Part shown: one piece after another, positions 1 through 64,000 of the stretch
Numbering within the stretch: position 1 is the stretch's first letter
Layout: the number at the start of each line of letters is the position of its first letter
Source of the DNA: Periplaneta americana
Lineage: Eukaryota; Arthropoda; Insecta; Blattodea; Blattidae
DNA length: 64,000 bases
Direction: 5' to 3'
Assembly (NCBI RefSeq): GCF_040183065.1
Contig: NC_091128.1
Span: forward strand, 171,341,244-171,405,243
The notes under the pieces: generated by a model
The model's input: the letters and a program-made list of their open reading frames with translations, nothing else
Database searches by the model: none
Told to the model about the DNA's origin: nothing
Made by a program: the position numbers and the translations under genes

Positions 1-141
1 GGATTTGTACCTCTGCCATACCTTCTGGACGCCATACACTTTAGCACCATTACCAAGGTTTCTTGCACTTTCCTTGAACATGTAGCCTTCTTCTCGAAGT
101 GTCACTGCCCTAGAAGGTGTTCAGTCCTTTCGTGGAGCCAT
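1..141 (-). pseudogene. Tc1-like transposase N-terminus, cut by the window edge
   Basis: From an ATG at 139-141 the minus strand reads MAPRKD, a stop, then TPSRAVTLREEGYMFKESAR, like the first helix-turn-helix of Tc1 transposases (MAPRKdLTPsqRa..). An in-frame stop after residue 6 marks it as decayed. The rest lies outside the window. Confidence 0.55.
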
Positions 142-959
142 TGTGATAAAATGATCAATAAAGTTTGTTGTAAAGCAATCAGGTGTTAACCTAACGAAAT
201 CTTAAGTCAGATTAATGATAGAAACACATTCATAATGTCTATATTTTATCCTAACAGTGCTCAACAATGCTTCTAATGATTAACAATAATCTTAAAATCA
301 ACAATGGACCAGTTTTTATTACAGTAAGTAATAAGAAATTATAATGAAATCTGAAATTAATATTTGGATCTTAAACGACAAGAACATAATTTCCCACTTA
401 GTAATGATAATTTATTGTTAAAACAGTCAGGATTTAATATAATACCTTTATTATAACCCCATCGGTAACGGGTCAGTCACGAATAACATTTTCTATTGTA
501 TAAATCTGTGAATTAATACAAATGTTATAATAATTCGGTACAAAAACAAAAAGTTTCCAGAATTATGGCCACCAGTGTACTTGTGAATATTGGTTATAAC
601 CTTTTTGAATTGTGATTGCTTTTAATCATAAAGGCTTTTGTTTTTGTAATCTGTGCTATTTTATTGCTTATATTAATTTTTAATTATGTTTTCTTCTTTC
701 TGCTTATCTACAGTGCGGTTTTGAACTCCCGACCACGAGCGTTTGCTCACACGAGGGTAAATTTTTTAATTCAAATTTCTGTTTTGTTTAAATATTTGAC
801 AAGTTCATTTTTGTTTGATGTTTATAATAGTTTTTAATGTATTTTTATTTATATTGTATTTAATATGTATTTTTGTAGTTTCCTGATTGTAATAATTATA
901 AATAGTGCAATAAATTAAAAAAATTGTTTATGTTACAATTTTAAAAGTCAATATGACAA
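142..959. other. AT-rich intergenic DNA, no gene seen
   Basis: I see no recognisable gene or clear repeat. The 73-codon open frame at 616-837 is hydrophobic and AT-driven, and I do not count it. Confidence 0.5.
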
Positions 960-1245
960 TTATGCTCCAGGCATTTTAGATAATGTTCTTTTATGAGTAA
1001 AATGTGATAGAAATTTTGAATATATCTTTGAAAATGGCTAAGATGTATCCATTTTAGAAAATTACTGTATCCTGGTATTTCTTTAAAAATTTAGGCCCGC
1101 TCCTTTTTTATTAACTAATCTCGAATTGAAGTTACTGCACCAATAATATTAGTTGCTGCACCAATAACAATGCTGCATATAAAAAATTAAAATTGTGTAT
1201 CGTTTAGGAAAAAATAAAATAAAATTTAACCATCCTCTTTCGTTA
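960..1245. repeat. Partial copy of the TIR element at 55050-56205
   Basis: This stretch parallels 55640-56205 in order and orientation: a CCAGRCATTTTA block, TAGAAATTTTGAAT, CCATTTTAG..TTACTGTATCCTG, TTGCACCAAT or CTGCACCAAT, and a terminal ACCATCCTCTT. It lacks the 262-bp MITE found in the other copy and stops after the terminal repeat. Confidence 0.65.
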
Positions 1246-1321
1246 AGGGCACCCAGATGTGAATTTTCTACATTTTCAACATATTCTTTTTTATTTTTCA
1301 GCATACAGAAACTTAATACTG

Positions 1322-2661
1322 TAGGGAAGACTGTTGTACCCTGAGCGTAGTGTACATTTGAACATTTTTGTTTTTAATTTTTGCTGCTACCTAGAGGACT
1401 CTAACTGAAGTAGATTGTGGAGAAAGCCACTAAGTAGCTCTGGTCATAGTTCCGTTTTGATTTATTGCAAAGTGTGAGTTCTGTGAACTAAACAATTTTT
1501 TAGTATCAAAAGTAACATTCGTTCATTGTTATACAGTATGTTTTCTAACTTACTTACTTACTTACAAATGGCTTTTAAGGAACCCGAAGGTTCATTGCCG
1601 CCCTCACATAAGCCCGCCATCGGTCCCTATCCTGTGCAAGATTAAGCCAGTCTCTATCATTATACCCCACCTCCCTCAAATCCATTTTAATATTATCCTC
1701 CCATCTACGTCTCGGCCTCCCTAAAGGTCTTTTTCCCTCCGGTCTCCCAACTAACACTCTATATGCATTTCTGGATTCACCCATACGTGCTACATGCCCT
1801 GCCCATCTCAAACGTCTGGATTTCAAGTTCCTAATTATGTCAGGTGAAGAATACAATGCGTGCAGTTCTGTGTTGTGTAACTTTCTCCATTCTCCTGTAA
1901 CTTCATCCCTCTTAGCCCCAAATATTTTCCTAAGCACCTTATTCTCAAACACCCTTAAGCTATGTTCCTCTCTCAGAGTGAGAATGTTTTCTAACACGAG
2001 ACCAAATTGTATTCATAACTATCAATCAAGTACAGTGTGTTCCCTATCATCTGGTGAGTAGTGACATGTTTATTTCCGTGATTTATTCGAACCTCTAGTT
2101 TTGGCAGCCATATTTGTTTAAACGTGCACCTTCTTGTACCTTTGAACACAAAACATCTTGTACCATGGAACATGTTCCAAGATACATGATACTATTGGTT
2201 TTTGTTTTTCTTTTATTTTAAGATATGCCACGAAGTAAGTCTGGAGTGAAGAGACCCCCAAATGATCCAGATACCTTGAAGAAGCAGTTATGGCTTCTCC
2301 AGGAAATAAAATCTCAATCAGAGAAGCCTGCACTGGTTTATATGGGAGATACATTTTAAATATGATTGTCAGTTTTTACAGCTATATTCCCACCTGTATT
2401 CCATGTGTTCCAAGGTACAAGAGGGTATGTTCCAAGGTACATGAACCTGTTGTACTTTTGAACACATTACATATCCCGTCATTTTATTTTTCCCATCCTT
2501 AATAGACCTGCAAAACAGGAAAATAAATGCAAGAATTCGTAAAGGAATCTTTAATAATTATTTCAAGCACTTTTTCATTAAAAAAATATCATTTCCCAAA
2601 ATTAAAAAAAATAAATAAATAAATTGTGAAAAGTGTTTCAAGGTACAACAGTATCCCCTAT
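1322..2661 (+). mobile_element. TIR DNA transposon remnant, pogo/Tc1-like, holding a LINE
   Basis: The left end GGGAAGACTGTTGTACC and the right end GGTACAACAGTATCCCC are imperfect inverted repeats flanked by TA. A 44-codon frame (2225-2359) starting MPRSKSGVKRPPNDPD resembles the first residues of a DNA-binding transposase, but this is weak. A LINE at 1550-1983 is nested inside. Confidence 0.55.
1550..1983 (-). mobile_element. 5'-truncated LINE (3' end of ORF2) with 12-bp TSD
   Basis: The minus frame reads RVFENKVLRKIFGAKRDEVT, then RRLRWAGHVARMGE, GRPRRRWEDNIKMDL and DRWRAYVRAAMNLRVP, the C-terminal tail of a non-LTR reverse transcriptase. The 3' tail is (TAAG)n. Target duplications ATGTTTTCTAAC lie at 1538-1549 and 1984-1995. 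A second copy of the family is at 49714-51312. Confidence 0.9.
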
Positions 2662-3857
2662 ATTATTTTCAAGAAAGGAAGACAATATTATACTTAAAAT
2701 AAAATAATTCTAATACTGTATTTAGTAAGAAATCAGAATGAAAGTTTTGTAGGTTAACTTGATAATGAAAGAGTAAACTTAGAACAAAGTGAATTAAAAC
2801 GAAATATTATCGAATCGTAACAACGTCTGTCGTCTGACTGTACAGGCGAGTCGCGAAGTTGACTCGTCTGTGAACTGTGATTAGTTCAAGCTAACATTCC
2901 AGAGGCCAACGCGTCTTGTACTCCTTTGACATCTGCAGGAACACGACTGTTTCCTATGACTTCATGTGCCCTCGACCTCATATCACAGCGGGCCCTTTTT
3001 AATTCTTCGTTAAATCTAACGCAATTTTAACGACGAAAACTAGTGACTTCACAGATTATTCCGATGACCTAACAATGGCTGTTGAGCTTTCCTCTCTCTT
3101 TCTTCCGAGGAGGGTCCGAAGGCTAGCACCGCAGTCTGAGGCTTATTGTGCTCACCTTCTTTTAAGACTATCAAGTGAAATTTCCAACTTCTACATTTTT
3201 AAGCAATTTACACTGAAACTTTTACCACATATTTCTTATAATGTGAATATGCAATACACAAATTTTCACTTTGATATTCCAATTAGTTTATTTATAATTA
3301 ATGTTTGTTCTTTTTAATACTGAATTATTATATAATTGTCCCAATTTTCAAAGTTTACATAATTTTTCTTTAAATTTATATTTAATTTATCCCTGATAAG
3401 TGTGTGTAAAACATTACACACGCTTTTCATATTTTTGCAATTACTTTTGGAGAAAAAAAAATATTTACCCTTTTAGTTGTTAATTTTTCATTTTTTAAAA
3501 CTTATCACATCCTCAACAAATGGTGATTTGAATACTTTCAATAGCAGAAGAAAAGACATGTGTTACTTTACTTCACATGTCTTTGTGCACTTCTGTGCAA
3601 AATTTCACTGAGATGGGACAAAAATTACATTTATTAGAGCATTTTGAATGTTACAAATTGTTGAAAATTGGAAAATCGAAAAAGCGAGTAACAATGTACA
3701 GGCAGTGTAATATAATATTATACTATCAATATCCTTCCTTCCTTGTTACTTATAATAAAACTAACATCTGTCCATTCTTATTATTATCATTAATTTCTCT
3801 AAATAGAATACAAAGCCTCTAATGGCAAAATTTTATTACATTAATAATCTCATTATA
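2662..3857. other. AT-rich intergenic DNA, nothing identified
   Basis: No protein family, tRNA head or terminal repeat is visible. Short open frames (3075-3317, 3577-3822) have no recognisable content. Confidence 0.5.
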
Positions 3858-3863
3858 TAAATA

Positions 3864-4071
3864 TCACTGCTTCCTGGATCATATCCTATGGCTGTGTACA
3901 CTGCCTGCCCAATCAACGGTTATGCGGGAATAGCCACTAGGTGGCAGGTAATGACTTTGCATATACTGATAATGTTAATAACGGTGGTTACTACCTGCCA
4001 CCTAGCGGCAAAATAACTTTGATTGAGCAGGCAGTTTACGCAGCTATATGATGCGATCCAGCGGGCAGTGA
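3864..4071. mobile_element. Foldback MITE, 208 bp, TAAATA target duplication
   Basis: Two arms of about 85 bp are inverted copies: TCACTGCTTCCTGGATC at the left and GATCCAGCGGGCAGTGA at the right, both containing the CTAGGTGGCAGGTA block. TAAATA flanks both sides (3858-3863, 4072-4077). It has no coding content. Confidence 0.85.
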
Positions 4072-4329
4072 TAAATATATTTTAGATTTATATTTTTTCT
4101 CTCTGTAACATAGTTCTAGTAAACTTATATTAAATTAATTCTCATCATTTTACTAGCTATCTCAACTTAATTATAACTGATTGAATTAAATTAGCTCATA
4201 AATTAAGTTATTACTTTATCTTATAGGTTTATCTCAATTTAAATAAGCATGTACTAGTCGTTAAAACTTAACTGAAGAATGTTTAGTGTATTGTAAATAC
4301 GGTATTCGTAATTTAAATATGCATTGTGT

Positions 4330-4406
4330 TGATTAAGGTGGTTGAGTGGAAGAGAAGGCCTTACGGCCTTAACTCTGCCAGCGAAAATAAAACATTCTAT
4401 TCTATT
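4330..4406 (+). mobile_element. LINE-type 3' end with (ATTCT)n tail
   Basis: The hairpin AGAAGGCCTTACGGCCTTAA and the following CTCTGCCAG match the 3' UTR hairpin of the LINEs at 6775-7680 and 15699-16595 (AGAAGGCCTGACGGCCTTA). It ends in an ATTCT repeat. The upstream limit is unclear. Confidence 0.5.
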
Positions 4407-4565
4407 CCTATACAGATCAACTATACACATTTTTCTCCTACATAACAGCGCGAAATATGAACCGAATGAAAACTAAAATTAGTTAGAATTAAGAACAAAG
4501 TCTGTCAGAATGACAGCTGAGTGTCAGAGTTCGGTTGTAAATATTACAAATATGCCGTATAGGCC

Positions 4566-5095
4566 TTAAACCAAGCGAGGTGGCTCATGCGTTAGGCATG
4601 GCACTCGCATTCGAGAGGTCCGCGGTTCAAATTCCCGGACCGACCAATCTGACTGTGGCTTTTACATGGTTTTCCACAGTTATCAAGCAAATGCCGGGTT
4701 GGAAATTTCATTGCCGCAGTTCATTTCCTTTCCTCCTCCCTGTAGAAAAAGAATTTAGATTTCATATAATATTATTTTTCATCATCTCATTCCATAGGTA
4801 TATTCAGGTCCTGACGCATGCCTTCGTCCGCTTGCAGGAGGGGCGTCCTCTCCGAAACTGTCTCTGAGTTCTGAGCCTTTCACAATTTCTCTGCTAGGAT
4901 TCATTCCTTAGAAGCACTTCCGAGGGCGCTTCGACACCTTAGAAGGGCTGTCGAAATGGATCCTGTACTACTTGGTCACCTCGGCGGTATGAACTTAGGG
5001 CGGGGGGTGTAGGGGACCCGTTGGGTGAGCAGGTGAGGAGCCTCATGTAGCCGGTGGGCTGGTACACCTCATTCTCGTTCATTCCTTTAATTCGG
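4566..5095 (+). mobile_element. tRNA-headed SINE-like repeat
   Basis: A tRNA-like head at 4569-4645 has an A-box-like GTGGCTCATGCG and a B box GGTTCAAATTCC. A longer GC-rich body follows, with a region ending near CTGGTACACCTCATTC. The head lacks a full cloverleaf, so this is a SINE and not a tRNA gene. The 3' limit is approximate. Confidence 0.55.
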
Positions 5096-5303
5096 GTACA
5101 CAATAGGCCACAGTCACCACAGTCGAGCCAACGTGTTGAAGGGTCGTCCCTAACCCGCTCCTAGACACTCAGTACTACCACTATTACTAGATGGCGCAAA
5201 TAAAAGTAGCTCGCTTCCCATTTGAATGCGAATGCGATATTTTAACTGCTTGAAATGTCATTATCGTATCATTTTAATGTATCGTATCATAACGAAATGA
5301 GTA

Positions 5304-5559
5304 GCCACCAGCGTGGCTCAGTCGGTTAAGGCACTTGCCTACCGGTCTAAAGTTGCCCTCGGGCGCGGGTTCGATCCCCGCTTGGGCTGATTATCTGGTT
5401 GGGTTTTTTCCGAGGTTTTCCCCAACCGTAAGGTGAATTCCAGGTAATCTATGGCGAATCCTTGAGTTCATCTCACCAAATACCATCTCGCTATCACCAA
5501 TCTCATCGACGCTAAATAACCTCGTAGTTGATACAGTGTCGTTAAATAACCAACTAAAG
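5304..5559 (+). mobile_element. tRNA-derived SINE with 13-bp TSD
   Basis: The A box lies in GTGGCTCAGTCGGTTAAGG and the B box is GGTTCGATCCC. The body contains CCGAGGTTTTCCCC and ends GTCGTTAAATAACC. Target duplications AACGAAATGAGTA lie at 5291-5303 and 5560-5572. It belongs to the same family as the copy at 40899-41101. Confidence 0.9.
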
Positions 5560-5590
5560 AACGAAATGAGTAAACAGCTACAACAATGGA

Positions 5591-5808
5591 CAAACCACCT
5601 CTGTGGTGTAGGGGTCAGCATGCTGATCTCTTACGCAGAGGGCCCGGGTTCGATTCCCGGTCGGGCTGAATTTCCTGGTTGAGGTTTTTCAGGGTTTTTC
5701 CTCAACCGTAAGACAAATGTCAGGAAATTCGGGCCACAATATCCCTGAAAATCTCCGGCCTCATTCATCACCGAAATTATATTCATAACAAATCAGTAAT
5801 ATCAGTTC
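5591..5808 (+). mobile_element. tRNA-derived SINE, second family
   Basis: The head carries GTGGTGTAGGGGTCAGC and the B box GGTTCGATTCC, followed by the GAGGTTTTTCAGGG body shared with other SINEs here. Imperfect duplications ACAACAATRG flank it. It sits about 20 bp after the previous SINE. Confidence 0.8.
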
Positions 5809-6019
5809 ACAACAATAGAACCAGTCTCAACAATAGTACACAGGCCTTCGGATTTCAACCAAAGATTAACTCGCGATATGACCAATGATGTTAAAGCGAG
5901 TATAAATAACAGCGAGGGGGGAAAAAAAACAATGGTCAATGTTATGCAATAATCGTTTCTTCCTGTCAGTATTTCATCAGTCATCAGTCGATTTACACGT
6001 GTCTGTTCGCATTTTACAA

Positions 6020-6130
6020 ATTGACTTACTCATACAAGAAAGAGTGAAAATTGTGGAAGCGTATCTGAGAAGAGGTTCGATTAAGGAAACCCGTGAAATG
6101 TTCTTTTTTTCAAAAACCCTTCAAATATAA
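6020..6130 (+). pseudogene. Mariner/IS630-type transposase N-terminal fragment
   Basis: The frame reads QERVKIVEAYLRRGSIKETREMF, the typical first helix-turn-helix of mariner-like transposases. It breaks off at 6130 and no DDE core follows. The terminal repeats were not located. Confidence 0.6.
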
Positions 6131-6774
6131 TACGGAAATCGCCAATAGTTTTTTTTTCTAGTTTGAAATGAAAAGCTATATAGGATTGAAAGAAGGCTTA
6201 TGTTACGCCTATATGTAAACAGACCTATAATCATATAGACAGATTATACAATTCGCTGCCGTCTGACGTCATAGCGGATTTGTTACGTCACGTGTCTTGA
6301 AAGACTGAGAATTCGTTTCACCAGGAGGCGGGAGTTTTCGGTGCGTATTGTATGACAGTAGAGAAGAGGAGGGATCAATATCGGACGCAGAAATGAACCA
6401 ACGGCATCATTGAGAAATTTGAGATGAGCGCAGTCATAACACGTGGAGCAGCGTCTACTCAACTGGCAGCGTCACATTTATATCGATTACAGCCTTGACT
6501 GAAGTTTATTATCTAGTATAAGTAAGCCATACTTCTTTATCACATTTGACGTGGCATAATCTACCATTTATTCTGCAGTTTCCCCGTAAGATCTATATGG
6601 AGATGATAAACAGTTCAGAAAAATCTACGTCTCAAAAGCAAATTCTGACATTTATTTCATTATACGTTTGTCTGCGTATCGGGTGATTGAAATGCTGTTC
6701 TCAAACTGAAGGAATTTATTAAGAGGTACAATATATTTTTCTAACAGGACCTACAAATCAAATCACAGAAACCT
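6131..6774. other. Intergenic DNA, nothing identified
   Basis: No coding or terminal-repeat signal is visible beyond a CACGTGTC-rich patch near 6285. Confidence 0.4.
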
Positions 6775-7680
6775 GCAGAAAAGTATATTCTATTATCCAT
6801 GTGCTAAAAAGGATAAATGTTCATCTCCCCTCTTGCTTAAAAAAGTCCCTTGTGCAGACACTTGCATTTCCCTATTTCGACTATGCGGACATTTTACTGA
6901 CTGACCTCTCCAGCGACAACAAAATGAAACTTCAACGTGCTCATAATTTGTGTGTACGTTTTGTAAGCAATGTTCGTAAATATGATCATATTACCCCATT
7001 CCTGGAAGCAATAGGTTGGCTTAAACTAGATAAGAAAAGAAATTTACATTCACTTCTCTTTCTCTTCGAAATCTTGAACTCTTCTATTCCTTCGTACCTG
7101 TCGTCTCGCTTCACTTACCTTTCTTCCCACCATAATCTCAACACACGCTCTCGTCATGAAACAATACTAACAATACCATCCCTTCGCACCTCCTCATACT
7201 CATCTTCTTTCACAATAGCCCTGCCAAGACTCTGGAATTCGCTACCTGCTAGCATCAGGGACTGTCGAAATAAAATTGAATTCAAACGAAAACTTACTAG
7301 GCACTTGGTCAGTAATTGATTACTTGTAAATAGTTTCTTTAATCTATCACAAAATATTTCAATATTCAGTAATTTCATCACTATACAATTTTGTTATTCT
7401 AGATTTAATTTGTAATTCAGTAAATATAAAATATTCTTTGTTTCTCTATGATAAATTATCTAGCTTTAATTATTCAGGTAATCTTTTCGTACTTTGATTT
7501 TATTGTAATTGTAAATTTAATACTAATTGTAATATTATTTGTAATTGTAATTGTAAATTTAATACTAATTGTAATTTTATTGTTGATATTGTAGTTGGAA
7601 TCTCCTGGTAGAGGGGCAGAGAAGGCCTGACGGCCTTATCTCTACCAGGTTAAATAAATAAATACTACTACTACTACTAC
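6775..7680 (+). mobile_element. 5'-truncated LINE, ORF2 C-terminus and 3' UTR
   Basis: A 172-codon frame (6801-7319) reads MLKRINVHLPSCLKKSL through LQRAHNLCVRFVSNVRK and PRLWNSLPASIRDCRNK to the stop, the C-terminal domain of a CR1/Jockey-like reverse transcriptase. A 3' UTR with the AAGGCCTGACGGCCTT hairpin ends in (AAAT)n and (CTA)n. It is nearly identical to 15699-16595 and begins at almost the same internal point. Confidence 0.88.
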
Positions 7681-7867
7681 CTACATTGTGAATGTAATCA
7701 CACTTTGCACTTCACCTCCTACCATCATGTTTAAATGGAGACATTTACAACAACTTTTTACAAGTTGTTCCAGAGCTGTTAGAAAACGCGCCACTTATCG
7801 TGCGTCAGCAGATGTGGAAGCAACAGAACGGAGCACCAACACATTTTACTTTTGCTGTACGAAATTT

Positions 7868-8128
7868 TCTAAAGTCCACACCTGTGGAGTAACGGTCAGC
7901 GCGTCTGGCCGCGAAATCAGGTGGCCCGGGTTCGAATCCCGGTCGGGGCAAGTTACCTGGTTGAGGTTTTTCCGAGGTTTTCCCTCAACCCAATACGAGC
8001 AAATGCTGGGTAACTTTTGGTGTTGGACCCCGGACTCATTTCACCGGCATTATCACCTTCATTTCATTCAGACCCTAAATAACCTAGATGTTGATACAGC
8101 GTCATAAAATAACCGAATAAAATAAAAA
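7868..8128 (+). mobile_element. tRNA-derived SINE
   Basis: The head is GTGGAGTAACGGTCAGCG with the B box GGTTCGAATCCC. The body has TTGAGGTTTTTCCGAGG and GAGCAAATGCTGGGTAAC, and the end has GATACAGCGTCATAAAATAA. The tail is A-rich. The same family, inverted, lies at 8467-8717. Confidence 0.88.
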
Positions 8129-8439
8129 ATAAAAAAAATCTAAATCTCCCGGACGTTGAATTTGAAGAGGAGGTCCGATTGAATGGCCAGCCCGCTCCCC
8201 CGATTTTATGGCTCAGAGAAGCTTTCAGCCAGGATACTTGCAGCATCTGTTCTGGTTCGGGGGAAAGAACATTAGTTTCCTTCGACGTTGCAATGGTCAC
8301 CAGTTTGAACAACTTTTGGTGTAATATAAAATTAATTGTTACGTTATTGTAATCTTTGCCTACTTTAAAGTTAGAATAAATTAGTATTACTTCATTGGTA
8401 CGTTGTCCACCATGCAGTTCAACCACAGACAGAAATAAC

Positions 8440-8940
8440 TGAGGCGATTAGAAGCAAAGGGGTACATTTTTATTGGGTTATTTTACGACGCTGTATCAAC
8501 ATCTAGATTATTTAGCGTCTGAATGAAATGAAGGTGATAATGCCGGTGAAATGAGTCCGGGGTCCAGGACCGAAAGTTACCCAGCATTTCCTCGTGTTGG
8601 GTTGAGGGAAAACCCCGGAAAAAACCTCAACCAGGTAACTTGCCCCGACCGGGATTCGAACCCGGGCTACCTGGTTTCGCCACCAGACGCGCTGACCGTT
8701 ACTCCACAGATGTGGACGCAAAGGGGTGCAAGTGGCATTTCTAATAACATGAGTTAACTGCATCCAGGGTAAGCTAAAGCATCTAAAATTTTAGTGGCAA
8801 AATGATGTCTCTTAACCATATCACATATAAAAATTTAAATTAAAAATTTCACGGAATTTACGAAATCTTAAATACTTTTAACCCCATTTTCTCAAAAGTA
8901 ACTTAGGTACACTTACACCTCTTTGCTTCTGACACCCTCA
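8440..8940. mobile_element. TIR MITE interrupted by a SINE
   Basis: The left end TGAGGCGATTAGAAGCAAAG and the right end CTTTGCTTCTGACACCCTCA are inverted repeats of about 30 bp. Removing the SINE at 8467-8717 leaves an element of about 240 bp. It has no coding content. Confidence 0.7.
8467..8717 (-). mobile_element. tRNA-derived SINE with 13-bp TSD, nested in a MITE
   Basis: The minus-strand B box lies at about 8650 (GGGATTCGAACCCGGG read on plus). Target duplications GCAAAGGGGTRCA lie at 8454-8466 and 8718-8730. It is the same family as 7868-8128, in opposite orientation. Confidence 0.9.
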
Positions 8941-9845
8941 ATTGAAGATCTCCCCGGAAAAAGGGTGGAACATCAAATTATTCGAATACGTGACTTAGGC
9001 GAAAAAATAAATTTGAAGCATTCATTTATAACAATAAATTACTGCATCCAATAGCTGAATAAACTTGTATTCTTGTTTAGTTAAATGGTTCTGCTAGTAA
9101 ATAGTATAGGCTAAGTGAAATATGCCCCTGAAATTAATTTCCTTTCTCCTGAAACGTGAATTAATAATTTTGTTGATTACATCCATATTCCGGAGAGGTC
9201 TTCAATTGCACAAAAAATGCTTTAAATCTTGGTAAGAGAAAACCATTGTTTGTGGGAAATTTCAGAATACTTTTTCGTAATACGTTACTGGTATATGGGG
9301 CTCATCAAAGTAACTTCCCGACACATCGTCCTTCCCCTAGCGCCTATTTTCATTCAGGTGCATTTTGTGGACAAATTGCCTCCTGGCGTACCGCGTTATG
9401 TATCTCAGCAAAACCTGTGTTGTCGGCAACTCGCAAAACATTTCCATGCAACAGTTGGACGCAAGTGTTTTGCAGCGATGCCGAGTTACAGGCGTGCAGT
9501 CTGCACATTGCTCCAGTGCTGTGTGGGTTGCGTTGCAGCCTCCATCCCGGGAGAGAGCTAAAGCTACCAATGACGTAATCGGACCCTATCAGGACCCCGA
9601 ATCTCCTTCCATTTTCCTCTCCCCTCGTACCAGGTGGAAGTAACGTCATATTATATTTGAATCAAGGAAGATATATTTTCCTCACAATATAACAACCACA
9701 AATATGTATATATAGAGTGTAAATTAGTAAAGTGTATAAGATATCACTCGTAACTTCACAGTAAAAGTTTTACAATTAAATATACAGCAACTGAATCAAT
9801 TATTTGAGAAACTACACAAGTCCATTTTTAGCCAAAACGAGTATA
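8941..9845. other. Intergenic DNA with a GC-richer patch (9290-9650)
   Basis: Five overlapping open frames of 77-110 codons on both strands coincide with the GC-richer patch. They show no family motif and look like an effect of base composition. It could be an unclassified repeat. Confidence 0.4.
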
Positions 9846-9932
9846 CTCGGCCCCGGAACAATTTTTCCCTCGAAATTGTTCAAATCAACTTTACAGGGAG
9901 TTATACCTGAAAGCTTGGTTTGCATAATATAC
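9846..9932 (+). repeat. Truncated SINE tail, copy of 10130-10216
   Basis: GGCCCCGGAACAATTTTTCC, then AACTTTACAGGGAGTTATA and GAAAGCTTG, repeats the tail of the SINE at 10075-10216 without its tRNA head. Confidence 0.75.
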
Positions 9933-10074
9933 GTCACTGTTCGTTAACAGAAAACCACAATTTAAGTCACACAGAGTTAGTGTGCACTCAATGTTGGTTG
10001 CTTGACGGTTGTCAGCCCACTTTGAGGTCTGTGGATATAGAGGGAAAAATTGGATCTGTGTCTGGTAGAGTTCC

Positions 10075-10216
10075 CGGGTAGCTCAGTTGGGAGAGCGTTG
10101 GTACGTTTAACCTAAGGTCCCGGGTTCGATACCCGACCCCGGAACAATTTTTCCCTCGAAATTGTTAAACTCAACTTTACAGGGAGTTATATCCGAAAGC
10201 TTGATTTGCACACGAG
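10075..10216 (+). mobile_element. tRNA-headed SINE
   Basis: The head TTCCCGGGTAGCTCAGTTGG, AGAGCG and CCCGGGTTCGATACCC has well-placed A and B boxes and a closing GGGAA, so it is close to tRNA in form. It runs straight into the tail ACAATTTTTCCCTCGAAATT shared with 9846-9932, hence a SINE. The anticodon arm does not fold cleanly. Confidence 0.75.
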
Positions 10217-12955
10217 TATACTGTGTTTCTGACTTTATGTGACGATGCATTTGCACGTCTGCAGGAAAAAGTAGACATGTCGCTTTATTGTAAGTGATGA
10301 TATCATGACAGTATTTCCCTGAAGAGGATGAAATCAAAATATTTTATAAACATGTATTTTCCAGGCCTAGTCGTAACGAAAGATGACGCACCTAGGGAGC
10401 TGTAGTGTGGAATTTCAATAAAATATCAGTGTTTCCACTTTAAAACGTTTTAGAATTTTTCTTTCCATTTTGTAAGTAATATGAAGGACAAAATACATTA
10501 TGTACTAAAATAGCTTTTGTTCTCATTAACTTAACACATAAAATAAATACAAACTATTATGATTTTTACAGCAAATATTTCAGGTATTTGAGAAGCAGCA
10601 CATGTTCACGAACTTTAGGGCACCCTGGAGCTCTCAAATAATATAATTTTAAAATATTTAGAAATATTGCAATTCGTATGAAAAATTCACCCTACCAAAA
10701 TAAGAACGTAATCCAATATTTAAAAGTTGCGAAGGTTTTTTGCAGTTTTCTCAAAACTTATAGCTAAGGACATGTGTGGTTTCTCAAATAATCGAGTCGA
10801 TACACAAAAGTTGTTGCATATAAATCAACTAACATTACTCCAGTGTTTTACAAAAAAAATAAATAAATAAATAAATAAGGTATATGCTACATTGCGCAGT
10901 AACTAAGGTTTTTAATGGCACCTATCATCAAATGACCAGTTGCCATAGAAACGCCTACCTACCACATAACTTGTACAATGTATTAGGCAAGGCCCCTAAA
11001 ACCAATGCTTTTTTGTGCGAGATCGTGCGTATTTGCTTGTTTTCCGCACAGAACCAGTACGCGGTAAGTGTGAAATACCACATTCAGTATTCCCAACGTA
11101 ACACACATAACAATTTCCCTCTTCTTACCGCTTAAGCGCGACATTCATCTTACTGCTTTAGGCTTTTAACATATTATTTTTAGAGACGTTTAACATAGTA
11201 ACAATTATAAATTGGAAACTTACCACTGCAATTTCACCTAAATTGCACTGTTAATAATTATTGTTTTTAAATATTTGCAAAAATTAAGTAAAGTCTACTA
11301 CTCCACGAAACTTATTGCATTCCTGATACAAGTAACATTAAGGAAGCCGTGAAAAAATCAACGAGATTCCAGATGCCGATGTTATTACTGCAATATGTTA
11401 TATAAATAATATTGTTAAAATATTAAAATGAAAAATAAATCATTACATAACCTTACCGTTTGTTTTCAGTCCGCATTTATAGACTGGGGGGGGGAGACGG
11501 ACGTATATCACGGCCTGCTGGAATATAGTAAACACAGAAAACATTTTATAGCAACAATGTTGAAGAAAGATATTTTGGTTTTCCGAAGTTGCCGTCATTA
11601 AACAGAAACCAAGATGGAGATTTCATTGCAACTAATTAGAAATTCGTCTTTCAGGTATGTAATAAACGATCTTCGCACAAAATAATGTACGATACACGAG
11701 CGGTATGTTTGTTTTCATGTTCTCGGAAATTAAAAAATCTCAACTACGTTTCGCTTTTTCAATCTTTTCCTCGACCATTAAAACGTCAACATACCGCTCT
11801 TGTAACGTATAGGCTATTACTATGCTTAACGTGTAATGCTCTATAATATTCGTTTATGCGAGGGATGTACACTATACGAAACAGCACATGAACGAGCTTC
11901 GATTCTTTCGCGTGCTACCTGGAAGCAGTATATTTGCTGCACAAATATGAACGACCAAGAGACAAGGGTGAACAAAATTAACATTATGAAGTCGAGATGC
12001 AATAATTCTTTATGCCTTTGTTTATATATTTTTAATGAATTCAATACAATTATTTCACAGCAGATGTTACATATGTACGATTTTGAATAACCAACACAAT
12101 GTTTCGTATACATTACAATATGGATCGAATAATTTAAAACATAACTTCGTTCACATATACATCTTTCGAAACTGCTAGAGTATTACATCTTTGCCGTCAT
12201 AATAGAAATATTGTTATGCGAAAATGAACCTTTTAAGACACAATTTCGCCAGAATCTCTTCTTCGATTTTCGTCTCGCACCCGCCTTATTACGTCTCGCA
12301 AAATGTTATCATGAAGTGGCGCTTATCATGATCGAATAGCTTGGCCCTTAATCTTGGCTTTGTCAGGTTCATGGAAACCTATCGGTATAATATGTACGTG
12401 CTGATGAAATCGTAACATACTCATTTTCGCTGCAAATTTAAGATTCCTCGGACACAGTTCATAGTTTAAGGAATTGTAAAAGCTAAAGAAGTCCTTGTCA
12501 TTATACGTACATTTCAGCACTGCAGTATGTGAAAAATCAATTAATTTTAGCTGCTACCCTGGAGGCAAATTTTCTGGATTTGCGGAATGGAGCAACAGAA
12601 GAGCTCTAATTTGTGTTGAATCATTTCTATTTAGTGTCTCTGAGCATTTAATTTCTTAATAATGCAATGTTTTACACATATTAAGGACAGTATGTCTCCT
12701 CCTTGTTCTCTGCAGTGTTGCTCTACTTAACGTATGCCTGGACGACTTTTGCACTGCACCCCTCTTTCTGTGCATTCGAGTAGCGGAAGTTAACTCGCGC
12801 GCAGTACAATCTACCCATAGCGTGCTTCAGCCCGTCCTGGCTTGATTATGCACCGCTGATTTATGCATATATATTTGGATTCTGAATTTAAATGTTATGT
12901 ACGAAAAGTAACATTTTACTAAACTATCAATTTTAAACTCCAAAAAGAGACTGCA
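10217..12955. other. Intergenic DNA, no gene seen; A-rich tract and small foldback
   Basis: An (AAAT)n tract lies at 10855-10880. A small inverted repeat (ACGAGCGGTATGTT at 11697 and AACATACCGCTCTTG near 11790) makes a foldback of about 110 bp. No protein family is recognisable in the scattered frames. Confidence 0.45.
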
Positions 12956-12959
12956 GGTT

Positions 12960-13110
12960 TATGAAACCCTATGTATAATTGAAGAAATATTGACTTTCAA
13001 CAATAGTTCAATTTCGAGATTTATGTTGAGGCTTTCAACAAGAGTCTAAGATAACATGTTGAGACTTTCAACTGAAGTTGAAGTTTGAATTTATGTTCAA
13101 ACTTCCAACA
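12960..13110 (+). repeat. Degenerate minisatellite, block 1
   Basis: Units of about 33-40 bp repeat the words GAATTTATGTTGAGACTTTC and CAACA or CAACAG. The array resumes at 14735, 16670 and 19165, each time after a mobile element. Confidence 0.75.
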
Positions 13111-13264
13111 GGTGATCAGATGATATTAGCGGAAAACAAAGAAGAACTACAAAGAGCGGTTAATAATTTGAATAAAATAGCAAAAGATTTCAGCATGACT
13201 ATATCTAATACAAAAACTAAATCAATGGCCCTCAAAGGAAAAATACAAAAAACGAATAAAAATA

Positions 13265-13945
13265 CGTCTCGTTTGAGGCATTCTTGATTAAATCTAATGT
13301 TGTGGGATGTCTTGATTACTTTCACTCGCGTGGTTCGATATTGGTGAACTAAATGACTTATATCGTCGTTATTCATTGATTAAAGTTCTCGTTAACACTT
13401 TGTTAAAAACATAACACACCCCCACCCCTACCATCGACAACTGCACATCGCAGAGCCACAATCAGCAGTGGTTCAAGAGACACTGAAGACGACGACAAAT
13501 AGCGTCGAAACGGGCCGTCTGTCGAAGGTAAATACCTTTTTAAACAATTTTAACACTTTTAACGTGTGACAGTGTAAATTTTATGTTTTTAACAAAGTGT
13601 TAACGAGAACTTTAATCAATGAATAACGACGATATAAGTCATTTAGTTCAGCAATATCGAACCACGCGAGTGAAAGTAATCAAGACATCCCACAACATTA
13701 GATTTAATCAAGAATGCCTCAAACGAGACGTAATACCCAATTACATACAGCCAACCCCCACCATAGGAACAACACACCCCCACCCCTACCATCGACAACT
13801 GCACATCGCAGAGCCAAAATCAGCAGTGGTTCAAGAGACACTGAAGACGACGACAAATAGCGTCGAAACAGGCCGTCTGTCGAAGGTAAATACCTTTTTT
13901 AAACAATTTTGACACTTTTAACGTGTGACAGTGTAAATTTGGGTA
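13265..13945 (+). mobile_element. Penelope-like element, direct pseudo-LTRs plus inverted 5' piece
   Basis: Two direct copies of about 175 bp (13405-13585, 13768-13945) share CACCCCCACCCCTACCATCG and a hammerhead-like CTGAAGA..GAAAC (13483-13511, 13841-13869). Between them lies the start of an ORF, KVIKTSHNIRFNQECLKRDV, which fits the N-terminus of Penelope-type proteins. 13265-13408 is an inverted copy of that ORF start. This arrangement is known for Penelope-like elements. It is broken, with most of the ORF absent. Confidence 0.72.
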
Positions 13946-14289
13946 CTAAAATCTCAACTATGAGCGCACAAACAGATATAGAAGAGAATTTACAAAAATA
14001 TAATAAATTAAATGGTTGTATAAAGAGACATTTTGGGAAAGGTATGAGAAAAGAAATTAAACTAAGAATACTTCAAAACAAGCCCTAAAATTCGCAAGTG
14101 AAACTTCGGTCTTAAGAGCTAAAGATAAATAAAGAATAGAAGCAGCACATATGAGGTTCCTGAGATCAACACTGGGAGTTACCCGAAGAGATAGACTACG
14201 TAATAAAGATATTAGAAACCAACTACAACAGGAGGATATGGTGGAAGAGATACAAAGATATCAGAAGCAATGGAAAGAACATGTATTAA

Positions 14290-14515
14290 ATGTTATGTTT
14301 TGTTTAACGACGCTCGCAACTGCAGAGGTTATATCAGCGTCGCCGGATGTGCCGGAATTTTGTCCCGCAGGAGTTCTTTTACATGCCAGTAAATCTACTG
14401 ACATGAGCCTGTCTCATTTAAGCATACTTAAATGCCATCGACCTGGCCCGGGATCGAACCCGCAACCTTGGGCATAGAAGGCCAGCGCTATACCAACTTG
14501 CCAACCAGGTCGACA
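14290..14515 (-). mobile_element. tRNA-derived SINE with 11-bp TSD
   Basis: The minus-strand head CTGGTTGGCAAGTTGGTATA with the B box GGTTCGATCCC is close to a tRNA. The body extends to GTTAAACAAAACATAAC. Duplications ACATGTATTAA lie at 14279-14289 and 14516-14526. It interrupts a LINE. Confidence 0.9.
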
Positions 14516-14734
14516 ACATGTATTAAGAATGAGTCCTTCAAGACTTCCACGGCAAGCATTTTTTTTACAGACCATTTGGAGCCCGAGACGTTGGGAGACC
14601 GGTGAGAAGATGGAGTGACCAATTTGACTGAAAACACTTAATTAGCCTCGGAACAGGTCGCAAAGGCCTAAACCGTGTTTAGGAAGAGGAAGAGGAAGAG
14701 GAAGAAGCAGAAGAAGAAGAAGAAGACTTCCATC

Positions 14735-14785
14735 ATGTCTAAGTTTGAATTTATGTTGAGCCTTTCAATAGGAGTCTAACATAAT
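14735..14785 (+). repeat. Degenerate minisatellite, block 2
   Basis: AAGTTTGAATTTATGTTGAG followed by CCTTTCAATAGGAGTCTAA continues the array of block 1. Confidence 0.7.
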
Positions 14786-15343
14786 AGTACATTATGCAAC
14801 GAGCCTATAACGGTAGTAATAGTAATTAAGATGCGAGTATGTTTATGAAACGAGCGCAAGCGAGTTTCATAATTTTCATACGAGCATCTTAATTACCATT
14901 ACAGTCAAGTTTCATACGACTTTTTATGCTCGACCATATTTCTAACTTGAAATTTTTCATAACTATTCATGTTATTCTTATCTGACTGAGTGGAACTGAC
15001 TTTGTGCAATACCTCGTAAATTGCGAGATGTGCGCAGACGCGAAAGTATTGATTTTTTCCGAGAAACAAATGTCGACATTGACCTTGATATAATCTAGAG
15101 AGTAAAATAAACATTAATCTTGATATAACCTTGAAATTGAATTAGACATTGAAAAACGAGATGACAAATTGAATATTATTTACAATTAACGCTAATTATT
15201 ATAGTAACAGAACTGACTTTATTTCAAATATAGGTGATTTATTGTGCAATTGGTGAAATGAATTTGCGGGAATGTGCTTTGTGAAAGACTGGAAGATGAC
15301 GGTGAATTGATGTTAATTTGTGTGTTGTTTTTTTCGACTGAGT

Positions 15344-15690
15344 TTAATATTGTATTTCAGGTTTCAATTTTATTTTGGATCGATTCTTCAACATAACTTC
15401 TGCGACAGTATTGGATTTCCAGCCTCCGTGATGTTTCAATGTTGTGATGTCGCCGCCAGCGTCTACTAAAATTGTCGCAGAACTCCTGCGAAAACAGTGG
15501 CCTGTGTATAAATTGGAGTTGGGGAGATTAAGGTATAATGCTATTTCTTTCCCCATATTTCCCAGTTTATTTATGCCGACATTCTGCACGGTGCATTTTC
15601 CATGTTGGTAATTTATGAAGAAGGGAGAATAATCGATACTAGCGCTTTCATATTGCTACAATGGTATTTTCTGATTGGTGGAACACCTGA
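15344..15690 (-). pseudogene. Tyrosine recombinase C-terminal fragment
   Basis: The frame reads FFINYQHGKCTVQNVGINKL, then LYTGHCFRRSSATILVDAGG and LKHHGGWKSNTVAE. This shows the H-x-x-R pair (GHCFRR) and the HxxGW box of tyrosine recombinases, in the form common in insect YR transposons. The nucleophilic Tyr region is degenerate (VAEVMLKNRS in place of VAEGYIE). The N-terminal half is absent. Confidence 0.75.
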
Positions 15691-15698
15691 ACTTTAAT

Positions 15699-16595
15699 TA
15701 GATTAGATTAGATTTATTTATTTAACCTGGTAGAGATAAGGCCGTCAGGCCTTCTCTGCCCCTCTACCAGGGGATTACAACTATAACATGAACAATAAGA
15801 TTACAATTAATATTAAATTTACAATTACAATTACAATAAAAATTAAAGTGCGACAAGAATACCTGATTAATGAAAGCTAGACATTTTATCATAGAAGTTA
15901 AGAACAAAGAATATGTTTGTATTTACTAAATTACAAATTAAACCTACAATAACAAAATTCTATAGTGATGAAATTACCGGATATTGAGATATTTTGTGGT
16001 AGATTAAAATAACTATTTACAAGAAACCATGTCTGAACGAGTCTCAATTACTGACCAAGTGCCTAGTAAGTTTGCGTTTGAATTGAATTTTATTTCGACA
16101 GTCCCTGATGCTAGCAGGTAGCGAGTTCCAGAGTCTTGGCAGGGCTATTGTGAAAGAGGATGAGTATGAGGAGGTGCGATGGGATGGTATTGTTAGTATT
16201 GTTTCATGGCGAGAGCGTGTGTTCAGATTGTGGTGGGAAGAAAGGTAAGTGAAGCGAGACGACAGGTACGAAGGAATAGAAGAGTTCAAGATTTCGAAGA
16301 GAAGGAGAAGTGAATGTAAATTTATTGTCTTATCTAGTTTAAGCCAACCTATTGCTTCCAGGGATGGGGTAATATGATCATATTTACGAACATTGCTTAC
16401 AAAACGTACACACAAATTATGAGCACGTTGAAGTTTCATTTTGCTGTCGCTGGAGAGGTCAGTCAGTAAAATGTCAGCATAGTCAAAATAGGGAAATACA
16501 AGGATCTGCACAAGGGACTTTTTTAAGCAAGAGGGAAGATGAACATTTATCCTTTTTAGCACATGAATAATAGAATATACTTTCTGAATAGGTGT
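15699..16595 (-). mobile_element. 5'-truncated LINE, sister of 6775-7680, with 8-bp TSD
   Basis: A 172-codon minus frame (16044-16562) matches the copy at 6801-7319 almost throughout. The 3' UTR has the same AAGGCCTGACGGCCTT hairpin. Duplications ACTTTAAT lie at 15691-15698 and 16596-16603. It is inserted in the tyrosine-recombinase element. Confidence 0.92.
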
Positions 16596-16672
16596 ACTTT
16601 AATGAGGTCCATTAGAGGGCTGCTACCAGGTGTGTAATTACTACATTTCGGCATGGTCGAGCATAAAATTTA

Positions 16673-16693
16673 TATCAAGACTTTCAACAGGTA
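16673..16693 (+). repeat. Degenerate minisatellite, block 3
   Basis: A short ATCAAGACTTTCAACAGG remnant separates two large insertions. Confidence 0.55.
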
Positions 16694-16900
16694 AAGTTGC
16701 CTCGTTCAATTATTAGGCAGCGGCATTCCTTTTAAGATTTGTAGGTCTTTATTGCATGCACCGATAATAAAATGAAAATGCGACGTTGTCACGTCTTGTT
16801 TGTTGCTGCTATATATTAATATAACATGGATATGGGCTAGGCTTAATTGCTCAAATCCGAGTTAATTTGAAGATTATTTAGATTATTTATTTTAAATTAA

Positions 16901-17286
16901 TTATTTAAAGAAATAATTAAATGTTTCTCCATAAGGAAAACCGGAAAGTTTGACTTTTTGTAATAATTCTTTTATTGTTAAGGATTGGCCCTTATTGTAA
17001 GAACTGTATATTTCACGGCGAATGTAATCACACGTAAAACCATCTACTTTATTAAATTTTGTGACTTTGTGTCCATGCTTTTTAGGTGTCTTAGGTCCCT
17101 TTTTTTACAATTTTACTTACAGTATTTCTATTTAATTTAAGAATTTTAGATGTCTCCGAAATTTTTCCTTGACCTAAATTGTTTTTCAGAACATACGTGT
17201 GAGCATTGCACACAAACGTTTGACACTGCTTACATAATTTTGGTCTAGCTTTTGAATTTGAATTGTTATTTAACTCTGATATACTA
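16901..17286 (-). pseudogene. DDE transposase N-terminal domain, cut by Tc1
   Basis: It reads KLCKQCQTFVCNAHTYV, then KISETSKILKLNRNTVSKIV (helix-turn-helix), and after one frameshift at an A7G3 run DYIRREIYSSYNKGQSLTIK. It is the same kind of domain as in the element at 29440-30380. Its 5' end continues beyond the Tc1 at 18839-18908 with an ATG at 18906-18908 and a run of about 15 AAT (Asn) codons. Confidence 0.65.
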
Positions 17287-18837
17287 CACTCAGGGACAAA
17301 AAAAACCGGACACTTTAATATTTGCTGGTATTTTGCAAAACATTATCTTCTCTTACAATATTATGGTAGCCATCTGTTGTTATGGAGACGTGTATACATT
17401 GTTGATTGTTTTTTGTTTTATAAACAAGCCATTACAACCAAATATTCCAATTTTGCTTTCGGAGTCTCAGCTATAACAATTTTGTCGCAACCATTTTGTG
17501 CTTCATTATCGTTATCATTCGTTATTTCTTTATTTTTACATTTTCTGAGTTTAAGTGGAGTTGTAACATTTGTCTTAAAACAAGATGCGACCTGAAGATG
17601 TGGCTCGAGCTGTAGCCCTTTACGATGATGGATGCAGTGTACGTTACATCGCAAATGTTATGAATATGGCTAGAAGCACAACCCATGATGCCATAAAACG
17701 GTATAGAGAGACCCTAGAATATACCAGAAGACCAGGTTCGGGTCGTCCAAGAGCTACAAATCCAAATGAAGACAGGTATAGGGTGTTGAGAGTTCTTAGG
17801 GAGCGCAACCTGCCAGCTACTAGTGTAGCCCAGCAATTTGTTAACATGCATGGACGCCCAATTTCGGCCAAAACAGTTAGGAGGCTGAAAGCAAGTGGAC
17901 TGATATCAAGTAGACCTGCAACTGGTCCCAGACTTCTCAGGATGCATCGAGTTGAACGACTGCGTTTTGCAAATGATCACAGGGATTGGAGAAATGGACA
18001 GTGGAGCTGTGTTCTGTTCATCGATGAGTCCTGTTTCAATCTGTGCTCACCTGATGGACGTGAAAGAGTTTGGAGAAGGAGGGGAGAACGATTTTCAGTG
18101 TTGCATTTCCGAAAATGTGCCGTATGGAGGTGGTGGAGTGATGGTTTGGGCAGGAGTGTGTACGGATGCTCGTACAGAGTTGGTTTTTGTTGAAAATGGA
18201 AGACTAACAGCTGATAGGTATATAAATGAATGTTTGGCTGATCATGTTGTGCCATTTGGCCAATTTCTAGGCGATAATTTTGTTTTAATGCATGATAATG
18301 CACGGCCGCATATTGCCCATGCGGTCGGAGATTATCTCCAAGAAGTGGGAATCCATGTTCTTCCATGGCCAGCAAGGAGTCCAGACATGAACCCAATTGA
18401 ATACGTGTGGGACATGCTGGGACGGCGTGTTAAGAATAGACGACCGAGACCAGAATCGTTACAAGAGTTGAGGCGAGCACTTGGCGAAGAATGGGAACTT
18501 ATTCCTCAAGAAGACATTGCTAACCAAATTGAGAGCATGCCAAGACGTATGGATGCAGTTATTCAAGCCAGAGAGGGTAATACCCGTTGCTAAAAAGAGT
18601 TTTTAATGTTTAAGGCACCATAAAATGAAAAAAACAGTTAGGCCAAATGATGCCACAGTTATACACCCTTTGTAATTTTTTGTAAATTTTCTCATCAGAG
18701 ATTTTTTTTTCAAATGATGTCGTATAAGGTGCTAAATTAAACATTATTTTGTTTAAATGGGTTTTGTTTCATTTTGAAATAATTGGCAACAAAATAAAAG
18801 CAAATATAGAAGTGTCCGGTTTTTTTTGTCCCTGAGT

Positions 18838-18838
<1 letters not shown>
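17287..18838 (+). mobile_element. Tc1-like transposon, 1552 bp, near complete
   Basis: Inverted repeats of about 29 bp (CACTCAGGGACAAAAAAAAC, then CGGACACTT, and its complement) are flanked by TA at 17285-17286 and 18839-18840. It carries one transposase gene with a single frameshift. It landed in the Asn-codon repeat of an older transposase. Confidence 0.95.
17585..18593 (+). pseudogene. Tc1 transposase, DD34E, one frameshift
   Basis: From MRPEDVARAVALYDDGCSVR it has two helix-turn-helix regions with the GRPR linker (SGRPRATNP), then FIDESCF, MVWAGV, HDNARPH and SPDMNPIEYVWDMLG. Spacing between the second Asp and the Glu is 34 residues. The span of 1009 nt would give about 336 residues, the usual Tc1 length, but the frame changes once between GERF near 18095 and the ENVPYGGGGVMVW segment. 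All three catalytic residues are present, so it is young but probably inactive. Confidence 0.93.

Positions 18839-18840
<2 letters not shown>

Positions 18841-18885
<45 letters not shown>
18841..18885. repeat. (TTA)n microsatellite, reads as poly-Asn on minus
   Basis: About 15 TTA/AAT triplets lie next to the Tc1 end. On the minus strand they are in frame with the ATG at 18906-18908. Confidence 0.9.
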
Positions 18886-18890
<5 letters not shown>

Positions 18891-19166
18891 GTCGTTATTC
18901 ACGTTCATGGATATCGGTTCCGACACTTCACTCGCTTCTCACAGCCTCCACATTTTTATTATACACTGAACTGTAATGTAATTAATTTTCACTGTGAACT
19001 AGAACAAGACACACTGCTAAAATTTGCAACTCCGCGTGGAGTATTGGAGCGGCCTTCAAAAGACTTGACGACGACAATGGACAGCGCGACATAATTAAAA
19101 TTATTGAAACTACAAAGCTTCCGTCCTCTTTGACACTGCTAGCCTACTAATTGAACGTGGCTACTT

Positions 19167-19330
19167 TATCCAAGTTTGAATTTATATTGATACTTTCAAT
19201 AGTTCAATTTCGAGATTTATGTTGAGGCTTTCAACATGACTGTTTTAATTTACATTGAGACTTACAACAGGAGTCCAAGTTTGAATTTATGTTCGGACTT
19301 TCAACTTGAATGTGCATTTTAATTCATGTT
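19167..19330 (+). repeat. Degenerate minisatellite, block 4
   Basis: Four or five units with AAGTTTGAATTTATATTGA, GATTTATGTTGAGGCTTTC and AACAGGAGTCCAAG complete the array begun at 12960. Confidence 0.75.
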
Positions 19331-22224
19331 GGGGTAGATTTTATCAAAGTGCCACTCTTTCTCTTGTCATCACAACACCCCATGACCTCAGTTTCATGAT
19401 GAAGTGCCAAAGTATACCAGACAATGTTTTAACATATTCCAGCATGTGAAAAGGTCCTTACAATCCAACTAGTTACACGGCGTAATTCAGAATGAGGGGA
19501 GAATTGTACAACAGGAAATAGGTTGTTGGTAATGAACGACAGAAACTTTGGGAATTCCGCTCTTAATAAAGGTAAGTAGATTTGGAACATTAAAATATCG
19601 CATTGAATGTCTTTATTGAAATCTCTTATACAATTATTTTATTTCTATCTCTAACAACTAATTACACCTTACAAAAATATTTAAACTCTTATTTCTGATA
19701 TTTTGAAACACCGAAGTACATCTAACAAAAAAAAATGTAAGCCTATAAGAGCAACTAAAATTAAGACTTAGCATATCCAATACTTAGTAAAGATTATGTA
19801 ACTACACCTATATTAAGCTAACATGTGCAACAGTATTTCTGTCACACACTGCAACTAAAAAATGGCAGTAATAGAGCTGAGATATTCCAACTTACAAATT
19901 AGTGAACACAATACAACTTAACCCAACCACTTCTTTAACAATCAATGACCACTTGGGTCCGAATGCTTCATTTCGCGATCATATTATAATCAATGGCACT
20001 ACATAAAATTCCTGAAATTCTTCACTGTAGTAACATTACTACGATGATTACAGTAAAACTACGACACAAGGCCCAAAGGTTACTTTCAGTTTTTTTTAGA
20101 TTTGCTTACGGCTAAATTCAAATACTTATCTGCTACTTTCAAAATCATGTCAGTCTGTGAGCAATTTACCTATAGTCAGTCACTGATAGGTTTATACATA
20201 CATTCAACTTCCTACATTTGCTACAAACACTCTGTCAGCCGCAGTACATTAACGTTGGTAGGATTTGCGTGAAAAAAGAAAGAAGAGGCAAAAGGTATTA
20301 AGCATTTTAATAAACGTAATTATGAATTTACTAGAGAAAAAAAGAACTTGTACTTGTTTGAACTGAATTGTATTCAGAACAAACTTTGGTATATGCAAAA
20401 AGAATATTAGTTAAATATAAACACTGGACATCATAAAATCAATCATGATCTTTTATTTTCATATTAGCTACTCGAAAACATGATCTGGTTATAATATGAT
20501 CAAGGACTGAATGTGCAATATTTATTTATTATCATAGTGAAATGAAGAACGAAATTTCAATTTCTGGGTAACAAAAGAGCAATCCTTCCTTGAAATAACT
20601 CTCAAAAAGTAAACTAATTAATTAAGCAATATCATTTGGTTAACAACTTTTAGGCAAGGGTTTATTTATTTTCATTATTAATTTAAGTGTAATAATTTAG
20701 TCATGCAGTTAATACAAAACTGGAACATCTTTCTTTTGTTTTCAAAAGATACACTTTTCTTTAATCTTTTTTATTTAATTTTAACAATGTCAGCAAACAG
20801 CTGGATACGTTAAGAAGATTGATTAATTAATTTAATTTTAATTTAATTCAATTTCAAAATTATCTCCAAACAGCAGAAATTGATATGTATCCTTCAAGAA
20901 GGTTACAGTAATAAAAAAATATATAAAAAATCTGAAGCACATCATTCACTTTTAAACTAATGTCATTTTCAAGGCAATCTAGAAGCCTGAAGCAATGAAA
21001 ATATTCTGAAGAAAACCTCTTGTAAACAACGAGTTGACATTGCTTTCTTCCTTTAAAATTAGCAATAATTCAGCTGTAGCGATCAATTTCAGAAAACTGG
21101 CATGTGCTCATCACAGAAATAAGGCACTGTTATCAGCAGATAAGGACTGCATTTCATATCAAACAGCACATAATGAAACGTGGCATTTTTAATTTAAATC
21201 AAAACAATTCACTTTGTAACAAACAACAGGCTTCTAAACCTGTACAAATTGCTACAATTCATCTCATTTCTATTCACCTAGAACTAATGAAAGAAAAATA
21301 TTGTTTTACTACCGAAAATAACACCCAACACATTTTCGGAGGGAGGAACAAAGGCACCATCAACCCCCTGCAATCTATTTCACTTATAAAAATACATGCG
21401 GTATATAAAATGTACCAATGTTAAGATGATTTCAATGCGAACACATCTTGTACCGAGTGTCTACCACTTGACCTGAACGTGTCGATAGCATTAGTTACAA
21501 AGACTTGTCATGGACACTTGAATGTAACATTTTTTGCAAATATCGACTCTAAATAGAAATAAGAGAATAATTTTGCTCTTCAATCATTACAAGCAGAAAC
21601 ATGGTTTGCAATTCTTTGCATAGGCCATGAAGTAATATTATGTTCATGTTGACCTAAGGACGGAGAAAGTATTGTTGTTTTCTTAAGTTTAGGTATGATT
21701 GGACTTCTCCATTGCTGTTAATGAATATGCATGACAATCTTTTAAAGGTTAGACATTTAAATTAATTTCTTTACACTAATTTTTATGTTAGGACAGGGTC
21801 ATTATAGTAATATACAGAGTCTGTTCAGTACCAAAAGCAAACGTGTAAAAAATCCTTTGTTCCAACATTACATACAAGGAGTTCTACAAGGATAAAATAT
21901 GATTTTTAAAGACACTATTAACCTAAATGAATCAAAGTATAATACATGAATTATGGGCTGTGAAGCTGTGTAATAATGACTGCATAATAAGTGAAATACG
22001 GATCATCAAAAGGTTTTCAAGAGGAGTCGAGACCTGCATATCTGATGAGATTCAAGGAATGGGAAACGCATTGTCTATTGTAGAAGTCAGTCGTGTTGTC
22101 TTGCGATTTCACAACACAAATAAAGCAGCATTATAACATTCATCCTGTATCTTCATTAAAACGTATGCATAAGTAAATTCTAAATTAAAAAAAAAAAACT
22201 TCCATTCCCAAGAATGCAGAAATA
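19331..22224. other. Repeat-poor AT-rich DNA, no gene seen
   Basis: No protein family is recognisable. On the minus strand an AATAAA lies at 19612-19617. The even base composition and lack of transposons contrast with the rest of the window, so untranslated RNA sequence is possible but unproved. Confidence 0.4.
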
Positions 22225-22816
22225 TACTGGGTGTTCATTTCAAAGTGTGTCATGACGTCACTGTTGTTGGGTCACCGATTTGAAGCGAGTTTCAGCTTAT
22301 ATGTTAGAGAAGTTGCCCATTATTTAAGGCGTTCTTCAATCTGAACTTGAGAACGTGTATGGTATAACTTGAAGTCGTAGCAACAGATGGCAGTCTGTAC
22401 CGTCTGTGTGCTACCATAACCTCTTTCGAACTGTGTTTTGCGCCGGCAAGTCGTACGCAGGGTATTTGTTATCATCGGTTGCGTACGGTAACATTCCACA
22501 ACACAAATCAAATGCTCCGTGTCCATGTTGACCGTCGAAGTTAATGTCAACAAATACGTAAGTAATCGTCTTAACCCTCTCCCCATATCCCAACAGTACG
22601 TATTTGCAAACAGTTCACATTCCTGCCACTACCGGCGTTACCGTACGTATCGGTACGTACTCTTCAGAATGAACGCCGTACTTGCTAGGCAACTTTTCTG
22701 CTCTTAGGTTATACACCTCTGCAGAAGTGTAGGAAGATTGAATTCTCTAGGCTCATCGGCTAGCCACATGACGGCATACAGCGAGCCATGACACATTTTG
22801 AACTGAACACCCAGTA
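22225..22816. mobile_element. TIR DNA element, about 590 bp
   Basis: Ends TACTGGGTGTTCATTTC and CATGACACATTTTGAACTG followed by AACACCCAGTA are inverted repeats of about 30 bp with two mismatches, flanked by TA. Inside are short palindromic TACGTAC/GTACGTA words. No transposase is visible. Confidence 0.85.
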
Positions 22817-23747
22817 TAAGATATTTCTTATCAACTTAGGGGAAACCAGAAAAGAAAGATATTTACTTATATCTGAAGAAAATCTTTTTCAGTGGCGCTG
22901 AAAAATCATCTAAATTGTTTTCGAAGGACGAGATTTTGTTAGAAGCTGTTTAACAAAACCTGCAGAAACACTATGAAGCAAACAATGATGCCTTGCAAAA
23001 CTACCAGAGACTCCGCCCATTTAATGCAGCATTTTGTGCTTACACTAATATTTCCAACAAATTATCTTCGTAATCAAACCACACAAAGTCTTCAGGCATT
23101 CTCATCTCAATAAATGTCAACATCAACAACGAATTTCTGTTGTTATCTCTAAGACTAAAAAATATCAGCAGCAATGAAAATGAATTCACTTTTAGTGGCA
23201 TGAAGTAATATATTTAATAATTTATTACTACACACATTTTCATAGAAATGTCCTTCATTTAATACAGAATAAAAATGTCGAACTTTAACATATTCTATTA
23301 CCGAGCCAATTCCACAAGGAGGAAAGCAGTGGAACGACTGGCCCCTGTTAAATGCCCATGATTAAAAATGCAAACCATAGCTTCTGCATATTCAACCACA
23401 CACACAACTTACCTACATAGAAAAAATTAATATACTAAGCTGATATATCTTATATTATATATGCAAAGTAATTAAATTGAGATACATATGTCTACCATCA
23501 AACTGCAAACTGAATGATAGCATTCACTTGGTAATTTTATTGCATTCCAAAGATGAATGTTTTAAAAAACTTAACACTATAACTAATCAACACATATAAG
23601 CAAGATCTCACTATCTCAAAGCCATCTGAAAAGTAACCATCTTTCTTTAGTCACAAAACCTTTCCACAAACTACATCACAGTAAAAGATAAATAAATCTT
23701 TTTCTGCTCTAAGCGATTTTTAATACTTAGACTTATTAACATAAGAT
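22817..23747. other. AT-rich DNA, nothing identified
   Basis: No terminal repeats, tRNA heads or protein families are visible. Confidence 0.4.
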
Positions 23748-24716
23748 CACAGTCTACTAAATACAGTCGCGAAGCTTGAGGTGATTTTTTGCAAATCTCG
23801 TGATAAAGTGCTCCAAGCGGTTAGCAACTAGAAACAATAGACTGTCCATGGTCGACTTTGGACTGCGTCGTATTTCTATCGAGTGCTAGCTCGTTGCGTA
23901 TTTCACATTGATGCTTGTGAAATGTTCGTTATTGGTTGTAATGAAAATGTTAATGGCTAAAATACAATAATTGGAATAATACTATTTTACTAGAGACGTA
24001 GAAAAATTAAGTTTGTTTTAATCAAATTTATTGATCACGTTTTATTTTCAATTCTGGTGGGATTATTATTGCTTAGGCCTACTTTTTTTTTTTTTCCAAA
24101 GGATATGTTGTTAATTATAGCTGTTAATTTTGTTGTTATTTTTATTTGTTACTTTATTAGAGATGTAGAAAAAGTCTGTTACAATAAAATTTATTAATCA
24201 CGTTTTATTTCCAATTCTGGTGTGATTATTATTGCTTAACCTCAACTACATAAGCCTACACTACAAGTACCGGTACACGTACATAAGTTACTCCATTAAT
24301 TCATATTTCCATTATTATTGTTGTAAAGGGAAATGCCAATTAATATTTATTGGTTTCATAGTTAATTATCGCTATAATCTTGAATGAGTGAAGCGATTAT
24401 AGTAAATTTCAGTTCGTTTTGCACAAACAAAAATTATATTAACTTATTTTTTGCAGGTATCTTCGAGTTTATGGTGGAATTTAATATACTTCATTAAAAT
24501 AATAAATTAACTTTATGCATTTAATATTTCAATAATGGAAGGAAGGTGTTAATTTTTCCAAAAGAACACGACAACGAAAGTATAACATATTTTGTCGGCT
24601 GCTAGGAGAGAGATCTGCGATGATGAGGCGATAGTAGCGATCCTAGTGGTGGGCAACTATTCATGTTTGCATTTTTACTACATATTGAGCTTCGCGACTG
24701 TATATAGTAGACTGTG
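23748..24716. mobile_element. TIR DNA element with internal direct repeat
   Basis: CACAGTCTACTAAATACAG and TCGCGAAGCT at the left match AGCTTCGCGACTGTATATAG and TAGACTGTG at the right, inverted. Internally, a block of about 100 bp beginning ACTAGAGACGTAGAAAAA (23988) recurs near 24155. No transposase was recognised. Confidence 0.8.
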
Positions 24717-24803
24717 ATAAGATTTTAAAATGGTTTTGTGTATTCTCTGAGAAGATTGTTAAATTTTATCTGGCTGTAGGAATCATGTCAAAATTCAACG
24801 AAA

Positions 24804-24989
24804 GTCATTATATCGTCACCTAGCAGACGAAGAGATGTTACTTAAAAAAAAAATTGATTTTAGAGATACGCTGGTTTTGAATACATCTGTATGTAGTTTA
24901 CATATGAAAGTATTCAAGACGGGCATATTTCTAAAATTTTCAATTTTTTAGAGTTACGTCTCTTCGTCTGCTAAGCAACGATATATGAC
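24804..24989. mobile_element. Short TIR MITE, about 185 bp
   Basis: The left end ATATCGTCACCTAGCAGACG and AAGAGATG, and the right end TCTCTTCGTCTGCTAAGC and AACGATAT, are inverted repeats of about 33 bp. It is non-coding. Confidence 0.8.
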
Positions 24990-25529
24990 AACAGTACTTT
25001 AAATAGACTAAACTGACTGCTTTAATACAACTGTTGAGCTCCCCAGTAATTACAATTACCTACATTATCACTACTGCTAACTATCGCTTTATATATGAAA
25101 ATGATTCTGATAATATAGTTTCACCTACATAACATTTCTGTAATGGGCTACAGTGTCCTAAAATTAGGGAACCTATCTTAAATACGAATAATTTTACATT
25201 CTCAATTTTTGTACAAGTTGTTACTGTGACTTTGAGCTTTATATGGATAGGTGAAATGTCAGAACATGTTCCTATTGCTGAACTATACATTATTCATGGA
25301 TATATAATTCTGTGAAACTCAATGGTCATGTACCTCGATAAAATTGCCAGCATTACTTTCTTAAAATGAACAGTCAGAGGATATAATTATCCTAAAGGAA
25401 ATGTTGCCAGTGAATCCTGACCTTCTCTGCAAAGAGCAACAAGTATGTCTGTAGGTCATTTATAAACTGTTCTCAGAAATCGGAACATCGTCACTCTGTA
25501 GAAGATCTTCCTTGAAGAGAATTTCAACA

Positions 25530-25870
25530 CTGGGAAGATTTGGTTCCAAGAAGATTGGGCAACCAGCTACACTTCAAGACAGTTCATAGTATTTGTTCAA
25601 GAAATGTTGCCAAATCATGTGATGCTGTGGAATGAAAAAATTAACCTGTCCCCAACTACATCTGTGGGACTTTCTGAAATAAACAAATGAAGACTAAGTG
25701 AAGCTCTCAAAGACAACACTGTAAATGCAATTTCTGAGCTGTCACAACAAACTGGAAAAAGTTACAGAAAGTGGTGTTTCGAATTCGTCACTGGCAAAAT
25801 GCTAATGATGGTTATGTGAAAAATACAATTTTTAACAAATTAACCTCCTCATTCAAGCTGGCTTTCACAC
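25530..25870 (+). pseudogene. Decayed mariner/IS630-like transposase C-terminus
   Basis: The frame IWFQEDWATSYTSRQFIV, MLPNHVMLW and, after stops, LSEALKDNTVNAISELSQQ resembles the FQQDGATSHTSR..LFPNHV..LK..IR..I segment of insect mariner-like transposases. It is heavily decayed. Confidence 0.5.
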
Positions 25871-26015
25871 TATAGGACATCGAGAACTATGTGAACCCCA
25901 GTGGCTACCAGTCACTACATTCAACGTTGTTCTATTTGCTAGAGTAACAGTATTCTTTGTCTTTCATTTCTGCTTGTAAGAGCTTTTTTTTTATATAATT
26001 TCCTCTCCTGTGGCA

Positions 26016-27066
26016 GGGACACTAGGACTGAGTTTTGAAGTTTTTACAATTTTAATTCGATTTCTTTCATTCTTTAACTTTTACTAGATGCATCAAGAAA
26101 CAGCTGTGAGCAAATTTTCAGCTCTATTGGACTGCTAGTTTCGAAGTTTTTTTTTTATGAGCCTTAATATAATCAAAATGTTCTAGGTGCATTACACTCA
26201 AATATAGCAACATCATTTTTTTTTTCATATGGATCCTGGTTCAAGGGCAATATTTTAACGTTGAGAAATTAACTATGTTAGTTTACACACAATACATTTT
26301 CGAAAATCAGACAATTCTTTATTTATATTTTTGATTTACATATTTTTGTTAGCTCATGACATTTAAGTTAGTTCAGGCACAATAAATGGTTGAAAATCAG
26401 ACAATTCTTTATTTATATTTTTGATTTACATATTTTTGTTAGCTCATGATATTTAAGTTAGTTTAGGCACAATAAATTGTTGAAAATCAGACATTTATTT
26501 ATTCATATTTTTGATTCACATATTTTTTTTTTTTTTCATGATATCTAAGTTAGTTTAGGCACAATACATTTTTGAAAATCAGACATTTATTTATTCATAT
26601 TTTTGATTCACATATTTTTTTTTTTTCATGATATCTAAGTTAGTTTAAGCACAATACATTTTTGAAAATCAGACATTTACTTATTCATAATTTTTATTTC
26701 CATAATATCAGTTTTCAGTTCTTAATTTTCAAGCTACTTACAGATTTCTCAACACTAGATCTCAGAGAACATATGCACGAATATTTTCATTGAATTTGGG
26801 AAAAACTGCATGTGCATGGAACATTCTGAACATCTAAAAATCTAGTTTCGAGGAAAAGGCAAAGGGGATGCAATACTGATGTATGGTGCAGGCCTATATA
26901 AAAATCGCTCCTGGACTTCACAGAAGACATAGAGGCAAAAAATCCCTTCCTATCAATTTCCTAAGTGTCCAAGGAACATTATTATACAAAAAAAAAAAAA
27001 AAAAAAAAAAAAACGAAAATTGATATTTTGATCAATTTTTTGTAAAAACTCAGTCCTAGGGTTCCT
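26016..27066. mobile_element. TIR element containing a 90-bp tandem array
   Basis: The core CTAGGACTGAGTTTT at 26022-26037 is inverted at 27045-27060 (AAAACTCAGTCCTAG). Between them lie a 90-bp minisatellite and an A25 tract (about 26990-27013). No transposase is visible and the exact ends are uncertain. Confidence 0.55.
26270..26690 (+). repeat. Tandem repeat, about 4.5 copies of 90 bp
   Basis: The word GAAAATCAGACA begins units at 26302, 26392, 26482, 26574 and 26664, a period of 90-92 bp. Units share TTTATATTTTTGATTYACAT and TTAGGCACAATA. T-tract length accounts for the two-base variation. Confidence 0.95.
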
Positions 27067-27171
27067 TAAGAATAAACATCAATAAAATCAAAAAATAAGA
27101 AAAATGATAAGTTAGGACTGTATGAAGCAATATATATGGTACACAAGCACACAGACTTCCATACAAATATT

Positions 27172-27177
27172 TTTATT
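27172..27177 (-). terminator. Candidate CDC7 poly(A) signal
   Basis: An AATAAA hexamer lies on the minus strand 68 bases past the CDC7 stop codon. This would give a very short 3' UTR. The region is AT-rich, so chance hexamers are expected and a longer UTR is possible. Confidence 0.4.
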
Positions 27178-27244
27178 TTTTTTTATGTTCCCCATCACCA
27201 ATTATGGCCTAGCAGAATTATTTAATCTCTAATTTAACCACGCC

Positions 27245-27573
27245 TCATAAACCTTTAACGAAGGGGTGTTCCATAGCTTCTGATGCAGTAATTCTTGTCT
27301 CAGGATTCAAATCCAGAAGCCGTTCCAAGAGACTGTATGCAGAACTCGGATACCCAGCTTCGGAGCTACTGCTGCTGGAGGGAGAATCATAGGAGTCACC
27401 AGGCAAGCGACAGAGGCAACCATCCAGTGAGTCTATCACCTGCGTGCAGTCGGGACAGATGGGAGCCCCTGGGGGCACGCTGGGTCTTCCGGCCTTGCGA
27501 TGACGACGCAAGCGTTCACACAGCTTTTTGAGATTCAGGGACCGCTTCTCCACGCTGCACGTCACACAGCGAC
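27245..27573 (-). CDS. CDC7: CDC7 coding exon 9 (C-terminus and stop)
   Basis: It begins GRCVTCSVEKRS, then LKKLCERLRRHRK, as in human DLRKLCERL. A Cys-bearing insert (CPDCTQVID..CLC) and a Ser run follow. It ends SLLERLLDLNPETRITASEA, MEHPFVKGL and stop TGA at 27245-27247. The last segment is the canonical CDC7 C-lobe end. Confidence 0.96.
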
Positions 27574-30500
27574 CTGCAAAACAGTATTCCTTCAGCAGAG
27601 ACAGAGAAGTACGTCTGAGAACTTTCTCTTCTCAGCTTTATAGAAGTCATTCCTTCAGTGGGCTAAATATACAGAGAGAGGCAAATGGTAACATCTTGAT
27701 CTTTTAATAAGTCAGCGTTTCTCAAACTATGGTCCGTGGATCACGTGTGGTCCTCGAGTTCTGCCCTTGTGGTCCTTCAAAAAAGACAGAAGAAATAAAA
27801 TTCAAATAAATTGCATATCACACTACAGGTGAAAATCTCAAAGTTTGGAAATGACACGTGACAGTCGCATTTCACTTTTTCTTCCAGTACTAATATTTTA
27901 TGAAATAATTTCTTACCCTATCCGTCTACCCATTCTACTCTCAGCAACAAACGAGGGATTTAAAGCACTATGAACTATGAACGTGGCATTTCTCGCCATC
28001 TTTTCCCTGCATATCTGGTGCAGAGTCTCTAACCCAGCCTGGGACCACTCGAATTCATAACAGAGGACCAAAGTACCGAACTTTTTCATGTATTGATGAC
28101 TTTCTTGATAGTTTTGCCGACACCCAGTCTGTACATTGAAATGGGCACGTACAATACATCGTACACCAATAAAATAGAACGTGCCAAATTGCATCTTTAC
28201 TTGTTGAAAATCGGGCATGTTTCTGCATTAATTTTTTTATTTCTTTTTCCAGATGACAATATAAGAAATTTTAGACAACGCACCGAGGTTTTGGTTCACT
28301 CTCATTGCCGCACCAAGTAAATCCAAGTTCCAAATAACTTTTGTCATATTTACGAAAGTATTTCTGTTTTGAATAGCTATCATAGGACTAGATATTTCTG
28401 TAATGGCACTATAATCACTGATATTAATATATTTCTTCACACACAGCTTCTGAACTATTAGCACTGCCTAAATGAAGCACATCATCATGTTCCTTTCTTT
28501 TCAAAGATCCGGATCGAAATCAGTTTTCCATTATTTATAATGGACACTATTTAATAGAGACATGGACAACTACTAGCGTGTACCTCATAAGAAGGATTTC
28601 AAACAACTAGCTGCTAACAGGCAAGCGATGAAGCAACAATGCACAGAATTTGTTATAAGTTACTTGTGATTGGCTACAAAAAATATAATTAGAAAAGTAT
28701 TATAATTAATTAATTAATTTTATTTTAAAACATAAGTATACTGCTATTAAAATATGCTGCTAAAATTATAAATTTGCTTTCGAAGGGAACAAGAGTAAGG
28801 TGGTCCGCGAAACTGTTCTGACTTAAAAAAGTGGTCCTCACTTCAGAAAAAGTTTGAGAAACGCTGTAATAAGTGGTTTAAGGATCCTTCTAGATATTTT
28901 TAAGATAGGACGAAGATAAAAAAAATCTTGTTTATACCTCTAACTGAACCCAGCCTTTATAGTCAGCAGACAATTGCTCGAGCCAACTCAACTCTCATTC
29001 AGCACAAAATAATTACAATAAAGAAGCAGTGTCACAATTTACCCAGCTTGCTGGCCAGTTTCTTTATTCCTTCTGTACCAAAGACGGACATGATTTCTGC
29101 CAAGGCACTCAGGTCATCTGGTGAGCGGAAAAAAGGATAGCAGCCACTGAGAATGCACAGGAAGATGATTCCAGCAGCCCACATGTCTACAGCTGTGAAC
29201 AGAAACATGTTACATCTTCAAAGGCTTGCCAACAGCTCAACAAAATATGTTAACTCCTAACAAGCTGCTTCCATATCAGCACTCCACTACCACTACTGTC
29301 AAAGTATGACTTTTTTGTTTTCCCGCCTGAACTTCATAAGGTCTTTTGGTACCATTTTTTATGCACATAAAGATTTATTCAAGACTTGAAGATGAGGAAA
29401 GAGTGAGCTATTTTTTTTTTTTACGAAATGTCAAAAAGTAGAGCTGAGACGAGATGTTATGGCACCAACCTGCGCGAAGTTTTAAATTGCCGGCCAGCAG
29501 GGTAGAGGAGTGGGGGTTGTTTGGGTTACGGTTCTCAAGCTCAGAGCGGCAGGCATATCCGTTTCATCTCTTTCTAAAAACATTCGTCTTACCTTAGTAT
29601 CACTACTTTCCTACTCAAGAGTCCGAAGGTACCTAATGGAATTACGCCCGCTATTCCATCTTTATATTCTTATTCTCCGTCTGAATCAGACGACTGATCT
29701 GTGCTGGAATCAGATGTCCCTAAGTTTATGAAAATGTTCTCAAAAATACTGTCCATCACGTGCTCACTTTCAATGTAATTGTTCTCTACTTTCTTCACAT
29801 AATCATACACTGATATCCATTTTTGGAAGAAGCGATTGCAGGGTCAGCCTCTGCTTATGCGTAGCGTAGAAATTATAGATGAGTCTTCTTAGGACTTCCT
29901 CATCAAAACTGTCTACAGCTGCAATAATCTTCTTCTCGGCTGTGATTTTTCTGGACTGGAGAAAGAATCTGCTGTTTCTGCCTCAATATTTTTCCCTTCT
30001 TCCCTGATTCTTGCCAAGGTTCGCTTTGAAATACCAGTGGCAACCAGTACTCTTGCACACACGCTTTTCAATGGAATTGGTATTCCATTTACAGCCTCTT
30101 CTGACATGAATTTCCATACATCATATGCTATTTCATGTCCTTGACTATGAACTACTCTATGATTTCACATCTTAGACAATGCCATAACGAGGGCGCTCAG
30201 AAGGACAATGTTTTCAGTATTAGCAATAGCGGTAGTAGCAGAACGATCTGAACACTCGGAATGCTAGTAACCAACTAACCCAACACCCCTCCAGTTGAGT
30301 GTTGAGTGTGAGGGCGAGTCCAAGCAAACGAACTAAAATGCGTCACTAGCGCTGGTGCCATAACTTCTCATCCGAGCTCTAGTAGTTATTCTTAGGTAAA
30401 AAAAACATCTATTGATTTTCCAGCATAAACTCTTAGATACATACATATAGGAATAAAATTTCTTTCACAATTTCTTAGACAAAATTGAAGATATTCATCA

Positions 30501-31945
30501 GTCAGAGAGATCAATACGTAGTATGATAAAAATATTTTCCATAGTGAAATTCAGAAGGTGAGAACCCAAGACCTATTTGCACAGGAGCAAGAATTGCAAC
30601 AGATCATGATTCATAATGAGTGGAAGTGTTTAGTAAGTTTCTCAGGAACAAAAGTATGATTCATAAAATTATCTCAGAATCATTTCACATAATTTTATAA
30701 TCTTACATTTATTCAAATTTAATACAGAACAGTTTTATTGTATTCTTAAAAATGTAGGTTCCCAGGACTTACGAGGTTTTGAACTTTCGCCAGTAATATA
30801 TTGTAATGGTGAAGACTTCAACGTAAGTATTGCTGATCTGAAGGTGTGCACAAAACTTAACCCCTAAGAAGAATATTGTTCAGTTACACTGGGAAGGCAG
30901 GAGAATCATGGATTAAACCAAGCAGTTCGCCATTGGAAACAATTGCGTGAAAACAATGCGCTTTCTCTCATTTAGAAATGGATCTGAGAGGACAGGCAAC
31001 ACAACCAGTCTAGAGAGAGATTTCACAACTTGTATACAGGGTGGAAGTGAAATAATCTTGCAGACTGAAAGGGACAATAGGGTACACTTAAATCAATGGA
31101 AAACCTATATTACGTTACTAGCCGTATCCGTGCGCTCCGCTGCACCCGTTAGAAATAAATATAAAGTAATTACATAATTAAAATAGGACATTTGATCCAG
31201 GGAACATTCGTGTTTGATATAAGGATAAATCGTTTATTATGTTACTTAATTTAAATTGTATTTGCATAATTATTAAAATGCGATCATTTTGATCCAGAGA
31301 CCACTCATTTGGTCATAAAAATTATTTTAGAAACTACAGGAAACGAATGTACAGAATAGCCTATCAAGTTTTCTGTGCATAAGAAGCTATTTTAATCTTA
31401 CCTGTCCTCGATTCACTCAGAAGTTACTGTAATAACATTATAGCATTATGTCCATCTAGAGAAACTACACTTTCCAATGGTGAATTAATAATTAATTATA
31501 CAAATCGGTTAATTTAGCTTCTGATATTACTTCATACAAACACAGAAACATTCTCTGTAGGCTATGATTCATAGTTTTCGACTGTTGCTGTCCAAGGCCC
31601 CTTATAGACGAAGTCATTTGTTTTTTAATTCATTACACGGCCTTAGATGGCAGTTCTTTTAATTTTAAAACTCATTTATCTCATTAAATATCAGTCCTAT
31701 CAAAATTTTTCAAGGAATAAAACTTATCGCAAATTATTTTTAAAAAAACTTTTGTTATGTAACATTTTTCACAAAAATCAATAATAAGCGAGATATTTCG
31801 ATTTATTTAATTCAGGCCCCCTTATAACCCCCCTTTTAATTAATGTATTTTGAATGCCATATAGCCTAAAATCTAAGTTACAACGAACTTAATTTATATT
31901 CCAATTTTCATCGAAATCCGTTCAGCCATTATCGCATGAAAAGGT

Positions 31946-31977
<32 letters not shown>

Positions 31978-34676
31978 TACAAACAAAAATTTCAAAAAAG
32001 CTATTTTCGGTTTCAGGGTGGTTAATTGTATATGTTAGGACCAATTATTTTTGGAAAATCGAAAATTACCAGAAAAATTTCGGCTACAGATTTATTATTA
32101 GTATAGATGTGATTAAGTGCACAGATAATTAGAAAATTAAGTTTGAAGTTTCAGCAGTCCGGCAACAATGCCGCTAACACACTCTACTCATGATACAGAT
32201 GTGAGAGATCAACGAACTCTGTGTGTCTTGGTAGGAGAACTGCTTTCTGCTTCGACATTGCCACCAGTTCGAATTGTGCAGTGACTTGAAATTAGAGGTT
32301 TTTAAAATTAAATTTACACGAAAACTGTCAACAGTATTGAAAATGGCAGAGAAATAAATTATTCTATATTAGATTTCCTATCAATATGGACAAAAATCAT
32401 GATCCTACTCGCAATAGTCACCGATTAAGAGGTTGTTAAACATTTGGGAAAAAATTATGAACTTTCCACCAGTAAGATATTACAGTTTTTTGTTATATAC
32501 AATATGGGCTATTCGCTCTGAAAATCTGTAAGGCTATTTCACTTCCACCCTGTATAATTATCATTATCTTCTCCCACCATTATCACTACCAACACCAGCT
32601 TCAGCGTACCAAGAGAGTAAAAGACAAGAGGCAATTGTTGTGAATCACATGAAAATGCCCTTTTGATGTGCTTTCGCTCACAAGACTTGCATACATTCTC
32701 CTTCTCCCTCAACCTCAGCTACTCGACATAGAGAGAACATCAGCTATAGTAGAAAATTTTTCCGGGCTATGAGGCCGTGGTCTGTTGATTGTGAGACCAA
32801 ACGTTTCGTTCACTGCTGCGGTGAACATCTTCAGTGGTGTCTATTGCTGGTGCGGCTGGTTCTACTGCGTGTGCCGCTTACAGTCTGCGCTGGCTGCATC
32901 GTTGTATATATAGTGCGGGAGGGGGGGGGGCCTTGCCGTTGTCGCCTCGGTCCGCGCTCGAATGTGTTTCGCAGGCGGGTTTGCTGTTTTCCACGCACTC
33001 CGCGTCCGGGGTTGTGTTGTTTAATTGTGCAACACAACACAACCCCGGACGTGGAGCGCGTGGAAAACAGCGAACCCACCCGTGAAGCACATTCGAGCGC
33101 GGACCGAGGCGACAACAGCAAGCCCCCCCCCCCTCCCGCACTATATATACAACGATGCAGCCAGAGCAGACTGTAATCGGCACACGCAGTAGAACCAGCC
33201 GCACCAGCAATAGACACCACTGAAGATGTTCACCGCAGCAGTGAACGAAACGTTTGGTCTCACAACCAACAGACCACGGCCTCATAGCCCGGAAAAATTT
33301 TCTACTATTGACGCCGGCCGTAAAAGCCTACACTCCAATATAAGAACATCAGCTGCTTCTCACCACAAAAGCTTCTGGCTACAGCGTTTTTATCACTTAA
33401 ACCAAGACAGTCCTGTAATTACAAGTGCTTATAACAGAACAGAACAAAACAAAATACAGTACCTGTTGTTTGAAGGGGGTACTTGAGCAGGACTTCTGGA
33501 GGTCGGAATCCCGGTGTGCCTGCCCTTGGAGCTGCCTGCATTTTGCGAATCATGCAAACAGAACATATTTGTGGTTTTCCATAGCAATGGCACTGCTGAC
33601 CTACAGGCGTTTTGGAATGCACTTGTGTCACAGGTGACGGCCTGGAAAATACCAGCTTCTGCTGTTGCTGTTGTGAAGACAGTGGTGGACTTACCAGATG
33701 AGACTTCACCTGGAAACATGGGAATTTGAATGTGTCATGAAGACAGATGATTCAGCAATCATTCTCACCACAGTTGGTCAATATGAAAACATTCACTACA
33801 TTCAAAACAAGTTAAATCTAACAACTGATACCTAATACCTTTTTTCACATAGTTAATATAAAAGGTCACAAATATATGACTCTGTTGGAAAATACACTGA
33901 AGACCATTAATCACAGTTCACAGAAATCAGGGTTATCAACTCCCTTGCATTTATCAAGATTTCTTGCATTTTACCTTTGTTTTTATTTTAAAAGATTTTC
34001 TACCTTCTATTTTCTTCTGGTTTGTCTTCTCAAATGTTCTTTGAATCATGTGAAATGATCATCCTTTTTTTAAAAGAAAGAGAGGTGGGGTTTTGTGTGC
34101 GTGCGTGTGTGTGTGTGTTTTTTTCAGTATATATTTCAACATGCCCCATTACATAGGTTGTAATCTTACATGTTTTCAGCTAGTTCTTCGTCAAGAGTAT
34201 AGTTGGTGTTACTTGCACACTCAAATGCATCGATCAAATTTGTTGTCAATTTACTGCCAAATGTGTGGAATCCCTCTTCATTAACCAAGTACTTTATACC
34301 CATATAATTCCTTTCTTGTTTAATGGTCATTTCACCAATATCTCGAATGCTATTATACTGTGGTCAGAGGAGCTCTCTTCCTCTCCGCATTTCTATTTAA
34401 ATATATACTTCAACAGTCGACTATTTGTTATTCAGTCGACTATTTGTTATTCAGTCGACTATTTGTTATTGTACAGTCGACTATTTGTTATTGTACAGTC
34501 GACTATTTGTTATTGTACAGTCGACTATTTGTTATTGTACAGTCGACTATTTGTTATTGTACAGTCGACTATTTGTTATTCAGTCGACTATTTGTTATTG
34601 TACAGTCGACCCAGCTTCTTCCTCTGTTCGTCTCAAATGTTGGTGTATCCCTGTTGTCATTAACTATATAGAGGTT

Positions 34677-34748
<72 letters not shown>

Positions 34749-37700
34749 CGTGTCTAATGCCGCCAATAGATGGCCCATTTTCAATGTTGAAAACCCGGTG
34801 CCGGCACGTAGCCTACTTCTGTCAAACAGCACCAAGGGGGCTGCCAGGCTTAATGTCCCCAGCCAACGGACAAATCACTTTCAACAGTGACAAGGCTTCT
34901 TTTCATATGCACTGTGGAAAGATTTGGGATTTCAGCCAGGCATATTGGAGCATAATTTAGTGATTAGAAGTTGTGCATCACCATCTCACCTAGTTCCGAG
35001 ATAGAACTTTTACATGAAAATCTCTGACCCCGCTGGGAATCGAGCCCAGGCCGGCTAGTCTGGAGACAGATTCGCTACCACAGAGCAAGGTCCCAGGTCG
35101 TTCAAAAAGTAAGTCCCAAAATGTGCTACATGTGAGTTCAATAGTAAAACTAATTTAAAAAGGTAAAAGGTAAAGGTATCCCCGTAACATGCCATGAAGG
35201 CACTTGGGGGGCATGGAGGTAGAGCCCCATGCTTTCCATGACCTCGGCACTAGAATGAGGTGGTGTGGTCGGCACCACGCTCTGACCGCCTTTTACCCCC
35301 GGGAAAGACCCGGTACTCAATTTTATAGCAGGCTGAGTGAACCTCGGGGCCGTTCTGAAAGTTTGGCAACGAGAAAAAATCCTGTCACCACCTGGGATCG
35401 AACCCCGGACCTTCCAGTCCGTAGCCAGCTGCAAAACTAATTTAAATGATTTTTAATGTTATTGTAAGACTATCAATTTCAGCTCCGGACTAGGGAAGTG
35501 TAGCTTAATAGAGGTTAGTCTATGTCATAAAATTATTTTGTTCAAAAGAAAAAGAAATAAGGTTAGTCTGTCATAATATTACTTTGTAGAAAAGAAAAAG
35601 AAATGAGGACGAAATATGGACAAACATAGTTATATAGACTTAAATTGTATTTTTATTTTATTTAAACACCCTGCTTGTGATACAGAAGATTTCAAGAAAT
35701 CTAATGTTACAAAGTGATTACTGTATGATTGCAAGTTGTGTTCTTAATATAGCCAACACACCTGGTTTCTTGTCCTTTCCAACACTAATACAAATTCACA
35801 GATAATTTTAAGAGTATGCCGTTGTAGCCACGAAAATGACAAGATCTGTGTCTATACAGTTTGTATAACCTGTGCAGGAGTCAACTAAATACATCTCAGT
35901 CATTCTGATTTTAGTTAGCATTGTAAATTGAAGCACAGCCTCGAAATTTGACAAACATACCTGAGAATTCTGCACCCTTACAAAGCTGGGTCCATTAGGT
36001 ATCTCTGGAGCTAGAGTCTGAAATTTTGGTCCACCTGAGTGGATGTTGCTGGTCACCCTTGGGGATCCGGCTGAGAACAGCTTCTTCTTTATGGCACTGT
36101 GCTTCATGTTCACACACTGGTCCTTCAGTGGAGACCGCATGCCCTCGTGCAGCATTCTACGCCGAGGGGTCTTCTTGCTGTTCGGCGGAGTGTTCTCATT
36201 TTTAACACCGAGAACCTAACATCAGGAAACAGAAGTTAACAGCAAAACAACTACAATCACATGCATTCCTACTGAACAAATTAATCATTCCAGGTAAATT
36301 TGTTCACAGTACACTGGCTCGCAAAACTTTTGTCCGATATACTGTACAATTTTTCTCGTTCTTAAGTTGGTATTTGTAGTCACTCTAGGACAGTAGTATA
36401 GGTGGCAGGTAGTCTCCCCGCAGGTAACAAACCACCCCTCCTCACAACAGAAAGGTTGAACCAAGCTACTTAGTAAACTTAAAGAGGATATGTTTACTTA
36501 GTGTTCTAGTGATATAGACCAATTTTATAAACACGGAATTTTGTAGCTCCTCCTCACACCACGTTTCTTTGTGCTGTAGCTTATTTTTCTTTGGCTGTTG
36601 CCATGGTAATGACACTACGTTAATCTATATATATAATTTGAACTGGTAATGGAAATTACGGGAAAACGGCTGAACGGATTTTAATGAGTGACCCCTCATT
36701 TTCATGCCTGGCAACCAAAGTTTTTCGGAAAAGTAGTAGTTTTCAGTGAAATGTCAATTTTCCTACATAATTTTCCTATTTTCCAAAATCCATCTGTTGT
36801 CAGTTTTGAGAACTATTTTATTGAATCACGGCCGACTTGATTGAATTTCAGAACAAAACACACACTACAATAAACAATAGGCTATTACACGAAGGCCATG
36901 ACCTGCAGGATTGCCGACATATTTAGAGCTCAATTCAATTTGTTATTAAAAACTGATTCTGTAGTGTATAATTTTCTGAGTACAGCTGTGTATTGGATAT
37001 TCAAATCTACGGAACTTGAGGTGGTTTGATGACATTATTGCCATTAGAAATTAAATATTATTATAATTTATATCATGATGGATCTATTTTTCATTAATTG
37101 TACATAATATTGATGCTATATTGATGACATGAAAGTGAAACGTTTTGTGGTTATGTAAGTAAATGCAGAGAATATCTTAATTTAGATCTTCATTTCTATA
37201 ATTTACTGAGTGGCTGCTATATATAACTACAAAACTTAAGTAAGATAATAATATTGTTATTAAAAATCAAATATTTTTATACTTATTAACCCAGTGGGGT
37301 TGCGTCTTTTTCATATACTTAATGGCGGTGTAGTGTAGATATTGATATGTGTCATTGTCTTCAGTATTGGCTCGAGAGAGCGCAAAAATTACAGTTCCTA
37401 AGGAAAGATCAAAAGGTATTACTTACTGATAAAATAAGAGGCCTAGAAAATTTTGTAGTCTCCAGATCATTTCAGCAAGATCTCTTAGTAGGATAAAATG
37501 ATTTTACACTCTACATTTCAAGTTCTACATGCAGCAGCTATACGAAAATGCTATTGTTCGAAAGCTTAGCAAACCTGACATTTTTTTTTTAATTTTGCCT
37601 ACAATCCGCAATGACCTGAAATAGCTACTGCTATCGTCCTGACATTGATACTTACGTTTTCGCGTTGAAACTCAAAAAGTGAAGTTGGATAGGTTCAAGA

Positions 37701-40700
37701 AAAAGTATTTGTCCTAAAAAAATCCATTCAGAGGGAGTATGTTCCATTATTATGGAAGCAAATAACTATCAAAAAGACAAGTATTCTTCATTGAAAATAA
37801 ATCTGAAAAATTTTTATTTGAACGTCTAACGAACTTAGTTTGCAGCAGCATTTGCTGCACAAGCCACTAGTAAAATTATATTGATTAAATGTGGCACTAA
37901 CAATATTAATAGATTAATATTCTAAAAATATCGGATAAATAATTTTATTAAGACAAATTGTTATGAGTAGGCCTATGTGTATAATTTAAAAATTGATTGT
38001 CAATTATATCCTGTAGGACACAGCAGTTTAATTTATATTTTGCACATAAAAAAAAAAGATTTGCATATTACTCTCATATAGTAATGGAAGGAAAATGTGG
38101 ATGTAACGAACTAAAAAATAAGCAAAGCATTCAGTATAGAAATAGCAAATGTCTGTGCTTTCAACACGAAACATGATATTGGAACCATATCTGATACAAC
38201 AAAGATGTGTAGATTGAGAAATTGTCCTGTTGAAAAAAAATATAATTCTATCAGGTTGCAATATGCGCATGCTAGTTAGCATATTTCCCATTATGTGGAT
38301 ATATTTGCTGGTAAGTCAAATTCTCTTCAATTTTACACAGAGTTCCTCCTCATAGCCTGGAAATCCATCCCCAAACAGCTACAGAAATACGTCCACTGCG
38401 TTGTGTTGATGTTACATATTCTGGCTGGAACCTTGTGGACCCAATAGACGAAATACCTGAATAGGCCCGTGACTAGTGTTTGAGAACATCTTTTAATCTG
38501 AAAATATTACATTTTCCCATGGATATTCATAATATTCTTGTCAAAATGCGATGTGATCTATTCTATTTTTATGATCCAATATGATATTTATACGTGCAGG
38601 GAAGATGAAAAATTTTCCTGGAATACTATATAATACCCAAGAGAAATAAACAACATGTTTTAAACATTTCGGTGCAAAACAGACTCAATGTTTTATTTCT
38701 GTCGGTTACATATACCGTTATTGCTCTAAAAGGTTGTCTTTGGTTCGATTAGCTAGCTATGTACCTGCAACTCAGAGTTCAAATACCTCCCTTCCCAGGA
38801 CGACATGTGGAGTGGGGTATGTAGACATATTACCAACATAATATCTCACAAAGTTCACTTCCACATTATTTCATAGATAAAAGTTTTGCGAGCTAGTGTA
38901 CAAAGCCCAATATAAAAAAGACCACTGCAAAAATACCCACAACCAAAACGTCAATCAAATAATGCCACTAGTAAAAATTTCCAATATGCAGAAATGTACA
39001 CAAATCAAAATGACAGCTGGTATAAATAATTTTGATCTACTAAGAGAAATGACAAACTGGTTAAGCCCACACCTTACTCCTAGAAGGTGACAATACAATG
39101 TTCTCCGATGATATGTAATTGTGAGAGATGTTGTTTTCATTTGTTCTTGGTTGGAGAGCAAGCCTCTTGCGTTTGTGAAGATCAGGAGTGTCAGCACACA
39201 GCGAAACGCTTGAATTCTTGTCATCCTGGAAAAAAAAATGAACAAGTAGACACAAGCCAACAAAAATGCAACATTAAAAAATCAGTGCTGGACTCATATA
39301 CATTTCTCCAGGGGACCGGGGAGACAAAGACACAGGGGAAAGTACGAGGCGCATCCAGAAAGTAAGTTTCCCTATTTTAAAAAAAAAAGAACACACACTT
39401 TCAGGAAAACATTTATTGGCAACAGGTACAGCAATGTTTCAGCTATTTTTCAACATAGCCACCATCAGAATTGAGACACTTGTCGTATCGTGGGATCAAG
39501 TTTTGTATCCCTCTGTCGTAGAACTCTGCCGCCTGTGAATGGAACCAGCGTGTGACAGACGTCTTCAGCTCTTCGTCGTTGCCAAAACGCTCACCGGAGG
39601 ACAGGAATTTCTTGAGGTGCAAGAAAACGTGAAAATCGCTAGGAGCAAGATCAGGACTGTAGGGTGGATGATCAAACAACTCCCAGCCAAATTCCGTCAA
39701 AACAGCTGCTGTACGCAGAGCCGTATGTGGACGAGCATTGTCATGGAGGAGCACAACACCTGCAGTAAGCATTCCACGCCTCTTGTTTTGAATGGCACGT
39801 CGCAATTTTCGCAGTGTTTCACAGTAACGGTCAGCGTTCACTGTTTCACCTCTTGGAAGGAAGTCATGAGCAGAATGCCCTTACTGTCCCAGAACACCGT
39901 GCACATCACTTTCTGTACCGACAGCGTCTGTTTGAATTTCGTCCTGACCGGAGATCCACTATGCCGCCAATGCATTGACTGCTGCTTGGTTTCCAGGGTG
40001 AAGTGCGAAATCCAAGTCTCATCACCCGTGACGATCCTGTCGAGGAACTCGTCGCCGTCATCGTGATACCGTTGCAGAAATGTCAATGCTGCTCCTAAAC
40101 GTTGCATTTTGTGTTCGGGTGTCAGGTTTTTCGGCACCCACCTGGCACACACTTTTTTGAACAACAGGTGCTTAGTGACAATCTCATGCAACAAGGATCG
40201 CGACATCTGCGGAAAATGCTGCTCAGCTCCATAATCGTGAAGCAACGGTTCTCCATGATGCACTGCCGCACCAGCTCAACACGATCATCACTGATGAGGG
40301 ACAGTCGCCCACTGCACTCTTCATCATGTGCACTTTGACGACCCTCGGAAAACTGCCTACACCAGCGACGCACCATCTGCTTACTCATGATGTTCAGCCC
40401 ATAGACCTGACAGAGCTGCAATGAATTTCAATTGGCGCAATGCTTTGTGCATTAAAGAACTTTATCACCGACCGAACTTCACAGGCGGCGGGAGAAGGAA
40501 TAAGAGCTTCCATTTCGGACCACTGCTGCCACGCTACTGGCACCAGGCGGGACCTGTCCGGCTGGCATATGATTGATACGTCATAGATCTGTTACGCATG
40601 CGCAATTGACACGGCTAATTACGTTTACTTTCAAGGGGAAAAAATCGGGAAACTTACTTTCTGGATGCGCCTCGTAGTTACAAAGCAAAATGAATCTATT

Positions 40701-43700
40701 GAAAAAATAAACAGTAACCTCTAAACAACATTACTTCCACCAACATTAAGCATCTGCATAGAAGACACTATTTTCAAACACAACTTAAATCAACTGTATT
40801 AGGTTAAGATTACAATTTATAACCAGCCTTTTTGTTTACATTAATATAATATGATTTTATTTGTCTTTGATGTTCACTTTAACATTTTTTTTTTCTTTTT
40901 ACTTGGCGATTTAACGAAGCTGTATCAACTACTAGATTATTTAGCGTCGATGGGATTAGTGATAGTGAGATGGTATTTGGAGAGATGAGGCCGAGGATTC
41001 GCTATACCTGACATTCGCCTTACAGTTGGGAAAAACCTCAGGAAAAACCCAACCAGGTAATCAGCCCAAGTGGGAATCAAATCTACGCCCTAACGCAATT
41101 TCATATTTATTACAAAATATAAAACTAAAATACTGGTATATAAAAATATAACAATAATAATAAATTAAAATATAAGTTATATATACATTTTTATTTTATT
41201 CTATTTTTTATTTTATTTTTTTTTTTTGTAATTTCAGCCAATTTTGCCAAAATATACAGTAAAATATCATTATAACGAAATAAGTCATGTTGCGAGATTA
41301 GTGACTTGTGTCTTGAGATTGGAGGACCATGCTGAGAGATTAGTGAACTGTGTTTGGCAGAAAAAAATTAAATGGGGACAATAAGGGAACAATTACATGA
41401 AAAAAAGCTAACATAAAATAATTCAGAAACATCTGCATCATAGTACACATATCTAGATATTTAATGACCACGTGGCCATTATGCAATATTGTAATTATAA
41501 AATATGTTCCTACTTGCTAGCGAATTGTAGCCTACCCTATATTTAAAATATTTTTCGTTAAAAAGGTAGATTTGTTCGGCACGAGAGTGAAATTTGTATT
41601 TCGTTATACTGATTTTTTTTTCTTAAAAACGAAATGTGTTAAATTGAAATTATATGGTAAAAAGGTAGGAGACATAAAATAATTTCCTAATACTGAATAT
41701 TTCCTTATACTGGCATTCATTATAACGATATTTTACTGTATTATACAGATAATCCACAAGAAAACTTAAATCTTGTGATGTGATGAATGCATGGTTTTGT
41801 GCCTCATCTTATTCTAAGGCTATGAACTCCAACTTCAATTACACGATATTGTGTGAATATGGATGAAAGTAAGGATAGGATGGGTATTTTCCGGGCTAGA
41901 GGGCCGTGGTCTGTCGGTGTTACAACCAAACATATCGTCCACTACTCCGGTGGACATCTTCAGTGGCGTGGTACACATGTGCGGAGAGATCTGCTGTGTG
42001 TATCAGGAACTGGCATTGAGACTGGCAGCACGTCGATATTTAAGGTGTGGAACTGTTGTTGCTTGTCGCTGTCGCCGCGGTCCGCACCAGTGGCTTCGGT
42101 GTTCTGATTGTTTGTCATAGTGTCTAAATGTGGGAGAGAAAGGGTTTGATGTGTGTGCTTCTGAGGGCCGGATACCAAGCTTTGTTGACCTTGAGTCCTT
42201 CCTCCTTATGGTTAAAGTTGTTTTTGTGTTTATGAATTTCAATAGCTTCCCGATGTAACCTGGCATAGAAGTGTGGCAAGATGCTTAGGATGTTGGTGTC
42301 CTGGAACCTGAAGATGTCCACCGTAGTGGACGAAACGTTTGGTTGTAACACTGACAGACCACGGCCCTCTAGCCCGGAAAATACGCATCCTATCAACACC
42401 GACCGTGAAAGCCTACATTCAAAGTAAGGACGTTCAAATTGTATACATTTGCAACACTGATTTCATATATTCAGTTGTAAAAAAAAAAAAAACAGAAAAA
42501 CATTATAAACAAGTGAATTTAAATATTGTTTTTTAAAATTCACTGATAGAACATTAACAAATTTTCTTTTGCTCAGGGGAATAAATACCACTGGTGATAC
42601 CTTATGAATTCATCATTCCAGAAACTGTTTTGCTTTGTATGATTAGCTTCAACTGTAAAGATTAACTACAAATTCCACACCTCTTCACGTTTTCTTTTCT
42701 TATGCTGCTGTGTTGATCCAGGAAATGGGGATCTCAATGTATCTTTATTTACTTCTTCATGCTTCTTCCTTTTGAACTGTAATGCTACACCAGAGTTACT
42801 GGTGTCAGTTGCAGGAAAATCTGTAGTTATGCTTTGTGCAAGACCAAAGTCAACCAACAGGAATCTGTAACAAGATAGACCAAGAAGACAACTTTACCAA
42901 TTGATTCATGTTTACAACACCTCTTTAATAGATTCACATTACCAGTAAATTTCCTACAAACATTGTTTTAATTAATACATTTATAGCTTACAATTAACAC
43001 TATAGTTCTTTTTTTAAACAGTGTTTTACTTTATTTTGCACATAGCTAAAATTTGACCTTGACTACATCTCTGCAGATGAAACAAAAAATCTCCCTCCCC
43101 TCCCCCCTCTCTCTCTAGTGCCTACCCATTTCAATTTGAAGACAGAATTTGGACTCACTTCGTCTCAAATTTCATCATTTAAATTTGTACCTGTCACTTC
43201 TCTTTAAATAGAAAGGTCATTTTCTACGTACAAAAATATTTTGACAGCTGAATGCATGAACTTGATTGCTGAAAATCTGGAAAGTGTGTTAGTAGTTTTT
43301 TTTTTAATTGGTTATTTTACGACAGTTTATCAACAGCTATGATTATCTATTGTCTGAGTGAGATGAAGATGATAATGCCGACAAAATGAGTCCAGGTCCA
43401 GTGCTGAAAGTTACCTAGTATTTGCTCTTAACCCCTTACTGCATAGAACAGTTTAATATTCGAATAACTTAAATAGTTCTCTCCTTCTCAACTGATGTCA
43501 CATGATCAAATCCAGTTATTAACAGTGTGCCATATCTGTTCCAGTATGCAGTTTGAAATATTATATGCTTATTTTATAAGTAGGGAACGGAATTTGGAGC
43601 AGTAAAAGCTAGTATTGGCATCTACACAGCCATTTGTTTACAACCCTTTATACAAAGTCCTCCCCTCCATGACATACTCGCAGCTCTCTGCACGTCAACA

Positions 43701-46700
43701 ACAGGTGAACGGGACAGTTGTCGCATAAGAACGTCAACATGCAGGTTTGCAGTTCAGAGTAGTGAAGTGCAGGTACAATGCTGAAAGTGGAACCAACTAA
43801 CAATACAAAATTGAAAGACTATATTTCTAAAAGCTCCAGATCGAGTATCAAAATTCAGGAAACAATTCCCTTAATTGTCACTTCCCCCATGTCCAGTTCT
43901 TAAGAGATGGGAGTCATGGTTAGAAGCTTGCAATTATTACGCACATCACCTCCAATCTGTGAAGAAATTGGTCCAACCTTTCGATCCCGATGACGTGGCT
44001 GCGATTCAAATACGCCAGGAACTGCTAAATGATAGAACAATCGAAAAAGAAGTCACGGATATTAAGTCAAATTTTTTATATTTACCGGATGCCATTATTC
44101 GATTAGAAAAGTCAGGAGTATAACTAGTTGAGCAAATAAATATTATGGGGACTATTGTAAATAAACTGAGTGCAGTAGAAGGTGAAGTAGGAAAACGTGT
44201 TGGTGAAAAAATGAACATAGTTTTGATTAAAAATGATAGGTACAGTATTCTTAGTCGGATTTCAGATGTACTAACAAAGATGTGTCCCAATGACGTCATT
44301 CAACATGTGAATTTAATTGACGTATCTTGTTTCAAGTACTCTCCAATTGTCTCTGCAGATGTTAAAAAATTTCCTTCCTTGCAACAGAGCGAAGTTGTAT
44401 TTTGAAAATTTGAAAATGATATTTACTATTTATTATAACAAGGCACAGCAGGAATAATTGTTTCATCAACAAAACATAGCATTAATTGAAAATGCCATTT
44501 CGTTTGCTTCTACATTTTGTTCAACATTTAATGATACTGTATTAGGCTATGTTGTGAACATTGTAGTATATTGCATATATTGTAAATACTGTAATGTACG
44601 TTGTATACATATTACATATTTCATGATATTGTAAATAAAGGTTTTAATTTAACACGCTCCTGACAGAAAAACACACATATTCAGAGGCGAGTTCCATACA
44701 GAAGACAACTGTGTATCAGCCATCAATGTTTCCACTGACACGCGAGGATGTAGAGATTGATATTTAATTATGTATATATTTGTAATATTGTTTATTGGTG
44801 TCTTGTGGTTGCCAAGAAAAACACATGTAGTTCAAAATGAAATGCAGATTATGTATGTAGGCCACTATAAGTCATTAAACTATAACATTTGTTTATTCTG
44901 AAATACGTTTACTGCACATTGCGTGTAAGTTTGTATGAAGTGGACTGTACTCGTCCACGCTGCTCGCTTGACAGTCACTGAGCTACGAGTATCTAGACTG
45001 CGTTTCACCATTCGTTATCATCATCATATCCGTCACGTATTAGACCCTACAGGATCTGTTACGGTCTCATGCCAGCGCTTTCGTGGTCTTCCGAATTTCC
45101 TCTTTCCTCTTGGTACATAAGTAAGAATCTGTTTAGGCCATCTAGTGCGATCCATCCTTTCGACATGTTTTTGCACTGAAGTCGATATTGTTGAACAAAA
45201 TTAACTATAGGATTCATTTTGAGTTCCTGCAATATGTCCACATTTTTACGGTGTTCCAGCAAAGAGCATCCCGCTGTTCGTCTCATGAACCTCATTTCCA
45301 CTGTCGTCAGCCTTTGCTCATCAGCTTTTCTGATTGTCCATGCCTCGCTACCGTAAGTGAGGACCGGTCGAGCTAGTGTTTTATATACCTTTAGCCTTGT
45401 ATGCTTCTGAACATGGGAGGATTTGAAGACGGCGTTAATGACACCATTGATTTTTATAAATTTAGATATTTTATTTGACATATCTTCATCAGTGATATAA
45501 GAGAGGTTATAACCTAAATAGTTAAATGAGTTAACACGTTCAATTAAAGTATTATTTATCATGATCTTACTTGGAATTGGGTTCTCTCCCACTGGACTAC
45601 TGTGCGACAGGCTTGTAACCTATCCACAGGAACTCCATATTACCATTCGTTATAATACTCCAAATTCCTTTCCCTGATTATAAGTTATATGAATATAAAA
45701 CCGATATGTGCCATATCTGTCCCAGTATGTGGAAAGGGGTTAATACGGAGGTTGAGGGAAAACCCCAGAAAAAACGTCAACCAGGTAATTTGCCCCAACC
45801 AGGATTTGAACTCGGGTCCGCTCGTTTCATGGTCAGACATGCTAACCGCCACTCTACAGCATAATGTACATTACTCTCGGTTTTGTGAACACGACATGCA
45901 ACTTTCGCAGCTGCAGTAGGAAAGTAGAGATATGTGACTACTTACTTCTTATTTTCACGGTCGTAAAGGAAGTTGCTAGGTTTGATGTCTCGGTGGATGA
46001 TGTTGAAGGAATGAACCCTGCGCAGAGCAATGAACAGGTTGAGCATGTAGTCGCGCGTCTCTGACACAGTCATGTCATGCATGTAATCCTGCCAAACAAG
46101 CACAACCAGTACTCAATTATTACATTTCCGTGTGCAGCAAGAGTCTGATTTTCCCCTGCATACTCAAGACATTCAGACATGGTAAACAGAAATAAATTAC
46201 TTGAAATTTTATTACCTAATCAAATTATTTCTTCTGCAATTTGTAACATTTATAATAACCAAATTACAATCAATCTAAAAATTAGAAACTAGAAAGTTGA
46301 ATTTTTTTTCTTAGAAAACTAGTTTTCTAAATGCAAAAAGCAGTAGTATACTAGTAATAGAGGAGAATTGTTGCATGGAAAAATCATTTGAATTACGAAA
46401 ATTAGACCAATATTTATATGATGTTAAATAATACAATAAAAAATTAATAACTCAAAAATTAATTGAGATATCTGAATGAAAATTTGTATGATGCATGCCC
46501 ATATAGCCTGTAATACACGATAAAAATGTCTGTTTCATAGGACTGAAAATATTTGTCTAATGGGTAGTACATGATATTTACTATCGTTGACTGAGCAGAA
46601 AACAAGAAAGTGGTGAACAAAACTACGGATTAAGTAATTAAAAACATTCGGGCTCTGGCTTCCCAGTAGCGGTCGACTTCCTTGGAGGATTTCAGAGCAG

Positions 46701-49700
46701 GGCATTTTGCAAGATGTTGTCTATCCATGTCTTCCTGTTGACGGCACAAAATGCAGGATGCTGATGGAAGGATGCCAAGACGATTGAGGTGTTTACCCAG
46801 GATGTCATGTTCAGTGTTAAGACGAAAGCTTGCAACTGCCAGTCTTCTGGGTTCAGGAGATATATCCTTCAGTAATTTCCTACGTTGTTGCGAAATGTTT
46901 ATGTCCAATTCTTGTTGGTGATCGTTTTTTTGTAGTTGCTTGATATATTGTTTTAATGAGCTAAATGACAAAGGTTTCTGTGGGTTTATTTTGAGATTGG
47001 ACTGAAAATATAGAAGTCACAAATTTCAGAGCTCCATCACCTTAATTACCAGAGCCTGAATATGAGGTAAAAAAGGGGAGTATGACTTTAATATGAAAAA
47101 GAATATAAGACCTGTGAGTACATAACGTATAAATTATGTTACAGACTAATACGAGTAACTCCAATATTTTGCACAGACAGTATTTCTCTCCCTCCTTCCC
47201 ATCACTTGTGATGCTCCTTTTTAGTGACCAGTGGATGGAAGGCAGTGCTTTCCCCCTCTGTGCATGTTGGGGCCACGTAGTAACTTCTGCAGACAGTTGA
47301 AACTTCTATGTGTCATGAATAGAGAGCGGAATTTTAGGCCCTAAAAAGTGGCATTTTAGGCGCCTAAAATAGGCTCTTAAACTCCTTTATTTAGACTCTA
47401 TAAAATAAAAATAGGTTTCTTTTTTTATTAAAGATGTCACTAATATAAGATTCATCATTTATTTAATACAAAATTCTAGGCCCGAAAGAAACTTCCACAC
47501 ATTTCACATTTTACAAGGGTACACCAGCGAATAGGGATTATAAAGAATGGACACTTCGCGTCGGTACCTTTGATGTAGCCGGACTGATTTCAATGACCTT
47601 CAAGCCAGCTAGAGCGTGAGATTCTGCTTTCTCCCTAGAGTTGGCGCTGACATCACACCAGCTAGCAGTCGACACAGCGGAAATATAACACATACAATTA
47701 ATACATCTAGGTACATTATGTACTCAAATAAATAAATTGGATCCATAAAACAATAAATCCTTCATTAACTGTAATGTCTAGACTCTAGAGTTCCTTTATA
47801 ATGAGAGTTCAGACGTTGACCCCTACAACAATTAAAATATGTAATGATTTGATAGCACTGAAAATGAAAAAACAAAACTCTTACGAGAAGTAAAACCATA
47901 TACCTATATTATATTATATACAAATATTAAACGAATTCGATACTTAATTTTATAATGTATTGTATTATTTTATAATATAATTTATGATATCTGAAATATA
48001 AAATATTATTATTACAACTAGTTTGTCACTGAGAAATAAGGAAAAGCTGTTAACTTGAATTTATTTGAAGCAAAGCGTTACTGGATTATGCAATAAGGTA
48101 GGCGATGTTTGGATCCTGTGCCTTAATTCTATTCTCAATTATTATCTTAGTGTATACTCAATTACACTAACCTCTAGCGCTTGAAAGTGGAACTAGCCGC
48201 TGGCGCACAGAGAAACAAAACACAGGAAAATTCGCTCAGTGTCCATTCTTTATAATCCCTATTCGCTGGGTACACATGCATACACAAAATGAAGACACTT
48301 ACACTGAATCTCTTATGTGGGAGGTATGGCATAATGAATACCACACAGTCTCCCTGACGCAGACATAAGTCGATGCCACTCACATTGTCAGAGCCCCTGA
48401 AACAGATGGTGTGTGTTTAAGCAATCAAATATATTGCTCTATTCAAAATCCAATATGCATAAATATAAAAGGTTCGAAGAGAGAATAAATCACTAGTCTG
48501 GCTTCGTTTATAGAGGTATTAAGACTAAGAAAGCATTTCCAGTTTTGTCATGTAAAGGGATCCGTGATTCTATATAACAACCTCTACATCAATTTACATA
48601 GGTAATAATGAATTTGATTTCATTCTAAAAATGCCTTCATATTATGAAAGCAATTCTTTATAGATCACAAGTCCTAAAATACGTCTTCTGTAATTTGAGG
48701 ATTGCTATGTATTCCCCCGCAATATAGGTTATTTCAACATGGAGTCTTCTACTAGAACCACATGCAGAGATTTCTTTTTGTAATCCTATGACGTTTAAGT
48801 GATCAGATCTTACTGACATGATAAAGGCTGAACTACAAGTATTTCACAACTTCAATCAACCATGCAGTGAATAAAAATAATACAACACTACTACTGCTAC
48901 TAGAGAGTTCAGGCTAATAAATTGTCTGTTAAATGTTGTTGTTTTCTAATGCCAGGCATTTGACAATAAAGTCATTTGACCTCTTGCACTCCAATACTTT
49001 TCAAAGATATTATCATGACTAGCCACTGAAGCACAGATTTTGAGGTGTTCCGAATCCATTTCTTGGTTTGAGTTGCACAATGAGCAGTTAGGGGATTGAT
49101 ATATTCCAATTCTATGCAGGTGCTTGGCCAAACAATCATGGCCTGTTGCCAATCTAAATGCAACTACAGACGATTTTCGTGGTAAATCGGGAATTAACTG
49201 CGGATTTTCATGCAGAGAGTTCCATTTTTTCCCTTGAGATTGAAAAATATTGGAGTGCAAGAGGTCAAATGACTTTATTGTCAAACGCCTGGCATTAGAA
49301 AACAACAACAAACAACAACAACAACATAGTTTTCGCAGTGATCACAATAGCCTATATCTCTAGAGTGGTGTGCTACAATTCTGAGGTTATTTTCAATTAT
49401 TTGAGTAACATCAAGAATCACTGACAGAGTAGGTATGGTTTGTTTAGGCTTTTGATGTGCTTTTTCATAATATCCTATTTCGCGGATAGGTACACAGATT
49501 TACCCTGAACCGAAGAAAGAAGTGCTTTCCCGCGTGATTTCGTGTGCAAATGTCTAGGAAAATCACTGATCAGATATATAAGAAATGAAGGTATTTGAGA
49601 TGGTCTGAGTGGGTTTATGGTTTAGTTTTCGCAGTGATCACAATATCTCTCTAGAGTGGTGTGCTACAATTTTGAGTTTATTTTCAATTATTTTAAGTAG

Positions 49701-52165
49701 GTATTTTCTCCTTATCCTTCAAAGAGGTGGAAAAATTCAAATATCTTGGAGCAACAGTAACAAAGCTAAATGACACTCGGGAGGAAATTAAACGCAGAAT
49801 AAATATGGGAAATGCCTGTTATTATTCGGTTGAGAAGCTTTTGTCATCTAGTCTTCTATAAATGAATACAATATAATATTTTATTACTCAGTCAATGACA
49901 AATCAATGTGAAATAATGACTTATTTTATAGTCATTAAGTTTATATACATGAATTACAAAATTGCGAACGTTTTCGCCTATTCAGGCATCCTCAGGCAGA
50001 GTTATACAATATCTCAATGTCACATACGTAGCTATTGGTGGTGAGTACTATTTGAATTAATGATGTACAAGCCATCTCCATTAATAAAATGTAATATTAC
50101 AGGTAGTAAACTTAATAATGTTAAAAATGTTAAAACCATTTAGTAATTAAACTTCATAATATGTGGAACTCGTCTCACCACTACGTAAGTACCTCCATAA
50201 TTTAGCCCTCCAATTAATTTTTCAAATTTTACTAAAATTGATATTAATTATTATTTCATTACAAATAATTTACATTAAACACAGGATGTTATAATAATCC
50301 ATACAGTTGCTAACTATGCAGTTGTCACATTTTAAATCGACGTGAGTACTTTTAAAATATCCAATGCGATTACATTTTACATTTGATATTCCCATTTCTA
50401 TTATATTTTTTATACATTTCAGATATTCACCACTCAAAGGACTGAACAAGAGTTCCACATATTATGAAGTTTAATTACTAAATGGTTTTAACATTTTTAA
50501 CATTATTAAGTTTACTACCTGTAATATTACATTTTATTAATGGAGATGGCTTGTACATCATTAATTCAAATAGTACTCACTACCAATAGCTACGTATGTG
50601 ACATTGAGATATTGTATAACTCTGCCTGAGGATGCCTGAATAGGCGAAAACGTTCGCAATTTTGTAATTCATGTATATAAACTTAATGACTATAAAATAA
50701 GTCATTATTTCACATTGATTTGTCATTGACTGAGTAATAATATATTATATTGTATTCATTTATAGAAATTGACAATCTGAATATTCCATCATGCTTTCTA
50801 AGTTAATCTAGTCTTCTGTCAAAAAGTCTGAAAGTTAGAATTTATAAAACAGTTATATTACCGGTTGTTCTGTATGGTTGTGAAACTTGGACTCTCACTT
50901 TGAGAGAGGAACAAAGATTAAGGGTGTTTGAGAATAAGGTTCTTAGGAAAATATTTGGGGCTAAGAGGGATGAAGTTACAGGAGAATGGAGAAAGTTACA
51001 CAACGCAGAGCTGCACGCATTGTATACTTCACCTGACATAATTAGGAACATAAAATCCAGACGTTTGAGATGGGCAGGACATGTAGCACATATGGGCGAA
51101 TCCAGAAATGCATATAGAGTGTTAGTTGGGAGGCCGGAGGGAAAAAGACCTTCGGGGAGGCAGAGACGTAGATGGGAAGATAATATTAAAATGGATTTGA
51201 GGGAGGTAGGATATGATGGTAGAGACTGGATTAATCTTGCACAGGATAGGGACCAATGGCGGGCTTATGTGAGGGCGGCAATGAACCTACGGGTTCCTTA
51301 AAAGCCAGTAAGTAAGTAGGTATTTTCTCCTTTGTGTTGTGTGTAGCAGGGTCGAAGATTCAATATGGAGTGTCTCCTGGGAGACGGAAAAGACTGAACA
51401 GCAAATAGAAAAATCTGAAGAGCTCTGTATCGAACAACTCCGCAAGGTAGAGGAGGACTGACGAAGTAAGCAGGATATGATTAACCGGTTTATTTAACCA
51501 GGATCTGATTGGTGATTTTAAAACAATAATTATCCCATAAATGTCCATACCCTATATCCTGTAAACACTGCAGTTCCCGCTCTGTGCGTGATGGTAGTGT
51601 AGTTGGTACTAGATGCTTGATGGCAAACTGGCGTGCCACATGCTTGCTGTCGGTATTAACGTTCTTCAGAGTGCCAAGGAACACCGAGCTAAATGTTCCT
51701 TCTCCCACTTTTCGGTGAACATGAAAATGTTCTGCTAAAACAGGCAGTTTCGTAAGCAGATACTGAATTTGACTCTGGTCACCTACAAAGCAAAGCATAC
51801 GGAAACACATAAAAAAGTACTTAATCCTGCGTAATTTAACAAAATGATATGCTCTTGCCCCACAATCTGTAACAGCATGGAAATGAAATGCTTAAATAAA
51901 ACTTACGATCAAATGATATATCCTTTTCGACTGCAGTTCCTGCTACGGACAGTGAGGTCTGAAACGACTGTTTATGCTCCAGGCTGATGTGATCTTTCGG
52001 CTCAACATTATCCTGTCCTTTATTATGGTAAGAGATGTCACCTGCATCTTCTCGAGTAATTTCACTACATTTAGATAATTTGGTTACGTTATAACCATAA
52101 CTAATTTGTTCTTCTTGCCCAGTATTACTAAAAAATGGTACTCGAGATGAAGCCAGAACTTCCAT
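27245..52165 (-). CDS. CDC7: CDC7 serine/threonine kinase (whole gene, 9 coding exons)
   Basis: This gene encodes the catalytic subunit of the DBF4-dependent kinase, a nuclear enzyme that phosphorylates MCM helicase subunits to fire replication origins. Joining nine exons with GT/AG borders and matching phases gives 630 residues, against about 574 in human. Visible motifs are the glycine loop GEGTFSSVF (113-121), the ATP lysine in FAIK (142), HRDIKPSN with catalytic Asp229, DFG at 248-250, GTPGFRPPEV near 453-462 and DMW at 474. Between DFG and PPE lies a long insert of about 200 residues, the kinase insert typical of CDC7; a second insert lies before the final SAYSLLERLLDLNP segment. The start ATG lies just after a good acceptor (52183-52184), so a 5' UTR exon probably lies upstream. 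Introns carry all the transposons between 27.6 and 51.6 kb. The identification is secure; exact ends rest on hand-read splice sites. Confidence 0.95.
27713..28866. mobile_element. hAT transposon copy with 8-bp TSD (CDC7 intron 8)
   Basis: The ends CAGCGTTTCTCAAACTATGG and AAAGTTTGAGAAACGCTG are classic hAT inverted repeats. TAATAAGT duplications lie at 27705-27712 and 28867-28874. Its 1154 bp carry no recognisable hAT transposase. A 101-codon minus frame (27913-28218) is unassigned. Confidence 0.93.
29043..29192 (-). CDS. CDC7: CDC7 coding exon 8 (DxWxxG helix)
   Basis: This exon encodes AVDMWAAGIIFLCILSG, CYPFFRSPDDLSALAEIMSV and then FGTEGIKKLASKLG. It matches human AIDMWSAGVIFLSLLSG. The acceptor is GTTCACAG and the donor GG|GTAAAT is in phase 1. 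Confidence 0.96.
29440..30380 (-). mobile_element. Internally deleted DDE transposon (CDC7 intron 7)
   Basis: The ends AGAGCTGAGACGAGATG and TTATGGCACCA are matched inverted at 30350-30380. On minus, an N-terminal domain (EIAYDVWKFMSEEAVNGIP, TGISKRTLARIREEG, FDEEVLRRLIYNFYATHKQ) runs almost directly into a C-terminal tail (YVKKVENNYIESEHVMDSIF, DSSTDQSSDSDGE, stop). The DDE catalytic core is missing between them, and small frameshifts are present. Confidence 0.75.
31033..32556. mobile_element. TIR element split by another dispersed repeat (CDC7 intron 7)
   Basis: The ends TATACAGGGTGGAAGTGAAA and TTTCACTTCCACCCTGTATA are perfect inverted repeats. The interior from about 31119 to 32109 is a different repeat: CTAGCCGTATCCGTGCGC at its start, ATCGAAATCCGTTCAGCC and (ACAG)n late, TTATTAGTATAGAT at its end. 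Without it the outer element is about 530 bp. Confidence 0.8.
31119..32109 (+). repeat. Dispersed repeat with (ACAG)n, type unresolved
   Basis: ATCGAAATCCGTTCAGCCATT, here ATCGAAATCCGTTCAGCC followed by ATTATCGCATG and an ACAG microsatellite (31947-31977), is a motif widespread in arthropod repeats. I cannot assign a class from sequence alone. Confidence 0.5.
32746..33342 (+). mobile_element. Penelope-like palindrome with hammerhead-like motifs, 12-bp TSD
   Basis: Arms of about 275 bp (32747-33020 and 33033-33308) are nearly perfect inverted copies around GTTGTGTTG..CAACACAAC. Each arm carries CTGAAGA, a 6-bp stem, then GAAAC. A tail of about 34 bp follows the right arm only. AGAACATCAGCT flanks both sides (32734-32745, 33343-33354). 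It lies in CDC7 intron 7. No ORF of the family remains, and the matching frames on both strands are a palindrome artefact. Confidence 0.8.
33220..33251 (+). ncRNA. Hammerhead-ribozyme-like core
   Basis: CTGAAGA-T-GTTCAC-loop-GTGAAC-GAAAC has the two conserved boxes and a 6-bp stem II. One extra T precedes the stem, and stem I is weak, so self-cleavage is not assured. The mirror copy is at 32803-32833 on minus. Confidence 0.4.
33463..33709 (-). CDS. CDC7: CDC7 coding exon 7 (end of insert, activation segment)
   Basis: It encodes a Gln-rich stretch (SSQQQQQK), then CHCYGKPQICSVCMI, which parallels the Cys motif CDCYATDKVCSICL of human CDC7, then APRAGTPGFRPPEVLLKYP with the PPE motif. The acceptor is TTTCCAG and the donor G|GTACTG is in phase 1. 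Confidence 0.95.
34414..34610 (+). repeat. Compound minisatellite of 19- and 22-bp units
   Basis: The unit CAGTCGACTATTTGTTATT occurs with or without a trailing GTA. Starts are at 34414, 34433, 34452, 34474, 34496, 34518, 34540, 34562, 34581 and 34603. Each unit holds a GTCGAC site. It lies in CDC7 intron 6. Overlapping frames through it are artefacts. Confidence 0.97.
34681..34752 (+). repeat. (TG)n microsatellite
   Basis: About 36 TG dinucleotides, with two GC variants at the 3' end, lie in CDC7 intron 6. A shorter TG tract is at 34096-34119. Confidence 0.98.
34755..35093 (-). mobile_element. tRNA-derived SINE
   Basis: The tRNA-like head is on minus at 35025-35090 (B box from GGGAATCGAGCCC read on plus). 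The body runs toward the TG repeat, which may be its tail region. No clear duplication was found. Confidence 0.65.
35160..35432 (-). mobile_element. tRNA-derived SINE with 14-bp TSD
   Basis: The B box is GGTTCGATCCC on minus near 35402. The 3' tail is (TTTACC)n as read on plus at 35161-35180. Perfect duplications AAAACTAATTTAAA lie at 35146-35159 and 35433-35446. Confidence 0.92.
35512..35606 (+). repeat. Two-copy direct repeat, about 47 bp
   Basis: GGTTAGTCTRTGTCATAA..AAAAGAAAAAGAAATRAGG is present twice in tandem with small differences. Confidence 0.75.
35961..36215 (-). CDS. CDC7: CDC7 coding exon 6 (kinase insert)
   Basis: It encodes VLGVKNENTPPNSKKTPRRR and continues to GPSFVRVQNSQ. 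The basic, Ser/Pro-rich composition suits the CDC7 kinase insert. The donor CAG|GTATGT is strong. An alternative upstream donor (TTT|GTAAGG) exists but would break the frame into exon 7. Confidence 0.85.
36312..38898 (+). mobile_element. Tc1-like transposon remnant holding a Helitron (CDC7 intron 5)
   Basis: Inverted repeats CACTGGCTCGCAAAACTTTT and AAAAGTTTTGCGAGCTAGTG are flanked by TA. Near 38320-38420 the plus strand reads SLQFYTEFLLIAWKSIPKQL, like the Tc1 transposase C-terminus (..aW.sIP..). The interior is disrupted by the Helitron at 36624-37870. Confidence 0.82.
36624..37870 (+). mobile_element. Non-autonomous Helitron, copy 1
   Basis: It starts with TC (TCTATATATATAATTTGAAC) after A and ends with CTAG before T. 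A hairpin GCAGCA-TTT-GCTGC lies 7-20 bases before the end. These are the defining Helitron features. There is no Rep/helicase ORF. A near-identical copy is at 58673-59922. Confidence 0.92.
39345..40674 (-). mobile_element. Mariner transposon, 1330 bp (CDC7 intron 5)
   Basis: Inverted repeats CGAGGCGCATCCAGAAAGTA and its complement of about 28 bp are flanked by TA (39343-39344, 40675-40676). The full family length is present. Confidence 0.95.
39443..40513 (-). pseudogene. Mariner transposase, DD34D, frameshifted
   Basis: The start is MEALIPSPAACEVRSVIKFF, followed by VYGLNIMSKQMVRRWCRQFS, EECSGRLS, VPKNLTPEHK (linker motif), GDETWISHF, HDNARPH and YSPDLAPSDFHVF. The second and third Asp are 34 residues apart, the mariner signature. 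The span of 1071 nt fits about 350 residues. About three frameshifts separate the segments, so it is inactive. Confidence 0.92.
40899..41101 (-). mobile_element. tRNA-derived SINE
   Basis: Read on plus: ACGAAGCTGTATCAACTACT, GAGATGGTATTTGGAGAG, and the head GTGGGAATCAAATCTACG. It is the same family as 5304-5559, older and inverted. Confidence 0.82.
41257..41738. mobile_element. pogo-like MITE, 482 bp
   Basis: The ends CAGTAAAATATCATTATAA and TTATAACGATATTTTACTG are inverted repeats with TA duplications (41255-41256, 41739-41740). It is non-coding. Confidence 0.85.
41876..42420 (-). mobile_element. Penelope-like element, inverted arms and GIY-YIG tail, 10-bp TSD
   Basis: Arms of about 85 bp (41880-41964, 42310-42396) are inverted, each with CTGAAGA-T-stem and, in the right arm, GAAAC. 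Between them minus reads FYARLHREAIEIHKHKNNFN and LKVNKAWYPAL, the C-terminal end of the GIY-YIG endonuclease domain of Penelope-like proteins. AAAGTAAGGA flanks both sides (41866-41875, 42421-42430). Most of the coding region is missing. Confidence 0.85.
42308..42336 (+). ncRNA. Hammerhead-ribozyme-like core
   Basis: CTGAAGA-T-GTCCAC-CGTA-GTGGAC-GAAAC has a perfect 6-bp stem II and both conserved boxes, with the same extra T as at 33220. Activity is not assured. Confidence 0.4.
42681..42864 (-). CDS. CDC7: CDC7 coding exon 5 (DFG motif, start of kinase insert)
   Basis: The exon begins KFLLVDFGLAQSITTDF and then runs into the low-conservation, basic kinase insert ending HKKRKREE. The acceptor is TTGTTACAG. 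The donor GAG|GTGTGG is weaker than the others but keeps phase 0 with exon 6. Confidence 0.9.
43788..44405 (+). pseudogene. hAT-type transposase C-terminal fragment
   Basis: Successive frames read LKRWESWLEACNYYAHHLQS, VAAIQIRQELLNDRTIEKEV, then VNKLSAVEGEVGKRVGEKMN and VSCFKYSPIVSADVKKFPS. This parallels the hAT C-terminus (..F.YaPItSvdVErSFS) and the fragment at 57487-57900. Stops and a frameshift break it. Confidence 0.6.
45019..45641 (-). mobile_element. 5'-truncated LINE with 12-bp TSD
   Basis: Minus reads INNTLIERVNSFNYLGYNLS, VYKTLARPVLTYGSEAWTIR and MRFMRRTAGCSLLEHRKN, the C-terminal part of a non-LTR reverse transcriptase. The tail is (ATG)n. Duplications ACCATTCGTTAT lie at 45007-45018 and 45642-45653. 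It is nested in the piggyBac-like element. Confidence 0.92.
45946..46088 (-). CDS. CDC7: CDC7 coding exon 4 (catalytic loop)
   Basis: The exon encodes DYMHDMTVSETRDYM, LNLFIALRRVHSFN and IIHRDIKPSNFLYDRENK, which includes the catalytic loop with Asp229, Lys231 and Asn234. The acceptor is TTTGGCAG and the donor is GTAAGT in phase 2. Confidence 0.97.
46630..47005 (-). mobile_element. LINE C-terminal fragment (Cys/His knuckle)
   Basis: Minus reads RRLAVASFRLNTEHDILGKH, CILCRQQEDMDRQHLAKC and YWEARARMF, the tail that follows the RNase H region in I/R1/Jockey-type LINEs. It is related to 48946-49242. It lies in CDC7 intron 3. Confidence 0.75.
47524..48269. mobile_element. TIR MITE, 746 bp, beside CDC7 exon 3
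   Basis: The ends CCAGCGAATAGGGATTATAA and TTATAATCCCTATTCGCTGG are inverted repeats of about 31 bp. GTACA flanks both sides (47519-47523, 48270-48274). It ends 33 bp inside intron 3 from the exon 3 donor. Confidence 0.88.
48303..48396 (-). CDS. CDC7: CDC7 coding exon 3 (hinge)
   Basis: This exon encodes GGSDNVSGIDLCL through VVFIMPYLPHKRFS, matching the CDC7 hinge (human MPYLEHESF). The acceptor is CTGTTTCAG and the donor is T|GTAAGT, in phase 0. A 746-bp MITE begins 33 bp downstream of its 3' end. Confidence 0.95.
48938..49326 (-). mobile_element. LINE 3' end with its own inverted copy
   Basis: Minus 48938-49242 reads VVAFRLATGHDCLAKHLHRI, CSLCNSNQEMDSEHLKIC and YWSARGQM, ending in AACAACA. 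The terminal 75 bp (CATTTGACAATAAAGTC and onward) recurs inverted at 49243-49318, again with an (AAC)n tail to 49326. It lies in CDC7 intron 2. Confidence 0.8.
49714..51312 (+). mobile_element. LINE with 20-bp TSD, interrupted by a Penelope-like insert
   Basis: The plus strand carries VEKFKYLGATVTKLNDTREE before the insert and LKVRIYKTVILPVVLYGCET to GRQRRRWEDNIKMDLREVGY and NLRVP after it. The tail is (GTAA)n. Perfect duplications TAAGTAGGTATTTTCTCCTT lie at 49694-49713 and 51313-51332, so this is a young insertion. It lies in CDC7 intron 2. Confidence 0.93.
49858..50805 (+). mobile_element. Penelope-like palindrome in a LINE, 12-bp TSD
   Basis: Arms of about 314 bp (49862-50175, 50448-50763) are inverted copies. 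Each carries CTGAGGA-T-GCCT..AGGC-GAAAA (right arm 50626-50651, left arm mirrored at 49970-49995). A tail of about 40 bp follows only the right arm. ATCTAGTCTTCT is duplicated at 49846-49857 and 50806-50817. No ORF remains. Confidence 0.8.
51551..51782 (-). CDS. CDC7: CDC7 coding exon 2 (glycine loop, ATP lysine)
   Basis: The exon is entered by the acceptor TTTGTAG and left by the donor GTATGG in phase 2. It encodes the N-lobe: GEGTFSSVFLG, FAIKHLVPT and the helix C segment RTERELQCLQDIG. It is separated from exon 1 by an intron of only 124 bp, the one short intron in the gene. Confidence 0.95.
51907..52165 (-). CDS. CDC7: CDC7 coding exon 1 (N-terminal tail)
   Basis: This exon encodes residues 1-86, starting MEVLASSRVPFFSNTG, a poorly conserved hydrophilic tail ahead of the kinase domain. 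It ends with the donor GTAAGT at 51901-51906 in phase 1. An acceptor TTATTTCAG lies 17 bases upstream of the ATG, so the exon probably begins at 52182. An upstream ATG in the short leader is out of frame. Confidence 0.88.
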
Positions 52166-52181
52166 TTTATCATATTATCTG

Positions 52182-52860
52182 TCTGAAATAAAAGACAGAT
52201 TTTATTTAATAAAGGAAGAACGAAAGCATAGGCCTACTGTATACCGGTACCGATAACAAAAATTTGCAGCGGTCATTTTGGAACATACATTATATTACCC
52301 AATTCATGTCCATATTATTGCAGCACGATAAACAAATTGATACTTTAAAATATAACAATTTATGGATTTTCTTACCTACCTTATGTATCTTCACTATTTA
52401 CTCAAACCAAACTCCAGTTTGTTTACACATTCTGAAAAGACCCGCGTAAGGACTAGTTACCAACATCACCAATTTTCTCTTCCAATTTCATTGCATACTG
52501 AATTACATAACAGAAGATTCGTACAGTTCTGCAATTTATAATTCATATTATGTGCTACATTACAAAGAACACATGTAAATCTGGAAAAATTGCATTTAAT
52601 ATGGAAACATGGAAATATCAATACTTTTAAAAGGGAACTGCTTTGTACACACGTCACAAGTAGTGAGGTAAAAACAACTCGTTGGGTAAAAATATTCAAC
52701 TATCGATTGCAAGGAATATTGTCATAAAAGCGGCCTTAATAGTTCGTGTCAACACCACCAGAGTCACTGTAGAGCGCAATGGGCGCAATATTGATGTGAA
52801 ACCAACGAGCACAGAATACGTGCTCGTTGTGTGAAACATTGAAAGCGGATTATTTTTTAT
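52182..52860 (-). promoter_or_regulatory. Probable CDC7 5' UTR and promoter region
   Basis: This repeat-free block lies directly upstream of the first coding exon. It holds TATCGATT (about 52705), one base from the TATCGATA element bound by insect DREF at replication genes, and a small palindrome ACGAGCAC..GTGCTCGT near 52806. An acceptor at 52183 implies a noncoding first exon here. No TSS can be fixed by eye. Confidence 0.4.
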
Positions 52861-52886
52861 TTATTTATTTTATTTTATTTTTTTAC

Positions 52887-53225
52887 TGTTGGTCAGGCAT
52901 GCTGGCTTCCAGATCAGGAGGTCCCGGGTTCGATTCCCGGGCTAGGCTCTCGGTGAATTTTTCTTGAAGAAGAGGAATTCCCTGGGTGTCTAGAGTCTGG
53001 AAATTTGTGTGATTGTGAGTATGCCGGGTTAATATAAATTAACCAATCATCACAATATAAAAATACGTCAGGACTGTCGCTGGGCAGTAACTTGAACACA
53101 CGTTTCAGCGTCACATTGATGACAAGTAACTCCATATGTTAGCACAACCATAAAGCATCTAATAGATGCTATAGAGTTACCAACAATGAAAAAAAAATAA
53201 AATAAAATAAAATTAAAAAAAAAAT
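52887..53225 (+). mobile_element. SINE with tRNA-like 5' part
   Basis: GGTCAGGCATGCTGGC and the B box GGTTCGATTCC are followed by a long body (AGGAATTCCCTGGGTGTC, ATGCCGGGTTAATATAAAT) and an A-rich tail (AAAAT)n. The A box is partly lost. Confidence 0.7.
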
Positions 53226-54794
53226 AAGAAAGTTTTGAGAAAAGAAATGCGAAGTCACGCTTGACGTGCGCAATATTGTTTTAAACTAGTTTCTTAACTT
53301 GAAGCTGCGTCTCCCTTGGGACAATTTGGACATTCTGAGCCCATTTCACTTTTTTATGTAAATTAGGCATAGGCTACTCTTTTCCCGCACCCAGTATGGA
53401 CACCATTTTTCCGGGATCCATACTTAAGCAATGGCAGAATTTCAAATGCTTACTGTAACAACACTATAAGTCACAGCCGAATAATATTAGTAGTTAGGCC
53501 ATGAATCAATGTAATTTATGTGACCACGCCCAATGAAACCACCTCCTCTCGCTACGGGAATTAGGGTGCCAAAGCTGCGCGGACTTTCTCAGTAATATCT
53601 CGACATCGAGAGCTGCTACACACCTGGCCAACCATTCGTTTGATTTTTAATTGCGATTTCTACAAAATTAAAGTGATAATATACACGTATCGAACACTCT
53701 GGACGAACCATTACGAAAAATTTGTGAGCTAGGACTAATTTTGGAATGTCGCTTCACATGAAAAGAATATAATTATATTGCATGCTCATTATTAATTACT
53801 TCTCTTAACATAGACCGCTAATCTTCTCCATCTGTAAACAACTGCATGTAGCAAAGCTTACGAAAGTTGTGTAGAGATAAGAATTTCTTAACTCACAAAA
53901 GTCATATTTTGGTGTTCTTTTAAATTCACTTCTAGGATGAATGGTTACATTATTTAAAATTTTATTTTCCTACAATATCTTTTGCAACTGGATGAACAAT
54001 GTAACGTGATTTGTTGCTATACTGTCTGCCATTTACTTTCATCAAGTTACAAAACCTGTTATAATTTCAATATGTAAACCAGTTTTGCAAATTCAACAGG
54101 TCACCTTTTATTTTTACGCAAAAATGAAACAAAATCACATCACAAGAAAACTAATTACCGATAAGTTTAATCATTATACATTAAAAGTGAGTATTTTTCT
54201 TATCTCCAAGCTATGTCATATTCATTGCCCATCGTTATCATTACTTCATCCTCAGAAGTTTCATATCCAAGATTTTGTTCTTAAAATAGCTGGTAAAAAA
54301 AATGGAGCTTTACGACATCCAAGGAGCCTATTAACAGCGTTCACTTTTTCTGACATCAGTTACACATCTTTAGGATCCTCTGGGGTCTGACACATTCCTA
54401 CAATATTTTCTTCCTTTTGTTAATGCTTTTCACTCTACTCCTAAAATTACAAGAAGATTCTCCTCTAACAAGGACAGTTGTCTTAGTCTTACTAAGATTA
54501 AGGATAATTCTTTTTGCCTTTTGAAACTGGAAAAGCCATTTCCAGGCTATTTCAAGATACCTTCCTGTCACCAACAGCACAGTCCTTTCCAAGATGAACA
54601 AGTATTCCAAATGTGTGAAGAACCTTGAGGTAATCCTCGGGGATTTCAGTAACACTTCTAGTATAAAAGTTTAATTCCAATTTTCCAAATACCCTACCTC
54701 GGACAATCAAGGAATGGCCAAATTATTATTAGTAAAAACATTTTTACAAATTTGATTATCAATAAAGAAATGAATTATGGAAATTCATGTTGTC
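53226..54794. other. Intergenic DNA, no gene confirmed
   Basis: Open frames at 54085-54390 (plus) and 54398-54655 (minus) have no recognised motif. The minus one (LNLSKTKTTVLVRGESS) may be a weak trace of a reverse transcriptase. Nothing else is visible. Confidence 0.4.
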
Positions 54795-55017
54795 ACCACT
54801 GTGGAGTAACGGTTAGCATGTCTGACCTGAAACAAGCAGGCCCAGGTTCAAATCCTAGTTGAGGCAAGTTATCTGCTTGAGATTTTTTCCATTATGAGCA
54901 AATGCTGAGTAACTTTCGGCAATGGACCCAGGACTCATTTTGCTGGCATTATTACCATTTCACTCAGACGCTAGATAACCATAGCAGATGTTAAAGCATC
55001 ATAAAATAACGAATTAG
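54795..55017 (+). mobile_element. tRNA-derived SINE, diverged
   Basis: GTGGAGTAACGGTTAGCATG, the B box GGTTCAAATCC, GAGCAAATGCTGAGTAAC and AGCATCATAAAATAACG place it in the 7868-8128 family with more substitutions. Confidence 0.85.
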
Positions 55018-55049
55018 AAATCCGTGTTCCTTTTCATTATTAGATGCTT

Positions 55050-56205
55050 TATTAAGAGGAGAGGATGGTTAAATATAGTGAAAAACCAGTAAATTTTCAA
55101 AAGTTTTTTTTCCTTTACAGCAATCTTTGATATGTGAAAAATATATTACATAAAATTTAATGCAAATTTATGATATTAGCTGCTGTGTCGCCATTTTTAA
55201 AGCTCTGATGTACAGAGTTTTAAGTGACAAACTTTGATGGCAATTTCTCGTAAATTAATTAATTAATTAATTTTTTTTCAAAAGATATTTTTAAATGCTG
55301 ACATGTGAAAAATGCATTATTACATAAAATTCAATGCACATTTATGGCCGTGTCAGCTTTTGTAATGCCATTTTTAAAGCTCTGGTGCAAAGGGGTTTTT
55401 AAATAACAATAAACTTTGATTGCAGTTTCCCATAACTTTGTTTTATTCCATACAGAAAGTTACATAGCTTCGGAACTATTAATGCTACATGCATAATGTT
55501 TGGTACACATTCTTTATGCTATTAGGAAACTTTTCTATGAAAAATAAATTTATTTTGTTGCATTTGAAAAGTATGCCTCCATATTTCTATAAAATAACTA
55601 AAATTCATTCTTAAAATTAATTTTTTATCTTAAAATTTTGAAAGCCAATATCAAAACTGCATTCCAGACATTTTAAACATGCTTTTATAAGTAAAATTCA
55701 TAGAAATTTTGAATTGAGGGGCGTTTTCACAAAACTCGTTATCTACATTTTTTTCGATTTTGAGATTTTAGCGTATCCTTATGTTTTTGGATCAGGAGAA
55801 TCCAATGGTGCTATCAGAATTAAGCTAAAGTTGGTAAGTATATCAGTAAATTGGTCTTGAAATAAAAGAGATTTTTCAAAACTCGGTATCTACAGTTGTG
55901 TATTTTAGAAAAGAGCTCTCTTGAAAAAAAAAAAAAACAAGATTTTGTAGATAACGAGTTTTGTGAAAATGCCCCTCAATTTATCATTAAACATGGCTCA
56001 CATATAGACTATCCATCCATTTTAGTGGATTACTGTATCCTGTTATTTTATTTTATTTTTTTTTAATTTGGGTTACAATTTTCTTTTTCAAAAACTAATA
56101 TCGAATTTAAATTGTTGCACCAATGATATTTTTAGATACAAAAAATGAAAATTATATATCAATTAGGAAAAATTTTCAAATTTCACCATCCTCTTCCCAT
56201 GAATA
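55050..56205. mobile_element. TIR DNA element with internal duplication and nested MITE
   Basis: GAGGAGAGGATGGTTAAAT at the left and TTTCACCATCCTCTTCCC at the right are inverted. Two direct copies of about 150 bp (TGACATGTGAAAAATGCATT or the diverged TTGATATGTGAAAAATATATT) lie at 55105-55250 and 55290-55435. A partial relative is at 960-1245. Confidence 0.65.
55716..55977. mobile_element. Nested MITE, about 262 bp
   Basis: The ends GAGGGGCGTTTTCACAAAAC and GTTTTGTGAAAATGCCCCTC are inverted repeats of about 33 bp with one mismatch, flanked by AATT. The copy at 960-1245 lacks it, giving the empty site. Confidence 0.88.
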
Positions 56206-57139
56206 AAAATGAAATTCTTTATTAGTGAGCTTTAGGCCGTTTCTATTCCAGTGAATGTAGCTCAACTATAAGGATCAGTAAGAAAATAATCTCACTGTAC
56301 TCCAACACTTATTTGACAAATGTATGGAAATGACAACCAGCTCTGACAGTCATTCACCATTTCATATCAGTGAGGTTGTTTGCTTGCATTTGATAATAAA
56401 TCAGCTGTTAATAGTTTGCTGTAACTACAATTTATTCTGAGATATTGTTGCCATAAAATCTGCCTAAAATCAATTTCTTTCACTACACATTGTACGTCTG
56501 TTCATTTATATTTTTTATGCTGTATAAGTTGAGGCATTTCATAGTCACTTCTCTCAAAAATGAACATGTATTAAAACTTAATGTAAAGAAAACACACATA
56601 TTTATCTGAACAGAAATTTGCATGTAAAAAGTATCAATTACCACACTGAAAACAGTCTTGATGTATTAAATATTTTATTTCATTTAATGCATATAAGTCT
56701 AATTTCTAGGAACTTGAATTGTGTGAGTAATTTTGGGAACTGAGATATTCAGCAGCATACGGTGATGACGTTTTCGAGGAAGCAATTCCACGGAAACCCT
56801 GTATGTAGGCAACAGGCATCGAAGCCCAATCATACATACAGGCACTGCTTCCCTTCACGTCACATTACTGCATGCCACTGGAGATATTACATTTCTGGTA
56901 TATTTATAACAAAAGCATGTCTATAATATAAAAAGAATACTTATGATGTCCCTTCATAATAGTAAAATTAATTATAGCTAAACATTTTCTACTGTAGATC
57001 CTACATCTAGCAAGTCTACAATTTTTATGATGTATACCATTAGTATTAATTGGCTATACGTATTGCAAAGTGATGTAATAAAAAGCAAAATGTAATATGG
57101 TATATAAAAATATAGTTATGTTAAGTATATCACAAATAT
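56206..57139. other. AT-rich intergenic DNA, nothing identified
   Basis: No repeats or coding signals could be assigned. Confidence 0.4.
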
Positions 57140-57380
57140 ATTATTGGATTCATTCATACATAATGTTCTGTCAAAGGGCAGGTCTTCTACTGCAAACCCA
57201 GCATTCTCCAATCTTTCCTATTTTCCGCCTTCCTCTTAGTCTCTGCATATGATATCTTAATGCCGTCTATCACCTGATATCTTCTTATGCCCGAACTTTT
57301 CTTTCTTCCAGTGCATCTATCAGTAGGCAGTTTCTTCTTAGCTAATGACCCAGCCAATTTCTTTTTCTCTTTCTGATCAG

Positions 57381-58265
57381 CAGGCTTCGAGACTTCGGAC
57401 CCGATAGAGCAGTTCAGTGGGAAATCCGCATAACGGCGTACTGAGTATAGTGGTAAAGCGTACAGTGGGTGGGGGTACTGTAGAATGAATGACAACAAAT
57501 ACGCAAAGGAAAATGCTCTGGATTTGAAGGTTCTGACGAATCATTTGGTTTTCATACAAACTGTGTCTCAAACTATTACACGGTTAGAAAAGTCAGAGCA
57601 AGAGATGCCGGAAGCCCTCAAATTAATTTAGAAAATGATGCAGAGAATTAATGAGACATCAAGTACACCGGTTACTGAACGTGTAAAACAGAAGTGGAAA
57701 TCAATTTTGTGTAAAAATAACGGATATGGGACATTGTCTAACAAACAGTAAAATTAGTGGACATGGAGTCACTCGAGAAAAAAGGACTGTCTCTTAGCGA
57801 CTGCAATGATGTTAGGTTTTTTCGTTTTGCTCCTATCACGTCATGCGGCGTAGAGCGCAGCTTTCTACAGTACAAGATTTACATTTGAGACACTGAGAAT
57901 GTATCTTGTAGTAGGTACATTGCAATTCGGTACTGTAACTCCACTTCCTAAAGACGACCGATAGGATAAATGAAAAAATTAAAATTGCTACATGCTTATT
58001 TCCATCATTAAAACTGTGTATAATTAAACACAAATGCTTATAAAAGACAGGAGAATAAATGCTTTTCACATTCTTTTGACATTGTCATTGTGTAATGTAT
58101 ATTTACTTTCAGAATGTACATATGTGTGTTTCCCCATTCTACCGTACTCCACTCTAAATAACAATGTTGTTACCTCAACACATCTCTATCTACCTGCAGC
58201 GAGTCAACAACCTATAGTGCATGCACAGTAAACTTATTGTATCGGGTCCAAAGTTTCGAAGCCTG
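57381..58265 (+). mobile_element. hAT transposon, 885 bp, 8-bp TSD
   Basis: The ends CAGGCTTCGAGACTTCGG and CCAAAGTTTCGAAGCCTG are inverted repeats. CTGATCAG lies on both sides (57373-57380, 58266-58273). It carries a broken hAT transposase end. It is inserted in a LINE. Confidence 0.94.
57487..57900 (+). pseudogene. hAT transposase C-terminal fragment
   Basis: It reads NHLVFIQTVSQTITRLEKSE, TERVKQKWKSILCKNNGYGT and, after stops, FRFAPITSCGVERSFLQYK, which is the VERSFSxYK box of the hAT dimerisation region. Several stops interrupt it. It is related to 43788-44405. Confidence 0.75.
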
Positions 58266-58384
58266 CTGATCAGCTTCAGCAATATTTTTTCTTCATGCAC
58301 TCTTTCTAGCACAGCTTCATTTCTTATTCTGTCCGTTCATTTCACACACTCCATTCTTTTCCGTCCATATTGTAAAACTCTTCT

Positions 58385-58532
58385 GTATATATTTCAACTA
58401 GATTGTGACTATAATAACATTAAGACTTTATAGTACTATTAAGATTTATTTTGACATGTTCCATATTCTAGCTGTGAAGCGATGTATGAATATCATGGAA
58501 TGTAAATAAATACAATACAATAATATTCATCT
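58385..58532 (+). mobile_element. Retroelement 3' end with (AATAC)n tail
   Basis: TGTTCCATATTCTAGCTGTG, AAGCGATGTATGAATATC and ATGGAATGTAAATAAATAC end in an AATAC repeat, as at LINE or SINE 3' ends. The family is not resolved. Confidence 0.45.
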
Positions 58533-58672
58533 TGAGTCTTGCGTACACTGCTTTTAACACTTTATTACAGAAGACTGATAAATGGGCAACTTACTAGTGT
58601 TATATATTTGAAGCGGTCAATGGAATAAGGACCGAAGTCCAAGTTTTGCCGAAAATGGTTTTTTGAGTGCAA

Positions 58673-59922
58673 TCTATATATATAATTTGAACTGGTAATG
58701 GAAATTACGGGAAAACGGCTGAACGGATTTTAATAAATGGCCCCTCATTTTGAAGCTTGGAACCCAAAGTTTTTCGGAAAAGTAGTAGTTTTCAGTGAAA
58801 TGTCAATTTTCCTACATAATTTTCCTATTTTCCAAAATCCATCTGTTGTCAGTTTTGAGAACTAGTTTTATTCAATCACGGCAGACTTGATTGAATTTCA
58901 GAACAAAACACACACTACAATAAACAATAGGCTATTACACGAAGGCCATGACCTGCAGGATTGCCGACATATTTAGAGCTCATTTCAATTTGTTATTAAA
59001 AACTGATTCTGCAGTGTATAATTTTCTAAGTACAGCTGTGTATTGGATATTCAAATCTACGAAACTTGAGGTGGTTTGATGACATTATTATCATTAGAAA
59101 TTAAATTTTATTATAGTTAATATCATGATGCGTCTATTTTTCATAAATTGTACATAATATTGATGCTATAGTGATGATATGAAAGTGAAACGTTTTGAGG
59201 TTATGTAAGTAAATGTAGAGAATATCTTAATTTAGATCTTCATTTCTATAATTTACTGAGTGACTGCTATATATAACTACAAAACTTAAGATAATAATAT
59301 TGTTATTAAAAATCAATAATTTTTATACTTATTAACCCAGTGGAGTTGGGTCTTTTTCATATACTTAATGACGGTGTAGTGTAGATATTGATATGTGTCA
59401 TTGTCTTCAGTATTGGCTCGAGAGAGCGCAAAAATTACAGTTCCTAAGGAAAGATCAAAAGGTATTACTTACTGATAAAATAAGAGGCCTAGAAAATTTT
59501 GTAGTCTCCAGATCATTTCAGCAAGATCTCTTAGTACGATAAAATGAATTTACGCTCTACATTTCAAGTTCTACATGCAGCAGCTATACGAAAATGCTAT
59601 TGTTCGAAAGCTAAGCAAACCTGACATTTTTTTAACTTTTGCCTACAATTCACAATGACCTGAAATACTGACACTACTACTGCTATCGTCCTGACATTGA
59701 TACTTGCGTTTTCGCGTTGAAACTCAAAAAGTGAAGTTGGATAGGTTCAAGAAAAAGTATTTGGCCTAAAAAAATCCATTCAGAGGGAGTATGTTTCATT
59801 ATCATGGAAGTAAATAACTATCAAAAAGGCAAGTATTCTTCATTGAAAATAAATGTGAAAAAATTTTATTTGAACGTCTAACGAACTTAGTTTGCAGCGG
59901 CATTTGCTGCACAAGCCACTAG
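58673..59922 (+). mobile_element. Non-autonomous Helitron, copy 2
   Basis: It begins TC after A and ends CTAG before T, with the hairpin GCAGCGGCATTTGCTGC just upstream. It is nearly identical along its full length to 36624-37870. Confidence 0.92.
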
Positions 59923-60439
59923 TTTACTCTTAAAGGCAAGGCGCACATAATGCACTATTAAAATGACCAATATCCATGCCCGTTATTATATTACAGGGGC
60001 TTAAAAATTTCAATCCATGGAACAAGGTCCGATGTCCGGGACTTCGGACATTATTGTATTGGCTGAGCTACGAGTATGATTCGGAGAGTGTCTCATAGAG
60101 GCGCTGCAGGTGGAAAAGTGGATATCCCAAGTGAATGGATTGAACTTGTTAAACGTCACTTCCAAGTTGTTGAAATGACACACGCTGTTTTCAAAGGCTT
60201 TGATGGGTATTTCACATAGTTTTTCAAGAAAAGCGCATCTCAAGTGTTTCAGGTATCAAAATACAATATTTTCCCATATCATCATTTGCACAAACACCAG
60301 GTAGAGGTCGTAAAGTAATGAGCGGAATGGTCATGTCATGAGCAACTTCTGTCTCCTCAAGAATAACGTGACTCCCAACCTCAATGTACCACAGCTGTGT
60401 TACGGGCAGTTAAAAGTGCAAAGATACGTGATGTATCTA

Positions 60440-61251
60440 TTCACTCGTTCATTCGTAGTGTTCTGCCCAAGGGCAGGTCTTTCACTGCAAACCCAGCATT
60501 CTCCAGTCTTTCCTATTTTCTGCCTTCCTCTTTGTCTCTTCATATCACCCATATATCTTAATGTCGTCTATCATCTGATATCTTCTTCTGTCCCAAACTC
60601 TTCTCCCGTTCACCATTCCTTCCAGAGCATCTTTCAGAAGGCAGTTTCTTCTCAACCAGTGAACCAGCCAATTAATTTTTCTCTTTCTGATCAGTTTCAG
60701 CATCATTCTTTCTTCACTCATTCTTTCCAACACAGCTTCGTTTCTTATTCTCTCTATCCATTTTACATGCTCCATCCTTTTCCATATCCAAATGCTTCTA
60801 GTCGCTTTTCTTGACTTCGTCGTCCATGTTTCTGCCCCATACAATGCTACACTCCACACAAAGCACTTAATTAGTCTCTTCCTTAGTTCTTTCTCCAGAG
60901 GTCCGCAGAAGATGCTCCTTTTTCCATAAAAAGCTTCCTTTGCCATTGCTATCCTCCTTTTGACTTGGCAGCAGCTCATGTTACTGCTTATAGTACACCC
61001 AAAGTATTTGAAGCTGTCCACTTGCTCTACTGCCTCATTTAGAATTCGCAAGTTCACCTTCTTTACTTTTCTTCATATGGCCATGGTCTTCGTCTTGTTA
61101 GCATTTATCTTCATCCCATACTGCTCACAGCTGTCATTTAGCTCCAGCAGCATATCCCTTAGCATCGTCTTCTCTTCTGTTAACAACGCCATATTATCAG
61201 CAAATCTTACACACTTTATTCTTTTTCCTCCTACTATCACTGCTCCCATTT
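60440..61251 (-). mobile_element. 5'-truncated LINE with 9-bp TSD
   Basis: Minus reads IKCVRFADNMALLTEEKTML, NDSCEQYGMKINANKTKTM, SFKYFGCTISSNM, GPLEKELRKRLIKCFVWSVA and RRRYQMIDDIKIYG, the 3' half of a non-LTR reverse transcriptase. The FADD box is changed to FADN. Duplications ATGTATCTA lie at 60431-60439 and 61252-61260. Confidence 0.92.
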
Positions 61252-61927
61252 ATGTATCTAAACTCCTGAAATATCTATGAGAGAATGTACAACAGTACTG
61301 GCAGAGTATTAAGGGTGAGGAAGGTAGCAGAACTCAGAATGTTGGCAGTGACTGAGGACAGAAGGCAGTTGCTCATTACATTGAAATAGTTTCTTTATTA
61401 TAAGTATTATTATTCATATTTGTGTCATATCCTTTTTTTTTTTCTAGACAATTAGCTCAAGTGATGTGTGTATTCTGAAAATACAACTCATTCAATAAAT
61501 AAAATTCACTATTTCAGATTATTGTGCTTGTCTTTTACACTTGTGTAGTAAAACAATGTAATAAGGACCGAAGTCCACCACTTATCATCCTATTTATTAC
61601 TCATACTATTAAATTCACACGTGAGTGTTCATTATCAGTCAGAGTGGTGCACTATGACCTACAACTGTGCAAATTTTTGTTAGTGTTGGTCTAATGATTT
61701 AGGAGATGTGATGTTTTTTTCGTCTCCTGAAAAATTTACTTCTCTGGACTTTGGTTCTTATTCAACTGACTGATTCATTTAAGCACGTGGGCTTACAGCC
61801 AACGAGTTAGAAAGAGAAGACTATAGAGTGGCCATGTTGTCCTGTACAGCGCTCTTTGCGGTGCCACCGCGAAACACGGCAGATCTGAGCTAAGCGCCCA
61901 CCTTTGTAAAAATTCGTCTGCTTACAA

Positions 61928-62041
61928 TGTTGTATAACGGAGGTAAGAAGTACGAAAAAACGAAGAAAAAACATGCCTGTTGTGCTGCATATAACTGCAA
62001 TGTCAAAAGGAAAAAGACAACTGATATATCATATTTCATGT
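61928..62041 (+). pseudogene. THAP-like zinc finger N-terminus
   Basis: A 37-codon frame reads MLYNGGKKYEKTKKKHACCA, then AYNCNVKRKKTTDISYFM. The C-C-x(3)-NC start and DISYF fit the first half of a THAP domain, as in P-element transposases. The second half (His, Cys, AVPTIF-like end) is missing. Confidence 0.5.
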
Positions 62042-62125
62042 AAATTTTATGAAGTTAAGTCCATAGTTTTGTTAATTAGCAGCATTTTTTTTTCATGCAT
62101 AAATGTGTAACAACGCCCGGCATAA

Positions 62126-62470
62126 ACAAAATAAATGGTTCACTGGTAATGTACTTAAACTAAATACGGATAAAACCAATACAATTCCGTTTCAGACCCA
62201 GTGAAAAACAAATAGCAATACAATATTAAAACTGTATTTCGACACCGGCATCCTTTATTTCTGCTCCTTCTGTCCTTACTGCTTATACAAGAAGACGATG
62301 AGCTGTAGCTTATAAGAAGTAGGCCTATTTCGAAGACAAACGATTAATCAAATAAATGGTTCACTAGTAATAAAGTTAAACTAAATACGGATAAAACCGC
62401 TACAATTCCGTTTCAAACCTAGTAATAGCAATCAAATATTAAAATTGTATTTCGACACTCGCATCCAAAA
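62126..62470 (+). repeat. Direct repeat, two copies of about 120 bp
   Basis: AATAAATGGTTCACTRGTAA, then ACTAAATACGGATAAAACC and GTATTTCGACAC, occurs at 62126-62250 and 62350-62467 in the same orientation. Confidence 0.85.
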
Positions 62471-62537
62471 TAATGCAAAACTCTGGGGTAGGTCGTATTG
62501 TTGTTAGTATTTTGACTGGAAGGACATGAAAGAACAT

Positions 62538-62627
62538 AATTGAGCACCCAGGTGCAATAATGGGGTAAGTATGAATATATTTCGTAACTACTTACCCCAT
62601 TATTGTACGTGGGTGCTCAATTATACA
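62538..62627. repeat. Small foldback, arms of about 35 bp
   Basis: TAATTGAGCACCCAGGTGCA then ATAATGGGGTAAGT is inverted as ACTTACCCCATTAT then TGGGTGCTCAATTA around a loop of about 20 bp. Confidence 0.85.
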
Positions 62628-63301
62628 CTAATAATTATCTGTGGTGCCACAGCCCTTGAAAGGCTCAGACAGACCAGCCGGCTGTTGGCCTCACGTTCAC
62701 ATTTCGATAATAATTATACTTTACTGTAACAAAAAAACTGAAAGCGTGTTTTGTCATGTTTCACCCACGTTACAAGCTTGGAGGTAAAGGTTGTTTACTA
62801 CAGATAGGGCCTACTTTCATTCTATATCTTATGGTATAGTAAATAGTTTGCAACGTGTAGAGACTGGAAAAACAATTTAATAAAATCATCCGAATCATAC
62901 TCGTTCATTTTATAGGCAATCTTGCAGGTCGCATTTAAAAGAACCTAGGAATATTAACATTTTCTTCAGTATATTTGCTAGGACTTCTTGTCATACTACA
63001 TGGCAATTTTGCTTAGGTTATTCTTTTAAGCATTCCTTCTAGGAATAGCTCAAGTGTTTTAAATTTAGCATACATAAGTTTAGATTAAGTTTCTAGCACG
63101 TATTTGACGAAATACTAGGTTTTTCCACTTCAGTTTAACTGATTTATGCAAACGAAATTAAGACAGCTGACGATTCTAATGTCAGTTATCACCACGCCCA
63201 CTTTGTTTTGGGCGCATAAGTTCATTACCGACGGTCGTTCAATTTTCTTCAAACATGGCGGCGCAATGACCACTCTATATCTTTCTCTTTCTAACTCGTT
63301 G

Positions 63302-63525
63302 CTTACAGTTGTTTCGGTAAATAACCATCGTCAGAGCCTACTGGATCATAGCGTCATCTTGATATCGCTGCCTGTTGTTCTCAACACACAGATCAATTTC
63401 AGAACACACTCAATATTTAACTCCACATTACAACACACAAACACACCCATACAACAGGCAGCGATATCAAGATAACGATATGATCCAGTAGGCTCTGACA
63501 ATGGTGTATATACTGAAACAACTGT
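63302..63525 (+). mobile_element. Short Penelope-like palindrome with hammerhead-like motifs
   Basis: Arms 63302-63391 and 63451-63525 are inverted around an AC-rich loop (CAACACACA..AACACACCC). The left arm on minus reads CTGACGA-T-GGT..ACC-GAAAC; the right arm reads CTGACAATGG..GAAAC. It is inserted in the right end of the P-like element. No clear TSD was seen. Confidence 0.65.
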
Positions 63526-63810
63526 AAGCCCACGTGCTTAAATATATAACACTAGTAAGTTGCCCATTTATCAATCTTCTACAATAGTATTGCATTTACG
63601 TTGGACCTGTAGGCAAAGATTGTGGTCAAACCTATACATTATTTATTTCCATAAAAATAAGTTTTGAAATGTGTCATATCATTTTCAGAGACACTGTAGT
63701 AAAGTTACTTTCCATGTATGAAGAGAGCAAGTCATTGGCCAAAAAACGACTGATCCTGCTGTAATGGGTTCACACCCTGTAACAGCTACCTATCTTGTAA
63801 TGAGTTCTTG

Positions 63811-63999
63811 CTATCTTATGCATATACTAGTGTTTGAATTAGTACTATAAAGATAGTGCTCTGTATCTTTTGTAAATTTGACCTTAGGCTCCAATTTGTA
63901 CAGGAGCCATCTTGCAATGTCACCAAACGGTGCTCTGTAACGTATCACGAACTTCTCATCCAGATATGGAGGGGCAGGAGGATGTCTGCTTAATAGATG
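63811..63999 (-). CDS. Possible terminal exon of an unrecognised gene, open at the window edge
   Basis: From the right edge the minus strand is open for 62 codons before a stop at 63811-63813: HLLSRHPPAPPYLDEKFVIR, YRAPFGDIARWLLYKLEPKV, KFTKDTEHYLYSTNSNTSIC. The first 35 residues have natural-protein composition and the local base composition is less AT-rich than its surroundings. I do not recognise the family. It could be the 3' exon of a gene starting beyond the window, or a transposon fragment. Confidence 0.35.
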   Translation of the reverse strand, partial: HLLSRHPPAPPYLDEKFVIRYRAPFGDIARWLLYKLEPKVKFTKDTEHYLYSTNSNTSICIR

Positions 64000-64000
64000 C

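What the first reader, a model, noticed from the sequence alone, without database searches (positions are those of the whole stretch)
32746..33342. Hammerhead-like palindromic Penelope insert with one-sided tail
Seen: two arms of about 275 bp form a near-perfect palindrome; each arm holds CTGAAGA-T-stem-GAAAC; a tail of about 34 bp follows only the right arm; a 12-bp duplication bounds the whole. Known: Penelope-like elements have pseudo-LTRs and hammerhead motifs. Inference: this is a compact, ORF-less form made of two head-to-head pseudo-LTRs that moves as a unit. The same plan at 41876 and 49858 argues it is a recurrent product and not one accident.
Basis: partly seen in the sequence, partly recalled or inferred. 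Interest (0 to 1): 0.78.

Follow-up and report, generated by a model that had tools for sequence, protein, structure and literature searches.

The report
Head-to-head Penelope retrotransposon insertion
This stretch is a small mirror-image insertion left by a known kind of jumping gene, a Penelope-like element; the layout has been described before, but its lopsided end gives a clue to how these elements copy themselves into DNA.

Summary
32746-33342 is a head-to-head palindrome: two 275-nt arms (12 of 275 positions differ), a 13-nt loop and a 34-nt tail on the right only, inside a 12-bp target-site duplication. Each arm carries a minimal hammerhead-like motif pointing outward; seven such folds lie in the window, none in 200 shuffles, under a rule loosened after a stricter one found none. 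Best reading: an ORF-less insertion of a Penelope-like element (PLE). Inverted pseudo-LTRs with an optional 31-bp one-sided tail and a 9-bp TSD are published for PLEs (PMC3846280). The outer ends lie 83 and 117 nt past an ATG inside the hammerhead, which fits the internal reverse-transcription starts mapped for an anole PLE (ORF +111-118; tail 30-40 bp; PMC11167929). I favour two separate starts, one per cut target strand, joined in the middle. No host genome is held, so copy number is untested.

The parts
32734..32745 (+). Left copy of the 12-bp target-site duplication AGAACATCAGCT
32746..33020 (-). Left arm (pseudo-LTR, sense on the minus strand), ends without tail
32796..32838 (-). Minimal hammerhead-like fold of the left arm, predicted cut after 32800
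   Evidence: core starts 32834
33021..33033 (.). 13-nt loop at the head-to-head junction
33034..33308 (+). Right arm (pseudo-LTR, sense on the plus strand)
33216..33258 (+). Minimal hammerhead-like fold of the right arm, predicted cut after 33254; ATG at 33226 at the start of stem II
33309..33342 (+). 34-nt tail, right side only
33343..33354 (+). Right copy of the 12-bp target-site duplication
41875..42420 (-). Element 2: related head-to-head insert, 72-nt arms, open frame on the minus strand in the spacer, tail about 42394-42420, TSD 41866-41875 / 42421-42430
49858..50805 (+). Element 3: head-to-head insert of another family, 318-nt arms, 278-nt spacer, 42-nt tail 50764-50805, TSD 49846-49857 / 50806-50817
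13263..13940 (+). Element 4: inverted 152-nt piece plus two direct hammerhead-bearing units; no clear TSD
63301..63529 (.). Fifth candidate: decayed inverted repeat with a hammerhead-like fold in its left arm; no TSD found

Best explanation
It is an ORF-less insertion product of an endonuclease-bearing Penelope-like element. The element's enzyme cut both strands of the target, staggered by about 12 bp. The free 3' end on each side then primed reverse transcription inside a PLE transcript near the pLTR/ORF-start junction: at the inner (short) start site on the left and at the outer (long) start site on the right. Both cDNAs ran about 275 nt back through the hammerhead and the presumed promoter region, stopped, and were joined head to head; filling in the staggered cut gave the TSD. 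The tail is the sequence between the two start sites, so it appears on one side only. Shown here: arms, loop, tail, TSD, hammerhead-like motifs, end positions. Inferred: the enzyme, the order of cuts, two separate priming events, the joining. That it is a PLE insertion: about 0.93. That two separate initiations made it: about 0.6 (the confidence given).
For: Anatomy: arms, 34-nt one-sided tail, 12-bp TSD. Published PLEs have inverted pLTRs, an optional 31-bp tail on one of them and a 9-bp TSD (PMC3846280, passages). Ends: 83 and 117 nt past the hammerhead ATG in element 1; 80-83 and 107 in element 2; the left end of element 4 lies 114 nt past its candidate ATG (some offsets finished by hand from its coordinates). 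The anole PLE starts reverse transcription mainly at ORF +111-118, its tail is the stretch between two start sites, and its enzyme cuts and extends both strands (PMC11167929). The tail is one-sided in 3 of 3 inserts with a TSD (elements 1-3), and the no-tail ends of elements 1 and 2 are at homologous positions. Hammerhead-like folds: 7 in the window, 0 in 200 shuffles.
Against: Small numbers. Element 3 does not fit the offsets (132 and 174 nt from its hammerhead ATG, by hand coordinates), nor does the right end of element 4 (homologous to a point 38 nt before the ATG). Codon comparison of elements 1 and 2 shows no purifying selection, so that the tail is coding is not shown. The arms of elements 3 and 4 are nearly identical (2 of 318 and 1 of 152 differences), as one template would also give. 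The lowest-energy fold of 33210-33265 has the hammerhead layout, but 44 of 200 shuffles fold as well, and the longer piece 33200-33290 prefers another fold without stem I; the pieces of elements 3 and 4 do not give the hammerhead as their best fold. No Rfam hammerhead in element 1. No RT or endonuclease gene in this insert.
Confidence: 0.6

Rival explanations
1. Snap-back or self-priming: one PLE cDNA, or an antisense template, folded back at its end and copied itself, giving the palindrome in one pass. This is the published proposal for inverted PLE junctions.
For: Proposed from the many palindromic junctions in Adineta vaga, on an antisense template (PMC3846280, Discussion). Nearly identical arms in elements 3 and 4. 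Short loop of 13 nt in element 1.
Against: A self-copied arm should carry the tail too or stop at an arbitrary place; here the tail is on one side in 3 of 3 inserts with a TSD, and the no-tail ends of elements 1 and 2 are homologous.
Confidence: 0.27
2. A self-propagating ORF-less palindromic unit: the head-to-head form is itself transcribed and moved by PLE enzymes.
For: ORF-less form with both ends and a TSD; Adineta pLTRs can carry foreign sequence in trans (PMC3846280, passages).
Against: No second copy with this junction in the window; other inserts have different junctions; a full transcript would pair up both hammerheads. Genome-wide copies untested.
Confidence: 0.05
3. Two nested or successive pLTR insertions in opposite orientation, or a later rearrangement of a longer PLE copy.
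For: PLEs favour AT-rich targets and also insert into other mobile elements (PMC3846280).
Against: One TSD bounds the whole and the search gave no other TSD-like pair at its ends apart from a palindromic AAAATTTT; no second TSD at the junction was noticed, but I ran no separate search there.
Confidence: 0.05
4. Not a PLE product: an assembly artefact, or a DNA transposon of the TIR/MITE kind.
For: Palindromic form.
Against: The two ends differ (tail on one side), arms differ at 12 of 275 positions, flanks are not mirrored, a TSD is present.
Confidence: 0.03

Closest known systems
Adineta vaga Penelope elements with inverted pLTRs (Pen2a_Av and kin; PMC3846280, passages and Discussion seen)
   Same: Inverted pLTRs, optional 31-bp tail at one of them, 9- or 10-bp TSDs, palindromic head-to-head junctions, TATATATA in the pLTR
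   Different: Those copies still hold ORF sequence between pLTRs; element 1 holds none. Hammerheads are not part of the passages I saw.
PAc, Poseidon from Anolis carolinensis (PMC11167929, abstract and main text seen)
   Same: Start codon at hammerhead stem II; start sites at ORF +111-118 and a 30-40 bp tail match the ends here; cut 26 nt after the start codon (29 in element 1; 26 in the right arm of element 2, counted by hand)
   Different: PAc is a full element in tandem arrays; the paper does not discuss inverted copies. Sequence relationship not tested.
Metazoan retrozymes (PMC7229834, passages seen)
   Same: Small, ORF-less, type I hammerhead; the 358-nt spacing of the two hammerheads in element 4 falls in the reported 170-400 nt range
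   Different: Retrozymes are direct tandem repeats with canonical hammerheads; element 1 is inverted with a minimal motif

Membership tests
Penelope-like elements (Penelope/Poseidon clade) | ORF with telomerase-like RT and GIY-YIG endonuclease | tested here: not met
   The focal insert has no such ORF (ORF list), as expected of a truncated copy. Element 2 has an open frame recalled as a PLE ORF end, without database support. So it is filed as a non-coding derivative, not as an element.
Penelope-like elements (Penelope/Poseidon clade) | Pseudo-LTRs, direct or inverted | tested here: met
   Two inverted 275-nt arms; form described in PMC3846280
Penelope-like elements (Penelope/Poseidon clade) | Optional 30-40 bp tail on one side | tested here: met
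   34 nt in element 1, about 27 and 42 nt in elements 2 and 3
Penelope-like elements (Penelope/Poseidon clade) | Target-site duplication of roughly 8-12 bp | tested here: met
   12, 9-10 and 12 bp in elements 1-3; none found for element 4 and the 63-kb candidate
Penelope-like elements (Penelope/Poseidon clade) | Minimal hammerhead in the pLTR | tested here: inconclusive
   Motif and stems present in both arms, rule set after the fact; Rfam negative; fold not better than many shuffles; activity untested
Metazoan retrozymes | Direct tandem repeats with a canonical type I hammerhead | tested here: not met
   Arms are inverted; Rfam Hammerhead_1 not found in element 1
TIR DNA transposon / MITE | Two equal ends in inverted orientation | tested here: not met
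   34-nt tail on one side only
   No genome held; one copy in the window

The most novel reading that the evidence does not exclude
PLEs insert by two-ended target-primed reverse transcription: a dimeric enzyme primes one cDNA from each cut strand, one at each of two internal start sites, and the two cDNAs are joined. The one-sided tail on head-to-head pseudo-LTRs would be the genomic footprint of this, and ORF-less palindromes such as 32746-33342 its shortest products.
Probability: 0.4. Interest if true: 0.6.

Novelty: new member of a known kind. Interest (0 to 1): 0.33.

Why it matters
How Penelope-like elements complete their insertion is open; PMC11167929 says that the later steps are yet to be validated. 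If the two ends of inverted copies map to the two start sites, the origin of inverted pLTRs can be tested in any PLE-rich genome by mapping end positions. The locus itself is an ordinary non-coding PLE relic.

Tried and rejected
Rfam: on the whole window at gathering threshold the only match was a tRNA. On 32700-33400 at E up to 10 there were 22 matches, 21 to microRNA models and 1 to a bacterial sRNA model, fitting the long hairpin. Single pieces: two irrelevant matches in element 1, a weak Hammerhead_1 match at 13477-13525 (11.3 bits, cut-off 34, E 8.6), none of that kind in element 3.

Hammerhead scans: the first required stem II directly after the core and found 0 in the window and 0 in 100 shuffles. 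I then allowed one extra base, which the copies seen by eye have, and changed the stem II rule (minimum 3 Watson-Crick pairs instead of 4 with G-U): 7 in the window, 0 in 200 shuffles. The exchange control (31 of 32 pairs, true pairing best of 24 permutations, runner-up 30, mean 19) used stems that I chose by hand from four copies and left out the right arm of element 2, whose stem I is cut by the junction, and the 63-kb candidate.

I first took the cut site of element 1 to be GTC, which left stem I unpaired; the fold of 33210-33265 showed stem I pairing with a GTT site.

Codon test of the tail frame: not supportive. Arm divergence as a test of one template or two: inconclusive.

Relatives: no relative by tblastn in viral contigs or genome contigs (pattern-limited scans). 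A DNA pattern gave L001 and L002 in viral contigs; by eye their long open frames look phage-like, the L002 match lies inside a listed open frame and the L001 match between listed ones, with no PLE context, so I took both for chance.

Literature: 8 searches. In the listings and passages that I saw, nothing links inverted pLTRs to priming from both strands. Cervera 2014, Craig 2021 and Lunse 2017 are not held. PMC12910113 was looked at by passages and had no bearing.

Full report
Observation. The described structure is present at the stated coordinates. Arms 32746-33020 and 33034-33308 are 275 nt each with 12 differences and a 13-nt loop. The tail, 33309-33342, is 34 nt and on the right only. 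AGAACATCAGCT flanks the insert at 32734-32745 and 33343-33354 and occurs nowhere else in the window on either strand. As RNA, 32748-33342 (all but the first two bases) folds into one long hairpin, -561.5 kcal/mol against -202.7 (sd 6.5) for 100 shuffles.

Hammerhead. The pattern CTGANGA...GAAAC occurs 8 times in the window against 0.68 expected; five of the eight lie in elements 1, 2 and 4 and one in the 63-kb candidate, while 5955 and 22042 are elsewhere and do not pass the structural scan. The best fold of 33210-33265 gives stem I (ACCA/TGGT plus GA/TC), the unpaired CTGAAGA core, stem II (GTTCAC/GTGAAC plus a U-G pair) and GAAACGTT with no room for a helix III loop, but 44 of 200 shuffles are at least as stable, and the longer piece 33200-33290 prefers a fold without stem I. 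The structural scan finds 7 folds and 0 in 200 shuffles: both arms of element 1, both arms of element 3, two in element 4, one at 63334 on the minus strand; a stricter first form found none. All seven have one extra base between core and stem II. Element 2 holds two damaged copies: an altered core on the left, a stem I cut by the junction on the right. Rfam recognises no hammerhead at threshold in the window and none in element 1 at E up to 10. Reviews report that PLE hammerheads are minimal and usually lack helix III (PMC6155905 and PMC7761336, passages). Activity is untested; in the anole PLE the ribozyme cut only with protein present and was not needed for insertion in vitro (PMC11167929).

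Anatomy against published PLEs. In the anole PLE (abstract and main text) the start codon lies at stem II, the cut is 26 nt after it, and reverse transcription starts at two adjacent internal sites, most often in an AC-rich loop 111-118 into the ORF; the 30-40 bp tail is the stretch between the two sites. In element 1 an ATG lies at the start of stem II (33226), the predicted cut is 29 nt after it, and the outer ends lie 83 and 117 nt after it. In element 2 the ends lie 80 (right arm) to 83 (left arm) and 107 nt after it. In element 4 the left end lies 114 nt past a candidate ATG at 13619 (left-arm offset and cut distances counted by hand). Against this, element 3 does not fit (132 and 174 nt, by hand), nor does the right end of element 4, homologous to a point 38 nt before the ATG. 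The frame from ATG through the tail is open in elements 1 and 2, but the codon comparison shows no purifying selection (35 codons; 4 synonymous and 17 non-synonymous changed codons). That the tail is coding is inferred from the anole geometry, not shown.

Other inserts. Of the 15 inverted pairs, four (I3, I4, I5, I13) are elements 3, 1, 4 and 2, and I15 is a match between elements 1 and 2; the 63-kb candidate appears only. Element 2 (41875-42420) has TSD AAAGTAAGGA (10 bp, the last base shared with the arm) and a tail of about 27 nt. Its minus strand reads an open frame that I recognise as the C-terminus of a PLE ORF (recall), followed by a pLTR; the only Pfam match to it was an unrelated one below cut-off, PDB gave none, two collections none. 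Its right arm starts at the hammerhead core. Element 3 (49858-50805) has a 12-bp TSD, a 42-nt tail and 318-nt arms with 2 differences. Taking it out with one TSD copy leaves an uninterrupted frame across the site; so does keeping both copies, since 12 bp is in frame, so this supports an insertion but not the TSD itself. Element 4 (13263-13940) combines an inverted 152-nt piece with two direct hammerhead units and has no clear TSD. The fifth candidate (63301-63529) is decayed, with no TSD found. Inserts thus recur, with different junctions and contents.

Mechanism. The published view of inverted copies is self-priming, which would have to occur on an antisense template (PMC3846280, Discussion). 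The present data add one point: the tail is on one side only in 3 of 3 inserts with a TSD, and the no-tail ends of elements 1 and 2 are homologous. A self-copied arm should carry the tail or stop anywhere. Two separate starts, one at each start site and one from each target strand, explain this directly, and the anole enzyme cuts and extends both strands. Arm differences do not decide: in element 1, 12 of 275, of which 7 are changes between CpG and TpG or CpA, and 11 of the 12 lie in the inner 144 nt; elements 3 and 4 have nearly identical arms. The number of cases is small.

Novelty. Inverted pLTRs with an optional one-sided 31-bp tail and a 9-bp TSD are in print (PMC3846280, passages), and a curation guide lists inverted pLTRs and short 3' extensions as known peculiarities (PMC8969392, passages). 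PMC11167929 uses the word inverted once, for a blocked oligonucleotide, and does not discuss head-to-head copies. I saw nothing in 8 searches that links inverted copies to priming from both strands (listings and passages); many relevant papers are not held. The locus is a new member of a known kind.

Limits. The host genome is not held, so copy number, the empty site of element 1 and full-length relatives are untested; the organism was not identified.

Noticed in passing
13263-13940: Two direct hammerhead-bearing units 358 nt apart with an inverted 152-nt piece in front and an open frame from 13619; looks like an internally deleted PLE or a retrozyme-like dimer.
   Followed up: partly
63301-63529: Decayed inverted repeat of about 78 nt with a hammerhead-like fold on the minus strand at 63334 and a mutated one in the other arm.
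   Followed up: partly
hammerhead cores at 13483, 13841, 32834, 33220, 49995, 50626, 63334: All seven folds have one extra base between the CTGANGA core and stem II; whether this is normal for PLE hammerheads I could not check.
   Followed up: no
32905-32912 and 33142-33149: Each arm has a TATATATA, read by eye; if promoters, the palindrome could drive transcription outward on both sides.
   Followed up: no
6780-7319 and 16044-16583: Inverted 540-nt repeat, 96%, each with a 172-aa open frame; no Pfam match for the first one.
   Followed up: no
17585-18593: Two overlapping open frames in different frames; the first matches Pfam HTH_Tnp_Tc3_2 (E 1.6e-08), a Tc-type transposase region.
   Followed up: no
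36622-37871 and 58671-59923: A 1.25-kb direct repeat, 95% alike, of unknown kind.
   Followed up: no
10072-10144: tRNA match (Rfam, 40.8 bits) next to an 82-nt direct repeat 9843-9924 / 10129-10210; could be a tRNA-derived SINE.
   Followed up: no
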